Shown here: piece by piece, positions 1-64,000 of the stretch | How positions within the stretch are numbered: position 1 is the first letter of the stretch | Layout of the letters: every line of letters starts with the position of its first letter | From: Paraburkholderia hospita | GTDB lineage: Bacteria; Pseudomonadota; Gammaproteobacteria; Burkholderiales; Burkholderiaceae | DNA: 64,000 nt | Direction: 5' to 3' | Assembly (NCBI RefSeq): GCF_002902965.1 | Contig: NZ_CP026108.1 | Location: 124,001-188,000, forward strand | The notes under the pieces: model-generated | Database searches by the model: none | What the model saw: the letters and a program-made list of their open reading frames with translations, nothing else | What the model was told of the DNA's origin: nothing | Made by a program: the position numbers and the translations under genes

Positions 1-1
1 A

Positions 2-3000
2 GAGCGGGCTAAAGGCATCCGGCTCGCTCGCGGAAATCGGCCTTGGGACGTTCGGGTCGCTGAGAGCTGGGATGCAACCATCCCGCCGGTCACCGATGCA
101 AGCTTAGTGGAATCAGCCGACGCGCCTGTCCTCGCCGAACTTCGCCTTTCCGACCTGAAACCGCCCAAACGTGAGGCGACCAGTCGACCATTCGTCATTA
201 ATGCCAGTATCGGTCGACAGGCTGGGCAGCACGACGGCAAAACTTTGACCGAGCAAGGCATTGATGCTTTCCTGCTCACAGCGCCTGGACGAGCGATCTG
301 TCAGAGCGCCGGGAATTACTTCGATCGCGCAGCACACTCTGCAGGTATCGTTCGTCCCGGAAGGTCTGAAACATTGGGCTTCAGGATAATGGAAGGGGCG
401 ACCGTTTCTACGGAGGTTGACCTGTGGTACTCAGGCGCGGATCGCTTTGACGTCGCCATTGGCGGGCCCCACGGTGGCGCCCAAGTGTTTGCGAAGGTCA
501 ATGAGCCAGTCCGAATCGTTTTGCCTGATGGGCGCGAAATAGGAAGGCTTTACCACCGTATTGGCGACCCAAACAATGGCGATAACGAAGTAAGCGTGTT
601 TCTCGACCCGGTAGCGCCCGCTGGAGACTGGGAGATCACGCTGTCGGGGCGAGCGGTGTCGGACGGGCGTTTTCACGCATGGATAGAGCGAACGAACGCG
701 TCAGCGGCCCATCGTAGTCGGTTCCACCCGGACGATGTCGACAAGAGTACGACGCTGGGTACCATTTGCAACGGCTTTCACACGCTGGCAGTGGGTGCCT
801 ACGATGCGCATGATGTCGATCGTCCTCTTGCCCGATTCTCAAGTTGTGGACCATCTCGAGACGGGCGCTGGAAGCCGGACCTTGTGGCTCCCGGAGTACG
901 CATACTGGCTGCGAGATCACGTCAGCGCGATGCGAATGGCGTTGTGCCTTTGCTGACATCGATGTCCGGCACGAGTATGGCCGCGCCGCACGCAACGGGC
1001 ACTGTCGCCCTGATGTTCGCTGCCTCGCGGCGACCGCTTCCAATAGAAGAGACTCGCGCTCTGCTTCTCAGCTCTTCCGACGCGGGACCACCCGACGCCC
1101 CTTGGCTTGACAAGATGCGCCTCGGATGCGGGTATCTGAACACAGTCGCCGCCATTGAGGCGGTGCGTCAATCGGCGAAACTCACGAGTTCTGTGGACAG
1201 CAAGGGCGCGGCTATCACGAAAGCTTCGAACGAAGATATCGCGACCGCGATCGCGGTGCCCGACAGCACAGTCGAGTCTATGCGGGAAGGCGTTATGAAC
1301 TCACCAAACTTAATCGACACTGTCGGAGCCGAGGGCATCGAGACGCAGTCCGATGCAACGCAAAGCGTCGACAGTGAGCTGGAATTTTCCGCAACGCTCG
1401 AGTCCGATTTCGAGGCGTACGACGTCGCCGAAATGGAGCACGCCAGCGAAACCGACAATGCGGAAGGGTTGAACTGGCAAAAGCAGGGATCATCGACCAG
1501 CACGGGGAACGACCTGAGACCCAACGCCTGGATACCCCCACAATCCCAGAATCCATTGTCCTCGACGGGACTGCCACTGCAGGTTCAGCTACCACTCGGC
1601 GGCGGAGCGCCCGCACTGGCAATGCCTGTCGGTGGTCCGTTCAGTGCGCTTGCGCTGAGCCTGCCTCTGGTAGGCGGGACTGCGGACGTTCCAGTCCCTT
1701 CCGGCGTGGCGTCCCCGGGTAGCCCCGGTACATCGCAAGGCGTCGGAGACCCAAGTTTGCCAGGATGGCTTCAGGCATCGCAATCTGATGTTCTGTCGGA
1801 CATGGACGCAATCCACGAACTTATGGAAAGTCCCGACGTCGCGCAAGAACTTGAATCTCGGCTGGATGATGCCGCAACGGTGATTGCTGAAAACAGCGTG
1901 ACAGAGGCAGAAGCGCTTTACGCGCCGGAAGACCGGTCACGCGGTGTCCTGGAAACGGAAAACGCCGACAGCACGGCGTCTTCATCTCACGGTGTTGAAG
2001 GTTCGTCAGATAGCCAAAGCGTGCTGACAGAGAGCCCACAGTTCTCGCAAGCTCAAATAGGCGATATGTTGGTTAGCCAGGCCCGATCACTTGCCGGGAC
2101 GGACACTGCGGCGGGGATGCCATCGTCGTCACAAGCGCTTGAACTTCTGTTCCGAAAGCTTGGCATCGACCTTCTCAGCGAAGGCCCGTCATCAGCCAGA
2201 CCAAACGCAGTGACGCCCACGGCGACTGCGTGCTTCAACAGTATGTCGAGGCAACCGCGTCCCGCACTCTGGTCGGCCTGGCAGAGGTCATTAAATGAAC
2301 GCAGCATTGTCGATTTGCGAATAGTGGCAGTACCTAACGAGCCGGTAGGTCACCTGGTTCCGATGCAAGGCGATTTGCTGTTTCGCGTTGCGCGTGCCGA
2401 GGGCTGGGGGAACGTCGCGGTCGTTGCCACCGAAGGATTCTTCCGGGGTGAGGACCTGGCGCTGGCCGGCCTGCAGGGTGAAGACTCTCCGGTGGTGCAG
2501 CCGGGGTTTTACGTGCACGTGGTCGAGCCAATACTGAAATATCGCACGGCAAATGACAAACTTGCTCGCCGCCTTGCGGACATCTCGGGAAGAGTTTTAC
2601 CTGACACTATGCTCGCGCGCATGGTGCTCAAAACTGGACAAGATTCAGAAGCGCAAGAGGTGGATGACGGAGCGCCGAAGGGCGGCAGCACCGTGGCTCT
2701 GAAAAAGGGGAGCGTCGGCGATCGCGTGAAGTTGGCGCAAAAGGCTCTGAACCGCGTGCACTCGGACCTGGTTGCGCTTGGCTTACCCGGACTTTCTGGA
2801 TGCCCGCTGGCTCTTGATGGTAAGTACGACGCCAAGACGGAGGCGGCGGTAACGGCCTTCCAGCAGCAGTTGTTCAATGATCCGTCGAAGTGGGACGGTA
2901 TCATCGGGCCAGAGACCTGGACACATCTTGAACCTTTGTCGCGAGATCCGGTTTTGCCCGGAAGCTCGCAACCCGTACCGGGCGGTCCGCGTCGTATGCG

Positions 3001-6000
3001 CGCCGCAGGAGGGATGCCGGAAAGCGTCCAGGACCAAACTGATTATCAGCTGTCGTTAGGCGAAGAAGGTGATCGCACGGTGCTACGACGCGGAGCGCGA
3101 GGAGCGGCTGTCGCGGACCTGCAGCGTCGACTGAATTTGCTGCACGTTCGGCTGACAGTAACCGGATCCGCTGGCCTCGCCGAATGTCCGCTCGTCGAGG
3201 ATGGTGTTTTCGGCACACGCACTCAAAACGCAGTCGTATCGTTCCAGCATCTTGCGTTTCCGGAACGGCCAAAGGAATGGGACGGCGTCGTTGGCGCGCG
3301 CACCTGGGGTGAACTCGACCGACTTGGCATACTTCCAACTCCCGTGCCGGTTCCTGTGCCCGTCCCCGTCCCTCCGGCACCGACGCCTCAGCCACCTGCA
3401 GCTGCGAAGGTGGCTGCGGGTCGTGAAGTAATAGCAACGGTTCCGTTACTTCAGAATCATCGAGGCACCGCTCCCGATCTGATTCTCCGCTGGAACGCCA
3501 TGGCCGACTTGCCCACGACCGTTGATGTCGTCGTGCATTTCCACGGATTTTCCGGACACGGGGCGGCCATGCGTCTTGATGCTGACAAGGAGCCACGTAG
3601 CGGACTCGACTTTGCGAACCCTGAGGCTGCAGGCGAAATCGGTCGACAAGAGCCAACCTTATGTATTCTTCCCAGGGGTAACTTCTACGGTGGCAAGACC
3701 GGTAGTGGATACGACTTTCCGGCGCTTGTAGCGCCCGGCGGACTGAGTCGGCTTATAGATTTCGCTCTTGCTCGATTCGCGGCCCGCATCGGAGCGGCGA
3801 ACGTCACGAAGCGTCGCCTGATTCTTACCGCACATTCGGGAGGTGGCGCCGCGCTGTTGCGTGTACTTGCAGACATCAATCCAGACGAAGTAGAGATTTT
3901 TGATGCACTGTACTCGAATGCTGCGCCTATGGTGCGCTGGGTCACCAACCGCCTGCAAAGTCAAGACGCTGGATCTTCGTTGCGGGTTCTTTACATCCCC
4001 GGAACCGGAACGGCAGCGCAAAGCCTGTCGGTCCAAAAAGCGATTCAAGGAATCTTGGGGAGTAACGACCCGCGTGCCGCGCGTTTTCGCGTTGAAGCGA
4101 CGCATGTCGCGCACGGCGACATCCCCCGTCGGTTCGGTTGGCAACTGCTTCGCGACGCGGGTGCCGATCTGCCGCCCGCAGGTCACAAGCCCGATGTGCC
4201 TACCCCGCCGAAGCCCGGGCCGGAGCCTCAGCCCACGGCTCCGGCTTTGACGCAGGCGGACGTGGACCGCTTGTCAGCGATTACCTTCGGCAATGCAGCG
4301 GAAATCAACGCATTCTTTGCAGCTACCGGCGCGTCAAGTGTTGCGGCCTGGTTCAATGCAAATCTCGGTGGCCGTCCGCCGTTCGTCAGGGCTGGCGGAA
4401 GCGCTATGCGAATGCCTGCATCACCTGACGCATTGAACCGGTTTAACGGGTTCTGGGATTGCATCTCGCTGGCATATGACCAGCCGCGAATTACCGCACT
4501 GGAGTTTGCCTCCCTGCTGTGTATCGTTTTGAACGAAACTGACGGTGACTTCACGAGCCGGGTCGAAACTAGCGGTCCGAAACAGCAAGGGTTCACTGAT
4601 GCGCACGGCCGTCATCCAGGTCTGGCCTACTTCTATGACCGCATCCTTCTTCACCCGCCGAGCCAGTGGAAGGCTAGTTATAACCGTTTGAAAGGCAATC
4701 GCACGGCAGGCTCTCTCTTCAACGACGAGGTGTTTATCAGGGCGCACGGCCAACGCGGAGGAGCGTCGACGCTGGCGCGTCGTGGTGATGAGTTCGATGG
4801 TGCATGGAAGGCTGAATATTATCCGCAGGACAAACAGGGCACCGATGAGAAGGCGGCGGATACGGAGTTCATTCGCCAAACCGATTTCTACAAATTCCGG
4901 GGGCGCGGCGTTATTCAGACTACCGGCCGCGTCCATTACACGCCCATCGTAAACATGGTGAGAACGTACGGCGGGACGGATCCTATCCTCGTCGACAAAG
5001 CCAAGGCGTGGTCAGCGTTCTCTACCGATGAAGCAGCGACGTCCAGTTCCGACGATGACTGGAATCAAATCTTTCTTTCGCGCGAAGTACTTGCCCGAGC
5101 TGTCGCGTTTCATGCAGGATCGGGCAGCCTGAATTATCGATTGATGAGTCGCGACATATCAGTTCTGACGGACGTGCCACAGGTCACATCGTCTGGAAGC
5201 AGAGGTGCAGGTCGACAAGGCTCGATCTATTTCATGGGCCATCGCATCAGTGGAAGCAGCGCTTACGCTGCCGGCACTTACCGGGATCGCGTGTTGTCGA
5301 TTCTTCAAGCCTTTGCGAGCGTTGCTGCCGGAGGGAAAACCCAACCGTCTCGCCCACCTTCTGGACCGACACCAGTTCCTTCACAGCCGCAAGCGGTTGC
5401 ACCGCCTAGTCCTGAAGTTGCCCGGCAGCAGTGGAATGCGCACCCGCGCGTTCACGGATGGTTTGGTACGTTTTCGCGTTATGGTGAACTTGCGCCGGTG
5501 TATGCATCGGCCGGCATAGGCGATGCCGCAGCTTACCTCGACGCAAACATCGTTTCTCTCTCCTTCTTCGGACGCCGGCAAGACGGACACAGGGATCTCG
5601 TTGAGCCCTTGCGGCGCGCGGAATTGGCAATGCAGGGACAAACTGTCGATCCGCCTATTACCGATTTTGGATGTCTTGTGCCTCGTGCGATTCGTGGTAC
5701 GACCAACCGTCTGAGTAATCATGCTTTGGGGCGAGCTTTTGATCTGAATCCAGTCCAAAATCCTCGTATCACGCAGGCATCCGATTACGTGGTCATCGGG
5801 GCGGTCGTGGGTGCTGATATCAGGCAGGAAGCTAACCCGACCGTATTGCAACGCGCCAGCCGCGCGTTTCAACAGGGGTTTACAGCAAACTGGGTTGCTG
5901 CACAAACAAAACCGGAGATATTAGCTGCGCTGAATGACCGTAACACGCGGAACCGACTTGAGGGCTATGCCCGTAGCGGATTCTGCAATCTGTATGTGCC

Positions 6001-6088
6001 ATTGATCGATGCCCTTATCGCATCAGGGCTACGCTGGGGAGGTGCCTACCACACATCAAAAGATTTCATGCACTTCGAAATCGTCTGA
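2..6088 (+). CDS. Giant multidomain subtilase / cell-wall lytic protein (5' end outside window)
   Basis: The frame is already open at base 2 with no stop before the GTG at 107, so the gene starts before the window. Visible modules in order: C-terminal half of an S8 subtilase (VINASIG strand, an oxyanion-type GN near 313, catalytic Ser in GTSMAAPH at about 974; the Asp and His must lie upstream); a low-complexity linker; a hydrophobic Gly/Pro block (1570-1685); a domain shared with the next gene (about 2340-2630); two PG_binding_1-like repeats (about 2702-2945 and 3080-3330); a Pro/Val linker; an alpha/beta-hydrolase-like part with HGFSGHG and AHSGGG (3538, 3833); a GH19 chitinase/lysozyme-like part with GRGVIQTTGR (about 4900); and a C-terminal M15 peptidase-like domain with HALGRAFD and a final HFE. 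The domains suggest an exported enzyme that cuts protein and peptidoglycan. The biological target is unknown. Confidence 0.85.
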   Translation, partial: ERAKGIRLARGNRPWDVRVAESWDATIPPVTDASLVESADAPVLAELRLSDLKPPKREATSRPFVINASIGRQAGQHDGKTLTEQGIDAFLLTAPGRAICQSAGNYFDRAAHSAGIVRPGRSETLGFRIMEGATVSTEVDLWYSGADRFDVAIGGPHGGAQVFAKVNEPVRIVLPDGREIGRLYHRIGDPNNGDNEVSVFLDPVAPAGDWEITLSGRAVSDGRFHAWIERTNASAAHRSRFHPDDVDKSTTLGTICNGFHTLAVGAYDAHDVDRPLARFSSCGPSRDGRWKPDLVAPGVRILAARSRQRDANGVVPLLTSMSGTSMAAPHATGTVALMFAASRRPLPIEETRALLLSSSDAGPPDAPWLDKMRLGCGYLNTVAAIEAVRQSAKLTSSVDSKGAAITKASNEDIATAIAVPDSTVESMREGVMNSPNLIDTVGAEGIETQSDATQSVDSELEFSATLESDFEAYDVAEMEHASETDNAEGLNWQKQGSSTSTGNDLRPNAWIPPQSQNPLSSTGLPLQVQLPLGGGAPALAMPVGGPFSALALSLPLVGGTADVPVPSGVASPGSPGTSQGVGDPSLPGWLQASQSDVLSDMDAIHELMESPDVAQELESRLDDAATVIAENSVTEAEALYAPEDRSRGVLETENADSTASSSHGVEGSSDSQSVLTESPQFSQAQIGDMLVSQARSLAGTDTAAGMPSSSQALELLFRKLGIDLLSEGPSSARPNAVTPTATACFNSMSRQPRPALWSAWQRSLNERSIVDLRIVAVPNEPVGHLVPMQGDLLFRVARAEGWGNVAVVATEGFFRGEDLALAGLQGEDSPVVQPGFYVHVVEPILKYRTANDKLARRLADISGRVLPDTMLARMVLKTGQDSEAQEVDDGAPKGGSTVALKKGSVGDRVKLAQKALNRVHSDLVALGLPGLSGCPLALDGKYDAKTEAAVTAFQQQLFNDPSKWDGIIGPETWTHLEPLSRDPVLPGSSQPVPGGPRRMRAAGGMPESVQDQTDYQLSLGEEGDRTVLRRGARGAAVADLQRRLNLLHVRLTVTGSAGLAECPLVEDGVFGTRTQNAVVSFQHLAFPERPKEWDGVVGARTWGELDRLGILPTPVPVPVPVPVPPAPTPQPPAAAKVAAGREVIATVPLLQNHRGTAPDLILRWNAMADLPTTVDVVVHFHGFSGHGAAMRLDADKEPRSGLDFANPEAAGEIGRQEPTLCILPRGNFYGGKTGSGYDFPALVAPGGLSRLIDFALARFAARIGAANVTKRRLILTAHSGGGAALLRVLADINPDEVEIFDALYSNAAPMVRWVTNRLQSQDAGSSLRVLYIPGTGTAAQSLSVQKAIQGILGSNDPRAARFRVEATHVAHGDIPRRFGWQLLRDAGADLPPAGHKPDVPTPPKPGPEPQPTAPALTQADVDRLSAITFGNAAEINAFFAATGASSVAAWFNANLGGRPPFVRAGGSAMRMPASPDALNRFNGFWDCISLAYDQPRITALEFASLLCIVLNETDGDFTSRVETSGPKQQGFTDAHGRHPGLAYFYDRILLHPPSQWKASYNRLKGNRTAGSLFNDEVFIRAHGQRGGASTLARRGDEFDGAWKAEYYPQDKQGTDEKAADTEFIRQTDFYKFRGRGVIQTTGRVHYTPIVNMVRTYGGTDPILVDKAKAWSAFSTDEAATSSSDDDWNQIFLSREVLARAVAFHAGSGSLNYRLMSRDISVLTDVPQVTSSGSRGAGRQGSIYFMGHRISGSSAYAAGTYRDRVLSILQAFASVAAGGKTQPSRPPSGPTPVPSQPQAVAPPSPEVARQQWNAHPRVHGWFGTFSRYGELAPVYASAGIGDAAAYLDANIVSLSFFGRRQDGHRDLVEPLRRAELAMQGQTVDPPITDFGCLVPRAIRGTTNRLSNHALGRAFDLNPVQNPRITQASDYVVIGAVVGADIRQEANPTVLQRASRAFQQGFTANWVAAQTKPEILAALNDRNTRNRLEGYARSGFCNLYVPLIDALIASGLRWGGAYHTSKDFMHFEIV

Positions 6089-6113
6089 GGCCAGCGCATC
6101 AAAGAGGTGAAGC

Positions 6114-7010
6114 ATGAACGACAGCACGTTTCACGGTGGGGTTGCCCCCCATGAGATAGCGGAGGCCTTCCGCGAGCGCGGCTCAGGCCGAAGATGGGCA
6201 GCCGCACCTTTGCCTTTCCAGTTTCAGATTCCTCTAGGCGGTGGCTTCGGACCGGGCATCGCGTTTCCAATTGGCGGATACGGTTCCCCGCTAGCTTTTA
6301 CCGTTCCACTAGGGGGCACACCGCCAGCCCCGGCTCCTGCAGCGCCTGTTGCTGCACCTTCGCCTCCCTCGACGCGGGATATGTCAAGAGATCCTCCGCT
6401 AGTGGTAGGCAGCGGGGCATCGTTGTATGAGCCTCTGGCAGATTCGGCCGGCGAGGCAAACGACGCAGCGGAACAGATGGTTGCAGAAGTTGATGAGATC
6501 GGAGACGCGGGCGACGGCACAGCGGCGCGTTTGTGGCAATGCATTTTCAGGGCGATTTTTGGTGACGGCGGAACCGTCGGCATGAGCGCCCACAAAACCG
6601 CAATCCCGTCAGGAACGTCGATCTTCAAGGCCAATATTAATCCGCGCCTTGCTGCGACCGCGCGACAGTTATTTCCGGGCGATTGTATTCTGGTCATCGC
6701 GCGCCCAAGTCAGTTGCTCTCGACATTGGAGCCGCGTCGCGGTGACATATTTATTCGGACGGCGCGGGGCGAGGGTTGGAGCGCGATTGGAGTCGTTGCA
6801 AGCGACGGTACGCATGCCCAGGATCGCTTGGCGTCGTTGGGCTTTCGATTCGAGGGTTACCCCCGCGCTGAGCCCGGGCGATACATTCATCTAATCGAGC
6901 CAGGATCACCGAACCGACGCCGGGGGACCCGCTTCGCACGGCGACTGTGTGATGAGGCTGGGCAAGTTCTTCCAGACACAATGCTGTTGCGCCCGAACTT
7001 CGCGATCTAA
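6114..7010 (+). CDS. Partner protein sharing two blocks with the upstream giant protein
   Basis: This 298-residue protein starts 25 bp after the giant gene, behind a good ribosome site (aaagaggtgaag), so the two are probably co-transcribed. It has a hydrophobic Gly/Pro block near residues 33-72 (IPLGGG, FPIGGYG, VPLGGT) matching IPLGGG-like LPLGGG, MPVGGP and LPLVGGT in the upstream protein. Its C-terminal third (about residues 205-298) matches another part of that protein: RRGDIFIRTARGEGW against QGDLLFRVARAEGW, and a shared GQVLPDTML-type end. It has no catalytic motif that I recognise. It could be a chaperone, an anchor or an immunity-like partner; the function is not known. Confidence 0.75.
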   Translation: MNDSTFHGGVAPHEIAEAFRERGSGRRWAAAPLPFQFQIPLGGGFGPGIAFPIGGYGSPLAFTVPLGGTPPAPAPAAPVAAPSPPSTRDMSRDPPLVVGSGASLYEPLADSAGEANDAAEQMVAEVDEIGDAGDGTAARLWQCIFRAIFGDGGTVGMSAHKTAIPSGTSIFKANINPRLAATARQLFPGDCILVIARPSQLLSTLEPRRGDIFIRTARGEGWSAIGVVASDGTHAQDRLASLGFRFEGYPRAEPGRYIHLIEPGSPNRRRGTRFARRLCDEAGQVLPDTMLLRPNFAI

Positions 7011-7131
7011 CACGCTTATTTCGTCACCGGGGCTGAGTGGAGCGGCCCCCTGAATCGCCGGACACAGTCTCCCTCTTAAAATAGCGGGTAGGCATACGAC
7101 TGTGTTTTTGACTAACAACGAGCAAGAAGTG

Positions 7132-7497
7132 ATGGAAGTGTTGACGGGGCCGGAGCGCCGGCGGCGGTGGTCAGCGGAAGAGAAGCTGACAATGGTGCGG
7201 GAGAGTTTCGAGCCGGGCAAGTCGGTCTCAATGGTTGCACGCCAGCACGGCGTCAATCCGAATCAACTGTTTCACTGGCGCAAGCTGTATCAGGACGGCA
7301 GCCTGTCGGCTGTGAGTTCTGGCGAGGAAGTCGTGCCGGCGTCGGAACTAAATGACGCACTCAAGCAAATCAGGGAGCTTCAGCGACTGCTCGGCAAGAA
7401 GACGATGGAGAACGAGATTCTTCGTGAAGCGGTGGAGGTAGCGAAGTCGCGAAAATGGATTGCGCGCTCACCCTCATTGCCAGGGGACGACCAGTGA
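7132..7497 (+). CDS. IS2-like transposase OrfA
   Basis: DNA-binding subunit of an IS3-family transposase. The protein has an N-terminal helix-turn-helix ([10 protein letters not shown] to [20 protein letters not shown]) and a C-terminal leucine-rich helix ([19 protein letters not shown]), the usual OrfA plan. I place the start at ATG 7132, equivalent to the start of IS2 OrfA; an in-frame GTG at 7102 would add 10 residues. It overlaps orfB, which lies in the -1 frame. An AAAA run at 7452-7455, just before the orfB ATG, is a candidate slip site for making the OrfAB fusion. Confidence 0.85.
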
Positions 7498-8342
7498 AGC
7501 GGGTCTGTGAGGTTCTCGGTGTAGCGCGCTCGAATGTGGCGGACAAGCTGGCGCGGCCGGCTGACTGGCGGGATGGACGTACGGCCCGGAGCACTAACGA
7601 CGCCGGTCTGGTGGAAGAGATTCGACTGGCCGTTGCTGATTTGCCCAGCTATGGCTACCGCCGTGTGTGGGGCCTGTTGCGTCGGCAGCGGGAGAAGCAT
7701 GGCGCGGCGCCCGTCAATGCCAAACGGGTGTACCGGGTGATGCGCGTCCACGGTCTGCTGATAGAACGCCGCACGGCACCGCCGCGCCCTCAGCGTCGAC
7801 ACGACGGCAAGGTTGCGGTGGCGAAGAGCAATCAGCGCTGGTGTTCTGATGGCTTCGAGTTTCGTTGCGACAACGGCGAACCGCTGCGCGTCACGTTCGC
7901 TCTGGATTGCTGCGACCGCGAAGCGATGAGCTGGGCGGCGACGACCGGCGGCCATAGTGGCGACGTAGTGCGCGATGTCATGCTCGCCGCCGTTGAGAAC
8001 CGGTTCGGTGACGCTCTGAAGGCGCCGTCGGAAATTGAATGGCTGACCGACAACGGCTCGGGTTACACGGCAGAGAAAACAAGGACGTTTGCGTCTGACA
8101 TTGGACTGAAGCCATTGACCACACCTGTGTGCAGCCCACAAAGTAACGGCATGGCGGAAAGCTTCGTGAAGACGATGAAGCGCGACTATGTTGCCTTCAT
8201 GCCAAAACCAGATGCAGCAACCGCAGCGCGCAATCTCGCCGTCGCGTTCGAGCATTACAACGAGCAGCACCCTCATAGCGCCCTGAAGTACCGCTCGCCA
8301 CGCGAATTCAGGCGCAGGACCGATTCATCAACTCAAGTGTGA
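7455..8342 (+). CDS. IS2-like transposase OrfB (DDE integrase core)
   Basis: Catalytic subunit of the IS2-like element, 295 residues. The N-terminal HTH_21-type region ([12 protein letters not shown]) precedes an rve core with the three acidic residues visible: Asp in WCSDGFEF, Asp in LTDNGSGY and Glu in [10 protein letters not shown]. The reading frame is intact and ends 31 bp before the right inverted repeat terminus, so the element looks potentially active. It is probably made mainly as an OrfAB frameshift fusion, as in other IS3-family elements. Confidence 0.9.
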
Positions 8343-8373
8343 GGTGGTGTCCGGAGACGCAGGGGCAAATCCA

Positions 8374-9237
8374 GCAATTGCAGCCCCGCCGGGAAGCTAT
8401 TCAGGTTGGGTAGTCATAGCCAGCCATGTCGGTTCAGTGAGTTTTGCATTGCATACAGAAATCAAGTGTGATACCGGCGCTCTCTTTGAAGTCCGATATT
8501 ACAGGAAAACGTAGTTCTCACATAAGAAGCTCGTTCCATGTATGGACTTCACAGCACCGCCCTGCAACGAGATTCGGGCCTGCTGGTGGGCCGTGCTTAG
8601 AGAAATCGACAGCTAAGAACGATGGCGCCAAGGGTTGCGCTTCGCGAACTTTTCATCGAACTGGATGCATCGGATGAGTTATGTCGTTGGCTCCGGTGAT
8701 ACGGCAGGCGACGAACGTCAATCGTCCGGACGTCGGCTGGACACCTCGAAGCGGCCGTTGATGCCGAGAAGCTCTGAGAGGCAGCAACGGGTCGTGCGCT
8801 GCCATTCGCGCAACGTTCGCGCCGATTGCATATGAATTGGCAACTATCGGCCAGGAAGCGTCATTCGCCTGTCCCCTTGCTCCGACGTCCAGACGTCGGC
8901 TCCGCCCCAGTCAACGGTCGTTCGCCCGGCCAGGTTGAACGTTGCTTCATCGGCCATACCGGCCATTCACGCTCTCTCGGGCGCGGCCTTTTCGCAATGA
9001 CCGCTCCCAAGTGAAGCGACCATGCAGTATCGCCCCTTTGTAGCGGCACAACCCAATCAAAATAAGCACCGAATCCGAAGGTCCGATGGCGATGTAGCGT
9101 CGTATGCCTCATTCATCGTCAATGATGGACTGCTGAGCAACGAGTCAAATTCAGTGTGAATGCCAGGATGCCCGTTGCCGCCGAGACTATATCGACCCAC
9201 ATGCCGGCATTTGACTGACCACGTCTGGCAATTAGAA
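8374..9237. other. Gene-free stretch between IS2-like and IS30 elements
   Basis: Short open frames occur on both strands, but none has a ribosome site, a family motif or plausible composition. The sequence is rich in pieces such as tgaccgctcccaag that resemble the non-coding stretch at 21262-21977. It looks like eroded intergenic DNA between two insertions. Confidence 0.5.
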
Positions 9238-10347
9238 GGGGCGCGATCAAATCTGAAGTGCAACACCTTCCTCGTGTAAGGTGCGCACATGCAAAAAAGA
9301 AGAACGTATCAACAGCTTCAGCCTGAAGAACGCATAACCATTGCAAGCATGAAGCAGCAGGGTTCGAGTGTTCGGGCCATGGCCCGAATACTCGGGCGCC
9401 CGGCATCAACCGTGAGCCGCGAGCTGACCAGAAACACGTGTTCTGCCGTGGGCTATGCGTCTGCGCCGGCGCAGTCGCTCAGCACGAGCCGACGCGAGGC
9501 TGCGCGCCCATGTCCCAAGCTGCACCCTCAAAGCGTGTCGTGGCGCGTCGTACTCACCCTGCTGGAATGGAAGTGGTCGCCCCAGCAGATCTCAGGTACC
9601 CTCAAACGAATGTGGCCCAACGATCCGACCCAGCACGTCTCGCACGAGACCATCTACACTGCCATCTATGCGCAGCCACGCGGTGAGCTGCGCCGCCAGC
9701 TTATCGCCTGTCTGCGCCACGGCCACAGCACGCGTATGTCACGCAAGCGGGGCACTGACCGGCGCGGCCAGATCCCCGACATGGTGAGCATCCATGTGCG
9801 CCCGCCTGAGGTCGACGACCGGGTGATGCCAGGTCACTGGGAAGGCGACTTCATAAAGGGCGCCGGCAACCAGTCTTCCGTCGGCGTGCTGGTTGAGCGC
9901 ACCAGTCGCCTGGTGCTGCTGGCGAAGATGGAAGACGCCACCGCCGCCTCGGCACTGGCGGGCTTCACTGCCAAACTGAATTCGATCGCCGCACCACTGC
10001 GCAAGAGCTTTACCTACGACCAGGGTAAGGAAATGACCCGGCATCAGGAGCTCAGCGCCGCCACCGGCGTGCGCGTGTACTTCTGCGATCCGCACAGTCC
10101 ATGGCAACGCGGTACCTGCGAGAACACCAACGGGCTGCTGCGGCAGTATCTGCCGAAGGGCACTGACCTCTCGATCTACAGTCAGGACGAACTCGATGGC
10201 ATCGCCGACAGCCTCAACAGCCGACCTCGCGCTACCCATGCATTTCATTCACCATTCGAGGTCTTCGAACGTATGCTCGCAACCGCTTCGATAACCTCAG
10301 CTTCCATTCATTAGCCCCCTGTTGCGCTTCACTCTTGAAACCGCCCC
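9238..10347 (+). mobile_element. IS30-family insertion sequence
   Basis: About 1.1 kb with one transposase gene. Imperfect terminal inverted repeats of about 27 bp flank it: the left reads GGGCGCGATCAAATCTGAAG and the complement of the right reads GGGCGGTTTCAAGAGTGAAG, both continuing into a GCAACA-like tail. The right end lies inside the remnant of an IS1182-type transposase gene, so this is a nested insertion. No target duplication is obvious. The ends are known to within a few bases. Confidence 0.75.
9289..10314 (+). CDS. IS30-family transposase
   Basis: This 341-residue DDE transposase opens with an HTH_38-type DNA-binding region (YQQLQPEERITIASMKQQG, then ARILGRPASTVSRELTRN). The core shows IS30 signatures: GHWEGDFIKG (Asp), TYDQGKEM (Asp) and ENTNGLLRQYLPKG (Glu). 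The frame is intact and nearly fills the element, so it is probably functional. The start is ATG 9289 in gcgcacatg, shortly after the left inverted repeat. Confidence 0.9.
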   Translation: MQKRRTYQQLQPEERITIASMKQQGSSVRAMARILGRPASTVSRELTRNTCSAVGYASAPAQSLSTSRREAARPCPKLHPQSVSWRVVLTLLEWKWSPQQISGTLKRMWPNDPTQHVSHETIYTAIYAQPRGELRRQLIACLRHGHSTRMSRKRGTDRRGQIPDMVSIHVRPPEVDDRVMPGHWEGDFIKGAGNQSSVGVLVERTSRLVLLAKMEDATAASALAGFTAKLNSIAAPLRKSFTYDQGKEMTRHQELSAATGVRVYFCDPHSPWQRGTCENTNGLLRQYLPKGTDLSIYSQDELDGIADSLNSRPRATHAFHSPFEVFERMLATASITSASIH

Positions 10348-10348
10348 G

Positions 10349-10645
10349 CTAAAAGGGGACTGCACGCCGGGCCCTCACCGACGGGTGGCGCGCTGGGAGC
10401 ACGAAGCTGTTCTTGATGAAATGCAGGCGCGGCTTGATCAAGCGCCTGAGATGATGCGTATCCGGCGACAGACTGTCGAGCACCCGTTCGGCACGATCAA
10501 GGCATGGATGGGCGCCACTCATTTCCTGACACGGACCATCGGGCGGGTGAGCACGGAGATGAGCTTGCACGTGCTGGCGTACAACATGAAGCGGGTGATC
10601 AAGCTACTCGGTTCAGAAGCGGTTATGAAGGCGATGAGGGCGTGA
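10349..10645 (+). pseudogene. C-terminal stump of an IS1182-type transposase
   Basis: Only the last 98 residues remain. They contain the recognisable IS1182-family tail: RWEHEAVLDEMQARL, RRQTVEHPFGTIKAWMG and EMSLHVLAYNMKRVIKLLG. The N-terminal part is absent and the frame runs into the right end of the IS30 element, so the IS30 insertion or a linked deletion removed it. It is not expected to be expressed as an active enzyme. Confidence 0.8.
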
Positions 10646-10976
10646 GGCCCGTTCAGGGTTGTTGAGTCTTTGCGATGTGTTCGGCTGTGATTTGACGTTC
10701 GGGTTGCCGCAATCGAAAAGCCGCGACCTGCGCCGAGCCAGGTTTCGTCAATTCACAGTGGCTACGCGTTTTGACACGCTCTGGGCCAAGAAGAGACGGT
10801 TGACTGTGCTGCCCAGATCGTCAACAATTGCTCGCCGCCCCCTCGCCGACGGACCCGCAATGCTTGTTCGCCTGCTCACCGCATCCGACGCGCTATTGTT
10901 CGAATTCTAGGGCTATCAAAGACCGGCGCGATCCGATGCTCGGCTTCGACTAACAGCAAAAACCTCGAGCATCGGC
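10646..10976. other. Tail of the IS1182-type element and intergenic DNA
   Basis: Downstream of the transposase stump, a TTTTGACACGCTCTGGGCC-like segment near 10770-10788 could be the old right end of the IS1182-type element (inference, not verified). A 9-bp inverted repeat, CGATGCTCG / CGAGCATCG, at 10934-10942 and 10966-10974 lies directly after the stop of the NIPSNAP gene. It could act as a weak terminator, but the loop is long and there is no strong U-tract. Confidence 0.4.
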
Positions 10977-11324
10977 TTACTCTGCGACACTAGCCAGCGC
11001 GGCGGCACGAATGAGCTGTGTCTCCTGTGCCATGATCAGATGGCCCGATGCCGTGAGATAGGCCGGGAAATCCGGATGCGTATCGCGTGCAAGGCACCGT
11101 CGTTCGTAGTCTGCCAGATCATCATACCCCCACAGGTGGGTGAACTGGTTCTGCGGCCCGACCAGACTCGTCCAGAAGCCGAGCGGATGTCCAAGCGTCT
11201 CGCGCAGGATCGGCATGCCGAGCCTGTCGAACACTTCGAGAAACTCGGGCATCTTGCGCAGCGCGATGGTGTAGACCCGGAAATCCACAAGGGGCTTTGC
11301 CAGAAACATTGGTTGGGTATTCAT
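10977..11324 (-). CDS. NIPSNAP family protein
   Basis: This 115-residue protein has the NIPSNAP ferredoxin-like fold pattern: VDFRVYTIALRKMPEFLEVF at the start, GFWTSLVGPQNQFTHLWGYDD in the middle, and a Tyr/Arg-rich helix after it. NIPSNAP proteins are small alpha/beta-barrel proteins often encoded beside catabolic oxidoreductases; their biochemical role is poorly defined. The ATG overlaps the stop of the flavoprotein gene by four bases (ATGA), so it was the last gene of that operon. With the flavoprotein split by an insertion, its transcription probably now depends on IS-internal or new promoters. Confidence 0.8.
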   Translation of the reverse strand: MNTQPMFLAKPLVDFRVYTIALRKMPEFLEVFDRLGMPILRETLGHPLGFWTSLVGPQNQFTHLWGYDDLADYERRCLARDTHPDFPAYLTASGHLIMAQETQLIRAAALASVAE

Positions 11325-12013
11325 GCGTCCACCTTCTCCTTGCGGGCCATGGCTTTGGTGGCGATGACGTTACCGGTGACATAGCCGAAAGTCATGTTGG
11401 GCCCATGAGTGATGCCGGCGCCCGGATAGTTGCCGCCCATCACGCTGCGCCGGTCATTGCCGACCGCGTAAAGGCCCACGATCTGGCTACCGTCGGCGCG
11501 AAGCACCTCGCCGGTGACGCTGGTCCTGAGGCCGTCGAACGTGCCCAGATCGCCCATCACTACCTTCACCGCATAGAAGGGGCCGGTCGCGATCGGCGCA
11601 ACGCAAGGATTGGGCTGGTTGTCCGGATCGGCGAGATAACGGTTGAACGACGTGCGTCCGCGCTGGAACGCCGGGTCTTCTCCGCGCACGGCGTCGAGAT
11701 TGTAGGCAGAGACCGTCGTCTCGAGCGCATCAGGAACAATCCCGCAATTACGCGCCAGTTCGCCGAGCGTCTCGCCCTTGACGAGGTAGCCTTTGCGTAG
11801 CAACGGGCCCACCGGCATCGGCGTGGGCTTGGCATAGCCGAGTCCATACTTGCCGAGCGCCACCTTATCGCAGATCAGCCACATCGCGGTCTCCCGTTCA
11901 CCCTTGTTGACGGCGCTGTAAAACCGCGCTTTTTGGGCGGCGCAAGTCAGAGTGATTTGCTCGAGCACGAGGGGGCCTCGCAGGCCCCTTCGTTTTGATG
12001 CACTGTATTTACG

Positions 12014-12232
12014 TCAGAACGGCGGGTCGCGTTCGTGAGTACGCGCGTGCACCTCTGAGGAGCGCTGCTCACGCAGCAGTTCGTTAAGCTGAGCGCCATA
12101 GAAGTCGGTCACGACGGCGAGCAGATCCTCGAGCAGTTCGAACACGGCGAGTGCCTGCTCAGCCGTCCAGTCGTCGGGAATGGTGAACGGCAATCCGCGA
12201 CAGCGGCCCGATGGCAACAAGGGGCGGCTCAT
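12014..12232 (-). CDS. Small IS21-associated protein downstream of istB
   Basis: This 72-residue protein begins with MSRPLLPSGRCRGLPF, continues with an acidic helical stretch (AVFELLEDLLAVVTDFYGAQ) and ends with a charged tail. Its ATG is fused to the istB stop in a TGATG overlap, which implies translational coupling. It has no motif that I recognise. Its position inside the inverted repeats shows that it moves with the element; a role in target choice or regulation is only a guess. Confidence 0.65.
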   Translation of the reverse strand: MSRPLLPSGRCRGLPFTIPDDWTAEQALAVFELLEDLLAVVTDFYGAQLNELLREQRSSEVHARTHERDPPF

Positions 12233-13017
12233 CACGCGGTCTCCGTCTTCGTGGGGGGCTTGCGGGTTTTGCGCTGCCTGGCCCGGGCTTCGTTGCGCTC
12301 GCGCGCTTCCTTGAGTCGATACGATTCGCCCTCGATTGAGATCACTTCGGCGCGATGCACGAGGCGGTCGACCAGCGACACCACGCAGGCCGCGTTCGGG
12401 AACACGTCCGACCATTCTTTAAACGGCTTGTTGGTCGTTATGATGGTCGAATGTGCCTCATACCGGCGGCTGACGAGTTCGAACAGCAAGTCGGCATGGC
12501 GGTTCGAGTACGAGAGGTAGCCGACCTCATCGATCACCAGGATGTCCGGCGTCGCGTAGTGGTGCAGACGCCGACGTAGCGCCGAATCGCTGTCGAGCGC
12601 GGCGAGCTCGCCGAGCATCTCGCTAGCTGACTTGAACAGCACCGTGTGGCCCTGGATGAGTGCGTGGTGCGCCATATTCTGCGCAAGCGTCGACTTCCCC
12701 ACGCCGTTCGGGCCGACGAACACGACGTTGGTTGCGTCGGCGAGGAATGTTAGCGACATCAGGTCTTCCACCGCCGCGCGGTCGATTCTCGCGGGCCAGC
12801 TCCAGTCGAAGTCGGCCATCGCCTTGAACTTGCCCAGCTTCGCCGCCCGGATGCGTCGCTGCAACGAGCGGTGCGCGCGCTCGTCTTCTTCCCACTGCAG
12901 CAGCGGCGCGAGCCATGTGGCGCCGTCGATTTCGCTCCAGTGTTCGACGAGACCGTTCAGGCGCAGCGCCTTCGCGCGCAGACGCAGGACTTCATTGTTA
13001 ATCGTGGTCGACGTCAT
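12232..13017 (-). CDS. istB: IS21-family helper ATPase IstB
   Basis: This AAA+ helper of IS21 transposition, 261 residues, is DnaC-like. The Walker A motif is GPNGVGKST and Walker B is ILVIDEVGYL, followed by the TTNKPFKEW sensor-type stretch common in IstB. The family forms a nucleotide-dependent filament on target DNA and recruits IstA. The start ATG 13017 (MTSTTINNEV) overlaps the end of istA by 20 bp, so the two are coupled. The C terminus is basic (RQRKTRKPPTKTE), consistent with DNA contact. Confidence 0.92.
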   Translation of the reverse strand: MTSTTINNEVLRLRAKALRLNGLVEHWSEIDGATWLAPLLQWEEDERAHRSLQRRIRAAKLGKFKAMADFDWSWPARIDRAAVEDLMSLTFLADATNVVFVGPNGVGKSTLAQNMAHHALIQGHTVLFKSASEMLGELAALDSDSALRRRLHHYATPDILVIDEVGYLSYSNRHADLLFELVSRRYEAHSTIITTNKPFKEWSDVFPNAACVVSLVDRLVHRAEVISIEGESYRLKEARERNEARARQRKTRKPPTKTETA

Positions 13018-14506
13018 CGCCTTCCTCCCTTGCGAGTTGATCGTAGGTATCGAGCCGGTGCGGCTGCACAGGCGCATCCTTTCGTCGCACATGCTCCGGC
13101 AGATTGATGACGACGGGCGGTGGTGCCCCTCGCACCGCGCGACGACGTTCGAGCGCCGCCCGCACGGTGTTCGTATGGGCCGATCCCGCGCGCAGCGCGT
13201 CCTCGACGGCCGCCTGCAGTTCGACAGCGCCGTAGCGATCGAGCAGGCGCAGCAGCGAGGTCGTGAGCCCGCCGATATTCGCGCCGCGCTCAGCCGCGCG
13301 CATCAGCAAGAGCTGGCAGGAAGGCACGGCGCGAGTCAGGCTGTTAATGCCACGGTGTTGACGCGCTTCACGCTTGAACTCGACGAGCGTCTTCAGGTGT
13401 TGTGGGTCTTCAATCTGTTCAGCTCGGTCGTAGCTGCGCCGATGGCTGGCGATCATCTCGGCGCCGTCGAACACGCGAACCTGATTGAGGTCAGCACGAA
13501 CGCTCAGCGTGCGACGCACGTGCGTGTGGGGTACCGTGTAGTCATTCAGATCGAAGCGCACGTAGGGAGTCTTGCCGACCTTCACGGCCACTTGCTCTTC
13601 GACCGGAAACGGATTGGCAGGTAGCGGGAGTAACAACGACTGCTCCTGAGCGAACGCCTCACGTACGGTCATCGCGCGGTCCTCAGGGCACGGGCGATCG
13701 GCTGCCTGCGTGCGGCACCATTGCTCGGCCTGCGCGTTCAGGTCGTCGAGGTCAGTGAATTTGCGCGCGGCGAAGAAGGCTTCGCGAACATGCCGTATTG
13801 CGCGTTCCACGCGTCCCTTCTCGTTGCCGCGCGCGACGGCAACGGGGCGTGGTTCAAAGCGGTAATGGCCGGCGAACGCGAGCAGCGTTGGATGGAAGCG
13901 GATCGCGTCGCCGACCCGTTCAAGCACCGCCGACTTCAGGTTGTCGTAGAGCAGAACTCTCGGCAGTCCACACCACGTGTTGAACGCACCGATGTGCCCG
14001 CGTAAGAAGTTCTCCATCCGCGCATCGAGGAAGAAGCGCAGGTAGATGTCGCGCGAGTACGAGAGCACCATCACGAAGGCCATCAATGGCCGACGCGCGC
14101 GACCGATCTCGACATATCCGAAGTGGCCCCAGTCAACTTGAGCCTGCTCGCCTGGCAAGGTGCGCAGCCGCAGGAAGGCCTCGGCGGGCTTGCGTGGGCG
14201 ATGCAACGCGAGCATGTGCCGGAAGTGATCCCGCGCCCCCTTGTAGCCGCGCTCACGCACCATCACGTAGAGACGGCTTCCCGTGAGCGTCGGATACTTC
14301 TCCAGCGTCTGCCGGATGAACGGCAGGTACGGCTCAATCATCGAGGGCTTCGGCGTCGGGCCGTATCGAGGTAGTCCGGCGCTGGCGAGCACACGCCGCA
14401 CCGTCTCACGGTGCACGTGCAACTGCTTCGCGATGGTGCCGCAGGGCCACTTCTCGACGTGGTAGAGACGCAAGATCTGCGTCTCAAGCTCAACCGGAAT
14501 CGTCAT
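12998..14506 (-). CDS. istA: IS21-family transposase IstA
   Basis: The transposase of the element, 502 residues. The N-terminal helix-turn-helix (KWPCGTIAKQLHVHRETVRRVL) is followed by an rve catalytic core with Asp in QVDWGHFGYVE, Asp in LLYDNLKSAV and Glu in NEKGRVERAIRH, then a C-terminal Mu-type beta-barrel region. The start ATG 14506 (MTIPVELETQ) overlaps the upstream Cys-rich ORF by 17 bp. All key residues are present, so the enzyme is probably active. Confidence 0.92.
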   Translation of the reverse strand: MTIPVELETQILRLYHVEKWPCGTIAKQLHVHRETVRRVLASAGLPRYGPTPKPSMIEPYLPFIRQTLEKYPTLTGSRLYVMVRERGYKGARDHFRHMLALHRPRKPAEAFLRLRTLPGEQAQVDWGHFGYVEIGRARRPLMAFVMVLSYSRDIYLRFFLDARMENFLRGHIGAFNTWCGLPRVLLYDNLKSAVLERVGDAIRFHPTLLAFAGHYRFEPRPVAVARGNEKGRVERAIRHVREAFFAARKFTDLDDLNAQAEQWCRTQAADRPCPEDRAMTVREAFAQEQSLLLPLPANPFPVEEQVAVKVGKTPYVRFDLNDYTVPHTHVRRTLSVRADLNQVRVFDGAEMIASHRRSYDRAEQIEDPQHLKTLVEFKREARQHRGINSLTRAVPSCQLLLMRAAERGANIGGLTTSLLRLLDRYGAVELQAAVEDALRAGSAHTNTVRAALERRRAVRGAPPPVVINLPEHVRRKDAPVQPHRLDTYDQLAREEGDDVDHD

Positions 14507-14966
14507 CGGGGCCTCCGCGATCAGAACGACGGTCGAAGGCAACGCCTTCGGGGCGAACATGATGGAGACCACGACGACGCACAAAGCCGGTTCGTACCAG
14601 CGGTGAGAGCAAGGTGCCGCAGAAACGACAGTTCAACTGAGGCGGCGCCGCCGGGCGAACGGCGGCGTTGGCGAGTGCAACGGCGTCGTCGCGGTCCGGT
14701 TGCAGTACACCATCGGCGGGGGAGTCAGGTGAACCGTGATGCGTCACGAATTGCCGCCGGACCCGATAGCGCCGGGCGCGTGCGGCATGTGCAAAGCGTC
14801 CGCGGCGGGAACGCTGATAGCGTTGCCCGGCTTCGCGCACGCTGTCGCGGCGAGCATGGGCGGCGCAGTCGCCGCAGTATCGATTGCCACGGTCACACTG
14901 GCGGCAGACGAAGACCTGCGCCCGACAACGGGCGCACAGGTACAAGCGACCTGAAGGCGGCTGCAT
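14490..14966 (-). CDS. Cys-rich zinc-ribbon-like protein, first gene of the IS21 element
   Basis: This 158-residue protein has two close CxxC pairs in CARCRAQVFVCRQCDRGNRYC, a later C-x2-C in CRFCGT, and a basic middle region (EAGQRYQRSRRGRFAHAARA, then RRYRVRR). It probably binds zinc and nucleic acid. It starts behind an AGGGGAACC ribosome site and overlaps istA by 17 bp, so it is co-translated with the transposase. I recall similar ORFs next to transposases in Burkholderia-type genomes, but no assigned function. It may be a regulator or accessory factor of transposition. Confidence 0.7.
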   Translation of the reverse strand: MQPPSGRLYLCARCRAQVFVCRQCDRGNRYCGDCAAHARRDSVREAGQRYQRSRRGRFAHAARARRYRVRRQFVTHHGSPDSPADGVLQPDRDDAVALANAAVRPAAPPQLNCRFCGTLLSPLVRTGFVRRRGLHHVRPEGVAFDRRSDRGGPDDDSG

Positions 14967-16540
14967 TGGCGGTTCCCCTGGAACGCCAAAGAGACGGGTC
15001 CAGTGAAGTCGACGGGCCGCGCGAGCAATGCGATACTGGCAGCTCACACGGCTCTCCGGCCGGCCAAAAGGCCTGCCACATGGAAACCCTGTGGAGGCGC
15101 GGTGCCGGACTGGACCTGGCAGTTGAGGCCGGCGTCGCGCCTGTTGTTCTTCCTTGGCAAACGCCTTTCTACCATGTCGCTGCCGCGACGCGATGCGGGT
15201 CGCATCTCCAGTCGCCCTACGGGCTCTCTACGCCGCGACCCGCGTCGTCGTCATATCACTCACAGCGCATTTACTGCTTCCGCTAGCTGAATTGTTCGCC
15301 CCTTGCCGCGACGCCGATATACGATGCCGCCCGAAAAGCGCGGAAACTGACCGCCATCGACAACCCTCACAGGCTCGCATCAGCGCCGCGCCAACATCGT
15401 GGTAGGAGTTCGATTCGTTGGTGAAGCGCCGACCGTTCCGCAGCACGCCGATCACGCCGGGCTTGTAGCGGTCGAGCAGATGCGGGAATACGCCTGTGCG
15501 GCCCTTGCCGAAGGGCACCTTCGATACCGGCATCCAGGCCGACGCATCGGCGAAGCCGAGCGCCACGGCACCACCCATCTTCTCCGCCATGCTCAGCCCG
15601 TCGCCCGTATTGCCGACGGGAGTAGGCGAGACATGCTCACCCCCACGCTTCACATGCGGATAGACCTGCGCGATGCGCTTGAGATCGTGCGGGAAGCCGC
15701 CGCAAGCCAGCACGACGCCGTGCCGCGCGGTAATCCGAAGATCGCCGTCCGCAGCGCTCGCGCGCACGCCGGCCACCTTGCCGTCCTCGCTCAGCAGTTC
15801 CTTCACGGGCGTCGAAGTGAGGATCGGAATCTTGAGCGCCAGCGCCGACTTCGCGAGCCTCGCGGCTAGCGCGTTGCCGCTCCTTACGTTGATCCCCCGC
15901 CGGTAAAGCGCCAGCTCCTTGAGGTGCGTAGCCAGACGCCGGGCTACGTAGAAAAACGAAACAATCGACTTGGTCGCGCGGAAGAAGTGCTTGAGGTCCG
16001 CGTTCGAGGAATTGAACATCATTCCCATAAAGGTGATCGTCTCGAGCGGCGGCTTGAGACGGCGCATGTCCTTGCCCAGCCCGCGGATGTCGAAGGGTGC
16101 GGCGAGGATCGAGCGGCCGACGTCGACGCCGCCGGGCGCATCCGGGTGATAGTCCGGGATAGAGCGTGGGCACGAACTTCATCTCGGTCTCTTGCTCAAA
16201 GAACTCAACCATTCTCGGCCCGTTCTCGATAAAGCATTCGACCGCGGCGGCATCGTAGTTGTTGCCCGTCTCGCTCATCATGTACTCGCGCACGCGCTCG
16301 ACGCTGTCAGCTGGGTTCTGCTGGCGGCCATATTTGCTCAGCGGAATCCACAAGACCCCGCCCGACAGCGCGGTGGTACCACCGAACACGGGCTCCTTTT
16401 CGAGCACGATTACATCGAGGCCGCGCTTTTTTGCGGTGATCGCGGTAGCGAGGCCCGCGGCACCCGATCCGACCACGACCAGATCGCAAGTGATCTTCTT
16501 GGCCATATCCACTCTCCTCGTCGTTATGGTGTGATGGTGC

Positions 16541-17389
16541 TCACGCGGCCGCCGGGGTGGCGTTGAAGCCGGGGCGCGGGACCATGTCCATCAGCATGCA
16601 ATCGAGCCCGCCGTCGACGAGCACCTCCGCGCCATTGACGTAGGCAGCTAGCTCGGAGGCGAGGAACAGGGCGGGGCCGGCGAGGTCCTCCGGCTCGCCG
16701 ATGCGGCGGCTCGCGGTGGCGGCGGCGCGGCGAGCCTCGAAGCCGGGCTCCTCGTAGAACTTCGCGGACAGCGCGGTGCGGATCATGCCGGGCAGCACGC
16801 AGTTGCTGCGCACCCCGCGAGGGCCCCATTCCGCCGCCAACTGACGCGACAGCAGCAGCACGCCCGCCTTGCTTGGGCTATACGAACCGCTATTGGTCTG
16901 CGGATTGAGTGCCGCAATCGAGGCAACGTGAACGATGCTGCCTTTCCCTGCGGCCAGCATGTCGGCTCCGAAAGCTCGAGCACACAGCAGATAGCCGGTC
17001 AGGTTCACGGCGATGGCCTGGTTCCAGTCCGCGATCGACACCGTGTCGAGAGGTCCGGCCCGCAGCAGCCCCGCATTGTTGACGAGCACGCTAGCCGGGC
17101 CGAGCGCTGCACGAACCGCGCCGGCTGCCTCGGCAACCGAGGCCTCGTCCGACACGTCGCAGCCGATCGCCTGCGCCACTGCACCGGCGTGCCGGAGTTC
17201 GGCGGCGACAGCTTCAGCGCCGCCAAGATTCCGGTCCACCAGCGCCACATGTGCTCCGACACTGGCGAACGCGCGCGCGATGCCGGCACCAATACCACTG
17301 CCTGCACCCGTGACCACGCAGACCTTTCCGTCCAGGTTCAGCGCGTAGGGGGTCGACGCAGCGGCGCGATTTTCAAGTTCCTGTCTCAT
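16541..17389 (-). CDS. SDR family NAD(P)-dependent oxidoreductase
   Basis: This classical short-chain dehydrogenase has 282 residues. It shows the nucleotide-binding TGAGSGIG motif, NNAG after strand 4, a catalytic Tyr-x3-Lys in GSYSPSKAG with an upstream Ser, and the PG motif of the cofactor loop (VLPGMIRTA). An N-terminal extension of about 20 residues precedes the Rossmann fold. The ATG at 17389 follows an AGGA ribosome site. It lies 28 bp upstream of the flavoprotein gene on the same strand, so the two formed an operon with the NIPSNAP gene. It probably oxidises a secondary alcohol made by the neighbouring P450; the substrate is not known. Confidence 0.9.
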   Translation of the reverse strand: MRQELENRAAASTPYALNLDGKVCVVTGAGSGIGAGIARAFASVGAHVALVDRNLGGAEAVAAELRHAGAVAQAIGCDVSDEASVAEAAGAVRAALGPASVLVNNAGLLRAGPLDTVSIADWNQAIAVNLTGYLLCARAFGADMLAAGKGSIVHVASIAALNPQTNSGSYSPSKAGVLLLSRQLAAEWGPRGVRSNCVLPGMIRTALSAKFYEEPGFEARRAAATASRRIGEPEDLAGPALFLASELAAYVNGAEVLVDGGLDCMLMDMVPRPGFNATPAAA

Positions 17390-17512
17390 GTAGTTGTCCT
17401 TCCTGAAATTTCCATGCGATTTTGCTTGCTGAAATCCGTATCGCCATTGAACGCCCCAAGCGCCTGTGGAACAATGGACAGAGATCACATAGAGCAGGAC
17501 ATAACGTGCAGC

Positions 17513-18445
17513 ATGGCCAATGACCAACAGCGCCGCCGGACCGTTCTGCATTTCGCGCTCTATGGCGCGGAAGCCGACCAATCCTGGGTCGACATGGTCC
17601 ATTACGAACGCATTCCCCTGCGTGCCGGCCGTTTCGACTTCGACATCAGGCCGCACATCCATGACGCACTGATCCAGGTGCTCTACGTCACCGCCGGGGG
17701 CGGCGAGACCTTCATCGACGGCAAGAGCTGGGCAGTCGAAGCGCCATGCCTGATCGTCGTGCCAGCGCGCTCGGTTCACGGCTTTCACTTCCGCAGCGAC
17801 ATCGACGGTCACGTCATCACCGCCGCGCAGTCCACGCTGGAATCGCTGGCGATGACGGCCGCGCCCGAGCTGCTGGAATTCATCCGCACGCCGACGGTGC
17901 TGTCGATCGATCCCGACGTCGAGCGCGGCACACCTCTAAACACCCTGTTCGAGGCGATCGGCCACGAGGCCGAGAGCCGCGAGCGCTGGCAGTTCACCGC
18001 AGGCGCGGCACTGGCGATCACCTTGTTCGTCAAGATCGGGCGCCTCAGCGAGAGCGCCCGGCTTTCGGCCAGTTCCGAACAGCGCACCATGGCCGGACGG
18101 ATCGAGCGGTTCCGCGCGTTGCTCGACCGCCATTGCCGTGAGCGGCGCCCGGTCGCCAGCTATGCCGACGAGATGGGCGTGAGCACCGGCCAGCTCTCGC
18201 GCATCTGCCGCGCCACCTTCGGGGTGTCGGCAATCGAGGCAATCGATGCGCGCTCGATCCATGAGGCCAAGCGGCTGCTCGGCTATTCGACGCTCAGCGT
18301 GAAGCAGATCGCCAGTGAACTGGGCTTTCAGGACGAGGCCTATTTCGGTCGTTTCTTCCGCAAGCAGACGGGACTGCGGCCAACCGAATACCGCTCCGCG
18401 GCCCACGATCGATCCTTGCCGCCCGAAAAGGGGAGCGCGGGTTGA
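17513..18445 (+). CDS. AraC-family transcriptional regulator with cupin domain
   Basis: This 310-residue regulator has an N-terminal cupin sensor (HIHDALIQVLYVTAGGGETFIDG to VVPARSVHGFHF) and two C-terminal AraC helix-turn-helix units (YADEMGVSTGQLSRICRATFG and VKQIASELGFQDEAYFGRFF). The layout resembles PobR-type activators of aromatic catabolism. It is divergent from the SDR gene across 123 bp (17390-17512) and converges on the P450 fusion with a 26-bp gap. It is therefore the likely local regulator of the catabolic cluster, sensing the substrate or a product. Confidence 0.9.
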   Translation: MANDQQRRRTVLHFALYGAEADQSWVDMVHYERIPLRAGRFDFDIRPHIHDALIQVLYVTAGGGETFIDGKSWAVEAPCLIVVPARSVHGFHFRSDIDGHVITAAQSTLESLAMTAAPELLEFIRTPTVLSIDPDVERGTPLNTLFEAIGHEAESRERWQFTAGAALAITLFVKIGRLSESARLSASSEQRTMAGRIERFRALLDRHCRERRPVASYADEMGVSTGQLSRICRATFGVSAIEAIDARSIHEAKRLLGYSTLSVKQIASELGFQDEAYFGRFFRKQTGLRPTEYRSAAHDRSLPPEKGSAG

Positions 18446-18471
18446 CTCGACCGCGCCCCCCGTCATCCGCT

Positions 18472-21261
18472 TTAGGCCGATAACCCACGGAACTTGACGA
18501 ACAGGTGTTCCGGCCCGGAGTTGGTCAGGTTGTTGCCCCGCACATACTCGATCGGCCGTGCCGGATCGAGTGCGATATCGCCAACCTTGCGGGCCAGAGC
18601 CTTCGTCGCGATCAGCGTCTCCAGCTTGGCGAGGGGCGCACCAAGGCATTTGTGCATGCCGTTACCAAAGCCCAAATGACCGTTGGAATCGCGGTCGATG
18701 TCGAACCTCTCGCCGTCGGTAAACTTGCGGCTGTCGCGGTTCGCAGCCGACAGCAGCAAGCGCACCACCGCGCCCTTGGGCAGATGGACGCCCGCGACCG
18801 TGGTCGCCTCGGTGGTGATGCGGCTCACGCGCTGGACGGTCCCACGATAGCGCGCCACCTCCTCGACGAAACGGTCAGCGTCGGCCGGGTTTTCGCGAAT
18901 CCGTCCCAGCAGATCCCGCTGTTCGGCGAACATGCGAAAAGCGTTGGCGACGAGGATAGTCGTCGTGTCGTGCCCGGCGATGAAGACGAAGGCGCACAAC
19001 TCCTTCGCTTCCTTTTCCGAAAGCAATCCGTCCTTCCACATGCGCGCGATATGCCCGCCGATCGACTGGCTGTCGGTGCGAGCGAGCCGCTCCATCGCTT
19101 CCTTCAGGTAAGCGAAGAAAGCCTGCGCGCTCTGCTCGTCGGTGCCGGTCCCCGGCGCATTGCGGGCGAGGCGCCCGAAGTAGCTGAAGGTCTCGTCCGA
19201 CCAGAACTTCATCTTCTCTTCATCCTCGTTCGGCACGTCGATCATCGTGGAGATCGTCGAGATGCTGAGCGGGATAGCGAAATCGTCGACGACATCGCCG
19301 CCGCCTTTGGCAATCATCGCGTCGAGCAGGTCCTCCGCCCTCTGCCCGATCTGCTCGATAAAGGGATCGAGCGCCAGCGGCAGGAAGGACGGCTGGACGA
19401 CCTTGCGCAAGCGCGAATGGTCGGGCGCATCGAACAGCGTCAGGAACGTCAGCGGTGGCGGGCTGACGACCTCGGAGGAAAACAGCTTGGGATTGCGAAT
19501 CGCCTGGTAGACATCGTCATAGCGCGACAGGAACCACACGTCCGACGTCGCCGACTGGCAACGCAGCACCGGCGCATGCTCGCGCATCCAGCGGTAGTGC
19601 TCGTAAGGGTCGCCTTGCGAGCCGTCATCGACCACCTTGAACGGCTCCAGCTCCTCGGGCCAGTCCAGTTCGTGTGAATAGGGCGGAAGGGTCTTGGCCG
19701 TGAATGGGCAAATCTGCGGCGCGCTCCGCGGCACGGGAGACGGGGGAGCGGGTGGCGCTGCAACCACGGGTGCCGTCTTGCCCAGCGTCATTCGCTCCAG
19801 CGCGCGGCTCATCGTGGCCTTGGAATGCAGTGCATGCAGTGCAATCACGTCCCGTGCCGCGTTCAGGTCGCCCAGTTCGAAGGCGGCGACAATGTCCCGG
19901 TGCTGTTGGACGATATCGCCGACGATCTCGATCTGGTCGGTCAGCGCGCGGGCGATGTAGTCCTGCACGGCCAGTTGCCGGTAAAGCGCGATCAGTTGGG
20001 CGTTACCGGAAGCTTCAATGGTGAACAGGTGGAAGGCATGGTTTGCCTCGATGTAGCGCGCAACGTCGGTAAAGCGCCGTCCGGACACAAACGGCGCCGT
20101 CGCCTCGGCGAGCCGGCGGAACATGATCAATTGCTCGCTCGACAGCCGGCCCATGGTCAGCTGAGCCGCCCCGAGTTCGAGGGCCATGCGCAAATCGAAG
20201 GCTTCATCCACATCGACAGGAGCCATGCGCTCCTCGCCTGTCTGAACGACCAGGCCGGTGCCGGCGAACTTCTCGTAATAGAAGTTGCGCGGCGTCAGCC
20301 CTTCGGACGAGAGAAAATTGCGCACCGCATCGACCATCGGCGGCGGGCCGCAAAGGTACACATCCGCATCCCCATTGTTGAGCTGGGAGGCGCTGATGTG
20401 GTGGGTCACATAGCCTTTGTTGGGGTGGGCACTGTCGGGGCTGGAGACGGTGCAGGCATAGGTGAAGTTCGGCAGGCGCTGCGCATAGGTTTCGAGCCGG
20501 TCGATGCCAACCAGATCTTCGTCGCTGTTCACACCAAAGATCATGTGGATCGGATACGGACTGCCGCCGTCCGCGACGATCTTGTCCAGCATCGACAGGA
20601 ACGGAGCGAGGCCCGTGCCACCCGCCAGAAACAGCACCGGCCGCTCGATGGGGCGCAGGTAGAAGCTTCCCAGCGGGCCACGAAACTCGATTTGGTCTCC
20701 TACTTTGGCGGATTCGCACAGCCAGCTCGACATCACCCCTTGACGCACATTGCGCACAAGGAAGGACAAACGCGGCGCGGACGGCCCCGAGCTGAAGGAG
20801 TAGGAGCGGGTCTGATCGGTTCCGGGCACCCGGATGTTGACATACTGCCCCGCAAGGAAGCTGAGATCCGCGCGGTTCTCCAACTCGACCGAGAAGGCGA
20901 TCGTGGTGTCCGAGGCTCGTTGGCAGGCGACGATCCGTCCTTGGTGGGAGGACGGGCCGGTCCCCGAGACATCGGAATTCGTGGCGAGCTTGATCACGCA
21001 GTCGGAACGTGGGCTCATCTGGCAGGTGAGAACCTTGCGGGCGCTCGCCTCTTCCGGGCTGAGCGCATCTTCCACGCAGTCGCCCAGAACGTATTCGCCG
21101 GACTCGCAGACCGCCTTGCAGGTGCCACACACACCATCACGGCAATCGAGTGGAATATTGATCTTGGCGCGAATGGCGGCATCGGTGACACGCTCGCCCT
21201 CCTTGCACTCGATGAAGCGGGTCACTCCGTCCTCAAAACGGAGGGTTATCTGATGGGCCAT
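18472..21261 (-). CDS. Self-sufficient monooxygenase fusion: 2Fe-2S ferredoxin, FAD/NAD reductase, FCD domain, cytochrome P450
   Basis: One intact 929-residue frame. Residues 1-95 are a plant-type 2Fe-2S ferredoxin (Cys40, 45, 48, 80). Residues 105-335 are a BenC-like FAD/NAD reductase (RSYSFSS at 152, AGGTGLAP at 213, CGPPPMV at 304). Residues 351-490 match the FCD ligand-binding domain of FadR-type GntR regulators, with Asn407, His411, His454 and His476 spaced like FCD metal ligands, but there is no winged helix. After a Pro/Ala linker, residues 518-929 are a P450: I-helix AGHDTT at 762, ExxR at 801-804, heme Cys872 in FGNGMHKCLG. Electrons would pass NAD(P)H to FAD to 2Fe-2S to heme inside one chain. 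Ribosome site AGGAGAC precedes ATG 21261. Confidence 0.92.
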   Translation of the reverse strand: MAHQITLRFEDGVTRFIECKEGERVTDAAIRAKINIPLDCRDGVCGTCKAVCESGEYVLGDCVEDALSPEEASARKVLTCQMSPRSDCVIKLATNSDVSGTGPSSHQGRIVACQRASDTTIAFSVELENRADLSFLAGQYVNIRVPGTDQTRSYSFSSGPSAPRLSFLVRNVRQGVMSSWLCESAKVGDQIEFRGPLGSFYLRPIERPVLFLAGGTGLAPFLSMLDKIVADGGSPYPIHMIFGVNSDEDLVGIDRLETYAQRLPNFTYACTVSSPDSAHPNKGYVTHHISASQLNNGDADVYLCGPPPMVDAVRNFLSSEGLTPRNFYYEKFAGTGLVVQTGEERMAPVDVDEAFDLRMALELGAAQLTMGRLSSEQLIMFRRLAEATAPFVSGRRFTDVARYIEANHAFHLFTIEASGNAQLIALYRQLAVQDYIARALTDQIEIVGDIVQQHRDIVAAFELGDLNAARDVIALHALHSKATMSRALERMTLGKTAPVVAAPPAPPSPVPRSAPQICPFTAKTLPPYSHELDWPEELEPFKVVDDGSQGDPYEHYRWMREHAPVLRCQSATSDVWFLSRYDDVYQAIRNPKLFSSEVVSPPPLTFLTLFDAPDHSRLRKVVQPSFLPLALDPFIEQIGQRAEDLLDAMIAKGGGDVVDDFAIPLSISTISTMIDVPNEDEEKMKFWSDETFSYFGRLARNAPGTGTDEQSAQAFFAYLKEAMERLARTDSQSIGGHIARMWKDGLLSEKEAKELCAFVFIAGHDTTTILVANAFRMFAEQRDLLGRIRENPADADRFVEEVARYRGTVQRVSRITTEATTVAGVHLPKGAVVRLLLSAANRDSRKFTDGERFDIDRDSNGHLGFGNGMHKCLGAPLAKLETLIATKALARKVGDIALDPARPIEYVRGNNLTNSGPEHLFVKFRGLSA

Positions 21262-21977
21262 GGCGGTGTCTCCTCTAGAGCCGCCCGACCATTCCGCTGC
21301 GCTGGCGGTTTGCTCGGGCGGGGCGGCGTGCGAGGTAACCTTGTTTCTCGCAAGCGCCCGGTGGGTTTAATGCCGCCAATTTAGAGCCTGAGCCGCGTTC
21401 CCCTCAACGGACAGAGACGACGTTCACCCGGACAAAACGTGCATCGTGATGGATGCGGGATGACCGGAGTAATCCGGACCTCATTCGCCGACCGCGTCCG
21501 GAAAATACCCATTGATCGCATTAATTCCGCCGCGCTTCGGAGCGGGATGATCGCCACTGCACTGTTCGCTGCGTGCGCCTATTGGCCGATTCGGGCTACG
21601 TCACAGCGTGATGCATTTCGAAGGCGCGCTAATCGATGGCGCGACGCCAACGGTGCTGTTGATCGTCTCGAGGCACGAAGAAGGCAGTTTGCGTCAGCTT
21701 ACGTCGAGTGCCCTGGCAGTTGAGACACATGTCAACCATTCGAACCTTCAACCCACGAATGTCGGGTTTGGGGAAAGGTAGAGGACCGCTTCGGGTCGGG
21801 AGTACGCACTGCCGACTGGCCGCTTCCGGGCCGGCTCAATTCCAGTGACCGCTTCCGAGCGATGACTTTGGGGAGCGGACTGACGCAGCCCGACCCCAAG
21901 CGGTCATCGAAGATACGTGAAAGCGGCCATTCGGGTAATTGAAAACACGCACGCCTGTTGCATACATTCACAGATGC
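21262..21977. other. Upstream region of the P450 fusion and gene-free DNA
   Basis: It probably holds the promoter of the P450 fusion close to 21262-21400, but no clear -35/-10 pair or operator stands out. Open frames here (for example 21439-21723) lack ribosome sites and family features. The rest, rich in ccgcttcgggtcgg-like pieces, resembles eroded intergenic DNA. Confidence 0.45.
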
Positions 21978-22340
21978 TTAGGGCTTGGCAGGGTACAACT
22001 CACCGTCATCGCCCTGAACCTTCGCGCGCATTGCCCGAGCGATATCTTCAAGCTTATGAACGGCTTCGTCCGTCGGATCTTTTGTATAGAGCTCGCCCAG
22101 CTTCGCGTTGTACCAAAGCGGAAACGTTGTGCCTCGGATCGTTATCAGAAAGTCCGTCGGTCCGTTTTCCGGATCGCTCATCACTTGCGCGTCGGCCTTG
22201 ATGTATGCCTTCCACTGCTCGAGCGTGATTCTCTCGCCTGCCGTATCGGCCCAGAATTCCTTCCGTGTGATGTGAACGTCGTAACCAGCCCAGGCAAGGT
22301 CGCTGCTTAGGAAAGCAAGCATCGCAACGATAAGGCGCAT
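21978..22340 (-). CDS. Small exported hypothetical protein
   Basis: This 120-residue protein starts at ATG 22340 with a clear signal peptide (MRLIVAMLAFLSSDLAWA, cleavage before GYDV). The mature part has a recognisable rhythm (ITLEQWKAYIKADAQV, then FLITIRGTTFPLWYNAKLGELYTK) that suggests a small compact periplasmic domain. I do not recognise the family. It stands alone between gene-free DNA and the IS6 element, and its codon use is normal for the window. Confidence 0.7.
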   Translation of the reverse strand: MRLIVAMLAFLSSDLAWAGYDVHITRKEFWADTAGERITLEQWKAYIKADAQVMSDPENGPTDFLITIRGTTFPLWYNAKLGELYTKDPTDEAVHKLEDIARAMRAKVQGDDGELYPAKP

Positions 22341-22805
22341 TTTTCCACTGTCTTCTGATCTAGGAATGTCCGCATTGTCAACGATCTTCGGCAGCCCGTC
22401 GACCGTCCCTTCCTGGCCGATTGGGTGAGGTCGCCACCGGCCGCTTACCGGCACTCCAGTTCGCAAAACCTGAATTTGGCTGACTGACCGGTTCGGAGAA
22501 AGTTATCCGACCGGTGTGGGTCGTCAAGCGCCTCTCACCCTCTCTCAACAAAGCCTCATCGGCACGTTGCCGGGTGCCAACTGCGCCGCGCGGCAGTCCT
22601 TCGATTTCCGCGTTTCCCGGCAGTCCAGTCAATTCCGTGCTTTCGAGTCTAGCTAACTGCGCGCTAGTCCAACGAATTCCGTTTCCCGACAGTGGCTGTG
22701 GCAGTTCGGCTCACGATCGCCCCGAATACTGTATAAATATAAGGGCTATCCACTTAGCGCCAAAATTCCACGCTGTGAAATTCAGCCCTCACGGGGAGAT
22801 TTTCG
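22341..22805. other. Gene-free stretch left of the IS6 element
   Basis: No supported gene. A possible promoter for the exported protein lies near 22345-22420. The remaining sequence contains short imperfect repeats of ctaactg / ccgaca type but no family-level signal. Confidence 0.4.
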
Positions 22806-23622
22806 GGTACTGTCGCGATAAGGTTTTCAGCGCGAACACGGTCGATACGATAAGGAATGCTTATGCAACCAACGAATAGAAGCGGTCGGCCCGAGTCTGA
22901 CCAATCGCACAGTCTTCTATTTGTTCCTTGGCGATCATGTGCATCGTTTCAATGCCGGCGAGCAGAATCCGCGCGCAGCGGAAAGATTTGAAACCCAGCA
23001 TCGGCCGCGTGCGGCGCTTGATTGCCCGGTGATCCTGCTCAATGATGTTGTTCAGATACTTGTTCTGGCGAATTTTGATAGGTGTTTCACGACCGGCGTT
23101 GATGGCTTCGAGGGCGGCCAGATTGGCCCCGCTTTTGTCGATCGTGACAGTCTCGGGTTCTCCGTTGCGCGCGATCGATTTCTCGAAATAGCGCTGCGCG
23201 GCAGCCTTGTCACGATGGGCTCGCAGCAGGAAATCGATTGTCTTGCCCGCCTTGTCCACGGCGCGGTACAAATACCTCCATTGCCCTTTGACCTTGATGT
23301 ACGTTTCGTCCATGCGCCAGCTCTTGCCCACCGGCCGTTTGCGACGGCGGAACGCCTTCTCCAGCACCGGTAGCAGTTTGATGGCCCAGCGGTGTACGGT
23401 CGAGTGATCGACCAAGACACCGCGCTCAGCCATCATTTCTTCAAGGTGTCGGAGACTCAACGGGTAGGCCACGTACCACCGGACGCACGTCAGGATCACA
23501 TCGAGGGGATAATGCAGGCGTTTGAGCACTCGGGCCACCGCCGGATTCAACGTCGTCATCGAGCTTCAAGTCGTTCATTTCGTTCCGCACATCATAGCCG
23601 ACTGCGTTAGTGCGACAGAACC
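22806..23622 (-). mobile_element. IS6-family insertion sequence (IS26-like organisation)
   Basis: The 817-bp element has a single transposase. The left end reads GGTACTGTCGCGATAAGG and the complement of the right end reads GGTTCTGTCGCACTAACG, a typical IS6-family inverted repeat. The 8-bp flanks (gattttcg and gatgcggt) differ, which fits insertion followed by replicative cointegrate rearrangement, common in this family. The adjacent DNA on either side may therefore have been brought together by IS activity. Confidence 0.85.
22861..23559 (-). CDS. IS6-family transposase
   Basis: This 232-residue DDE transposase has an N-terminal HTH (LRHLEEMMAERGVLVDHSTVHRW), then the catalytic residues: Asp in WRMDETYIKVKG, Asp in VTIDKSGAN and Glu in NNIIEQDHRAIKRR. 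The YLYRAVDKAGKTIDFLL and TRPMLGFKSF stretches are family hallmarks. It is full length for IS6 and has no internal stops. Confidence 0.93.
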   Translation of the reverse strand: MTTLNPAVARVLKRLHYPLDVILTCVRWYVAYPLSLRHLEEMMAERGVLVDHSTVHRWAIKLLPVLEKAFRRRKRPVGKSWRMDETYIKVKGQWRYLYRAVDKAGKTIDFLLRAHRDKAAAQRYFEKSIARNGEPETVTIDKSGANLAALEAINAGRETPIKIRQNKYLNNIIEQDHRAIKRRTRPMLGFKSFRCARILLAGIETMHMIAKEQIEDCAIGQTRADRFYSLVA

Positions 23623-23882
23623 GATGCGGTTGCAGGTTTGCGAGGTCATGCCCAGGCTCCGGGACGGATGGGGAGGTTCCAGTCTATCGCCGGCGCGGCG
23701 CGCGCAAGAGAAATACTTCTGCGCTCATTGCCGCGCCGTAAAGTTTCCGCGCCCCGGCGCCGATAAACAATCTCGTAGGACAGCAAGGCGCCCTGTTCGA
23801 TGCGCCGTCGAAGCGTGCCCGCGCAGTGGGACTTTTCCAACCGGAAGGTGCACTAGCAAATAACCAGATAACCGAGAGAAAG

Positions 23883-25791
23883 ATGGAGAATCCGGCTGCT
23901 CACCGCTCGCCCAGATTGCGAGCAGCCTCACTGTCATCGAGCATCGCCGCAGGGCTCGCTGATGTCTGGCACCTGCTGCTTGCGCTCATGGTCACCACGG
24001 TGACCTGCCTCGCCAGCGGAGCGTTGAAAACGATGGCGGGCGAAATCGCGCCGATATGGCTGACCAATGCGGTCCTGTTGTCACAGCTGATGGCCGCATC
24101 GCGACGGCAACGATACTGGGTCTTCGCTGGCGGGGTCCTCGGGAATCTCGCTGCCAATCTCTACGTGGGCGAAAGCCTCGCGGTATCCGCTTCGTATTCG
24201 TCGGCCGACATCGTCGAAGTCCTGATTGCGTTTGCTTTCGCACCGCGCGTCTCGACCGTCTCCGAGCTGGTTCGACTGAAACCACTGGTGCGATTCGTGA
24301 CGGGCGGCGTGCTGCTTGCGCCTGCCGTTTCCGGGGTACTGGCGACAGTGCTGCTGCGCGGGGAACTGGATGGGCATCTGCTGCTCAACCTCGCCAACTG
24401 GTTTATTTCGGATGCGCTAAGCCTTGCCATCTTCACGCCCGCCGCCCTGGTGTTCTGGACCGGCGAGGTGGCGCAGCTCCTGCGTACTGACCAACTCCGG
24501 AAGACCACGTTCCTGTTGCTGCTGGTTTGCATTGTCACGACAGGTGTATTTGGTCAAAGCCGGTTTCCGCTTCTGTACTGGGCGCTGCCGCCCATCGTGC
24601 TGCTGGCGTTTCAGGCGGACTTCGCGGGCGTGATGGTGGGGCTGCTGCTGTGTCTCGCCATCGCCGTGTCGTTCACGATGCGCGGGTCCGGACCGCTCTG
24701 GGTCTTTCCCTACGAAACCATGCAAGGCCGCATTTTTGGCCTTCAGCTATTTCTGGTGGCCGCCCTGGGTATTGCCTTGCCCATCACCGCCACCCAGGCG
24801 CTACGCAACCGCCTGTTCAGGATGCTGCGCGATGGTGAGCGGCGATACCGGGTCCTCGCGGAAAACGCGACCGATATCGTCATGAGTCTGGGGCTGGACG
24901 GCCGGCTCACATACGTGTCGCCGCGCATTACCGCATGGCTGGGCCACTCGCCTGACCAGCTCATTGGTACATGTCTGTCCGACCTGGCGGTGTGCGACGA
25001 CCGTGGTGCTCTCGCGGCGGCCATCGAAAGAGTGGCGTCGGGCGAACCCGAAGCTTCCCAGGCCAGTCGCCTCCTGCACAGGAACGGTGGTGCCGTCTGG
25101 ATGGAGGCGCACCTGCGCTGCGTCATCGACCCGTTCTCAGGCAAACCGGACTCCCTGACTGCCACCGTCCGCAACATTACTGAACAAAAGCTGGCTGCCC
25201 AGCGGGCCGCCGACGAGCGCGCGGTGTTGCAGGGGCGCCTTCCGCGACGGGCTGACGGGGCTCTTCAACCGGCGTCATTTTGACCGCGAGCTGGGACGTC
25301 ACTGGCAACAGACGTCGCGGGCCGACAAGCGGGGGACTCTCGCGGTCATCATGGCCGACGTGGACGCCTACAAGAGCTATAACGATTGCTATGGTCACCA
25401 GCGAGGTGACGAGTGCCTGCGCACGGTTGCGGCAGCAATTTCATCTGCCGCTTCGCGCTTGACTGATACGGTAGCCCGATACGGCGGAGAAGAGTTCGCG
25501 CTCATCCTGCCGGATACTGACATCGAGGGCGCAATGATTGTGGCCGAACGAATCAGAACGGCTGTCGAGTGCCTAGGCATTCCACATGAGGCGAGCAGTT
25601 CGGGCATCGTCACGATTAGCGTCGGTGTCGCCGCAACGCAGACCGCGCAGGACAGCGACCCCGCGATGCTCGTCGGGGCGGCCGACCGCGCACTGTATGC
25701 CGCCAAACGGCAAGGCAGGAACTGCATATGCGTTGCAGACCTCGATGAGGCGGAGCCGACAGAGTCCGAATTGCTCGTGAAACGAGGCTAA
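23883..25791 (+). pseudogene. MASE1-PAS-GGDEF diguanylate cyclase, frameshifted
   Basis: The first frame encodes a MASE1 membrane sensor (about eight hydrophobic helices, residues 20-300), then a PAS domain (RYRVLAENATDIVMSLGLDG to VRNITEQKL). The GGDEF domain continues in the next frame: FRDGLTGLFNRRHFDREL, then the active loop ARYGGEEFALILP. One extra G in the GGGG run at 25232-25235 separates the two; removing it gives a single 636-codon ORF. The start is probably ATG 23883 (MENPAAHR). The intact protein would make cyclic di-GMP at the inner membrane. As read, it stops inside the linker and lacks the catalytic domain, unless the G run is a sequencing error or slips in translation. Confidence 0.85.
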
Positions 25792-26025
25792 TCGCCGTCG
25801 ACCGCAAACGGCACAGCGGTCAACATCTCCGCTACCGCAGCCGGATGCAACCAGCAGCCCCTTCTTTGCAGCCCACTAACGCATGCGAGGCTCACGCACC
25901 GACACCGCATGACGTACTGCGCGGCCTACGCCGTTTATGCTTGTCATGCTGCCGTTCAAAACGACACGAGCCTGGCGGGACTGTGGGTCGGCCCAGTCCG
26001 CGAAGCCCCGTTATCTACCTGTGCT

Positions 26026-26344
26026 CTAGTGACCGCTGTCGGCGTGGCATTGCGGCAGATGACCACCCGGAGCCCGTCCAGAGCGGGCTAAACTCCCACT
26101 TGCACGGGGGCTTTCGGATACTCCGCATACCCAGAGTGCTGTTTTCCATTTTGTCGGGCATCGCAACCCGGCTCGAGACCGGCCTCTCTCCGTGGTAGGT
26201 CGTGCCGGCAGTCGCCGCGCCATGCGCGTTGCCTCCAGCACGCCCACCATTGCCATTCCCATGGGCCTCGCAGCGTTGCTTTCGACCCTTGATTCCCGCC
26301 AATACGCCACCTATTGTGGAAAGTGCCATAACGGCACGAAACAT
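26026..26344 (-). pseudogene. Decayed copy of the Gly-rich exported protein at 56001-56324
   Basis: The region aligns with the intact gene at 56001-56324 over most of its length. The shared peptide GGNAHGAATAG is followed by YHG and PVSS, and the C terminus keeps CHADSGH against CNADSGH. The N-terminal part reads in one frame and the end in another. About two bases are missing near 26130, in the place of the intact SGYGGVSDS codons. The signal peptide is also poor. This is a remnant of a paralogue. Confidence 0.7.
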
Positions 26345-26356
26345 AAGGAGTGCATC

Positions 26357-26515
26357 ATGCCATCGCCCAGAAAGGCCTCGCCTGCTCACGGGGCTGAAGC
26401 TGAGATGTCGAGCAAGAAGAAGGTAGCTTCGCCGGCGAAGGCCGCCGGAAAGGCGCAGGGCGAGAAAAGCCCCCAAATGACCAAGCAGCGCCCCAAGAAC
26501 AAGTCGAAAGCCTGA
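26357..26515 (+). CDS. Small basic Lys/Ala/Pro-rich protein
   Basis: This 52-residue protein is almost all Lys, Ala, Ser, Pro and Gln (SSKKKVASPAKAAGKAQGEK in the middle). A strong ribosome site, AAGGAG, lies eight bases before ATG 26357, and a perfect hairpin terminator follows within five bases of the stop, so it is a genuine short transcription unit. The composition resembles the basic tails of histone-like proteins, for example the N terminus of the HU-like protein at 44507. Nucleic-acid binding is a plausible inference; no domain is visible. Confidence 0.75.
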   Translation: MPSPRKASPAHGAEAEMSSKKKVASPAKAAGKAQGEKSPQMTKQRPKNKSKA

Positions 26516-26519
26516 AACG

Positions 26520-26545
26520 GAAACGCCCCAGAAACGGGGCGTTTC
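26520..26545 (+). terminator. Rho-independent-type hairpin after the small basic gene
   Basis: GAAACGCCCC is paired with GGGGCGTTTC around a short AGAAAC-containing loop, five bases after the stop codon. The stem is perfect and GC-rich; the U-tract is short (the final TTTC plus TATT). Confidence 0.75.
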
Positions 26546-27330
26546 TATTAGCTGGCGAAGCATCGGCTCGACCGATATAGCGAGCGGGCGCTTATCGCAC
26601 TTGTCATTCGCACCCAGCCAATGCAACCACTACGTACCGCTGCTTTGAGTATGACGACGCGGCCTTCAGGGCCCGTGTCGCCTCTCCGCGACCCCGGCAG
26701 TCCCACCCTTTCCTTTAACTGGTCGCCTCACTGACGATTGCGCCTTAATTGCGCTTTTGCAGCCAGCGCGGGAACTCACTTCCGACACCGGTTAGTTACC
26801 CCGTCCGACGGGTGCGGGGGTGATGTGCTTCGGATGGGCCATTCGGCGGCAGCGATACAAGTCTCAAGCTGTCTACGCGGTGTCAGAGGACGACGCACCA
26901 CTGCTGATGTACTCCCGGAACGAACTACACAGCAGCGCGTCTATCTGCGCCTCTTTAAGGTCGATGCCGCAGACACTGCGTAGGATTTCGACGGTCGCCA
27001 TGACGGCATCGATAACTTGTGTGGCATCGGGCTTCAGCGTATTCATGCTTCGGCTATCGGCAACGACAAAGCGGACTTGAGGCTTTGTGCGAAAAAAGCC
27101 GGAAATCGGCCTGACAATAGTCAGGACGATTGACGCCGCGTTGAGCCAGTGAAAAGACTGAGGGGAGCTCCGCCTACGGCTCCGAGACCCGTCGTCGGTT
27201 CGGGTTCCTGGACTGTATTGACGGCGACGTACGTGGCCCACTGTCGGGCACCGGTCGCCCTTGCTGACGCGGGGCGCCCGGGCTCCGCCAAGTTGCGCAC
27301 ACGTGGTGTCCTTACTCCACAGCTCCTTGC
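26546..27330. other. Largely gene-free stretch
   Basis: Only one weak candidate is visible: a 57-residue minus-strand frame at 26873-27046 (MNTLKPDATQVIDAVMATVE, then a helical tail) with a plausible helical composition but no clear ribosome site. The rest shows no supported gene or RNA. Confidence 0.35.
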
Positions 27331-27461
27331 CAACGCATGATGACCAGGTGCAGGTAAGAATGCAGGATGGCAGCTACCGGAATTTCAACTACTCGACGCA
27401 GCCGCCGGTCCAGGTCGGTGAGCGCGTCCGTGTCTCGGGCGACTCCCTGAGCGCGTCGTAA
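27330..27461 (+). pseudogene. C-terminal fragment of an outer-membrane glycine-zipper type lipoprotein
   Basis: The frame ends in QVQVRMQDGSYRNFNYSTQP and VQVGERVRVSGDSLSAS, which resembles the C terminus of YcfJ/SlyB-type outer membrane lipoproteins. The signal peptide, lipobox and glycine zipper are absent upstream, where the sequence is unrelated. It is therefore a truncated remnant. The family assignment is an inference from the tail only. Confidence 0.5.
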
Positions 27462-27613
27462 TCATGGTCAGAACGGGCAGTGCCCCACAGCGGGTTACTG
27501 CCGGTTACAGAATTGACATTTCAGCCGCATCTGCGTCCGCGCGCCACCCCTAAAATCCGCGTCGTTCGCAATTGTCTGGCACCCGCCAGAAGTGTGCAGG
27601 ACAGGAGAACTCC

Positions 27614-27895
27614 ATGAAGCGCGTTATGCTTTTTCTGGCAGTGGGAATTTCCGCTGCGTGCGCATCCAGCGCGGCGCTCGCTCACGCGGACATCGGAGTT
27701 TATCTGGGTGTGCCAGGACCAGTCTATGTCGCACCCCCTCCTGTCGTGTATGAGGCGCCGCCAGTGGTCTACGCGGCAGCCCCGGTCTACGGCTACGGCT
27801 ACCGCTACGAAGGGGACTATGGCGACGAGCGACGGTGGCATGACCACGGACTCCACCGTGGATGGGAGCATCATCACCACGGCGAAGACGACTGA
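27614..27895 (+). CDS. Exported Pro/Tyr/His-rich protein (PXPV type)
   Basis: This 93-residue protein has a signal peptide (MKRVMLFLAVGISAACASSA, cleaved near ALA-HAD), a central Pro-Val-Tyr-rich region (GPVYVAPPPVVYEAPPVVYA) and a His-rich C terminus (WHDHGLHRGWEHHHHGEDD) that could bind metal ions. AGGAGA at 27603 sets the start at 27614. It is related to the 135-residue protein at 45706: both share an LAH-(A/V)-D-(I/V)-GV start of the mature chain and a VPG- or IPG-VYAP-type motif. It is envelope-associated, with function unknown. Confidence 0.85.
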   Translation: MKRVMLFLAVGISAACASSAALAHADIGVYLGVPGPVYVAPPPVVYEAPPVVYAAAPVYGYGYRYEGDYGDERRWHDHGLHRGWEHHHHGEDD

Positions 27896-28207
27896 TTTAG
27901 CGAAGCCTGCTCCAGATAGCGTCTGAATGCTCGCGGACGGGATTCGATGCGCACCCACATTGCCGCTCATCCTGTCAGCGCAATCTCAAGCCCATTCCCA
28001 ATCCGGCGCCCCTTGATATGCGTTCGGCGCCGTTGACACAGGAAGTCACCTGCTGCCGTGTTTCGCCTGCAATCTCTGCAAAAAACCGATTTCGCCCTGC
28101 TCGGCGTTGATGATGTCTTTGGCCAACCGCTTCAGCTCGGAAGGTCAAGCGGGCGCAACGCACCTGTTTTCGCTGTCTGTCGCTGCACGCAAGCGGATAC
28201 CAAAAAG
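27896..28207. other. Intergenic region between convergent genes
   Basis: Between the PXPV gene and the converging PAP2 gene I see no supported coding frame, hairpin terminator or RNA. Confidence 0.4.
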
Positions 28208-28969
28208 CTACCTCGGCGCGTAGAGAGACAGGTCGACACCGTGCTGCATGATGATGTGTATCGTCGCCCCGACGACAAACGTGACGAACGACGCTATACC
28301 GAGAGAGGACGCGTCTCCTTGATTTTCATCGCCAAGGTGATGAAGCACGGCCGCTATTGCTATCCATGCCACGCCGAAGCTGAGGCCCGCGAGCACGTCT
28401 GAGAACCAGTGGGCGCCCAGGTAGAGGCGTGAGAACGAGATGAGGAGAATGAATAAAGCGGTGGCAGTCGCGATGCGTCGCCGTGCGACATGGTCCCAGG
28501 CGCTCGCAACGAAGAAAGCGAGAAAGCCATAGGTGACGACGCTTAGCGTCGCATGGTTGCTGGGAAACGAGAACCCCTGCAAGCCCTCGTACATCGAAGA
28601 CGGTCGTGCACGGCGCATGAAAAACTTCAGCGTTACGACGAAGAGCTGTGCGAACACGACCGCCGAAATCCAGTAAGCAGCGCTTCGCAGCCTCCTTTGC
28701 CAGACGAGCCACGCAATGACGACGAGAATGACGGGAACGGTGACAGCTGCATCCCCCAGCTCTGAGGCGGCAACCATAAGGGAATCGAGTAACGGGAAGC
28801 GAAGTGTTTGCAACGCGGTGTGAATCTTGATGTCGACGGCAACGAGCGGGTCTCCGCTAATGACATCCTCCATTACGCCGAGGAAGAGCCATGCGCCACC
28901 AATGGCTAGCACGCCGGCCACGAGCAGGTTGCGCGCGCCAATCCGCTCAAAGAGCAGACGCCAATTCAC
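28208..28969 (-). CDS. PAP2-family membrane phosphatase
   Basis: This 253-residue integral membrane protein of the PAP2 lipid phosphatase superfamily has about six hydrophobic helices. All three signature motifs are visible: KFFMRRARP (KxxxxxxRP), FPSNHA (PSNH in place of PSGH) and SRLYLGAHWFSDVLAG (SRxxxxxHxxxD). Such enzymes dephosphorylate phosphatidate or undecaprenyl-pyrophosphate at the membrane. The ATG overlaps the stop of the MFS gene by four bases, so the two are co-translated. Confidence 0.9.
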   Translation of the reverse strand: MNWRLLFERIGARNLLVAGVLAIGGAWLFLGVMEDVISGDPLVAVDIKIHTALQTLRFPLLDSLMVAASELGDAAVTVPVILVVIAWLVWQRRLRSAAYWISAVVFAQLFVVTLKFFMRRARPSSMYEGLQGFSFPSNHATLSVVTYGFLAFFVASAWDHVARRRIATATALFILLISFSRLYLGAHWFSDVLAGLSFGVAWIAIAAVLHHLGDENQGDASSLGIASFVTFVVGATIHIIMQHGVDLSLYAPR

Positions 28970-30174
28970 GTTCTACTCCTGAGCGTCGTTGTACTGGTCG
29001 CAAGCGCAAACAGCGTCGCGATACAGAATCCGGCCCCGGCATAAAACGTCGTGCTCGCGCCAAACCGGTCCCAGAGTTCGCCGGCCACGACACTCGCAAC
29101 AAGCATCGCCAGCCCACTCATCAGGTTGAAGAAACCGAAGGCAGTGCCTTTCAGCTCGGGCGGCGCCGATTGCGCAACCATGGTCGCCAGCAGGCCCTGT
29201 GTCAGCCCCATATGCAGCCCCCAAAGGGCCACGCCGATTATCACGACTGGCCACGAGTTGCCATGAGCGAGCACGATGTCAGACGCAATAAGCACGACCA
29301 GGCCCACGGACAGCAGCTTTGTGTGGCTCATCGAGTCGGCCAGTTTCCCGAACGGATACGCTGAAAGCGCATACACGACATTCATTGTGACCATGACGAG
29401 GGGAACCAGCGCTATCGGAATCCCGGCCTGCATTGCGCGCAGCACCAGAAAAGCCTCACTGAACCGTGCGAGTGTGAAGACTGCGCCGACGCCGACCACC
29501 CACCAGTATCCACGGGAGAGTTTCTTCAGGTTTCCGCGTGTGACTGGATTGACGCGCTTCGCTTCCAGCTGCCGCGCCGGTTCCCTGATACCGAAAGCCA
29601 GCAATGCAACAGCAACGAGCCCGGGCACCACTGCCACCCAGAACACCAGACGGAAGTTGTTTGCCCATATCAGCATCAACCCAACGGCAAGCAGGGGTCC
29701 AAGAAACGCGCCGACCGTGTCGAGTGATTGTCGAAGGCCATAAGCCGCGCCACGCAAATGCGCGGGGGTGATGTCTGCAACAAGCGCGTCGCGGGGCGCA
29801 CCTCGAATGCCCTTGCCGATGCGGTCGACCACCCGCGCGGTCAGCACGAAGCCGGCCGTGGGCGCGAGCGCAAATAGCGGTTTGCTCAGTGCACCCAGGC
29901 CGTATCCAATCACAGCGAGCCACTTGCGGTTGCCGAGGTAGTCGCTCACCGCGCCGGAAAACACCTTCGCAATGAGCGCCGTCGCCTCGGCGACGCCTTC
30001 AATCAGGCCGACCATCATGGCGCTCGCACCGAGACTCGTCACGAGGAACATCGGCAGAAGGCTGTGGATGACTTCCGACGAGATGTCCATGAACATGCTC
30101 ACGAAGCCCAGCATCCAGATACCGCGCGGGATTTGACAGAGCGTACCGTGGCGCTCGGTGGAATCAGTCTGCAC
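28966..30174 (-). CDS. MFS transporter
   Basis: This 402-residue carrier of the major facilitator superfamily has about 12 hydrophobic helices. The loop 2-3 motif is recognisable (GAVSDYLGNRKWLAVIGYGL), and DRIGKGIRGAPRDALVAD resembles MFS proteins found beside stress genes. It is the first gene of a two-gene operon with the PAP2 phosphatase. The substrate cannot be read from the sequence. Its upstream region faces the Met-rich gene, with an FNR-type palindrome at 30443. Confidence 0.88.
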   Translation of the reverse strand: MQTDSTERHGTLCQIPRGIWMLGFVSMFMDISSEVIHSLLPMFLVTSLGASAMMVGLIEGVAEATALIAKVFSGAVSDYLGNRKWLAVIGYGLGALSKPLFALAPTAGFVLTARVVDRIGKGIRGAPRDALVADITPAHLRGAAYGLRQSLDTVGAFLGPLLAVGLMLIWANNFRLVFWVAVVPGLVAVALLAFGIREPARQLEAKRVNPVTRGNLKKLSRGYWWVVGVGAVFTLARFSEAFLVLRAMQAGIPIALVPLVMVTMNVVYALSAYPFGKLADSMSHTKLLSVGLVVLIASDIVLAHGNSWPVVIIGVALWGLHMGLTQGLLATMVAQSAPPELKGTAFGFFNLMSGLAMLVASVVAGELWDRFGASTTFYAGAGFCIATLFALATSTTTLRSRT

Positions 30175-30420
30175 GTGTCCTCTGTTCAGTGAAGAGCCGC
30201 CTCAACGCTCGCATTGTCGCGCATTCATGCAACAGAGCGATGAAGCGTGACAGCCTGTTGCTTCTACCTGGTACAATGCGCCTGCATGCGCACGACAGAA
30301 GCTGGCGGATGTTTCCGACGCGCTTTCGGCGAGAAGTCCGGCGAGAGCGCGCGCAACGTCGTCGCCGACAATGCCTGCTGGAAAACCCCATGCGCCAAGA
30401 GGCGTGGGTGCGGCAGAAAC

Positions 30421-30456
30421 GATAATTATCACGGCGTCACCTTTGACGTGCGTCAA
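30421..30456. promoter_or_regulatory. FNR/Crp-type palindrome TTGACGTGCGTCAA with adjacent GATAATTATC
   Basis: The sequence at 30443-30456 is a perfect 5-4-5 inverted repeat close to the FNR/Anr/Dnr consensus (TTGAT-N4-ATCAA). Thirteen bases before it is a perfect 10-bp palindrome, GATAATTATC (30421-30430). It lies 86 bases before the Met-rich gene's ATG, a suitable distance for activation. Two related sites occur at 37081 and 37264. Confidence 0.6.
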
Positions 30457-30542
30457 TGTATTCGGACTTGTCGGATGTAGCCTCGAAGACCTCACGGTGC
30501 TGTTTCCATTTCGACGGGAAGCTCGCCAAACGGGAGAAAATC

Positions 30543-31068
30543 ATGAAGCGCGTCTTGCTGGCAGTTGCCATTGGCATGGCCCTCGGCTCCCCTCTGGTTT
30601 CAGACGGCCGCCAAGGACGCCGGTACCCCGCCGGGCAGTTCCAAATCGCAGGCTCAATCTCCCGCTGAATTCGATAAAAAGATGGCTCAGTTGCAACAGC
30701 AGATGAGCCAGATGCAAGCCCAGATGGACCGGATTCGCAAGACTCAGGACCCGCAGGAACGGGAGAAATTGCTGAAGCAGCACTGGGACACGATGCAGAG
30801 CGCGATGAGTACGATGCGCGAAATGTGGGGACCAGGAATGATGGGTCCCGGAATGATGGGCGGAGGCATGATGGGTGGCGGGATGCAGGGTAACGTCGGA
30901 CCGGGGTGGGGGCATATGGGCGGATACTACTCACATCTGACGCCAGAACAACTGAGGCAGCGACAGTACATGACGGACCAGTACATGAAGATGCAACAGG
31001 AAATGATGAGCAACATGATGTGGCATCAACATTACTGGATGGGGCAACCGCCGGCCGGAACAAAATGA
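30543..31068 (+). pseudogene. Exported Met-rich protein, frameshifted after the signal peptide
   Basis: ATG 30543 (behind AAACGGGAGAA) opens a signal peptide, MKRVLLAVAIGMALGSPLV, but the mature chain continues in the next frame: QTAAKDAGTPPGSSKSQAQS, a Gln/Met coiled-coil part, then a Met-rich segment (GMMGPGMMGGGMMGGGMQ) and an HQHYWMG tail. One extra T in the TTT run at 30598-30600 accounts for the shift; correcting it gives 175 codons. Met-rich exported proteins commonly bind copper or silver ions, and a Met-rich protein also belongs to the copper ATPase operon downstream. It is either a real lesion or a homopolymer read error. Confidence 0.7.
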
Positions 31069-31346
31069 ATCTTGACGTGCGCATCCTGATGCAAACATAG
31101 CCACTCGCCGTGCACCAGGATAGACTCATCCCCAATCATCGTCCTCGTGGTGATAGTCAGAACGATGCTGGCGCCTCCCACACGTCTTTCGAGCGTAGTG
31201 GACCGGCAGACTGATACGTCAATTGAGCCGCTATCTGAAGGCGGCATAACCCGTCGGACGGGTGACCGCGCGGTGCTCGATAACGTTGAAGGCGGATTTC
31301 GCGCACGTTATTCCAACTGTTGCGATTGAACGGCCGATAGCGCGCG

Positions 31347-31955
31347 ATGGAGCACACGTATGCCCATCTGCTTCACTTTCTCGCCGGGCACCCGGCATGG
31401 ACATACGTGGCCGTTTTCCTTGGGGCATTCCTCGAGGCCATTGCCGTTGTCGGAACCTTCATCCCAGGAAGTACGGCAATGTTCCTTGCCGGGGCTCTTG
31501 TGGGCACCGGCTCGCTGAATCTTGGATGGGTGCTTGCATGGGCGATTGCTGGCGCGGTCGCCGGGGATGCCATGAGCTACTGGCTCGGCAGCCGCTATAA
31601 GGACAAGATTGTCCAGAGATGGCCTTTCCGGAAGCACCCGCAGATGCTCGACGCGGGGCACAGCTTCTTTAAGACGCATGGCTCAAAGAGCGTAGTGTTC
31701 GCACGGTTCATCGGACCGTTGCGAGCGATTGTGCCAGTGGTTGCGGGGATGCTGGGTATGACGCCGACGCGGTTCTATGCCATGAACGTCCTTTCAGCCC
31801 TGCTCTGGGCTCCCGCGCATATCCTGCCAGGCGTCGTTTTCGGCGCATCCATCCAGCTGGCTGGCGCGGTTTCGTTCCGCCTTGTCATCATCATCGCGCT
31901 TCTAGTCGCAATCGGTCGGCTGCCGGCGTCATACTGGCGGCCTCGGTACTGGTGA
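31347..31955 (+). CDS. DedA-family membrane protein
   Basis: This 202-residue protein of the DedA/SNARE-associated family has five or six hydrophobic segments, an FLEAIAVVGTFIPGSTAMF re-entrant-type motif and the diagnostic FARFIGPLRAIVPVVAGMLGM. DedA proteins act in lipid carrier flipping and envelope homeostasis. It lies 16 bp before a PAP2-LssY gene. In relatives I recall, a DedA domain and a PAP2 domain are fused in one chain, so the two ORFs may be halves of one ancestral gene. Confidence 0.88.
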   Translation: MEHTYAHLLHFLAGHPAWTYVAVFLGAFLEAIAVVGTFIPGSTAMFLAGALVGTGSLNLGWVLAWAIAGAVAGDAMSYWLGSRYKDKIVQRWPFRKHPQMLDAGHSFFKTHGSKSVVFARFIGPLRAIVPVVAGMLGMTPTRFYAMNVLSALLWAPAHILPGVVFGASIQLAGAVSFRLVIIIALLVAIGRLPASYWRPRYW

Positions 31956-31971
31956 CAGCGGTGACCCGCTT

Positions 31972-33165
31972 GTGCGGGTTGACGTGTCCGTCTATCACTT
32001 TCTTCAGTCTGTCCGAACTCCCTGGGGAGATGCTGTCCTGGCGGGTCTCGCGCTGCCGGGCAGCATAGCCACGCTAGCCGCGCTGGTCGTAACGGTCGTG
32101 CTGTGGATGGCATGGGAACGGCGCTGGCGCACGCTCGGCTACTGGCTGGTTGCGGTTGCCTTTTCCCAACTGCTGATATTCGCTCTTCATTTCGCCATGC
32201 ACCGCTCTCCGCCGGGCTTGCCCGCGTCCGATGCCTACGTATTCCCGAGCAATCACGTTTCCGCCGCAGTGATTGTGTATGGTTTTCTCGCGTTCCTGCT
32301 TGCGAGACGGGTGGGTACGCTGGCGGGCGTGTTCGTTGCGGCGACGAGCGCTGCCATCGTTGTAGTCGTTGCGCTCGCCGGGCTTTACTTCGGCCGATTC
32401 TGGCTTTCTGATGCCATCGGTGGTGCAGCGCTGGCGTCCGTCTGGGTAGCCATCGTTGTGCTGATAGCCATGTGGCGGCATCCAGAAATGCCGCCGTCGC
32501 GTGCGTTCATGCCCGTCGTCATTCTGCTGGTCGTGTGTGCGAGCGTGATGGTGCAGCTCAGTGTTAATCCGCTCGCCCTAAAACCAGGCAGCACGCGACG
32601 CCCGGCGCTCGTAATGGTGACGCAATCGCAGTGGACCGATTCTCTTTGGAAAACCCTGCCATGCTATCGCTCGGACATGCAGGGCGACCGGAAGGAACCC
32701 CTCACGCTGCAATGGTCCGCCCGCATCGACCAGATAAGAGAGCAACTGAAAAGCCGGACGTGGGTCGAGGGGCCGGACCTGTCCGCACGCAGCCTGCTTT
32801 CCCTCGCGTCGCCCGACGTTGCCTCTATGGCGCTTCCTTTGTTGCCGTCGCTGGATAACGGGGTTCCGTCGACGTTGGTCTTCGCTCGCCCAGGCAACAC
32901 GCGCGGTGAACGCGACGTGCTTCGATTCTGGCCAAGCGGTTATGCAGTCAGCGATGGGAACATCGCGTCACCTGCACCCATCTGGGCCGGTTCCCTGAAG
33001 CACGAGCGACTGTATCGCCAGTCGTGGCCAATCAATATCCTACGCCAGGAGGCAGCGGTGCTCGATGCTAAAGACGACTGGGTATCGGGCCTCGGAGCGG
33101 CTGTAGTGGCCAGGGTGAATTGCCATGGCGCTCCTGTGGCGCTGCTGACGTCACGCGAAAAATGA
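31972..33165 (+). CDS. PAP2 phosphatase domain with LssY-type C-terminal domain
   Basis: This 397-residue protein has N-terminal PAP2 membrane helices with FPSNH, but its first and third motifs are weaker than in the PAP2 protein at 28208. The soluble C-terminal half (RRPALVMVTQSQWTDSLWKT, then PSTLVFARPG) resembles the LssY C-terminal domain. It begins at GTG 31972 directly in SGDPLVRVDV-like codons that match the middle of the other PAP2 protein (VISGDPLVAVDI), so the usual first membrane helix is missing. In-frame codons extend upstream (GLGTGDSG...) without a start, which points to a truncated or frameshifted DedA-PAP2 fusion. Confidence 0.75.
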   Translation: MRVDVSVYHFLQSVRTPWGDAVLAGLALPGSIATLAALVVTVVLWMAWERRWRTLGYWLVAVAFSQLLIFALHFAMHRSPPGLPASDAYVFPSNHVSAAVIVYGFLAFLLARRVGTLAGVFVAATSAAIVVVVALAGLYFGRFWLSDAIGGAALASVWVAIVVLIAMWRHPEMPPSRAFMPVVILLVVCASVMVQLSVNPLALKPGSTRRPALVMVTQSQWTDSLWKTLPCYRSDMQGDRKEPLTLQWSARIDQIREQLKSRTWVEGPDLSARSLLSLASPDVASMALPLLPSLDNGVPSTLVFARPGNTRGERDVLRFWPSGYAVSDGNIASPAPIWAGSLKHERLYRQSWPINILRQEAAVLDAKDDWVSGLGAAVVARVNCHGAPVALLTSREK

Positions 33166-33394
33166 ATGTCGCGTCGTCGCCAGCCTCGAGGAATGGTTTA
33201 TTACCTGCAAATCAGGTTCCCGCTCTGGCTCGGCCACTCACGAGACTTGGCATTACGTTCGGGTCTTCGACTTGCACTTCCGCATCCTCCGCTCGTCATC
33301 AATGGAATCAACTTCGGCCTGTTCGGCGCTGAATCAAACAGGACTGTGCCGACAGGCGAGGTGTCGGTATACGCTTCGCTGGCATCTGCCGAAG

Positions 33395-35626
33395 CTATGT
33401 TCGTGCCCCTCTCAAACGAAGAGCATTGCCTATCACCGACACCGAGCTCAAGGCCATCGCCGCGCTTGCGAGAATCGGGCTTAGCAGGATACCGAGCCAC
33501 GGATACAGTACGCCCGCTGCGACAGGGATTCCAATCACGTTGTACGCGAAGGCAAAGAAGAGGTTCTGCCGGATGTTTTTCATCGTGGCGACGCTCAGGG
33601 CCCGGGCTCGTGCGATACCTCGCAGGTCGCCCTTGACCAGCACTACACGTGCGCTGTTCATGGCGACATCGGTTCCGGTACCCATCGCAATTCCCACATT
33701 GGCCTGAGCAAGAGCGGGAGCATCGTTGACACCGTCGCCAGCCATCGCAACAACATGCCCTTGCTGCTGCAACTCTTGGACGTGCTTGTATTTGTCCTGC
33801 GGCAAAACGCCGGCCTTGACGCCATCAAGCGACAGCGTCTTTGCTACCGCGTTGGCGGTGACTGGGTTGTCGCCGGTCAGCATAATGATTTTGATGCCAG
33901 ACGCCCTCAGAAGTTGAACCGCCTCTGCTGTTGTTCCCTTGACCGGGTCGGCCACGCCGATATAGCCCGCGAGCCTTCCATCAATTGCGAGGTACATAAT
34001 CGTCTGGCCGGCTTCGCGTAGCCGGTTCACGTCGATGCTCACGGCAGCGCAATCGACTTTCGCGTCGTCCATGAGCCCCGTGTTGCCAAGTAGTGCGACG
34101 TGGCCATCAATCCGGCCGCTCACACCTTTGCCGACGATTGAGTCGAATTCACCAACTGGCTTCGTCTCCGCCTTCTTCTCCTGTGCCTGCGAGACGATGG
34201 CCTGCGCCAATGGATGTTCGCTCGGCCCTTCGAGACTGGCCCCATAGCTCAGCACGGACGACTCTGATTGGTCCGCTAGTGCCACGACGGTTTGGACACG
34301 AGGTTTGCCCTCAGTAAGCGTGCCGGTCTTGTCGACTACCAGCGTGTCGACTTTCTCCATCAGTTCAAGTGCTTCCGCATCCTTGATAAGAACACCCTCT
34401 TTCGCGCCGCGCCCGACCCCTACGATGATGGAGACTGGAGTCGCCAGTCCGAGCGCACAGGGACACGCGATGATAAGGACGCTGATTGCGACGACCAGCG
34501 CATTCGCGAGCGCCGGGGCCGGTCCTACGACGGCCCAGACGACGAACGAAACCGCAGCAATCGCAATCACCGCGAGCACAAACCAGCCCGACACCTGGTC
34601 GGCCAGTTTCTGAATGGGCGCGCGGGAGCGACCGGCCTCAGCAACCATCTGGACAATTCTTGCCAATAAGGTGTCAGAGCCCACCTTTTCCGCACGCATC
34701 AGGAACGTACCGGTCTGATTGACCGTGGCGCCTGTCACCTTGCTGCCAGTTACCTTTTCCGACGGGATGGATTCACCGGTAATCATGGATTCGTCGACGC
34801 TTGAGCGTCCGTCAATGACGACTCCATCGACCGGCACCTTCGAGCCCGGTTTGACCCGAAGCGTGTCGCCAGTCACGACGTCTTCGAGCGGTACCGATTC
34901 CTCCATTCCGTCGGCCGTTACACGGACTGCCGTATGCGGCGCAAGGTTGAGCAAATCTTTGATAGCGCTCGACGTGCGGGAGCGTGCGCGCAGCTCCAGT
35001 ACCTGTCCCAAAAGAATCAGCGTGACGATGACTGACGCTGCTTCAAAGTAAAGTGGCAGCTCATGTCCATGCCTAAACGCCTGTGGCAATGCGTCCGGGA
35101 AGAACAGCGCGAACAGACTGAAGAAGTAAGCGGCGGAAACGCCCAGCCCAATAAGGCTGAACATGTTCAGTTGCCACATCCGGAATGACTTCCATGCACG
35201 CTCGAGGAACGGCCAGCCCGCCCACAGAACGACTGGGGTTGCGAGCGCCGCCTGAACGCATTGTGCCCACGATGCGCGCATCCAGTGTGGCAGCGTCAAC
35301 CAGTTACCGAGCCGGTTGATGGCAGCGCTGCTGTCATATGACAGAAACATCGGCCCCATCGTCATTACCAGCAGCGGCAACGACAGCGCCAGTGCGACCC
35401 AGAACCGACGGGTCATAGACTCCAGTTCAACATTCCGTTCCTCGACCGCGAGCGGGGTGACGGGCTCCAGCGCCATGCCGCAGATGGGGCAGTTGCCCGG
35501 CGCTGATGCGCGTATCTGCGGGTGCATTGGGCAGGTGTAGACGACACCCGGCTTGTTTTCGCCGCGATTCACGAACCCGTCGCCGATAGGGACTGGTCCC
35601 GGGGCATGCAAGTGCGACTCGGACAT
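33395..35626 (-). CDS. Copper-translocating P1B-type ATPase
   Basis: This 743-residue heavy-metal ATPase has an N-terminal YHS-like heavy-metal-binding domain ([20 protein letters not shown], residues 30-49) in place of HMA domains. It also has TGES (283), the CPC ion motif in ACPCALG (388-390), phosphorylated Asp432 in DKTGT, the SEHPLA motif (469), and GDGVNDAP (630). It exports Cu(I) or Ag(I) across the inner membrane. It is the last gene of a four-gene minus-strand operon (37019 to 33395) with a 20-bp gap to the preceding gene. The whole operon is suited to envelope copper stress. Confidence 0.93.
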
Positions 35627-35646
35627 CGAAGTCTCTCCTCTGCTGC

Positions 35647-36303
35647 TTATCGGGCGTGGGCTGTCCCGCTACCGGAGAGCCTCGGGATAAAGCGCGGTGT
35701 GCGCTCAGCATAGTCGCGCCACACCTGGCCGAAGCGTTGTTCGGAGTCCCGCTCCTCCTGATGCGCAAGGTGCACATACATCGCGACCAGAATCGGGAAC
35801 ATCATAAGTGTGACCAGCGTCGGCCATTGCAGCAGGAAACCTATCATGATGACGACGAAGGCGACGTACTGAGGGTGTCGCACCTTCGCGTACGGCCCCG
35901 TAGTCGCCAACCGACCTGCGCGCTGCGCTTCATAAAGCACATGCCACGATATTGACAGCAGGTAGAAGCCGGCGAAGATAAGCGCGATGCTGGCGATATG
36001 CGGAAAAGCGAGGTGCGGGTTGCCGTGCCGGCCAGTCATCGTCCACCAGAGATGACCCGAGTCATGATTCATCAGATTCACTTGTGGGAAGCGGGTCTGT
36101 AGCCACCCCGATAGCACGTAGATGGTGAGCGGGAAGCCATACATTTCGGCGAACAAGGCGACGATAAATGCAGAGAACCCGCCAAACGTCCGCCAGTCCC
36201 GGGCAGTATTCGGCTTGAAGAAACTGAAGGCAAAGACGATGAAGATGAGGGAGTTGATAGCAACCAGTCCCCACAATCCGTAGCCGCTAGCTGGGTCGCT
36301 CAT
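35647..36303 (-). CDS. Isoprenylcysteine methyltransferase-like integral membrane protein
   Basis: This 218-residue protein has about five membrane helices and the ICMT/PEMT C-terminal pattern [14 protein letters not shown], then [20 protein letters not shown], which in the family binds S-adenosylmethionine and the lipid substrate. Similar proteins are often encoded beside copper ATPases; the methyl acceptor is unknown. ATG 36303 follows GGGAGG and overlaps the upstream DUF2933 gene by 17 bp, showing translational coupling. Confidence 0.85.
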
Positions 36304-36541
36304 CGTGACCTCCCTTCGTATCTGTGGGGTGCGCACCGCCATGGGTGCCGTGATGGTGGCCGTGATGCATGAACAGGTGCATCAGCGGGCACGCCAGGAA
36401 CAGGAGATACGGCAGCGCGCCGAGAAAATGCGCGCGATGCTCGGAGAACATGAAAAAGGCGGCCACCGTCCCAAAGCCCACCAACGCGATGGCGCCGCGC
36501 GACTTCCAGAATGGCTGTGTTTCCTGAGAAGGCATGTTCAT
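36287..36541 (-). CDS. DUF2933 small membrane protein
   Basis: This 84-residue protein has one or two membrane helices (GAIALVGFGTVAAFFMF and LGALPYLLFLACPLMHLFMH), then a His-rich tail (HHGHHHGTHGG) that could hold copper. The layout and CPLMHLFMHHGHHH are typical of DUF2933 proteins, which are found in metal-resistance operons. It overlaps the methyltransferase-like gene and follows the Met-rich gene after 25 bp. Confidence 0.85.
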   Translation of the reverse strand: MNMPSQETQPFWKSRGAIALVGFGTVAAFFMFSEHRAHFLGALPYLLFLACPLMHLFMHHGHHHGTHGGAHPTDTKGGHDERPS

Positions 36542-36566
36542 GCTTGACTCCTCGGCACCTGTGCCG

Positions 36567-37019
36567 TTATTTACCGGCCGGCGCGCTTTGAACGGATTGA
36601 CGGTCCATCATCATGGTCATCATCATCTGCATCATGTCCATGCGCTTTTCCATCATGTCATGTCGCATACCGTTAGAACCCATACCGCCGTGAGGATGCT
36701 TCATGGCGTTCATCATGGCCATCCCTTGCTGCATCGCTTGCATTTGCTCGTCCATCAGCTTTGCTCTTTCTTCCGGTGTCTTGGCCGCCATCATTCGCTC
36801 GTGTATTTCCTGCATCTTCTTCATTTGAGCGTTGGCGTCGGTAAGCGATTTTGGCTGCGCCTTCGACGCCTTTGCGGCTTGTGAAGCGCCCGCGCCGTGG
36901 CCGTGTTCGTCAACATCCGCCGAAGCGCCTTGTGAGATGGCCGAGCCGAATGTGAGTGATAGGGCAATGAGCGACCCAGCAATCGATGCGAGAGTCGACG
37001 TTTTCGGTCGGTTGTTCAT
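36567..37019 (-). CDS. Exported Met/His-rich protein, first gene of the copper operon
   Basis: This 150-residue protein has a signal peptide (IAGSLIALSLTFGSAISQGA) followed by a His/Gly segment, a charged coiled-coil (AQMKKMQEIHERMMAAKTPE) and a Met-rich end (KRMDMMQMMMTMMMDRQSV). This composition suits periplasmic Cu(I) binding. It resembles the frameshifted Met-rich protein at 30543 in plan. The start is ATG 37019. An FNR-type palindrome lies 62 bp upstream (37081-37094), a good position for control of the whole operon. Confidence 0.82.
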   Translation of the reverse strand: MNNRPKTSTLASIAGSLIALSLTFGSAISQGASADVDEHGHGAGASQAAKASKAQPKSLTDANAQMKKMQEIHERMMAAKTPEERAKLMDEQMQAMQQGMAMMNAMKHPHGGMGSNGMRHDMMEKRMDMMQMMMTMMMDRQSVQSAPAGK

Positions 37020-37080
37020 GATTTGTCCCCGAGCTATTGGTTGCATACCATACACTGTAGCGACGTGCACGCGGACCTGA

Positions 37081-37094
37081 TTGACCTGGCTCAA
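37081..37094. promoter_or_regulatory. FNR/Crp-type site TTGACCTGGCTCAA upstream of the copper operon
   Basis: TTGAC-CTGG-CTCAA is a near-palindrome of the FNR/Anr half-site pattern, one mismatch from TTGAC-N4-GTCAA. It lies 62 bp before the ATG at 37019, on the operon's side of the divergent region. Confidence 0.5.
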
Positions 37095-37263
37095 GGAAGA
37101 CATGTCACGGCCGGGAGGCATATTTGTCTGAAGGTCGACGCAGGGCTGTTGCACCGCGCGACGCTTGGCCTCTCCGTGGAGGTCAGAAAGCATGCTGCTT
37201 TCGTCCTGGCCCCGCCCATAACCTCGGCAAAGCAGATTCTGTTAACCGTGGTCCGGAACGAAC

Positions 37264-37277
37264 TTGACCTGCGTCAA
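37264..37277. promoter_or_regulatory. FNR/Crp-type site TTGACCTGCGTCAA upstream of lemA
   Basis: TTGAC-CTGC-GTCAA is a perfect 5-4-5 inverted repeat, the same half-sites as at 30443. It lies 123 bp before the lemA ATG (37400) in the 380-bp divergent region. Apart from these two sites, that region (37020-37399) holds no supported gene. Confidence 0.6.
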
Positions 37278-37399
37278 TTGCGGTCGACTGGTCCGGCGTA
37301 GGCTGAAATTGCCGTCGCTGGCAGGTTTGAGGCTATCGCCGGTGGTGACTGGCGGCCAGAAGAATGCGAAGAAACCAGACAGAAGACAGGGACACCCCA

Positions 37400-38020
37400 A
37401 TGCGCGCAATGTTGATGTGGTTGATGGCGGTAGTCGTGCTGGGAATCTCCGGCTGCGGCTACAACGCCATCCAGGCTCAGGACGAACAGGTGAAGGCGAA
37501 CTGGTCTGAGGTATTGAATCAGTATCAGCGTCGCGCCGACCTCGTCCCAAATCTTGTGAATACAGTCAAAGGCTATGCGAGCCAGGAAAAGGAAGTCCTG
37601 ACGCGTGTGACGGAAGCCCGCGCCCGAGTGGGTTCGGTCCAGGCAAGCCCGGAGCTCATTAACGACCCGCAAGCATTCGCGAAATTCGAAGCGGCGCAGA
37701 CCCAGTTGACGAGTTCGCTATCAAGGCTGCTGGTCGTGTCCGAGAATTATCCGCAATTGAAGTCGGATGCAAATTTCCGCGACCTGCAGGCGCAACTCGA
37801 AGGGACCGAGAACCGGATTACTGTTGCGAGAAACCGTTACATCAAGGCGGTGCTGGACTACAACGTAACAGTGCGCTCGTTTCCGTCCAACCTGACGGCG
37901 AGTGTCTTCGGCTATAAGGAGAAGCCCAACTTCTCAGTGTCGAACGAAGCCGAGATTGCTCGGCCTCCGCAGGTCAATTTCGACGCGGCCCCGGCGCCGG
38001 CGAGTGGAGCGACCAATTGA
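37400..38020 (+). CDS. LemA-family lipoprotein
   Basis: This 206-residue LemA protein has an N-terminal lipoprotein signal (MLMWLMAVVVLGISGC) and a LemA helical domain with the characteristic NQYQRRADLVPNLVNTVKG, then YNVTVRSFPSNLTASVFGYK. LemA proteins are coiled-coil envelope proteins that usually accompany TPM-domain proteins, as here. The start ATG 37400 follows ACAGGGAC. The stop overlaps the start of the next gene. The role is probably envelope maintenance. Confidence 0.93.
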   Translation: MRAMLMWLMAVVVLGISGCGYNAIQAQDEQVKANWSEVLNQYQRRADLVPNLVNTVKGYASQEKEVLTRVTEARARVGSVQASPELINDPQAFAKFEAAQTQLTSSLSRLLVVSENYPQLKSDANFRDLQAQLEGTENRITVARNRYIKAVLDYNVTVRSFPSNLTASVFGYKEKPNFSVSNEAEIARPPQVNFDAAPAPASGATN

Positions 38021-38865
38021 ACATCCTGAAGGCAGCGAGGATAGTATTGCTCGCGCTCACTCCATTCTGGTCGTCTGTCACGAGCGCAGATGTTGGAATC
38101 CCTGTTCTGACTGCGCGTGTCACCGACGAGACAGCGACGCTCACCGCCGGGCAGCGCGAATCGCTCGAGCAGACACTGCAGGCCTTTGAGGCGAAGAAAG
38201 GAAGCCAGATTTCCGTGCTTATCGTGCCAACGACAAAACCCGAAACGATAGAGCAGTATTCCATGCGTGTTGTCGAGCAGTGGAAACTCGGACGCAAGCG
38301 CGTCGACGACGGCGCACTACTTATCATCGCAAAAGATGACCGCGCGCTTCGCATCGAGGTTGGCTATGGCCTTGAAGGAGCACTCAACGACGCTACCAGC
38401 AGCCGCATCATCAACGAGGTGATTGTTCCACGATTCAAGCAAGGTGACTTCTATGGAGGGGTGACGGCAGGCGTCGGCAGCATGATGAATGTCATCAGCG
38501 GCGAGCCATTGCCACCGCCGGATAGACGGAATGGCGGAGATTCTGGGGGCGCCCGGGGCTATCTGCCCGTACTTTTCGTACTGACTTTGGTGGCAGGGGG
38601 CGTGCTTCGTTCTGTACTGGGACGCCTGGTCGGTTCAGTTGTGACCGGCGGCGCCATCGCGGTGGTCGCATGGCTGTTGTCCGGGACGGTTCTAATCGCA
38701 ATCGTCGCAGGCGCGATTGCCCTGGCTTTCACCCTATTGGGTAGCGGGTTGGGCGCTTTCGTTGGAGGGCGTGCCATTGGCGGCTCCGGGGGTGGGTCCA
38801 ACCGCACAACGTTTCGTGGTGGCGGTGGTGGCTTTGGTGGCGGTGGCGCCTCGGGCAGGTGGTAG
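38017..38865 (+). CDS. TPM-domain (YgcG-type) membrane protein
   Basis: This 282-residue protein has a signal peptide, a TPM domain (LIVPTTKPETIEQYSMRVVE, then WKLGRKRVDDGALLII), two or three membrane helices and a Gly-rich tail (RGGGGGFGGGGASGRW). This is the YgcG plan. It begins at TTG 38017, overlapping the lemA stop, so translation is coupled. LemA, YgcG and a second TPM protein form a three-gene operon. Confidence 0.9.
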   Translation: MNILKAARIVLLALTPFWSSVTSADVGIPVLTARVTDETATLTAGQRESLEQTLQAFEAKKGSQISVLIVPTTKPETIEQYSMRVVEQWKLGRKRVDDGALLIIAKDDRALRIEVGYGLEGALNDATSSRIINEVIVPRFKQGDFYGGVTAGVGSMMNVISGEPLPPPDRRNGGDSGGARGYLPVLFVLTLVAGGVLRSVLGRLVGSVVTGGAIAVVAWLLSGTVLIAIVAGAIALAFTLLGSGLGAFVGGRAIGGSGGGSNRTTFRGGGGGFGGGGASGRW

Positions 38866-38867
38866 CC

Positions 38868-39365
38868 ATGGACGTCAAACGCGTCATAAGACACTTGTTC
38901 CTAAGCAGATGGCACGTGAACGCCGCCTTTTCTTCCCGGACGCTGCACGCAATTGAAAAAGCGGTTCAGGAAAGCCATCGTGGCCATATAGGCCAGGTCC
39001 GGTTCGTAGTCGAGGGTGCGCTTCACATCGATGCGCTGGTGAAGGGTGTGTCAGCAAGAGAGCGCGCTATTGACGTCTTTTCGGAACTTCGGGTCTGGGA
39101 CACCGAGCATAACAATGGCGTACTCATCTATCTCCTGCTCGCGGACCGCGATGTGGAAATCGTCGCTGACCGAGGTGTGCACGCCAGGGTGCATGCCGAA
39201 GAGTGGGAAGCCATCTGCCAGAGCATGGAGGCTGAGTTCCGGCGCGCCAGGTATGAATCGGGGGTACTCCTGGGCGTCGAGCAGGTAAGCGCACTGCTCA
39301 AGAGGCATTTCCCGGTTCAACAGGAGGGGCGCAGCGAATTGCCGAGTAAGCCGGCGGTGTTGTGA
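38868..39365 (+). CDS. Cytoplasmic TPM-domain protein
   Basis: This 165-residue TPM-fold protein has no signal peptide. The conserved stretch FSELRVWDTEHNNGVLIYLL, then ADRDVEIVADRGV, is typical of the short TPM partner encoded after YgcG-type genes. It starts at ATG 38868, two bases after the previous stop, and completes the lemA operon. Confidence 0.88.
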   Translation: MDVKRVIRHLFLSRWHVNAAFSSRTLHAIEKAVQESHRGHIGQVRFVVEGALHIDALVKGVSARERAIDVFSELRVWDTEHNNGVLIYLLLADRDVEIVADRGVHARVHAEEWEAICQSMEAEFRRARYESGVLLGVEQVSALLKRHFPVQQEGRSELPSKPAVL

Positions 39366-39412
39366 GCTCGTGCAGAATCCGTTGCATCATCTATTGCAAA
39401 TGGAGACATGAA

Positions 39413-40096
39413 ATGAACTTACATCGCTCCTCATCCCACAGCCGTCGCTTTGTCCCGACTGTATGTCGCATCGTCGGCGCATCCATCTTTTCGGCCGCTT
39501 CCTTATTAGCGCAAGCGAGTATCGACCAATATTCGTTCAGCGGAGCAGAAGGGGATGTTTACGGCGTCTACTCCACTTCGGACGGCTGCATCACCGGCTT
39601 TGTGTCGATTGACGCCGCCGCTCAAGGAGCACATAGCCTGAACTCACAGAGCGCAACCTCTTTTGCCTTTGCAGGTATTTATGGTTTCAATGCTTGCAAT
39701 AAGGTGTTCTTCTATGGGTACGGCTCCACAAGCACATTATCGTTTTCGGCGTCCGGAAACGGCTCGCAGGCGCCGTCTTCAATAACGGCCGCAGGTCATA
39801 TTCCCGTAAACTACCTTATTTACGACTCGAATTATAAATATATTGTAACTGTGACCGATAGCCTGGCATTCCAAACAAGCGTGAATAAAGTAGGAGCAGA
39901 ATCTCAGACCGTTCAAACTACTCAGCAGACGTACGGGACGAACACCGTGATTGTGAGGACCCACATTGACGCTGGCGCTAGTCCCGCCAGTGCGTCGCTA
40001 ACAGTTTCCACTCAGAATCTTGGGACGCTCACGGTACCGAGTCCCCTTGGCTACGTATTCTCGAGCAGGGTCCACCAGGTGACCATCCAGCACTAG
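39413..40096 (+). CDS. Exported hypothetical protein of unusual composition
   Basis: This 227-residue protein is rich in Ser, Thr, Ala, Tyr and Asn, with an N-terminal signal (RIVGASIFSAASLLAQAS). The mature part alternates hydrophobic and small polar residues (FSGAEGDVYGVYSTSDGCIT, YGYGSTSTLSFSASGNG), like beta-rich secreted proteins. I do not recognise the family. The codons are clearly more AT-rich than those of its neighbours (for example taaataaa-like runs near 39835), suggesting acquisition from elsewhere. It sits just before the second IS21 element. Confidence 0.75.
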   Translation: MNLHRSSSHSRRFVPTVCRIVGASIFSAASLLAQASIDQYSFSGAEGDVYGVYSTSDGCITGFVSIDAAAQGAHSLNSQSATSFAFAGIYGFNACNKVFFYGYGSTSTLSFSASGNGSQAPSSITAAGHIPVNYLIYDSNYKYIVTVTDSLAFQTSVNKVGAESQTVQTTQQTYGTNTVIVRTHIDAGASPASASLTVSTQNLGTLTVPSPLGYVFSSRVHQVTIQH

Positions 40097-40314
40097 CAGC
40101 TGTTGAAATAGACGGCACCAGTGCATGCGAGCTCCGTTGAACGAAGAGCCGCGCCAAGTGGAGCTAGCCCGCATTCTTGCCCAGCCGCGCCGCAGATTCT
40201 TCCCCTTGTTCCACGGAGAGTGAGCCCGTCTCCTCGAGCAGAAACCGATTGCTCTCGCGGAGAAATACCACCACCTCGGCGCCCCTCAACTGGAGACGCA
40301 AGGCTACCGTGCGT

Positions 40315-40402
40315 ATTCCACGCAAAACGAACAGCCATTCCACAGCAACGCGAACGCCGATTCCATGGCAAAGCGAACACCGATTCCCCGGCATGGCGAA
40401 CA
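40315..40402 (-). repeat. Four tandem IS21 terminal repeat units, left end
   Basis: Units beginning ATTCCA/C occur at 40315, 40337, 40360 and 40383 (22-23-bp spacing), each ending in a cGAAC-like core. They are the inverse of the units at the right end. In IS21 elements such repeats are transposase-binding sites. Confidence 0.8.
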
Positions 40403-40435
40403 AACAGGACGCAGCGACGCGGGATCTTTGCCTTT

Positions 40436-41194
40436 TTACTCTGACTGTGATTTCGTGGTCAATCGGCTTCGCGTCTTGCGCATCGATTCACCGGCAAGCG
40501 TAATGCGATGAGCGTTGTGTACGAGCCGATCGAGGATCGCGTCCGCGACAGTGGGTTCGCCGATCGCGTCATGCCAGTGGTCGACCGGCAGTTGGCTTGT
40601 CGCCAGCGTGGAGCGGTTGCCGTGGCGATCGTCAAGGACTTCAAGCAGATCACGTCGCGCGGAGTCGCTCAGCGGCGCCATCGCGAAGTCGTCGAGAATC
40701 ACGACGTCCGTTTTGGCAAGCTGCGTAAGCCAGCGTGCGTAGCGTCCGCTGCCGTGCGCGATGGCCAGCTCCTCGTTAAGCTTGGGCACGCGCAGATAGC
40801 AGGCGGAGAACCCTTGACGGCAGGCTTGCACCGCGAAGGCACAACCCAGCCAGCTTTTGCCGAGCCCGGTCGGCGCAACGAGAATCAGATTCTGGCGTTC
40901 CCGAATCCACTCACAGGTCAGCAGCCGGGCGGTGAGCGCACGGTCGAGTCCGCGAGCGGTGCGGTAGTCGATGTCCTCGGGCGATGCATCGGAGAACCTC
41001 AGTTTCGCGCGTCGCAGACGTGCGGCTGTTTGCCGAGACTCCCGTTGGCTGGCTTCGCGCTCGACCAACAGCCCGAGGCGTTCTTCGAAGCCTAGCCGGT
41101 CGATACCTTCCTGGGCCTGCTGCTCGGCAAGGGCGGCTGCCATGCCGGTCAGATGCAGCGCGTGCAGTTTGTCGACGGTCGGATGATGAAGCAT
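40436..41194 (-). CDS. istB: IS21-family helper ATPase IstB
   Basis: This 252-residue AAA+ protein has Walker A APTGLGKSW and Walker B VVILDDFAMAPL, and the typical IstB N terminus (LHHPTVDKLHALHLTGMAAA). The ATG at 41194 follows an AGGGAG ribosome site 18 bp after the istA stop. The C terminus is basic. It assembles on target DNA and activates IstA. Confidence 0.93.
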   Translation of the reverse strand: MLHHPTVDKLHALHLTGMAAALAEQQAQEGIDRLGFEERLGLLVEREASQRESRQTAARLRRAKLRFSDASPEDIDYRTARGLDRALTARLLTCEWIRERQNLILVAPTGLGKSWLGCAFAVQACRQGFSACYLRVPKLNEELAIAHGSGRYARWLTQLAKTDVVILDDFAMAPLSDSARRDLLEVLDDRHGNRSTLATSQLPVDHWHDAIGEPTVADAILDRLVHNAHRITLAGESMRKTRSRLTTKSQSE

Positions 41195-41212
41195 AACCAC
41201 TCCCTGTTAATG

Positions 41213-42760
41213 TCAGTGGTAATAGGAAGGCCCGCGCACGTTGGCGTGCACGAGCGGCAAGTCGGCCTGTGCGGCAGCCGCTTCGGGCTCCCGGTCCAGG
41301 CCGTTCTTCAGCGTCGAGGCAATGAACTTGTAGTTCGGCGCTTTGAGATCGATGGCGCGTCGGCAAGCGGCCTCAAGTCGGTCGCGCCCGTAGTCCTTGC
41401 CCATGCGCAGCACGCCCAGACAGGCACGGTAGGCCTGCTGCGGATGCTTGCGCGCACCGAGCAGATGCTGGATGACGGCGGCGGTGTGCGGGCCGATGTC
41501 GACGGCCCAGTTGCGCAGCCGTTGCGGGTCGCAGCCCTTCACGACAGCCTGATGTTCTGGCGGCATGTGCGCGTCGATGGTGCTGTGGAAGCGACGGCGG
41601 GCGCTCTTGCCGTGGGCGGCAATGCGCTGGCCGCGATGGAAGATCTCGACGGTGTTGGCTGTGACGCGCACATCGACCTGTTCGCGCGCGTAGCGGTATG
41701 ACACGGAGTAGTAGTGCTGGTCCACTTCGACGTGATAGTCCGGACCCACGCGGGCCACGATCCACTCGGCGTACTGGTATGGCCTGTCGGGAAGCGGCCG
41801 CAAGGCCGGACGATCGATTTCGTCGAAGACGCTGCGGCGGCAGCCCGGCAGCTTCTTGAACGGCCGGCTGTTCAGCTCGACAAGCAACGCGGCGACGGCC
41901 TGGTTAGCCGCATCCAGACTGAAGAAGCGTTCGTTGCGCAGCTTCGCGAGAATCCATCTCTGGGCCAGGAGCACCGAGAGCTCGGCTTTCGCCTTGTCGC
42001 GGGGCTTTCTACTACGCGCTGGAATGACAGCCACGGAATAATGCGTGGCCATCTCCTGATAGGTCAGGTTGATATCCGGGTCGTAGAAATTCGCTTTGTG
42101 TACGCCGGACTTCAGGTTGTCGGGCACCAGGACCTCGACCAGGCCACCATAAAATGCGAAGGCGCGCACATGCGAGCCGATCCAGTCGGGCAACTGCTGT
42201 GTCCACGTGAGTTCGGCAAACGTATAACCGGACACGCCCAGCGCCGCGACGAACAGCTCGGCCTCGCGGATCTCGCCGGTATCGGGATTGACGATGGCGA
42301 ACTTCTTGCCCGAGTAGTCAACGAACAGCTTCTGGCCCGGCACATGCGTTTGCCGCAGCGTGACGGGCAAGCGCTCCGCCCATTCCTGATAGGTCTTGCA
42401 AAACCAGCTGTAGCCAAAGCCATCCGCGTGTTGCGCCCTGTATTCCTGCCACAGCAGATCGAGCGTCACGCCCGGTTTGCCGAGCTCACGATGAACCTTC
42501 GGCCAGTCGGGCATGCCGCGCGGCAATGCGCGTGGCACCGGCGGCGGATACAGCTTCGCTTCGAGCGCCGCGTCGTCGCTCACCAGTTGCACCGGCAGCG
42601 GCCAGTCCAGCCCCGCCAGTTTCGCCCGATGCAGGTATTGCCACACCGTGGCTGTCGAGGTGCCGATCGCCTGGGCGATCTCCCGATGGGTGCGGTTGCA
42701 TTCGAAATGTAGCCGCAGAACTTCACGAATCTTGCGCATGGTCAACCTGATGTTTGCCAT
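41213..42760 (-). CDS. istA: IS21-family transposase IstA
   Basis: The transposase, 515 residues. The N-terminal HTH is CNRTHREIAQAIGTSTATVW. The rve core has Asp in LFVDYSGKKF, Asp in LVPDNLKSGV and Glu in DKAKAELSVLL. The downstream region YQYAEWIVARVGPDYHVEVD is family-typical. The start ATG 42760 follows GGGAGTG. Confidence 0.93.
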   Translation of the reverse strand: MANIRLTMRKIREVLRLHFECNRTHREIAQAIGTSTATVWQYLHRAKLAGLDWPLPVQLVSDDAALEAKLYPPPVPRALPRGMPDWPKVHRELGKPGVTLDLLWQEYRAQHADGFGYSWFCKTYQEWAERLPVTLRQTHVPGQKLFVDYSGKKFAIVNPDTGEIREAELFVAALGVSGYTFAELTWTQQLPDWIGSHVRAFAFYGGLVEVLVPDNLKSGVHKANFYDPDINLTYQEMATHYSVAVIPARSRKPRDKAKAELSVLLAQRWILAKLRNERFFSLDAANQAVAALLVELNSRPFKKLPGCRRSVFDEIDRPALRPLPDRPYQYAEWIVARVGPDYHVEVDQHYYSVSYRYAREQVDVRVTANTVEIFHRGQRIAAHGKSARRRFHSTIDAHMPPEHQAVVKGCDPQRLRNWAVDIGPHTAAVIQHLLGARKHPQQAYRACLGVLRMGKDYGRDRLEAACRRAIDLKAPNYKFIASTLKNGLDREPEAAAAQADLPLVHANVRGPSYYH

Positions 42761-42827
42761 CCGGCACTCCCGACAAATCGTCGAGCGTGCCATCGTTGAC
42801 CCGCGTCGCTGCTACAGCACCTTGCTG

Positions 42828-42940
42828 TTCGCTTTCGCGTGGAATCCCTGTTCGTTTTGCCGTGGAATCGGCGTTCGTTTTGCCGTGGAATTCATGTTCG
42901 CTTACGCGTGGAATCCGTGTTCACTTTGCCGTGGAATATT
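42828..42940 (+). repeat. Five tandem IS21 terminal repeat units, right end
   Basis: GGAAT cores occur at 42841, 42864, 42887, 42910 and 42933, exactly 23 bp apart, within units like GTTCGTTTTGCCGTGGAAT. They match the left-end units in inverted orientation and are probable IstA-binding sites. Confidence 0.8.
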
Positions 42941-43118
42941 CAGCTACCGTGCCGGCGAGGTTATTTTGCGACCGGTCACCTCCATCCATGCCGTTTCGCA
43001 ATCGTAGCGTGCGCTCCTGTTGTTTAGCCGCGTATCACGTAAGCCACGGGGCAAGCTGCTGACTGCGTATCGGCGCCAGGAGTCGCCGTGCGCACCTGCG
43101 TAAATTGAAATACAGGAC

Positions 43119-43355
43119 ATGGGCAGGTTCGTGAACGACGACGCTCGCGCGGGCTCCGCAGCAGAGCAATCCGACACCGTGACCAAGGAGAGGTCTCGTC
43201 CGTGAAGGGACCGATTATCCGAGACGTCCGACGTCGCCACGACGCCGGAAACCGTGGACGTCAGCGCGTACCTCAACGGCAGCGAAAACGGGTTGCTGTC
43301 GGCGGTCGTGAGCGAAATTCTCGGGACCAATGGCGTGACAGCCACTGGCGCCTAA
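43119..43355 (+). pseudogene. 78-codon hypothetical ORF with an in-frame TGA
   Basis: ATG 43119 (after ACAGGAC) opens MGRFVNDDARAGSAAEQSDT and reaches TGA at 43203. The same frame then continues for 49 codons through ETVDVSAYLNGSENGLLSAV, then VSEILGTNGVTATGA, to TAA at 43353. The second part looks like genuine protein. I read it as a small gene with one nonsense mutation; readthrough is less likely. Confidence 0.5.
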
Positions 43356-43410
43356 CGCAAGGCCCGTCGCCGACGGCCAGTGGATTCCATTAGGACAATG
43401 GTGGGTCTAT

Positions 43411-43620
43411 CTACTCGACCAGCGCGTCGAAGGCTTCGCGCGCGTCCTTCAGTTCCTGCATCGCAGCAGCAAACCGCGCCAGTTCGAGCGTCGACGGCCG
43501 CTTTTCGGGGGCCTGCGCGTAGTGCGCTTCCAGCCGTTGCGATGCTGCCTGTACTTCGCGCGCAGCGCTCACTACACGCACGAGGGCCGATGCTTCCGCC
43601 GAGACTGCCTTTTCCTTCAT
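43411..43620 (-). CDS. Small helical protein, paralogue of 57885-58109
   Basis: This 69-residue, probably all-helical protein is preceded by AGGAAA. It aligns with the protein at 57885 without gaps at the C terminus: RPSTLELARFAAAMQELKDA against QPSTLELVRFEAAMQELKEA, and VSAAREVQAAS against VSAARDVQAAS. No known domain is recognised. The two copies are 14 kb apart among stress-type genes. It may be a structural or regulatory partner; the function is unknown. Confidence 0.8.
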   Translation of the reverse strand: MKEKAVSAEASALVRVVSAAREVQAASQRLEAHYAQAPEKRPSTLELARFAAAMQELKDAREAFDALVE

Positions 43621-43772
43621 GGTTGTTTCCTGCGAACAAACACACCCGTCACGTAAATCGTCGGCGACGTTTGATAACCGTCGTCTCCCTGATGCCCCGG
43701 ACGCATTGCCGGCGACCTACGCCTCGTTCGGTCATTGTGCACTCTCGCGACTGGTGTACGACGATAGCCGCA

Positions 43773-44045
43773 TCAATTTCCTGCAAAGTCTGCTGCGGTC
43801 AGGGCCACCGGCGCCCCGACCGACCGGAGCAGTCGCCGTTCAGCAGCGGCCATTATCCGCAGTCTTCCGTCGGCGAATGCTTTCAATGTGCGCGCGTCAT
43901 TCGCGCCGGCCGGCAACCAGAAATGTTGCTCGAGAGCCTCTCGGCTGATAGAACACTGCACCGACTGGTTACGGGCAGATATAACGAAAAGGACGAGCTT
44001 TCCATCCGCGGAAAGGCCGACGTCGGCGGCGAAGGTGGAGTCCAT
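43773..44045 (-). CDS. DUF1488-family protein
   Basis: This 90-residue protein has the DUF1488 pattern: a short beta segment (GKLVLFVISARNQSVQCSIS) followed by REALEQHFWLPAG and a basic helix (AERRLLRSVGAP). The biochemical function of the family is unknown; members are single-domain cytoplasmic proteins in proteobacteria. The start is ATG 44045 (MDSTFAADVG). Confidence 0.8.
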   Translation of the reverse strand: MDSTFAADVGLSADGKLVLFVISARNQSVQCSISREALEQHFWLPAGANDARTLKAFADGRLRIMAAAERRLLRSVGAPVALTAADFAGN

Positions 44046-44451
44046 GGTTAGTGCGCTGCAAGGGTACAGGGGTGCCGACGGTACGAATGTGAATATCGTC
44101 TCGCGTTGTGCGGTCGCCTGATAATAACGCGAGAGGGCGCTAGCAGGCGTCCCGCGCCCCCTAGAGTGCGGCCTATCGTGTTGGCATACCGGCGATTGTG
44201 GCTCGATGGTGGTTGCATAATCCTTTCTGCCAGGGCCCAACGACGCTTCCAGACTCGGCGCGCCAGGTTGTGGCGAAGAAGGACAGCGAAGCAACAAGGC
44301 GTACGTTAGGTGCGCTCGGCTTCCCATCGTTGTTGAGGTCGTCCTTGCATGCGTTGCTGCTCGCAATGCACGCCCGGGTGCTTCCCGGTATCGCCCGGTT
44401 CATCCTGAGTGGCCAGATTACATGAAGGCCCGCGCGCCTTAGGCATAGAAG
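44046..44451. other. Gene-free intergenic DNA
   Basis: No supported gene. Open frames on both strands lack ribosome sites and recognisable composition. It probably contains the DUF1488 promoter near its left end. Confidence 0.4.
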
Positions 44452-44489
44452 TAAAAAAGCCCCTCGGACTTCCGTCGCGAGGGGGCTTC
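44452..44489 (-). terminator. Strong intrinsic terminator of the HU-like gene
   Basis: On the minus strand, AAGCCCCCTCG pairs with CGAGGGGCTT around an ACTT-containing loop, followed by a run of T. It begins about 18 bp after the stop at 44507. Confidence 0.85.
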
Positions 44490-44506
44490 CTTTCCAGCGG
44501 CCCGGT

Positions 44507-44965
44507 TTAGAGCGCGGCGTCCTTCAGCTTCTTCAGCGGGCGCACTTTCAGACGCACCGAAGCGGGCTTCGCGGCGAACCACTTGTCTTCACCCGTGAAC
44601 GGGTCCTTGCCGAAGCGCTTCTTCTTTGCCGGCACGTCCTGGGCAACAACCTTCAGCAGTCCCGGCAGCGTGAACTCCTTCGCACCCTTCTTGTGGACCG
44701 ACGCGAGCACCGTTTCTTCCAGTGCGGCCATCAGGGCCTTCGCGGCTTTCGGCTCGACACCGGCGCGCTCGGCAAGGTGGATGGCGAGCGAAGCCTTCGT
44801 GAATGAATCCTTGATGGGCTTCAGCGGCGCGGCAGCGACCGCCTTCTTCGTGACAGGTGCCGTAGCCTTCTTCACCAGGGGCGTCTTCGCCTTTTTCTGA
44901 GCCGGCGTCACCGCCTTCTTCGGAGCCGTTTTTGCTGCAGCTTTCGTTGCACTCGTTGTTGCCAT
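44507..44965 (-). CDS. HU-like DNA-binding protein with Lys/Ala-rich N-terminal tail
   Basis: This 152-residue protein has about 55 N-terminal residues of Ala/Lys/Pro repeats (KAAAKTAPKKAVTPAQKKAK, and so on), like a histone H1 tail. They are followed by an HU/IHF-type fold: FTKASLAIHLAERAGVEPKA, LASVHKKGAKEFTLPGLLKV, and a basic arm (KKKRFGKDPFTGEDKWFAA). Tailed HU proteins occur in Burkholderia relatives and compact DNA. The start is ATG 44965. An intrinsic terminator follows. It probably shapes expression of this stress region. Confidence 0.88.
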   Translation of the reverse strand: MATTSATKAAAKTAPKKAVTPAQKKAKTPLVKKATAPVTKKAVAAAPLKPIKDSFTKASLAIHLAERAGVEPKAAKALMAALEETVLASVHKKGAKEFTLPGLLKVVAQDVPAKKKRFGKDPFTGEDKWFAAKPASVRLKVRPLKKLKDAAL

Positions 44966-45363
44966 AAGTTTCTCTTCATTGGTCAAAGGTTGGCCTGAGA
45001 CCTTTGCCTTTGCGTAGTCACCGACAATGCGCAAAGGTCCAAATCCTCAGGCTGGCGCTAGCGTAGCAACTCGGATGTGAATCCGCAACGGGCGAGGCCC
45101 AAAAGCAGGGGGTATGGTGCCGAGCTGACGCAAAAACAACGACCTGTACCCCTCCGGAGAGGGATGCGCCCACGTAAACGGCTATGCGGGAGGGTTTGAA
45201 TCACGGGCAAGAGGAGCAAACCTCTCGCACGAGTCCAACGTCGGGTGTGCTAGCGTTCGCCGCGTCGACGGTTGCTTCCGTCCGCTAGTGTTCCATCTGT
45301 TCCACGTCATCCTCAGTAGCGCAGCATTCGCCGCCTGGCCGTTCATCTGTTCAACGTCTTGGA

Positions 45364-45412
45364 CGACCACGATGTTGACCGTGGAGTTGGGCGTTCTGAA
45401 ACCGAATATTTC
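45364..45412 (-). repeat. Copy A of a dispersed motif (core TTCTGAAACCGAA)
   Basis: One of three copies in the window (others at 50164-50214 and 60097-60140). The core is at 45394-45406. On the minus strand it encodes EIFGFRTPNSTVNIVVVQDV in an open frame without a clear start, continuing to a stop at 45182. It may be a remnant or variant of the small gene at 50124. Confidence 0.6.
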
Positions 45413-45544
45413 GTGTTGGCAGGACTTCAGAGAATGGCGCGCGAGTGGGTAGGTGTTTCAAATGACACGTCTCGTTACACACAAAAACACCGGTAATCTG
45501 CTGTCTCAATATAGTGCGTTCACAACTGACAAATGAGGCACGTC

Positions 45545-45646
45545 ATGAAAAGGATTTTTGCGCTGATGCTGATGGCCGTATGTCTTGGAAGCGCGCTGAG
45601 CGGTTGCATCATTGTGCCCGCAGGCGGCTACTATCACCGCTATTAA
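45545..45646 (+). CDS. Tiny lipoprotein
   Basis: This 33-residue ORF reads MKRIFALMLMAVCLGSALSG, then CIIVPAGGYYHRY. It has a charged start, a hydrophobic core and a lipobox LSGC, so it should be lipidated at Cys21 with a mature peptide of 13 residues ending YYHRY. It lies 59 bp before the PXPV-type gene at 45706. Such entericidin-like or YY-rich mini-lipoproteins are common in Burkholderia. Function unknown. Confidence 0.7.
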   Translation: MKRIFALMLMAVCLGSALSGCIIVPAGGYYHRY

Positions 45647-45705
45647 CCGTAGCTGACTCGCTGCGCGTTCCACTGCTTTACCGTACATACCCGACAAAGC
45701 AAATC

Positions 45706-46113
45706 ATGAGCATCTCCCGCAGTCGCTGGTTCGCGATGACGGTTGCCGGCCTCGGCATAGGCGCATCGTCCGTCACCCTCGCACACGTCGATGTTGGAGT
45801 AAACATTGGCATTCCCGGTGTGGTGTATGCACCCGAGCCGGTCTACGCTCCGCCTCCGCCTCCGCCCGTGTATGTCGAACCTCCTGCCGCTGTGGTCACT
45901 AGTCCGGGCTGGTATGGCGACCGGTACTACGATGGGCGTCGCTATTGGGAGCGCCGGGAGTGGAAAGAGCGTCATCGAGGTGAACGGGAATGGCATGACG
46001 CGCGAGACTATCGCGGTGACCCTCGAGGCGGTTGGGGCCTCGACCATGACGGCGGGAGGCGCGGTGATTGGCACCGCGACCAAGGAGATGACGGCAGGAG
46101 GCATGACCACTAA
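45706..46113 (+). CDS. Exported Pro-rich / charged protein (PXPV type)
   Basis: This 135-residue protein has a signal peptide (WFAMTVAGLGIGASSVTLAH), a Pro-Val-Tyr region (VVYAPEPVYAPPPPPPVYVE) and a charged tail rich in Trp, Arg, Asp and His (WKERHRGEREWHDARDYRG, ending GRRHDH). It is a larger relative of the protein at 27614 with the same LAHxDxGV mature start. It is probably an envelope protein and may bind metal through its His/Asp tail. Confidence 0.85.
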   Translation: MSISRSRWFAMTVAGLGIGASSVTLAHVDVGVNIGIPGVVYAPEPVYAPPPPPPVYVEPPAAVVTSPGWYGDRYYDGRRYWERREWKERHRGEREWHDARDYRGDPRGGWGLDHDGGRRGDWHRDQGDDGRRHDH

Positions 46114-46295
46114 GACGAACGGCGTGGGTTGCTGCGTTCGATGTGCCGGAGCGCCCGACAGATGTCACTTCCCAGTTTGAGCGCTCCCTTGATTTCATGT
46201 TTGTTCAGTGACAACTGTTCCCTTCGGTGGGACGGTCTGGCGCAGCGGTAAAATACGGGCTCAACCTGTCCACCCCGAGATTCACTATCGTCTGC

Positions 46296-47039
46296 ATGAC
46301 TGTCGACCTGCGCGCGCGCCATTCACTGCTGTCTAAGCCGCTTGCCACGCCGTTGCCGCTTGAGGTCCGGGCCGGAGGAGCTGTTCTTGAGTGTGAGCGC
46401 GGCGGCCGCCGATATGTCGTCTACTGCGGGCACCATGAAAACTCATCTCCCCATGCTTCGGCCCGCTTACTGCGAAAGAAGCTGCGTGATGCGCGCGAGC
46501 AGGATGAGGCGAGCTGCGAGGCAGCGCCTCTTTCCGGGCAAAGTCTGTCAGAGCAGCACACTGCCTGGTCCTCTGTAACCGAGGGGGAAGATTGCGGAGA
46601 CGGCGAGTCCGTCGCCGGTTGCGCGCGGTTCGGATACCAGCTCGTCGCGTATGCCGGCCGCTCTCCGGCGGGCTACTGCACCTTCGTAGTCCGTATCGAG
46701 GACGCCGCCGCCGGACAGCGTCCATCGATTGAAATCGAGGTGCTTGAAATCTGGGTCGTGCCTCAGCATCGTGGCGTTGGTGTCGGGGCCGCACTCGCCG
46801 AGTCCGTTGCCCAGCTGGCGGTCGCTGGGCTCCTTGAACTCGAGTCCCGGCTTTCGCGCCAGCACAAGGCGACGCTCTTCAGTCTCGCTGTTTTAGCGGA
46901 TATCCACTCATCATCTGGCGCGCACTTTCTTAACATGACCGTCAACTTCCTTCGCGAGAAGATTGAAGAACTTGGCGTCCTGTTCCCGAGCGGGCTTCAG
47001 CACGTGCTCTTTGACTTCATCGAGCTGGAGCTGCGCTAA
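46296..47039 (+). CDS. GNAT-type acetyltransferase domain protein
   Basis: This 247-residue protein has a non-catalytic N-terminal third. The central part has the GNAT motif A pattern: a strand (SIEIEVLEIWVVPQHR) followed by the acetyl-CoA loop QHRGVGVGAALAES. The rest is helical, ending LQHVLFDFIELELR. The acyl acceptor cannot be told. I prefer ATG 46296 to in-frame codons upstream. It lies alone between non-coding segments. Confidence 0.78.
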   Translation: MTVDLRARHSLLSKPLATPLPLEVRAGGAVLECERGGRRYVVYCGHHENSSPHASARLLRKKLRDAREQDEASCEAAPLSGQSLSEQHTAWSSVTEGEDCGDGESVAGCARFGYQLVAYAGRSPAGYCTFVVRIEDAAAGQRPSIEIEVLEIWVVPQHRGVGVGAALAESVAQLAVAGLLELESRLSRQHKATLFSLAVLADIHSSSGAHFLNMTVNFLREKIEELGVLFPSGLQHVLFDFIELELR

Positions 47040-47169
47040 TTCCGGTGCCCCTCCTTGCGCGGAATCCGGATGGCCTACGAGCCACACAGGAACCACAAAA
47101 GGAGGTTGTCTTGATTGAACAGATTCTCGCGTATTGCGGTCCGTACCAAGTGGCCAACAGGTAAAGGCA

Positions 47170-47355
47170 TCAAATCTGGTTTGACACAGCGAGCACGTAC
47201 GAGACTTCAGCCCAATCCGATTCAAAGCCCCCGCCGCGCTCATGCTTGGTGCGGGCCTTCTTGTTGACCGGCTCACGCGCCTGCGCGTGGTTCGAGGGCA
47301 GGAAGAATCCTAAAACAAAAGGCTTGTCGGCAACGTTCGAGAGACCCGAAAACAT
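47170..47355 (-). CDS. 61-residue hypothetical protein
   Basis: A strong AAGGAGAG ribosome site lies ten bases before ATG 47355 and overlaps the stop region of the upstream gene (47370), so the two are an operon. The sequence (MFSGLSNVADKPFVLGFFLP, and so on) has a short hydrophobic start and a polar tail with KKARTKHE. No family is recognised. Confidence 0.6.
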   Translation of the reverse strand: MFSGLSNVADKPFVLGFFLPSNHAQAREPVNKKARTKHERGGGFESDWAEVSYVLAVSNQI

Positions 47356-47369
47356 GTTTCTGGCTCTCC

Positions 47370-47834
47370 TTAGTCGTCTTCGTTCTTAGGTATCGGGGGA
47401 TTTTTCGGCGGTATCTGATTGGACTCGCCAGCGAGTCCGGTGTCCATAGTCGGCGCGCTTGCAGGTGGCACGAGGTCACGGAGCCGGAAGTCAGCCTCTT
47501 GCTCTGGTGTAAGTGGCCCGCCGAAGATGTCGTCAAACGGCCCGCCGGGACAATTGCGCAAGAGTAGAATCGCGGCCTGAATCTCTTTTATCGCTCTCTC
47601 AAAATCTCCGCATGCCCCCAGCCGCTGGGCGTTCATGCCAGCCGTAGCCAGCAACATTCGGTCGCGGTCTCGAAGCAAATCGTAACCCCATGAGCGAAGG
47701 CGCTTTTTTGTATCGTCGAGCGCCCAGCCGCACTTGAATGCCTGGGATTTGAATGGCTCCGGCGCATTCTTCCAGATGCTTTCAGTCGCGCGTTCAAGTT
47801 GCTCCATCGCCTGCAGATATTGAGAAACGTCCAT
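47370..47834 (-). CDS. 154-residue hypothetical protein with helical N terminus and Pro-rich tail
   Basis: The start is ATG 47834 after AAGGAG. The N-terminal part is helical (MDVSQYLQAMEQLERATESI, and so on); the end is Pro-rich and acidic (ESNQIPPKNPPIPKNEDD). I do not recognise the family. A partial second copy of its 3' end lies 0.6 kb upstream at 48041-48140, evidence of a past tandem duplication. Confidence 0.7.
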   Translation of the reverse strand: MDVSQYLQAMEQLERATESIWKNAPEPFKSQAFKCGWALDDTKKRLRSWGYDLLRDRDRMLLATAGMNAQRLGACGDFERAIKEIQAAILLLRNCPGGPFDDIFGGPLTPEQEADFRLRDLVPPASAPTMDTGLAGESNQIPPKNPPIPKNEDD

Positions 47835-48040
47835 CTGCCGCTCCTTGGTCTGTCCCGCAACCACGAGTCTCGAGGGCCGTAAGTTTGCTGACGCGCTCAA
47901 GCGTAGGCGGAAGCACCTGTCGGTGCAATCAGCGAACGGTGCCAACCCTCAAATTGGTCCTTGCGCACGCGTGTCCAAACTCCACATCGCACGGCTCGTC
48001 CGCGAGTTTGAGATGCCCGGAAATTGGCTTCTGGTCCTCT

Positions 48041-48140
48041 TTAGTCGTCTTCCTTCTTCGGAATCGGAGGAGTTTTCGTCGGTATTTGATTGGACTCGCC
48101 AGGCCGTCCGGTGTTCATTGTCGGCGCGCCTTTCGCTGAC
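48041..48140 (-). pseudogene. Fragment duplicating the 3' end of the 47370 gene
   Basis: On the minus strand the sequence reads KGAPTMNTGRPGESNQIPTK, then TPPIPKKEDD and a stop. This matches SAPTMDTGLAGESNQIPPK / NPPIPKNEDD of the intact gene. The remaining N-terminal part is absent. It is a relic of a duplicated copy. Confidence 0.75.
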
Positions 48141-48776
48141 GTCGGCGACGCAACCTCGGAAGCAACTGCTCGGACAAACGACGGTGCACGAATCGCGCCG
48201 CCATGCCACCTCTACGCGCGAACACGGGTGCCACCCACGGTCCAGAAAAGCCGTGCTTGCGAGCAGTTACGAGCGAATGTCTGCATTTCCTCCTGCCACA
48301 GTGGGGCGCGGTGATTAGCCTCTGGCAATTTCTATACCTCGGCAGAAAGGGGCCGTTGGGGCGTCGCGTGAGCCGCGGCGCCCCTTTTCACAGCGGCCCA
48401 CTACGGTAGCGGCAACGCGCCGGCAGAATTCTGCGTTCGAGCCGGACCGTTTCGGATGCGGCGCGTTGATGGCGTTGAAGTGTGTCGAAGGTTGAAGGGC
48501 GACGCAGCAATGGCCGATATTCCTCATGTCGTCAGCCGCACGGCCACCTCATCCGAAGGAGCAGTTGCCTCTCGCCGAGTGGTGCGGCGAAACGGTAGAT
48601 GCACTTCGGGACGACGATGATGACCGTTGGTCTTAGTTGCAAACCATGACGGGGTGGCTCGCGGGTGTATTGAAGGTCGTCGTTGTCGCACTCGGCGCGG
48701 GACGCGCGATTCCGACAGTGTTCTCAGGCGCGCCGAGTAGTATGGTCGTGTACATCTAACCACCAGGAGGAGACCA
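48141..48776. other. Gene-free stretch
   Basis: No supported gene. A strong AGGAGGAG ribosome site at its right end (about 48763-48772) belongs to the Cys-rich ORF that follows. Confidence 0.4.
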
Positions 48777-48792
48777 TGACTACCTGTCAGCA

Positions 48793-48996
48793 ATGTGGTG
48801 CCCATGTGGCGGGACGGGAAAGGTGCAGATAATCGAAATCGAGACTGTTTCAGACATGTCGTCCAACTCGGAAACCATCACATGCCCAAATTGCGACGGA
48901 GCGCAGTGGCAGCTCTGCCCGCGATGTTACGGTTCCGGAGAAGTCCATGGCAAAGAGACCTCCAATATTTTCGACCCCGAAGGCAGAGATACTTGA
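48793..48996 (+). CDS. Small DnaJ-type zinc-finger protein with an unclear start
   Basis: The frame encodes CPCGGTGKV and, 25 residues later, CPNCDGAQWQLCPRCYGSGE, so it carries CxxC-GxG repeats like the DnaJ zinc finger, without a J domain. The excellent ribosome site AGGAGGAG points to ATG 48777, which is in another frame (MTTCQQCGAHVAG) and ends at 48833. The first CxxC of a canonical pair reads in that frame. Either there is a small deletion or insertion between 48795 and 48815, or ATG 48793 is used. The family assignment is good; the start is not. Confidence 0.55.
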   Translation: MWCPCGGTGKVQIIEIETVSDMSSNSETITCPNCDGAQWQLCPRCYGSGEVHGKETSNIFDPEGRDT

Positions 48997-49127
48997 CTTC
49001 CTCAGGAGAACGCCGAGAAGACTCAATTGGCTTGATACGCTGGAGTGAGCGTCACCAACGGGTCCGACGCCGAGCTGCGCGACCACGCCTCGTACGTGAA
49101 GTCACCAGCTATTCCATAGGCATTGTG

Positions 49128-49337
49128 TTACTGCGGCTCAACGGCGTCAGCTCGCGCTTGCGCTATCTCCACCGGGTATTGGTAGTGGTACGCGTCGAAC
49201 AACTGTAAGCATAACTGAGCAAGTGAAGCGAGGCCCACGGCCTGGTCTGCGTGCTCGACCTCGCCTGCGTTGAGTACGTCATCGAGAATCGGAGCGAGAC
49301 GGCGCAGTTGCTGGAACGTCGTGACATCCAGTTTCAT
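49128..49337 (-). CDS. 69-residue hypothetical helical protein
   Basis: ATG 49337 follows a GGGAGG ribosome site at a good distance. The sequence (MKLDVTTFQQLRRLAPILDD, AQLCLQLFDAYHYQYPVEI) is largely helical and slightly acidic. No family is recognised. Confidence 0.65.
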   Translation of the reverse strand: MKLDVTTFQQLRRLAPILDDVLNAGEVEHADQAVGLASLAQLCLQLFDAYHYQYPVEIAQARADAVEPQ

Positions 49338-49697
49338 GTTAAACCTCCCGTGGCCAAGCGATAGAGCGCCACTGAACTGACCGACTCCAAGGCCCGGCTT
49401 ACGCTCGACAAGCCACCCATGTTGATTGGGACGCGATTCGGGGGCGACGTCTCCGGCAACCACTCGCTGACGGATGCAACAAGACGCAGATGTGTAAGGT
49501 GCAACGCGATATTTCGTTCACGATTACGGACGCTGCTTCCTCTGTGACTGGCGCACAGGTAATCCTCGTGGCGTTTAACGGGCAAGATTACTGACGATGG
49601 CTTTGGGACGCGCGTCTGTTGCTTCCTCTTGCGAGCTTGGCCCGTCCACCAGAATTGCCAACAAAATGCGGATGTATGGAGTTCGAACTTTGGCGTC
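49338..49697. other. Gene-free stretch
   Basis: No supported gene on either strand. It separates two small minus-strand genes and probably holds the promoter of the gene at 49128. Confidence 0.4.
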
Positions 49698-49949
49698 TCA
49701 CGCCGCAATGGGTTCCGCGGTCGACTTCCGCCTGTCGACGGCAGGCGGAAACACGTGCCAGGTGCCGTCATCGTGCCGAAAGAAGAACAGCACGCGCGCA
49801 CCGGCAGGTGATGACGTCTCGACGCAGACGTAACGTGTCCGGCCCCAGCGTGTCCGACCGAATTCGCTCACGTGAACAAGTGAAGTGGAAGCCGGCGCAA
49901 GCCATTTTTCCACCTGATACCGAAGTGACCTGTTATTCGCGTTCTTCAT
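49698..49949 (-). CDS. Small conserved hypothetical protein, paralogue of 59709-59990
   Basis: This 83-residue protein starts at ATG 49949. It aligns with the protein at 59709: SLRYQVEKWLAPA against SLRCQVEKWLAPA, the YVCVETSS / VYVETSS strand, and VLFFFRHDDGTWHVFPP against ALFCFRHDDGGWYVFPP. The pattern suggests a small beta-rich domain. Function unknown. The presence of two divergent paralogues 10 kb apart supports real coding. Confidence 0.75.
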   Translation of the reverse strand: MKNANNRSLRYQVEKWLAPASTSLVHVSEFGRTRWGRTRYVCVETSSPAGARVLFFFRHDDGTWHVFPPAVDRRKSTAEPIAA

Positions 49950-50123
49950 ATTCAGTTCCAGCAAGTCCGGGGCGCACGCGGTAGACCTGGTTCAGGCCGT
50001 CACCGAAGACGGATAATTTCAGTGTCGGGCACCTGACTTCTTCAGTTGACATCGACGAAGGTCCAGCAAGCAGTTCCGCATCGACACGTCGCAGTCGAGT
50101 CACGAACTCGAGAAGGCGTCGGC

Positions 50124-50240
50124 CTAGTCGCGGATTCCCGCTGTCATCCCCTTAACGTCGGCCACGACCACGAAGATGACCACAGGTTTGTGAGTTCTGA
50201 AACCGAATATTTTGGCAAGGGCGAACCCCAAAAGTGTCAT
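50124..50240 (-). CDS. 38-residue candidate protein containing the IFGFRTHKPVV motif
   Basis: ATG 50240 opens MTLLGFALAKIFGFRTHKPV, then VIFVVVADVKGMTAGIRD and a stop. It is the most complete of three related loci (copies at 45364 and 60097 keep (E/K)IFGFRT and a V(V/N)I block in the same frame). The ribosome site is poor. The repeated peptide conservation is the main argument for coding. A strongly hydrophobic middle suggests a membrane peptide. Confidence 0.4.
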   Translation of the reverse strand: MTLLGFALAKIFGFRTHKPVVIFVVVADVKGMTAGIRD

Positions 50241-50360
50241 GCTGAGGCCGGGAGCGTCGTGACGACGTCCGCAGCGCACAGGTAGTCGCCAAAAAGGAAC
50301 ACTCGAAAAAAGAGCGGGCTCGCCTTGAACCTCTGAAGGCCATGACCCACGCCAGCAGAG

Positions 50361-50918
50361 CTACTCCTTCTCAACGGCTTCGGCCTGCTCAACGCCCGGC
50401 CTGGTCGAGCGGGTCGCAGCGTCAGGCGTGGCGCTGACGTTGCTTTCAACAATCTGTCCCGCCTGCTTGGCGGCCCTCCGGGCAGCCTCACACGTCGCAC
50501 TGGCAGTTTCGATAGCGGACTTCCATACGGATACGGCAGCCTCGCTTCCAGCAGGCGCGTTCTTCGCGAGGTTTTCAACGAACGCTTGCCCGTCGTACTG
50601 ATGTCGTTTGAACTGCGTTTCAAGAGTCTCGGTGAAATCGGCCAGGGTGCCGGACATGATTTCGTATGCATGCCGCCAGTACGACTGCGCATTTTCTACT
50701 GCAGGTTGCGCCTGCAGCGAAAGCAACTCCTGCGGGTTTTTGGTCAATAACGCCCTGGCTGCGATTTCATGATGTTCAGCGAGGATTGTTTTGAATGCCC
50801 GCAGGTCCAGACTGGCGAGCTTGTCAATGCTTTCGAGAGCTTTGCTCAGGATACCGAACATTACTTCAAGGCTGGCTTTCTGCGCGGCGATGGACTGCTC
50901 GAGGTCTAGACTGCTCAT
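50361..50918 (-). CDS. Phasin-family protein
   Basis: This 185-residue, almost fully helical protein of the phasin_2 type has an amphipathic N terminus (QSIAAQKASLEVMFGILSKA), an NAQSYWRHAYEIMSGTLADF core, and a KSAIETASATCEAARRAAKQ helix. Phasins coat polyhydroxybutyrate granules. The start ATG 50918 is preceded by GGAG; an upstream in-frame ATG at 50930 is also possible. phaB lies 11 kb away in the same region, so PHB metabolism is a theme. Confidence 0.85.
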   Translation of the reverse strand: MSSLDLEQSIAAQKASLEVMFGILSKALESIDKLASLDLRAFKTILAEHHEIAARALLTKNPQELLSLQAQPAVENAQSYWRHAYEIMSGTLADFTETLETQFKRHQYDGQAFVENLAKNAPAGSEAAVSVWKSAIETASATCEAARRAAKQAGQIVESNVSATPDAATRSTRPGVEQAEAVEKE

Positions 50919-51635
50919 CACAAACTCCATATGCGAAATGTCCAGAAGACCGCTGAACGGAATATCGAACGGCGAGTCGCGGAGCAGGAAACGTTGTTGC
51001 GATGCAGCGCAATCCCATTCTAGAGGCCGGAGTGAAAATGTCAATCGCCTGGTGCGCTCAAGCGTTATGCGCGATGCGTGAGCATCCCCGACAGCCCCGC
51101 CGATATTGAAGGACAGGCGTCCTCCAGGGAAACCCCCGGTTGCAAGGCAGCGTGCCGGTGGGAGCCCCCGACGAACTTTTGCTCAGGAATGTGCGATGCA
51201 GCAATAATTGAGGAATCTGGCTTTCCGGAATCGGTTCGAAGTGCTGACGAATCGGAGGCCAGGAGGCATCTCTGTGAGCGGGCTATGACGTCGCTGTCAG
51301 CCCGAGGCAGTGAAGTAGCGGAGCCTTGCCCTCGGAGGTCAATTGCAAGACGTGGCACAGATGGCCTGTCCCTGTACACCCATTTTGGTCCTGGGTTGGG
51401 AGCAGCTCATGCCGTTTGCATGCGAACGCCTGCAGCTTGCGACCTTGTTACATGGACATCGATTTCATTTTCGATGTGAGGGAGCAGAAATTGACCAAAT
51501 TCTCGCTTTAATCATGAAGATATTGTTAGATTCCGTAACGGCAGGATTGCATTGAAACTCTCAATTGTGTACGTTTAAGCAAGAGGCGCTAAGCGTCCCG
51601 CGGGGAACGAGGATTAACAGATTCCGGGGGCGAAG
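50919..51635. other. Largely gene-free stretch
   Basis: It probably contains the phasin promoter at its left edge. A plus-strand frame at 51367-51555 (MACPCTPILVLGWEQLMPFA, and so on) has somewhat protein-like composition but no ribosome site or family signal, so I do not call it. Confidence 0.35.
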
Positions 51636-51899
51636 ATGAATCCAGTTGTCGAGCGTGACATCATGCATATCGGCCGGGTTATGCGTGCGACCGTTGTCCA
51701 ATGTGCGCCGGAGATGATGCTTGTTGAATACTGGCGCAACCGGCTGAACAATCGCCTTGAAACGCCGCGTCTGACGGAACATCAACGTAATACCTTGCTA
51801 GAGCTGTTGCAAGAGCTCGATGGAATTGAGCGGCGAACAAATTGGAAAAGCGCGCGACGGATTAGTCGTCGCGAGGCTCAAGAGGTCGAATGGTTATAG
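51636..51899 (+). CDS. 87-residue hypothetical protein
   Basis: The start ATG 51636 follows GGGGGCGAAG. The protein is helical and charged: VERDIMHIGRVMRATVVQCA, then LTEHQRNTLLELLQELDGIE. No family is recognised; a regulatory or scaffold role is possible. It has no neighbour on the same strand within 130 bp. Confidence 0.6.
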   Translation: MNPVVERDIMHIGRVMRATVVQCAPEMMLVEYWRNRLNNRLETPRLTEHQRNTLLELLQELDGIERRTNWKSARRISRREAQEVEWL

Positions 51900-52038
51900 G
51901 CTAGAGCCGCAAGCGCTTCGTACAGAGTCATTTGTGCGCTCGCTGTACGGCAGTGATTGGCGCGTTTTGTTGTGGTGAGGCTCTGCCTGTTAGGCCTGCG
52001 CGGCAGGACATCTTGTTTTTAGCGACGATGACAACGCC

Positions 52039-52440
52039 ATGCCCCAACCCCTGAATCTGGACCTTCGAGCGAGAGCCGAACTTCTCACCTATCTGGTTGC
52101 CTCTCAACTTCTCGCAAAGTCTGTTTGTGGTCGTTGGCTCACAATCGGGAACGTCGTCGAAACGGAGCGAGTCTGGCTGGCCGCAAACGGAGGCGGCGTT
52201 GACTGGCTTGAGCGGGTATCAATCTCAAGTTGGTCGCAGACACTTGCTCAACGTGTTGACGTGAAACTCCCGGTGGTGCTCGGTGCCGAGTCGGCCGCAA
52301 CCTTGTTTTCTGAGAATCCCCGACTCGACTTCGGCGCACCGTTTGTGCGAGCGGTCTATCACATGTGCCTGGACCATCTCGTAGAGATGGGGTGGTTCAT
52401 GAATGGCAGACTGCGCTCAGCCGACGGCGAAGCACCATAA
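52039..52440 (+). CDS. 133-residue hypothetical protein
   Basis: The open frame from ATG 52039 has protein-like composition: an N-terminal helix (ARAELLTYLVASQLLAKSVC), a beta-like middle and a helix near the end (AVYHMCLDHLVEMGWFMNG). No clear ribosome site or domain is visible. It lies 139 bp after the preceding small gene. Function unknown. Confidence 0.55.
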   Translation: MPQPLNLDLRARAELLTYLVASQLLAKSVCGRWLTIGNVVETERVWLAANGGGVDWLERVSISSWSQTLAQRVDVKLPVVLGAESAATLFSENPRLDFGAPFVRAVYHMCLDHLVEMGWFMNGRLRSADGEAP

Positions 52441-52929
52441 GGCAGGTCATCTCTTGCTTGCGGAGGCGCCGGAGGAGGAAAAGGGGTAGATGTCCTCTTC
52501 GTACGTCGGCCATCCACTATCCGACGAACTACGCGTGCTACAGCGGACCGCATAACGCATCCACGTTTGCCGGTTTGCTGAAAAATGCGTTTCAAATACC
52601 GCGCGACTCGCTCGGAAGCGGTTCGCCGGAATCCATTAACGCCAGGGATGTGCACGAAAGATGGATGGCATTTCCGTCTGGTGCATGGCTGGTCGCCGTT
52701 CATGGCCGCAGTGAGGTTAATCCCAGGAAGGTAGCTTGCGCTTCAGCTCGTCTTGCGCTTCTGTCATGCCGTTGTCTGCGCGAATAGAGCCAAGGCACGA
52801 CGTTTTCGGTGTCGTCGCGGCTGTGCAACAGAAGTTGCGTAGTTGTCTTCCCTTGTCAGAAAGGGATGGTGCGCCTATTGTTAAAGCGTCTTATCAAGAC
52901 TATCGCGCAGCGCGACAAAAGGAGGAAGC
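52441..52929. other. Gene-free stretch
   Basis: No supported gene. The right end carries the AAAGGAGGAAG ribosome site of the gene at 52930. Confidence 0.4.
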
Positions 52930-53151
52930 ATGGGCCTCAAAACGCGCCGCCTCATCATGGCAACGCCCGGCTTTTGGCATCAGCAATGTAAGGCTTTGCG
53001 TGCGGCCGGCACAATCCGGTTGGTCCGGATTTCGGCCGACGAAGCGACCGCCGATGCGCCCATCGACTACACGGTCGACGATGAAGAGACACGAAATTCG
53101 GGTACGGAAATCTACTTCCTACCGTTGCCAAATGCCGATGCCTTCAACTGA
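52930..53151 (+). CDS. 73-residue hypothetical protein
   Basis: An excellent AAGGAGG ribosome site precedes ATG 52930 by seven bases. The protein (RRLIMATPGFWHQQCKALRA, and so on, then DYTVDDEETRNSGTEIYFLP) has a basic start and an acidic end. No family is recognised. Together with 53240 and 53446 it may form a run of small co-oriented genes. Confidence 0.7.
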   Translation: MGLKTRRLIMATPGFWHQQCKALRAAGTIRLVRISADEATADAPIDYTVDDEETRNSGTEIYFLPLPNADAFN

Positions 53152-53239
53152 GCTGCTGGGTATCCTGTTCCCGTAGGCCGGTTTCGGTTGAAGAACCATC
53201 GCGGGCCTCTGAAGGGAAAGGATTGAGGGGCCGTCAGGC

Positions 53240-53434
53240 ATGTTGAAACCGCAACTGAAGACACATCCGGTACTCGTCCCGAGCTCCGGTGTTTTTCTGG
53301 TTGCAATCGCTGCAGCTTCGTATGCGCTCAACCGGGCAGAAGTACGTCGACCGGTGGGGGCGGTCGTCGAAGTGATGGGGGCAGTGAGTGAATTTTCTCG
53401 CGGTGGTTCGCGCCACGGTACTCGCTCTAGCTGA
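53240..53434 (+). CDS. 64-residue candidate membrane peptide
   Basis: The open frame has one hydrophobic helix (GVFLVAIAAASYALNRAEVR) and a Gly/Ser/Arg tail. The ribosome site is not convincing. It lies only 11 bp before the next gene. It is a possible single-pass protein, but could be chance. Confidence 0.35.
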   Translation: MLKPQLKTHPVLVPSSGVFLVAIAAASYALNRAEVRRPVGAVVEVMGAVSEFSRGGSRHGTRSS

Positions 53435-53445
53435 GGTGGTTATCG

Positions 53446-53655
53446 ATGGAACAAATCTTTGTTTCCCGGGCCAGCGCAATTGAACGCCTTCTCGAGAGAA
53501 GGCGAGACCTCATGTCCGAGGTTGAATACAACCCGTCCCTTGCGCACGCTATAGTGGATGTTGAGCGACTTTTGCTTGACGTCAGAGCTGGCCGACTGAA
53601 TGTGTTTCAGTTCACTGACAGCATGGGACAGATATCTCGTATTTATATTCTTTAG
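53446..53655 (+). CDS. 69-residue hypothetical helical protein
   Basis: ATG 53446 follows GAGGTGG. The chain is amphipathic and helical (RASAIERLLERRRDLMSEVE, then ERLLLDVRAGRLNVFQFTDS). No family is recognised. It could be a coiled-coil partner of another small protein in this cluster. Confidence 0.6.
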   Translation: MEQIFVSRASAIERLLERRRDLMSEVEYNPSLAHAIVDVERLLLDVRAGRLNVFQFTDSMGQISRIYIL

Positions 53656-53754
53656 TCTAGTGGAATAATCTCGGGAACCAAGGCTGTTGATGACACGTCT
53701 CGCAATGCACGTCGATGGACAGCGCTAGTACAGGGACAACACAAAATCAATTTG

Positions 53755-53895
53755 ATGTCAGTCGCCGAGCTCGCACAGCTATTGAACGTTAGCCGCAGTT
53801 ATGTCGTGCGGCTGCTGCTGCGCAGGCATGTCTTACGGCCTGTGTACGTCATCGGTGGTCGGCCATACGTGCTGCGCTCGAAAGCGGAGGCGTAG
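53755..53895 (+). CDS. 46-residue HTH (excisionase / antitoxin-like) fragment or mini-protein
   Basis: The peptide MSVAELAQLLNVSRSYVVRL, then LLRRHVLRPVYVIGGRPYVL, has the helix-turn-helix and wing pattern of excisionase-like antitoxin DNA-binding domains, which are usually part of a longer protein. The frame is open upstream to 53656 but has no good start. It is either a truncated antitoxin or a mini-regulator. No toxin gene is adjacent. Confidence 0.45.
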   Translation: MSVAELAQLLNVSRSYVVRLLLRRHVLRPVYVIGGRPYVLRSKAEA

Positions 53896-54002
53896 GCACG
53901 TACCACCGTGGTCGCAATGAGTCCGTGGAACAACCAAGTTGCGACCTTGTTCGAAGCGGCGCCTGAGTGCGCATGCCGTTCCCTGTTTGCAGCAAGCGGC
54001 GT

Positions 54003-55085
54003 TCAGCTGCGCGCAGCCGCCGCCTCGAACATTGATTTGAGGATTTCTTTGTGTTCCTTCGTAAGCTTGCGTGCACCCTCCGGCAGGTCCAGAACCACAC
54101 GCAGCTTAAGGTCACCGCATTCGCCAGTCCTCGGGTGCTTCAAGCCTTCCCCGGCCACAGTGATAAACCGTCCTGAACGTGCTCCCGCTGGAATCGCCGC
54201 CCTGACCGTGCGACCAAAGATTTCGCATTGCGCGGTGCCGCCGAGCAGTGCAGTTACGAAGTCAACCGTGATGTTGGCTGTGAGCGTGAGGCCTGAGAGC
54301 TTATAGAGCTTGTGCGGCTTAACGCTAAAGGTGACGAGCAAATCGCCGCGCGGACCGCCATGCGGGCTGGGCTCGCCCGCGTCGCGTATCCGCAGTGTCG
54401 CATTCGATGGCATGCCGGCGCGCACTTTGACGGAAGGCGTCTGCTTCTGCTTCGTCATGCCCGTGCCGCGACAGAGGTTGCACTTCGGCCGGACCAGTAC
54501 ACCGGCGCCGTCACACTTTCGGCACACAGAGCCCGCTTCAGTGTAGCCTCTGCCTCCGCACCGGTCGCACCCCACGTAGCCGTCGAGCCGGCCGTGACCG
54601 GCGCATGCGGCGCAGGTCGCGAGGCCGTTAAGCCTCACTTCGATTTCGCCACCCAATACGAGGGTTTCCAACGGTACGGAAACTTTCGCCTTCAGGTCCT
54701 TGCCACGCTCAGGGGCCGCGCGATAGGCGTCAAACGGGTCGACATTCGACCGGAACGGCTCCTGCGTGCCAAAACCGTTCATATTGGGCCTCTGCCTCTG
54801 CCTGAGCCGCGTCGCGTCATAAAGCTCGCGCTGTTTCGGGTCGCCGAGCACCTGATAGGCTTCGCCGAGCCGCTTGAACGCGCGCTCTGCTGCCGCGACG
54901 TTATCGCGGTTCCTGTCCGGATGCCATTTCATCGCCAACCGGCGATAGGCCTGCCTGATTTCCTGCGCGGACGCGCTTTCGCTGACACCGAAGGTGGCGT
55001 AGTGGTCTTGATAGCCCGACACGTCAAAATGGGGACGAAATGATTTGATTGAGCCTCGTGCTTGCAGCAGGGGCACCACAATCAT
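54003..55085 (-). CDS. DnaJ-type co-chaperone (J domain, four zinc motifs)
   Basis: About 360 residues. The J domain (DHYATFGVSESASAQEIRQA, HPD in MKWHPDRN) is followed by a short linker, four CxxCxGxG motifs (CAACAGHG, CDRCGGRG, CRKCDGAG, CNLCRGTG) and the DnaJ C-terminal substrate domain (GDLLVTFSVKPHKLYK). It lacks a clear Gly/Phe region, so it is a DnaJ paralogue and probably not the housekeeping copy. It would stimulate DnaK ATPase under stress. The start is uncertain: ATG 55085 (MIVVPLLQ) and an earlier codon at 55172 are both possible, and the J domain begins about 30 residues after the former. Confidence 0.88.
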   Translation of the reverse strand: MIVVPLLQARGSIKSFRPHFDVSGYQDHYATFGVSESASAQEIRQAYRRLAMKWHPDRNRDNVAAAERAFKRLGEAYQVLGDPKQRELYDATRLRQRQRPNMNGFGTQEPFRSNVDPFDAYRAAPERGKDLKAKVSVPLETLVLGGEIEVRLNGLATCAACAGHGRLDGYVGCDRCGGRGYTEAGSVCRKCDGAGVLVRPKCNLCRGTGMTKQKQTPSVKVRAGMPSNATLRIRDAGEPSPHGGPRGDLLVTFSVKPHKLYKLSGLTLTANITVDFVTALLGGTAQCEIFGRTVRAAIPAGARSGRFITVAGEGLKHPRTGECGDLKLRVVLDLPEGARKLTKEHKEILKSMFEAAAARS

Positions 55086-55308
55086 AGCAGCGTGAAACGG
55101 AGCTGCCGGGAACGGATGCGTACCGGCGCTTGTGCGCATGGCAGGACCTGACGGCACAGGGTTCCATGGCAACGATTACGCAAATGCTGTCGCCCGAGAA
55201 GGGTAGCCGGGTTTTTTCATGCGTCTGACTGCCGAGTTTGCCGGCGCGCGGCCGAAGCGGCACGCCTATACTTGAGTCACAATAATTGCAGGAAACAAGG
55301 AGAATCTC

Positions 55309-55572
55309 ATGTTTCCAACCATGAAACGTCACGCTCCGACACCGGAGAGCAAGTTCCGCGTCATCGAAGAGCACTTCATGTTTCCAAAGTGCCGATTCGC
55401 GTCCGACGACCCCAAAGCCGTCGCGAAATGGTTGCGCGAGAACGGCGGCTACGGTCAGCCAATCAAGCACGATGCCGGACTGCATGTAGCGACAGCGGAC
55501 AACCGGTACATCCGCAGTGGACCGACGCTCGACCGCTGGATTGACGACGCGCTCGCCGCTCCTGCGAACTAG
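55309..55572 (+). CDS. 87-residue hypothetical protein with its own terminator
   Basis: AAGGAG precedes ATG 55309, and a strong intrinsic terminator follows 20 bp after the stop, so this is a complete single-gene unit. The sequence (ESKFRVIEEHFMFPKCRFAS, WLRENGGYGQPIKHDAGLHV) looks like a small globular alpha/beta protein. I do not recognise the family. Confidence 0.75.
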   Translation: MFPTMKRHAPTPESKFRVIEEHFMFPKCRFASDDPKAVAKWLRENGGYGQPIKHDAGLHVATADNRYIRSGPTLDRWIDDALAAPAN

Positions 55573-55591
55573 TAACAGACGCCTCTCCTCA

Positions 55592-55619
55592 AACCCGACT
55601 CCAGCGAGTCGGGTTTTTT
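55592..55619 (+). terminator. Strong intrinsic terminator
   Basis: AACCCGACTC and GAGTCGGGTT form a perfect 10-bp stem with a CAGC loop, followed directly by a TTTT tract. Confidence 0.9.
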
Positions 55620-56000
55620 CGTTGTAGCCTTTCGGCTGGGATTTTTCTTGCACACTACTTGCGCGCGAACGTCTCCGCGGACCACGGAGCCGGCTGCGCC
55701 CCCGTCGTTTGCTCGTTGAACTGTAGAAAGGTTTCGAACCACTGGAACGTTGCAGCGCTGTGATTGAGCAGCAGGGTCCCGCACATAACATCGGGGTCGA
55801 GGGTGTCTCTGTGGAACAGATTGGGGAACCCACCCACAAAGCGGTCGCCCGGTACGTTTTTTCCGCGAATTTGTCCGTTCCAATGACCGTGTTTCTCTGG
55901 CAGAAACGCGGCTGTCACGGTCTGCTTGAAAGGCTGGGCACAGGTGCCGCGGTGAGGCAAGTCGATTCCGCGAAAGCCCCACCGTTTTCGACTCGTTTGT
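55620..56000. other. Intergenic DNA with one doubtful minus-strand frame
   Basis: A minus-strand frame from about 56104 to 55655 has a fairly protein-like C-terminal half (RFVGGFPNLFHRDTLDPDVM, FETFLQFNEQTTGAQPAPW). It overlaps the exported-protein gene at 56001 and lacks a start with a ribosome site. It may be the remnant of an unrelated gene. Nothing else is visible. Confidence 0.3.
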
Positions 56001-56324
56001 TTAGTGGCCGCTGTCGGCGTTGCATCGTGGCAAATGACCACAGGTAGCCAATCCCGAGGGGGATAAGCTACCACTTGCGCTGGTGCTATCGGATACGCCG
56101 CCATACCCGGATGTGCTGTTTTTCATTTCGCCGTGCATCGTATCCAGCGGGCTCGAGACAGGGTCCCCGTGGTAGGTCATGCCGGCAGTCGCCGCGCCAT
56201 GCGCGTTGCCTCCGCCACTCCCACCATTGCCGTTGCCGCCACCCATTGCAAATGCGGCGCCTGACGCGCAGATTGCAGCGACGATGCCGCAGGTCAGGAC
56301 GGTTTTCAATGTCAGATACTTCAT
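56001..56324 (-). CDS. Gly-rich exported protein
   Basis: This 107-residue protein has a signal peptide (LKTVLTCGIVAAICASGAAF) and a Gly/Asn-rich mature start (MGGGNGNGGSGGGNAHGAAT), then a Ser/Thr-rich stretch and a CGHLPRCNADSGH end with two Cys. AGGAGAC precedes ATG 56324. A decayed copy lies at 26026-26344. It is probably periplasmic or secreted; function unknown. Confidence 0.8.
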   Translation of the reverse strand: MKYLTLKTVLTCGIVAAICASGAAFAMGGGNGNGGSGGGNAHGAATAGMTYHGDPVSSPLDTMHGEMKNSTSGYGGVSDSTSASGSLSPSGLATCGHLPRCNADSGH

Positions 56325-56937
56325 GATTTGTCTCCTGGAAGTTCGACACGCCCAGGTCGCGTCGAGACTCCATGTGCCGCTATCGACGGACCGGTTGCGT
56401 AGCGGCGGTACACAAACGGTAGATTCACCCCGGAAACGAGGACGCTTGCGGCGTGAATACCAGAGGAATACGTGTTAGTCGCGGACCGCTGCCCTAAATG
56501 ACACGGCCGTTGCTGGATTGGCTCAACGAGAAGAGTGTCTCTAATCGCACAGCCCCATAGCGCTGCGTTTCCTGCATATACGGGCGACTCGGCTGGTTGG
56601 ATGCAACCGTGGCGTGGCGGCGGGCTGTATTCCAGGGTTGCGGTGGACTGTGTTCGGCCTGTGAGACGCAAGACGAGCTCGTGGGAAGGCAGTTAACGTA
56701 CTCGAGGCCATCGGTCAGATTGCTCTCGATGAATTGGTTCTTTCTGGAACAGATGCGGCGTTGCAGCGGCCGAGGCCGCGCGATGGAGCCGGGCGGAAAT
56801 GACGCACGGTTGACGCCTCTTGAAGTCCGCGTCATCTTGCCGGACCTTGAGGAACGTATGCTCGTCGGCCTTTTCCAGCATAAGGGCGTTCACCAAGACG
56901 CTTTTAATCCGAGTTAGATGTCCTGAGTAATTGCGTG
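56325..56937. other. Gene-free stretch
   Basis: Overlapping open frames on opposite strands (56597-56917 and 56693-56971) have no ribosome site or recognisable composition. No RNA gene or terminator is evident. Confidence 0.35.
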
Positions 56938-57459
56938 TCAGGACGTCGAGCCCGGCTGGGGCCAAGGCCACCCCTTCTTCTCGTCAGGCGCATCCCACTC
57001 CACAGACGGCGCGACCACGACCGACACCTCGACCGGACTCGCTTCCTCAACGGCAGCGTGCGACGGTTCGTCCGAGGCTCCTTTTTTTATCTTGGGAAGT
57101 CCGGTCCCAAACCACTTCACCTTCTTCTGCATATGGGCGACATACGCCTTCCAGCCGTCAGGGTTGCCATCGAAAAGGTCATGCTGAACGGTTGACGCCT
57201 GCGCATTGCGATTCAGCTCGGACTCGAGCAGTTCCTTTGACCACAGGAAGAATGCGCTCGCGACGCGTGCGCTGAACTCTGCCACCGTCATCTTCGGGGT
57301 GAGCGTCCGGAGGTACCCGAATTCCTGCAACGAAGCCTGCTCCTTCGTAAGTCGAGCCACCGGCGCATCCGGCCGACCTGCCTTGGTCAAACAGCTCATG
57401 GCTTCGAGCATGTCCCCGAGGTGAAGCAGCAGTTCTCTTCTATCGAATTGGTCATCCAT
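56938..57459 (-). CDS. 173-residue hypothetical protein, possibly phasin-like
   Basis: The start is ATG 57459, preceded by GGAGAC. The N-terminal two thirds are helical (ELLLHLGDMLEAMSCLTKAG, VASAFFLWSKELLESELNRN) and the tail is acidic and Pro-rich (VEWDAPDEKKGWPWPQPGS). No domain is recognised with confidence. The helical plan and nearby PHB genes allow, but do not prove, a granule-associated role. Confidence 0.7.
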   Translation of the reverse strand: MDDQFDRRELLLHLGDMLEAMSCLTKAGRPDAPVARLTKEQASLQEFGYLRTLTPKMTVAEFSARVASAFFLWSKELLESELNRNAQASTVQHDLFDGNPDGWKAYVAHMQKKVKWFGTGLPKIKKGASDEPSHAAVEEASPVEVSVVVAPSVEWDAPDEKKGWPWPQPGSTS

Positions 57460-57714
57460 TGCAGTGTCTCCGTTGATTGCGCCTCTATAAATGATACTAG
57501 CCGGTCTCACGGTTGACGGGTCGGCGAGCGCGTTGCGCGTCGTTCGCGAACAGGAATGGTCAACAGGGCGACGAAAAAGGAGATGGCTCCTGCAGAGCGG
57601 GCCAACCTGTTCAAACCGTCTGACCGTGGACGGCTACGGCGGCGGGATGTCGACGCTGGCTTGCGGTCACGAAACCGTTCACGACAACCCTCGCGACCGA
57701 CAGTCTTGTTGAAG

Positions 57715-57756
57715 TTTTCAAAGGGCAAGCAGGCTGCGAACATCCAGCCGCTGTAA
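57715..57756 (+). pseudogene. C-terminal stub of a cold-shock (CspA-type) gene
   Basis: The last codons read KGKQAANIQPL before TAA 57754, matching the end of CspA-family proteins (GPKGKQAANIQP). The rest of the OB fold is missing upstream. An intrinsic terminator, TCGCCTG / CAGGCGA plus a T tract at 57787-57813, remains downstream. Confidence 0.65.
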
Positions 57757-57786
57757 CCGTTCGCAGCTTTAGCTGCGCAAAGCAGC

Positions 57787-57813
57787 TCGCCTGCTCCAGG
57801 CGATTTGCTTTTT
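57787..57813 (+). terminator. Intrinsic terminator after the cold-shock stub
   Basis: A perfect 7-bp stem TCGCCTG / CAGGCGA with a 3-base loop is followed by TTTGCTTTTT. Upstream at 57763-57778 is another palindrome, CGCAGCTTTAGCTGCG. Confidence 0.75.
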
Positions 57814-57884
57814 CAAACGCGCAAACGTGCCTGCTCTGTCGGGCGACCGGGTGATGTCTGGCGCTTGCGTCGTTCTCAGGAGTC

Positions 57885-58109
57885 TCACCGTGCCCATTTG
57901 GTCAGCAGCACATCAAACGCTTCACGTGCCTCTTTCAGTTCCTGCATCGCAGCTTCGAACCTGACAAGTTCGAGCGTCGATGGCTGGCCGTTGCCATTTG
58001 ACGCGAAGTGTCGTTCAAGGGCGCTCGATGCGGCTTGTACGTCGCGAGCGGCGCTTACGATGCGCTCCAACGCGCGGGCTTCATCGCACCTCGTCTTTCC
58101 TGTCGACAT
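57885..58109 (-). CDS. Small helical protein, paralogue of 43411-43620
   Basis: This 74-residue protein starts at ATG 58109 (MSTGKTRCDE). It shares ERIVSAARDVQAASSALERH and PSTLELVRFEAAMQELKEAR with the protein at 43411. It ends in a basic KWAR extension lacking in the other copy. No function is known. Confidence 0.8.
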   Translation of the reverse strand: MSTGKTRCDEARALERIVSAARDVQAASSALERHFASNGNGQPSTLELVRFEAAMQELKEAREAFDVLLTKWAR

Positions 58110-58267
58110 GGGGGTCGCCTGTGTTGCCTGGCATGCCGTTGACGTGTGTTCTGTCTGTGGTGATAGGGACGATGTTGTTGTTCTTCCGGCAATTCGGCGC
58201 CGTACGCGGGAAGTGATGGAATCAGCCCGGTGTACCGGCTCGGATTGACTGGACACGGTTTTGCAAC

Positions 58268-59167
58268 TCAGGCGGCCTCTTTCAGAGTGGCTGCCTGACG
58301 GGCTTCATGGGGTGACATGAAGCCCAGTTTTTCAAGACGCCAGTGGCGATTGTAGCGATCCTTGAACTCGACGACCGCAGTCCGGACTTCCTCAAGATTC
58401 CTGAAGATGCGACCGTGAATGGCTTGTTCCTTCAGCGTCCGGTTAAAGCGCTCGGCGACGCCATTCGTTTGTGGCTCGGCAACGAAGGCGAAGCTCGGCG
58501 TGACGCCCCAGAACCTGATCTGATTCAGGAAGTCATCGGCCGTGTATTGCGAACCGTGATCCATGCGCAGCGTCAGGCCCCGACCGACCTCGGCACCCGT
58601 GCCGCCGAATTCGCCCAGCAGTCCCTGTGCGATCGGCTGCAAGGCGGCGAACCGGTTGCCCGTCTTGACCGCATGGATGCCGACGCAGCAGGCGTCGCAA
58701 TGATCGACCGCCGAGAATACCCAGACCCAGCCATCATCCACGGTCTCGACCCGCACGCCGTCGGTGCCCCACATCTCGTTCGGGCGGCTCGTCGTGATCG
58801 TGCCGTCATGCAGGGCAGCCTTGCCCTGGGGCCGACGATGCGGTGACAGCAAGGCGTTCTCCCGCATCAGCCGCAGCACACGGGTGCGCGAGACGCGGAT
58901 GTCGCGCAGGATCCGCAGCCGCGCCCATACCTTGCGATGGCCCTCGCCGGTAAAGGGCGAGGCAGCAAGATCAGCCCGGATGGCCTCCAGAAGAGCAGCG
59001 TCCGGCATCTCTGGTTTCGGACCGCGCCGCTGTGCCACGAGTGGCACCACGTTGCCCGACTCGCGCGCACGACCGGCATAGATCGTCGAACGCGGAAATC
59101 CGAGCACCCGGCAGACCCGCTGCAGCCCATAAGGCTTGCCGGTGCCAGTGGAGATCGCGCGGCTCAT
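58268..59167 (-). CDS. IS3-family transposase OrfB
   Basis: The catalytic subunit, 299 residues. An HTH_21-type region (GLQRVCRVLGFPRSTIYAGR, GHRKVWARLR) precedes the rve core with Asp in WGTDGVRVE, Asp in LRMDHGSQYT and Glu in NGVAERFNRTLKE. The start ATG 59167 overlaps the orfA stop in ATGA. The frame is intact. Confidence 0.92.
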   Translation of the reverse strand: MSRAISTGTGKPYGLQRVCRVLGFPRSTIYAGRARESGNVVPLVAQRRGPKPEMPDAALLEAIRADLAASPFTGEGHRKVWARLRILRDIRVSRTRVLRLMRENALLSPHRRPQGKAALHDGTITTSRPNEMWGTDGVRVETVDDGWVWVFSAVDHCDACCVGIHAVKTGNRFAALQPIAQGLLGEFGGTGAEVGRGLTLRMDHGSQYTADDFLNQIRFWGVTPSFAFVAEPQTNGVAERFNRTLKEQAIHGRIFRNLEEVRTAVVEFKDRYNRHWRLEKLGFMSPHEARQAATLKEAA

Positions 59168-59556
59168 TTCGACGACCTCCGGTTGCCTAAAGGGTGTCGG
59201 GCCTGCCTTTCCTTGCGTAGGATCTCGACTTCCATGACCAGCTCGCCAATGCGCCGGGTGGCCTCGCCAAGTTTTGCCTCCAGCGGATCGCTCTCGCGCT
59301 CCTTGAGGCCGGCATCCATACCGGCCAGGGCACGCTCGCGCCACTCCTCGAGCCGGTATATCGGCACCGATACCTCGCGCGAAATGGCATCCACTGGCTC
59401 GCCGCGCAACAGGCGCAGGACGACTTCCTTCTTCCGGCTGGCCGACCACCGCTTCACTTCGGCGACCGCGTCGGGGGCGCTTCCAGTCGCGCTACGCGCT
59501 CCTTCCACCGCCCCCGGCACAACCTCCGCAACATTCGACTTATTCGGCATGTTCAA
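59164..59556 (-). CDS. IS3-family transposase OrfA
   Basis: This 130-residue DNA-binding subunit has a variable Ala-rich N terminus, an HTH_8-like region (WSASRKKEVVLRLLRGEPVD, then AISREVSVPIYRLEEWRERA) and a coiled-coil (LGEATRRIGELVMEVEILRK). An ATG two codons in (59550) could also be the start. It overlaps orfB by four bases. Confidence 0.88.
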   Translation of the reverse strand: MNMPNKSNVAEVVPGAVEGARSATGSAPDAVAEVKRWSASRKKEVVLRLLRGEPVDAISREVSVPIYRLEEWRERALAGMDAGLKERESDPLEAKLGEATRRIGELVMEVEILRKERQARHPLGNRRSSK

Positions 59557-59708
59557 CTCCGTTTCCAGACACAGGTTTTACCCCAAATTCGTGTCCAGAA
59601 AAATCGGAGGCGGTTCATGGAATCAGCCCGGCGACAATAATCTCATGGCGGACCGAGCGACGTCCACCAGGGGCTAGCCGCGGGCGTAACCCGCGATGGT
59701 CCGCGGCG

Positions 59709-59990
59709 TTACAGGGGTGTGGACGTCAGAGCCGACCCCTCACGAGCAATGCTGCCGGCAGTCCCCCTCGGCCTGTCGGCAGCAGGCGGAAACACGTACC
59801 AGCCGCCGTCATCGTGCCTGAAGCAGAACAACGCGCGCACTCCGCGTGATGACGACGTCTCAACGTACACACACCGTCGCCCGCCCAACTGGATGCGACT
59901 GAATCTGGTTACATGACCCGATATCGCCGGAGCCGGTGCGAGCCATTTCTCGACCTGGCAACGCAGCGAGTGCCCGTTCACGCTTTTCAT
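59709..59990 (-). CDS. Small conserved hypothetical protein, paralogue of 49698-49949
   Basis: This 93-residue protein starts at ATG 59990 behind GGAGCGGAAC. It shares QVEKWLAPA, YVETSS, FRHDDG and VFPPA with the 49698 protein. It has a longer Gly/Arg-rich tail (ADRPRGTAGSIAREGS). It is a probable small beta-rich domain; function unknown. Confidence 0.75.
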   Translation of the reverse strand: MKSVNGHSLRCQVEKWLAPAPAISGHVTRFSRIQLGGRRCVYVETSSSRGVRALFCFRHDDGGWYVFPPAADRPRGTAGSIAREGSALTSTPL

Positions 59991-60453
59991 GTTCCGCTCC
60001 AGCAGGTACAAAGCCGACCGGCGTTGAAATGAGCGCGGGTCGTGACGCGAGGCGGACGGTTCTCGCCTCTTGCATCCTTAACGTCGCCGATGGCCGGGAT
60101 GTTGACCACGGGTTTGTGAGTTCTGAAACCGAAAATTTCGCGTCGAGCTGGCGACAGGCGGTCGCCGCGGAGGAAGGCGGCCGACGGAGCCACGTGCGTC
60201 TTACATCGGGCCAGGACAGAAATAGTCCCGGCGAAGCGGACAGCACACCTCTGCGACCCGGTTCGCCGTGCTGGCGCGTTGTCCTCGCTTTACGTCACCG
60301 TGCCTTGACGCCCGGGCCGGCGGGCGGGACACTCAACGTGAGTCGTTGTGCGGCCGACGTCTCGCGCGGCGCTGAGTAACGCAGACCTCCGAGACACTCT
60401 GACGGGGCACGTCGAACGCCGACTGGAACATAGGCCGCGGAAGGAGAAACCCC
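59991..60453. other. Intergenic DNA with copy C of the dispersed motif
   Basis: The TTCTGAAACCGAA core is at 60121-60133 within the 60097-60140 copy; on the minus strand it encodes EIFGFRTHKPVVNI. No complete gene is visible. The right end holds the AAGGAG site of the cupin gene. Confidence 0.5.
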
Positions 60454-60828
60454 GTGGCGTTTGCACTGTCGTTTTCACAACTGTTTTCAGACTCGGTTGG
60501 CGAAAGTCACTTTGCGTCGGTAAACATCGAACTGGTCACCCGCAACTTCGCGCCCCCCGCTGAATCGTTTGACGTGTCGGATTTCGCGGCAGCGACCCGC
60601 TACGGATTTGTGCACGTGCCAAGCGGATGGGTCGGAGACCTTCATCCTTCGCCCACGTGCCTGTGGGTATTTTTTCTCAGCGGGGAGATTGAGTTCGAGG
60701 CCGGTGACGGTGAGCGACGTCGCGTCGCGGCAGGAGGCGCGATACTGCTTGGGGATACCACGGGCAAGGGACATCAGAGTCGTGTCATCGGCGACGTGCC
60801 GGCGCTTCTCGCCGTGGTTCAAGTTTGA
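60454..60828 (+). CDS. Cupin-fold protein
   Basis: This 124-residue protein starts at GTG 60454 behind AAGGAG. The core DLHPSPTCLWVFFLSGEIEF, then GGAILLGDTTGKGHQSRV, is a single conserved beta-barrel cupin; a His/Glu metal set could be His in DLHPS and His in KGHQ. Such small cupins can be sensors or enzymes; the substrate is not evident. Confidence 0.8.
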   Translation: MAFALSFSQLFSDSVGESHFASVNIELVTRNFAPPAESFDVSDFAAATRYGFVHVPSGWVGDLHPSPTCLWVFFLSGEIEFEAGDGERRRVAAGGAILLGDTTGKGHQSRVIGDVPALLAVVQV

Positions 60829-61213
60829 CGTCGTGGTTTCCTTGGCCGGGGTGCAAGCGCATGCCGTCGAGGTTAAGTCATGCTCGAGAAGATGTCAGTC
60901 CGAACTCCGCATACGGTCTGTATCCCATGGTCGAACTCCCCTGAACCGGGCGCGAGCCGCTTCGGGCATGCGCGAGAGATGAGGGCACGGACGTCCTGCG
61001 AGTCATGCGGTGAGGCTATTCGAGAACCGAGGACACCGATTGCCCGAAACGAGAATCCTGCGCATGCAACCTTCAAGCGCTAAATGCGGGCCCTTGAGCT
61101 GTGTCAGATATCGTAAACGTGTATGTCCTGCATTGGTTTTCCTGTGCTAAAAGTACCTTTCATGTTTGCCAAACCCTCAGCGGCATTCGTCAATAGAACT
61201 GGTTTTCGACACT
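60829..61213. other. Gene-free stretch
   Basis: No supported gene. A short plus-strand frame at 60880-61083 with one CESCGEA pair lacks a ribosome site and any wider family pattern. Confidence 0.35.
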
Positions 61214-61417
61214 ATGGCCGCGGTGTACTGTCAAGTGGTTTGGCGATGCGAAAGGTTTTTGATTCGTCACGCCGGATGATGGCGATAAGGACCTGTTCGC
61301 GCACTTCTCGGAAATTCAGGGAAAAGGCTCCAAGTCGCTGAAGGAAAACCGACGTATGACCTCGACGTCAAGCAGGGACCAAAGGGTAAGCAGGCAGCTA
61401 ATATCCAGCCGCAGTAA
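61214..61417 (+). pseudogene. Cold-shock protein (CspA-type) pseudogene
   Basis: Most of the OB fold is readable: TVKWFGDAKGF, then TGA, then FVTPDDGDKDLFAHFSEIQG, KSLKEN, and in a second frame YDLDVKQGPKGKQAANIQPQ. Canonical CspA has Gly (GGA) where TGA stands at about 61260. Frame slips occur near the start (61221) and near 61345. It binds no RNA as encoded. A second stub of the same family lies at 57715. Confidence 0.8.
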
Positions 61418-61642
61418 TCCGTCGGCACGCTTGCCGTGGAGATAAGGCCTACGGTCCGGGTGATGTATGTGCGTATGCACAGTTATGCAAGGCGTGCATA
61501 CGGTCACCTCTCATCAGATTGTTCAACGCAGTATTGCGAATCTATTAATAAAAAGAATAGTAGTGCTATGGAGTTATGCGGAGGTCCGGCGTCACATGTG
61601 GCCCAACTCTTGGGCTAACCGTAATCGCGGAGGAGTCAAGAC

Positions 61643-62383
61643 ATGACAAAGCGAATCGCTTATGTAACTGGTGGCATGGGCGGAATCGGAACGGCAATAT
61701 GTCAGCGTCTGCACAACGATGGCTTGACGGTCGTGGCAGGATGCGGGCCGAACTCGCCCAGACGTGAACGATGGCTGGCCGAGCAGGCCGGGTTGGGATT
61801 CTCCTTTGTCGCCTCAGAGGGCAATGTTGCGGACTGGGCCTCGACTGAGGCGGCCTTCGCTAAGGTGAAGAAAGAGGTCGGTGAGATTGACGTGCTGGTG
61901 AACAATGCGGGCATCACGCGGGACGGCGTGTTTCGCAAGATGTCACGGGAAAACTGGAACGATGTCATCGACACGAACCTGACGAGCCTCTTCAATGTGA
62001 CCAAGCAGGTCATCGAAGCGATGGTCAGCAAGGAGTGGGGCCGGATAGTCAACATCTCCTCGGTGAACGGGCAGAAGGGGCAGTTCGGCCAGACCAACTA
62101 CTCGACGGCGAAGGCAGGCATTCACGGCTTCACGATGTCGCTGGCCCAGGAAGTCGCGACAAAGGGCATCACCGTGAATACGGTTTCACCGGGGTACATC
62201 GGGACCGATATGGTGCGGGCTGTGCGCCCCGAGGTTCTCGACGCAATCGTTCAGAGCATACCGGTGCGCCGTCTTGGGGAGGCGACCGAAATTGCCTCAA
62301 TTGTTTCGTGGCTGGCCAGCGACGAAGCGGGTTTTTCCACAGGGGCTGACTTTTCGTTGAACGGCGGCCTGCACATGAGATAG
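61643..62383 (+). CDS. phaB: Acetoacetyl-CoA reductase (PhaB)
   Basis: This 246-residue SDR reduces acetoacetyl-CoA to (R)-3-hydroxybutyryl-CoA with NADPH for polyhydroxybutyrate synthesis. It shows the cofactor loop TGGMGGIGTAIC, NNAGITRD, the active site ISSVNGQKGQFGQTNYSTAK (Ser and Tyr-x3-Lys), and the family-typical VSPGYIGTDMV. Full length for PhaB. GGAGGAG lies before ATG 61643. No phaA or phaC is adjacent, so it is probably an additional stress-linked copy. Confidence 0.93.
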   Translation: MTKRIAYVTGGMGGIGTAICQRLHNDGLTVVAGCGPNSPRRERWLAEQAGLGFSFVASEGNVADWASTEAAFAKVKKEVGEIDVLVNNAGITRDGVFRKMSRENWNDVIDTNLTSLFNVTKQVIEAMVSKEWGRIVNISSVNGQKGQFGQTNYSTAKAGIHGFTMSLAQEVATKGITVNTVSPGYIGTDMVRAVRPEVLDAIVQSIPVRRLGEATEIASIVSWLASDEAGFSTGADFSLNGGLHMR

Positions 62384-62620
62384 AAACCGCCGACGCCTCA
62401 ACCGGCACGAAAACGGCTGTCCTCGGCGCTCGCGACAGAGCGCCGGGGACGCGGAAGCGCCTCGTTCGCAACGCGTTCTCTGCGCTGCATATATTTCTCG
62501 ACGACATGCAGGGATTCCGGCACGTCGTGCACGGGGCGCGCAAACTGAGATGTCTTTCGTGCTGGACCCGCTAGCGGAATGGTATGCCACGAATCTCACC
62601 CATTACCCACGGAGACCCAC

Positions 62621-62956
62621 ATGCGCGATGTACCAGGCATCGAGCCATCTTCATACCAGGCTGGGCCAAAGACACTGCGTTTTCTTGCTCGCGATACCTA
62701 GGACCCCGGCGCTGCCCTCGTGTATTGGCTGGGGATAGCGGAGCCGTCACACGAGCCGAACTTCTTCGATGCGACGCGAAAATATGGTTCGCTAATACAA
62801 CTCGTTCTCCCCGATGAACGTCCGGGCGTCTTTGTGAAGCGTGACGCTGTTCATACCGTCCAGGATTGCGGTGTTGTGAAGCGACTTGTTTTCAAGGACC
62901 GGTCGTCGCTCGATGTCCGATATGACGGACCGTGTAGCGACCTCTACGACGAATGA
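62621..62956 (+). pseudogene. 111-codon conserved-looking ORF with an in-frame TAG
   Basis: ATG 62621, behind GGAGACCC, opens MRDVPGIEPSSYQAGPKTLR and meets TAG at 62699. The same frame continues for 85 codons (DPGAALVYWLGIAEPSHEPN, LVLPDERPGVFVKRDAVHTV, and so on) to TGA 62954. The composition on both sides is protein-like, so I read it as one small gene with an amber mutation. Function unknown. Confidence 0.6.
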
Positions 62957-63319
62957 ACGCGCCGGTCATGCGAACGGCGGAGGCGAACGCTGCAAGCGTC
63001 GTCGAACCGGCGACAGGTCATAGTGTTTTGTCGAACCTTCCGATGTTCGTCGTGGGACTGTCCGGTCTTGCCTGGGCGCGCTGCCAGTCGGAATGCTCAC
63101 CCGCTGTCGCGAAGCGTAACGGTGTTCGCCGATGGCCTGACGCTGACGGCTGTGTGCTCTGCGAGGTGCCCCGTGCATCCGACGAGCGCCACGCTCATAT
63201 CGGACCGGCGCCCGTTGGCCGTTGCGATGGGCGGCGCACTCCTGGTCAACGGGGTATCCGCAACGTTGAGGCGGCCGACCTGGACCCGATGCTTCCGCGA
63301 GGGTATACACTGTGATTGA
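62953..63319 (+). pseudogene. Possible PAAR-like protein remnant, frameshifted
   Basis: ATG 62953 overlaps the preceding stop (ATGA) and opens MNAPVMRTAEANAASVVEPA, then turns into unlikely sequence. In another frame a beta-repeat-like stretch appears: SVTVFADGLTLTAV, C....H spacing, then SATLISDRRPLAVAMG and GALLVNGVSATL, reminiscent of PAAR-type spike proteins. The assignment is weak. Confidence 0.35.
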
Positions 63320-63338
63320 CCCTTTCGCGGAGAGCGCC

Positions 63339-63866
63339 ATGAGAACCCAAAATCTCCCGGCCCCAGACAGGCTGTTGGCAGTATGGCGAAACCTGACTGC
63401 TCACGCGGTCAGCGACGGACGGGTCAGATACGAAGTCGACCAGCTGGGACGAGGCATCGACCATCAACAGGTGTGTCCTTGGCATCAACTCCTGGTCACC
63501 GACATGTTCTGCCAGCTTGCCTCGCAGTTGGGACCTCGCGTGGCGATGCATCAGCCGGTAACGACCCGGTCGTTCGGCATCCGCATTGCCGACGTCGTTT
63601 GGATGCCCGAGGAAAAATGGCCCGAAATCGATTCGGACGCTCCTTTACCTTCCGTTCCCGACCTGTGCATCGAGGTGCTCGCGGACGACAATGACGCCGA
63701 CCAGGTTGAGCGCAAGGCTGACGCCTACCTCAACAGCGGTGCGCAGGAAGTCATCATCGTCGGCCCCCTCGGGAAGGTTGAATTTCGAGGGGCAGATGGT
63801 CCGCGTGCGTCATCCCTGTTTAGCGTGACCCTCGAACCGGCCCCGATGTTTTTCGCGTGGGCTTGA
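63339..63866 (+). CDS. Uma2-family (DUF820) PD-(D/E)xK-type nuclease-like protein
   Basis: This 175-residue protein starts at ATG 63339 behind CGGAGA. The Uma2 pattern is present: RIADVVWMPEEKW, then PDLCIEVLADDN with the acidic residue, then QVERKADAYLNSGAQEVIIV and a final beta hairpin. Uma2 proteins have a restriction-endonuclease fold; their biological role is mostly unknown. The end of the window follows 134 bp later without another gene. Confidence 0.82.
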   Translation: MRTQNLPAPDRLLAVWRNLTAHAVSDGRVRYEVDQLGRGIDHQQVCPWHQLLVTDMFCQLASQLGPRVAMHQPVTTRSFGIRIADVVWMPEEKWPEIDSDAPLPSVPDLCIEVLADDNDADQVERKADAYLNSGAQEVIIVGPLGKVEFRGADGPRASSLFSVTLEPAPMFFAWA

Positions 63867-64000
63867 CGTACATCGGCTTCGCTCGAAGCATCTCTCGTAA
63901 AAACAGTGGTGAAAATCGGACCTGACTTGGGAGGCGGTACCGGTCAGGGTTGTCGTGATTTCGATAAGCGAGAAGTTTCTGACCTCGCGGCGCTTCAGGT

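Follow-up and report, generated by a model that had tools for sequence, protein, structure and literature searches.

The window analyzed here, a stretch of 64,000 nucleotides from Paraburkholderia hospita (contig NZ_CP026108.1, positions 124,001 to 188,000), contains a frame of 929 codons that raises a question: Why does an FCD domain stand between the reductase and the P450 of a single polypeptide, and what might it do there? Our main reading, to which we assign a probability of about 0.78, is that the frame probably encodes an ortholog of the P450 described from Paraburkholderia terrae KU-64, with an FCD module that would have been inherited from its reductase branch; the orthology rests on genus, architecture, and neighboring genes. 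As a class of self-sufficient, FCD-bearing P450s is already known (published in 2022), the fusion itself is no discovery, and the interest lies in the FCD. What we add on this domain is its occurrence in BenC-FCD proteins, the conservation of its histidines, its constraint, and the natural loss of its site.

The frame is a single one on the minus strand, while the plus strand of the same segment holds stops, and a by-eye reading finds a GGAG ahead of the ATG. Pfam matched Fer2 (residues 10-84, 54.1 bits), FAD_binding_6 (110-201, 63.5 bits), NAD_binding_1 (211-314, 78.1 bits), FCD (PF07729; 353-476, 58.1 bits with the cut-off at 24.3, E = 1.6e-15), and p450 (745-885, 75.3 bits), and the P450 part extends over residues ~536-925 as judged by phmmer against PDB chains. 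This is the order that the original prediction had read from the letters (2Fe-2S, FAD/NAD reductase, FCD, and P450, with the P450 last), and the FCD match lies within residues 345-495, where the HMM check had been proposed. Its description of the reductase as BenC-like also holds, as residues 3-333 pass the NCBIfam BenC equivalog (501.8 bits against a cut-off of 430) and find their nearest PDB chain in the benzoate dioxygenase reductase 1krh; so does the FCD without a DNA-binding part, as no GntR HTH (the N-terminal winged helix) was found among the Pfam families of the frame. Motifs were located in both halves: RSYS at 152, AGGTG at 213, and CGPP at 304 in the reductase, and the I-helix acid-alcohol pair GHDT at 763, the ExxR motif EVAR at 801, and, by motif scan, the heme-binding Cys loop FGNGMHKC at 865 in the P450. 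The cluster cysteines 40, 45, 48, and 80 were conserved in 67 of 67 aligned full fusions, taken from the best 120 of 1124 matches (P0001-P0065, P0067, and P0068; the partial family proteins P0066, P0069, P0070, and P0087-P0094 were excluded). A structure search ranked 1krh (BenC), 5ogx (GcoB), and 4wqm at the top, with P450BioI as the first P450 and CYP199A2/A4 with 4-methoxybenzoate within the best 50; no FCD structure was among these best 50 fold matches, and a PDB profile search (profile A2) returned the BenC tail only. Among the 10 window frames scanned with Pfam, no ring-hydroxylating dioxygenase adjoined the fusion. Many database records among the matches listed label the fusion "benzoate 1,2-dioxygenase electron transfer component BenC," a name that hides the P450.

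Table 1. Coordinates of the fusion, its parts, and the genes beside it (positions in the window).
Feature	Position	Strand	Remarks
929-aa self-sufficient P450 (chcA-like), 2Fe-2S ferredoxin-FAD-NAD-FCD-P450	18472..21261	-	Pfam, NCBIfam, and PDB matches
BenC-like reductase part, residues 3-333	20263..21255	-	NCBIfam BenC
FCD domain, residues 353-476	19834..20205	-	Pfam; putative metal/ligand residues N407, H411, H454, H476
Variable linker, residues 490-527	19681..19794	-	median dN/dS 0.52; model confidence mostly low
P450 domain, residues 540-929	18475..19644	-	GHDT 763, EVAR 801, FGNGMHKC 865
AraC-family regulator	17513..18445	+	convergent with fusion, divergent from SDR gene
SDR dehydrogenase	16562..17434	-	matched stretch, gene ends inexact
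FAD-dependent dehydrogenase (chcC-like), broken	about 11324..16512	-	frame change near 16144-16172, IS21-type element
NIPSNAP-like gene, next in conserved group	10989..11336	-	name from annotation of NZ_CP134198

The order, which the original prediction had called unusual, is not new, as it appeared in print in 2022 for a cyclohexanecarboxylate hydroxylase (as excerpted from a review of that year, PMC9687028). The enzyme in question is the P450 of P. terrae KU-64 (Yamamoto, Hasegawa, and Iwaki, 2022, doi 10.1093/bbb/zbab199), which the excerpted review describes as an N-terminal 2Fe-2S ferredoxin, an FAD part, an FCD-like part, and a C-terminal P450, and as responsible for the initial hydroxylation in cyclohexanecarboxylate degradation (PMC9687028); excerpts of three other papers cite the same work (PMC9302171, PMC11237480, and PMC10104344). 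An excerpt of a further paper outlines the pathway as hydroxylation at C4 by the P450, dehydrogenation to the 4-oxo compound, and two desaturations that yield 4-hydroxybenzoate (PMC9795900). Compared by such partial descriptions, the window fusion and the KU-64 P450 are alike in their domains and in their order, and the window copy differs in that it adjoins a broken FAD dehydrogenase gene. The window fusion is thereby predicted to be a single-chain, NADH-driven P450 that would hydroxylate cyclohexanecarboxylate to 4-hydroxycyclohexanecarboxylate, with electrons passing, as the families suggest, from NADH through FAD and 2Fe-2S to the heme. The neighboring SDR and FAD dehydrogenase would oxidize this product towards 4-hydroxybenzoate for PobA, as the operon and the published pathway together suggest. 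The abstract of the KU-64 study by Yamamoto et al. of 2022 reportedly gives kinetic values and names NADH as the preferred electron donor.

The SDR, FAD dehydrogenase, and NIPSNAP-like genes share the direction of the fusion, and the annotated order in NZ_CP134198 is fusion, HTH, SDR, FAD oxidoreductase, and NIPSNAP. Upon counting neighbors in 46 loci (L029-L074; one reference protein per gene, E 1e-20), we observed that AraC was matched in 45, the SDR in 34 (some partial), the FAD dehydrogenase and NIPSNAP in 30 each, and PobA in 9, where 5 of these had at least 87% identity; within the locus DNA examined, a match to the FAD dehydrogenase was absent in 16 of the 46 and one to the SDR in 12. 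AraC is the constant companion of the fusion. While PobA of L060 and L071 scored above the curated cut-off, the SDR of L053 (177 bits against 350 for NCBIfam ChcB2) and its FAD dehydrogenase (550 bits against 900 for ChcC2) stayed below theirs. In the window, the IS21-type element sits between two parts of the FAD dehydrogenase, 16506-15357 and 11905-11324, and a search for a target-site duplication around it gave only chance-like matches of 5 bases. At a second copy of the fusion in this genome, the stretch fetched (L108, L109) shows AraC alone of these neighbors. With the FAD dehydrogenase broken at one copy and only AraC at the other, the strain may not use the pathway via these copies; elsewhere in the genome, we found a 68% paralog of the FAD dehydrogenase near a PobA-like gene (50%). 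The rest of the window includes an IS240-type transposase (22861-23559), a P-type ATPase that bears a heavy-metal-binding HMBD domain (33395-35626), and a second frame of Mu-transposase type with a sigma-70 region 4-like HTH (41213-42793), and an Rfam scan of the window gave nothing above threshold.

The relatives of the reductase point to a source for the FCD. Actinobacterial benzoate 1,2-dioxygenase reductases of a type that we call BenC-FCD (for example, in L077) carry the reductase and the FCD in the same order and with the same histidines as the fusion, to which they are ~47-53% identical over these two parts among the matches listed. A BenC-FCD protein ends past the FCD and has a separate dioxygenase, BenAB, as its partner, whereas the fusion carries a P450 instead. 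All four of the actinobacterial ben loci fetched (L075-L078) show the order benA, benB, BenC-FCD, benD, and BenA, BenB, and BenD of L077 scored above curated cut-offs; five plain BenC genes (L079, L080, L094, L098, and L106) stop just past the reductase, before any FCD. We built a reductase tree by a quick method, unrooted, from 70 rows: 14 of 68 full fusions including the window, 4 of 16 short forms (see below), 20 BenC-FCD proteins, 31 plain BenC proteins, and P0098. A branch with support 93 set the plain BenC proteins apart from the rest, the BenC-FCD proteins formed one group (95), and the fusions together with the short forms formed another (85), a pattern that is consistent with a single origin of the FCD in the reductase branch. 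The domain would then have arrived with the reductase, as the C-terminal domain of a BenC branch that serves benzoate dioxygenase in actinobacteria.

When the FCD region was searched by itself, 79 proteins came back, namely members of the fusion family, fragments of them, and two BenC-FCD-SDR proteins, and a search with a piece of the FCD returned 38 of 101 candidates, mainly fragments of BenC-FCD or of the fusion family, with one match that bears a GntR HTH (P0151); both searches require shared words and similar length, such that more distant GntR relatives would escape them. In four deposited sequences (P0115, P0117, P0121, and P0122), BenC-FCD is apparently followed by an SDR in one frame, and in a fifth (P0095) a ring-hydroxylating beta subunit apparently precedes BenC-FCD in one frame. 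We considered P0098 as a separate BenC-SDR architecture lacking an FCD and rejected it, as only positions 2-29 of the FCD model built for the family match its middle and the match is lost beyond position 29, as after a change of frame. A search of the literature, with subscription journals mostly outside its reach, found no paper that deals with the short form or with a BenC that carries an FCD.

In FCD domains, residues of the form Asp/Asn-x3-His, His, His can bind metal. Aligned to the GntR protein 6az6 (E = 0.0018), the window FCD has N407, H411, H454, and H476 as this putative site. In the rows of a home-made HMM, which replaced a noisy regular-expression count (Asp/Asn, own GntR proteins, 15 of 30 loci), N407 was found in 66 of the 67 full fusions and each of the three histidines in all 67 (from the best 120 of 1124 matches), and of 28 BenC-FCD rows, 27 were matched, all 27 with the three histidines and 26 with N407. 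The 33 FCD rows of the own genome, which come from 30 loci, have Asp at position 407 in 20, Asn in 7, and other residues in 6, so the Asn of the window fusion stands against an Asp in 20 of 33; their equivalents of positions 411, 454, and 476 are His in 29, 30, and 28 rows, respectively. The median dN/dS was nearly equal in the FCD (0.084) and the P450 (0.085), higher in the redox domains (0.13-0.21), and highest in the linker 490-527 (0.52), as obtained from 27 pairs (26 chosen close-relative loci and the second copy) that were all taken against the window copy and are hence non-independent. The FCD is as constrained as the P450, and the conserved histidine site and the strong purifying selection suggest that it may bind a ligand or metal.

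In the predicted structure, the FCD forms seven helices with a block-mean pLDDT of 79-97 over residues 351-490, whereas the values drop below 50 in residues 331-346 and 494-531 and in some stretches of the ferredoxin and P450 domains, at a pTM of 0.43. Owing to this pTM and to the low-confidence stretches that flank the FCD, the domain arrangement in the model carries low confidence, and the model does not support the rigid hinge that the original prediction had offered. We read the FCD as a folded module under selection that came with the reductase; it is putatively a metal- and carboxylate-binding one, which would hold or tune the arrangement of reductase and P450.

A lineage in which most of the site has disappeared bears on this role. 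The P. youngii type of short fusion (857-871 residues; 16 clusters, P0071-P0086, within the best 120 of 1124 matches; for example, L071 8001-10574) retains the reductase and a P450 part that is 76% identical to that of the window fusion, with the FCD reduced to a remnant. The general FCD model matched 0 of the 16, and the linkers of four of them scored 22.0, 22.1, 21.8, and 15.6 bits against the family FCD model, where the best of 500 shuffles per linker reached 7.2, 8.6, 7.2, and 4.6 bits. In the alignment, the stretches bearing N407, H411, and H454 are missing in 16 of 16, the His aligned to 476 persists in 14 of 16, and the equivalents of ~354-390 and 414-440 persist as well. As the short forms nest inside the fusion group of the reductase tree (a set of 8 rows, support 97), the short form represents a loss of the FCD site. 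The sole short-form locus fetched, L071, has kept AraC, SDR, FAD dehydrogenase, NIPSNAP, and PobA. The site is accordingly not strictly needed, given that a natural lineage lost most of it and kept the enzyme.

Of the roles that the FCD might play, a purely structural one, as a spacer or a dimerization scaffold that fixes the distance between reductase and P450, survives best, and we hold it to be a serious candidate at somewhat less than even odds. In GntR proteins, the FCD contributes to dimerization, and the stretches that persist in the short lineage after the loss of the site are what such a scaffold would retain; a spacer alone, however, fails to explain three histidines that never vary across the 94 matched enzyme rows. 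The near invariance of the site residues across FCD-bearing enzymes, the purifying selection on the domain, and its attachment to two different acid-oxidizing oxygenases would fit a ligand-gated switch, in which cyclohexanecarboxylate or an acid of the pathway would occupy the histidine/metal site and open transfer from the 2Fe-2S cluster to the heme or, in BenC-FCD, to the dioxygenase. That small acids are common ligands of FCD regulators counts on the same side. Such gating nonetheless appears doubtful, as the nested lineage without N407, H411, and H454 keeps the enzyme and, in L071, the operon, and as the plain BenC of ben operons stops before the FCD position. Structural tuning is the likelier role of the FCD, and a switching of electron flow upon substrate binding is possible. 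Bolder still, and in our estimation improbable, is a scenario wherein a BenC-type reductase took up the ligand domain of a transcription factor in a single event, and this domain now senses acids in a metal-dependent manner and gates the electron supply of two unrelated oxygenases, the actinobacterial Rieske dioxygenase and the fused P450 of proteobacteria, with one Paraburkholderia lineage, its site lost and its enzyme ungated, as a natural control. In any case, the FCD-less relatives (plain BenC), those with an intact site, and those with an eroded one provide a natural set on substrate-acid switching of P450 and dioxygenase reductases.

That the frame could be an artefact of assembly or annotation that joins two genes, as the shorter annotation of some deposited relatives (P0089-P0094) might suggest, is very nearly inconceivable, given that 42 of 46 relatives (loci L029-L074) keep one unbroken frame, that the second copy in the same genome lies on another contig and is 92% identical to the window fusion, and that the same architecture is already published. 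The join, which had been named as grounds for withdrawing the prediction, is not what we found. The 42 include the short form of L071, and the exceptions are L070, whose start coincides with a contig end, two loci with broken frames (L072 and L073), and L074 (Kluyvera georgiana), where residues 1-535, from Fer2 to the FCD, lie in a 616-aa frame at 4058-5905 and no P450 match was found in the locus. We also considered a split FCD-P450 form in Kluyvera and Pseudocitrobacter (P0089-P0094) and set it aside: Of the Kluyvera, Pseudocitrobacter, and Enterobacter loci fetched, L061-L065, L067, and L069 have the frame complete, L072 is broken, and L074 stops after the FCD. Across Paraburkholderia, the fusion family is widespread, with 24 of 117 genomes of the genus, the own genome included, giving a match at E 1e-200; of these matches, one is partial (G063), one consists of two pieces within one frame (G062), and one is the P450 part alone, of a short form (G069). 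Five plasmid records, all from Paraburkholderia, hold 99-100% of the fusion.

The probable KU-64 ortholog, with its inherited FCD, can be set beside other known P450 systems. In GcoAB of Amycolatopsis (GcoB, 5ogx), a 2Fe-2S/FAD/NADH reductase of the same fold serves a P450, as in the fusion. Unlike the fusion, GcoAB presumably consists of two separate proteins that lack an FCD. P450RhF and its CYP116B-type relatives resemble the fusion in combining P450, flavin, and 2Fe-2S domains in a single chain; their P450 domain comes first, and neither they nor P450 TT are known to carry an FCD. A stand-alone P450 on a plasmid of Rhodococcus sp. USK10 (L152) is 47.7% identical to fusion residues 527-921, and there, unlike in the fusion, the P450 is followed by a separate reductase of pyridine-nucleotide type and a 107-aa 2Fe-2S ferredoxin (8812-11823). 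P450 TT, according to the excerpted review, joins the same three kinds of domains (P450, flavin, and 2Fe-2S) in a single chain as the fusion does, with the P450 domain first (PMC9687028).
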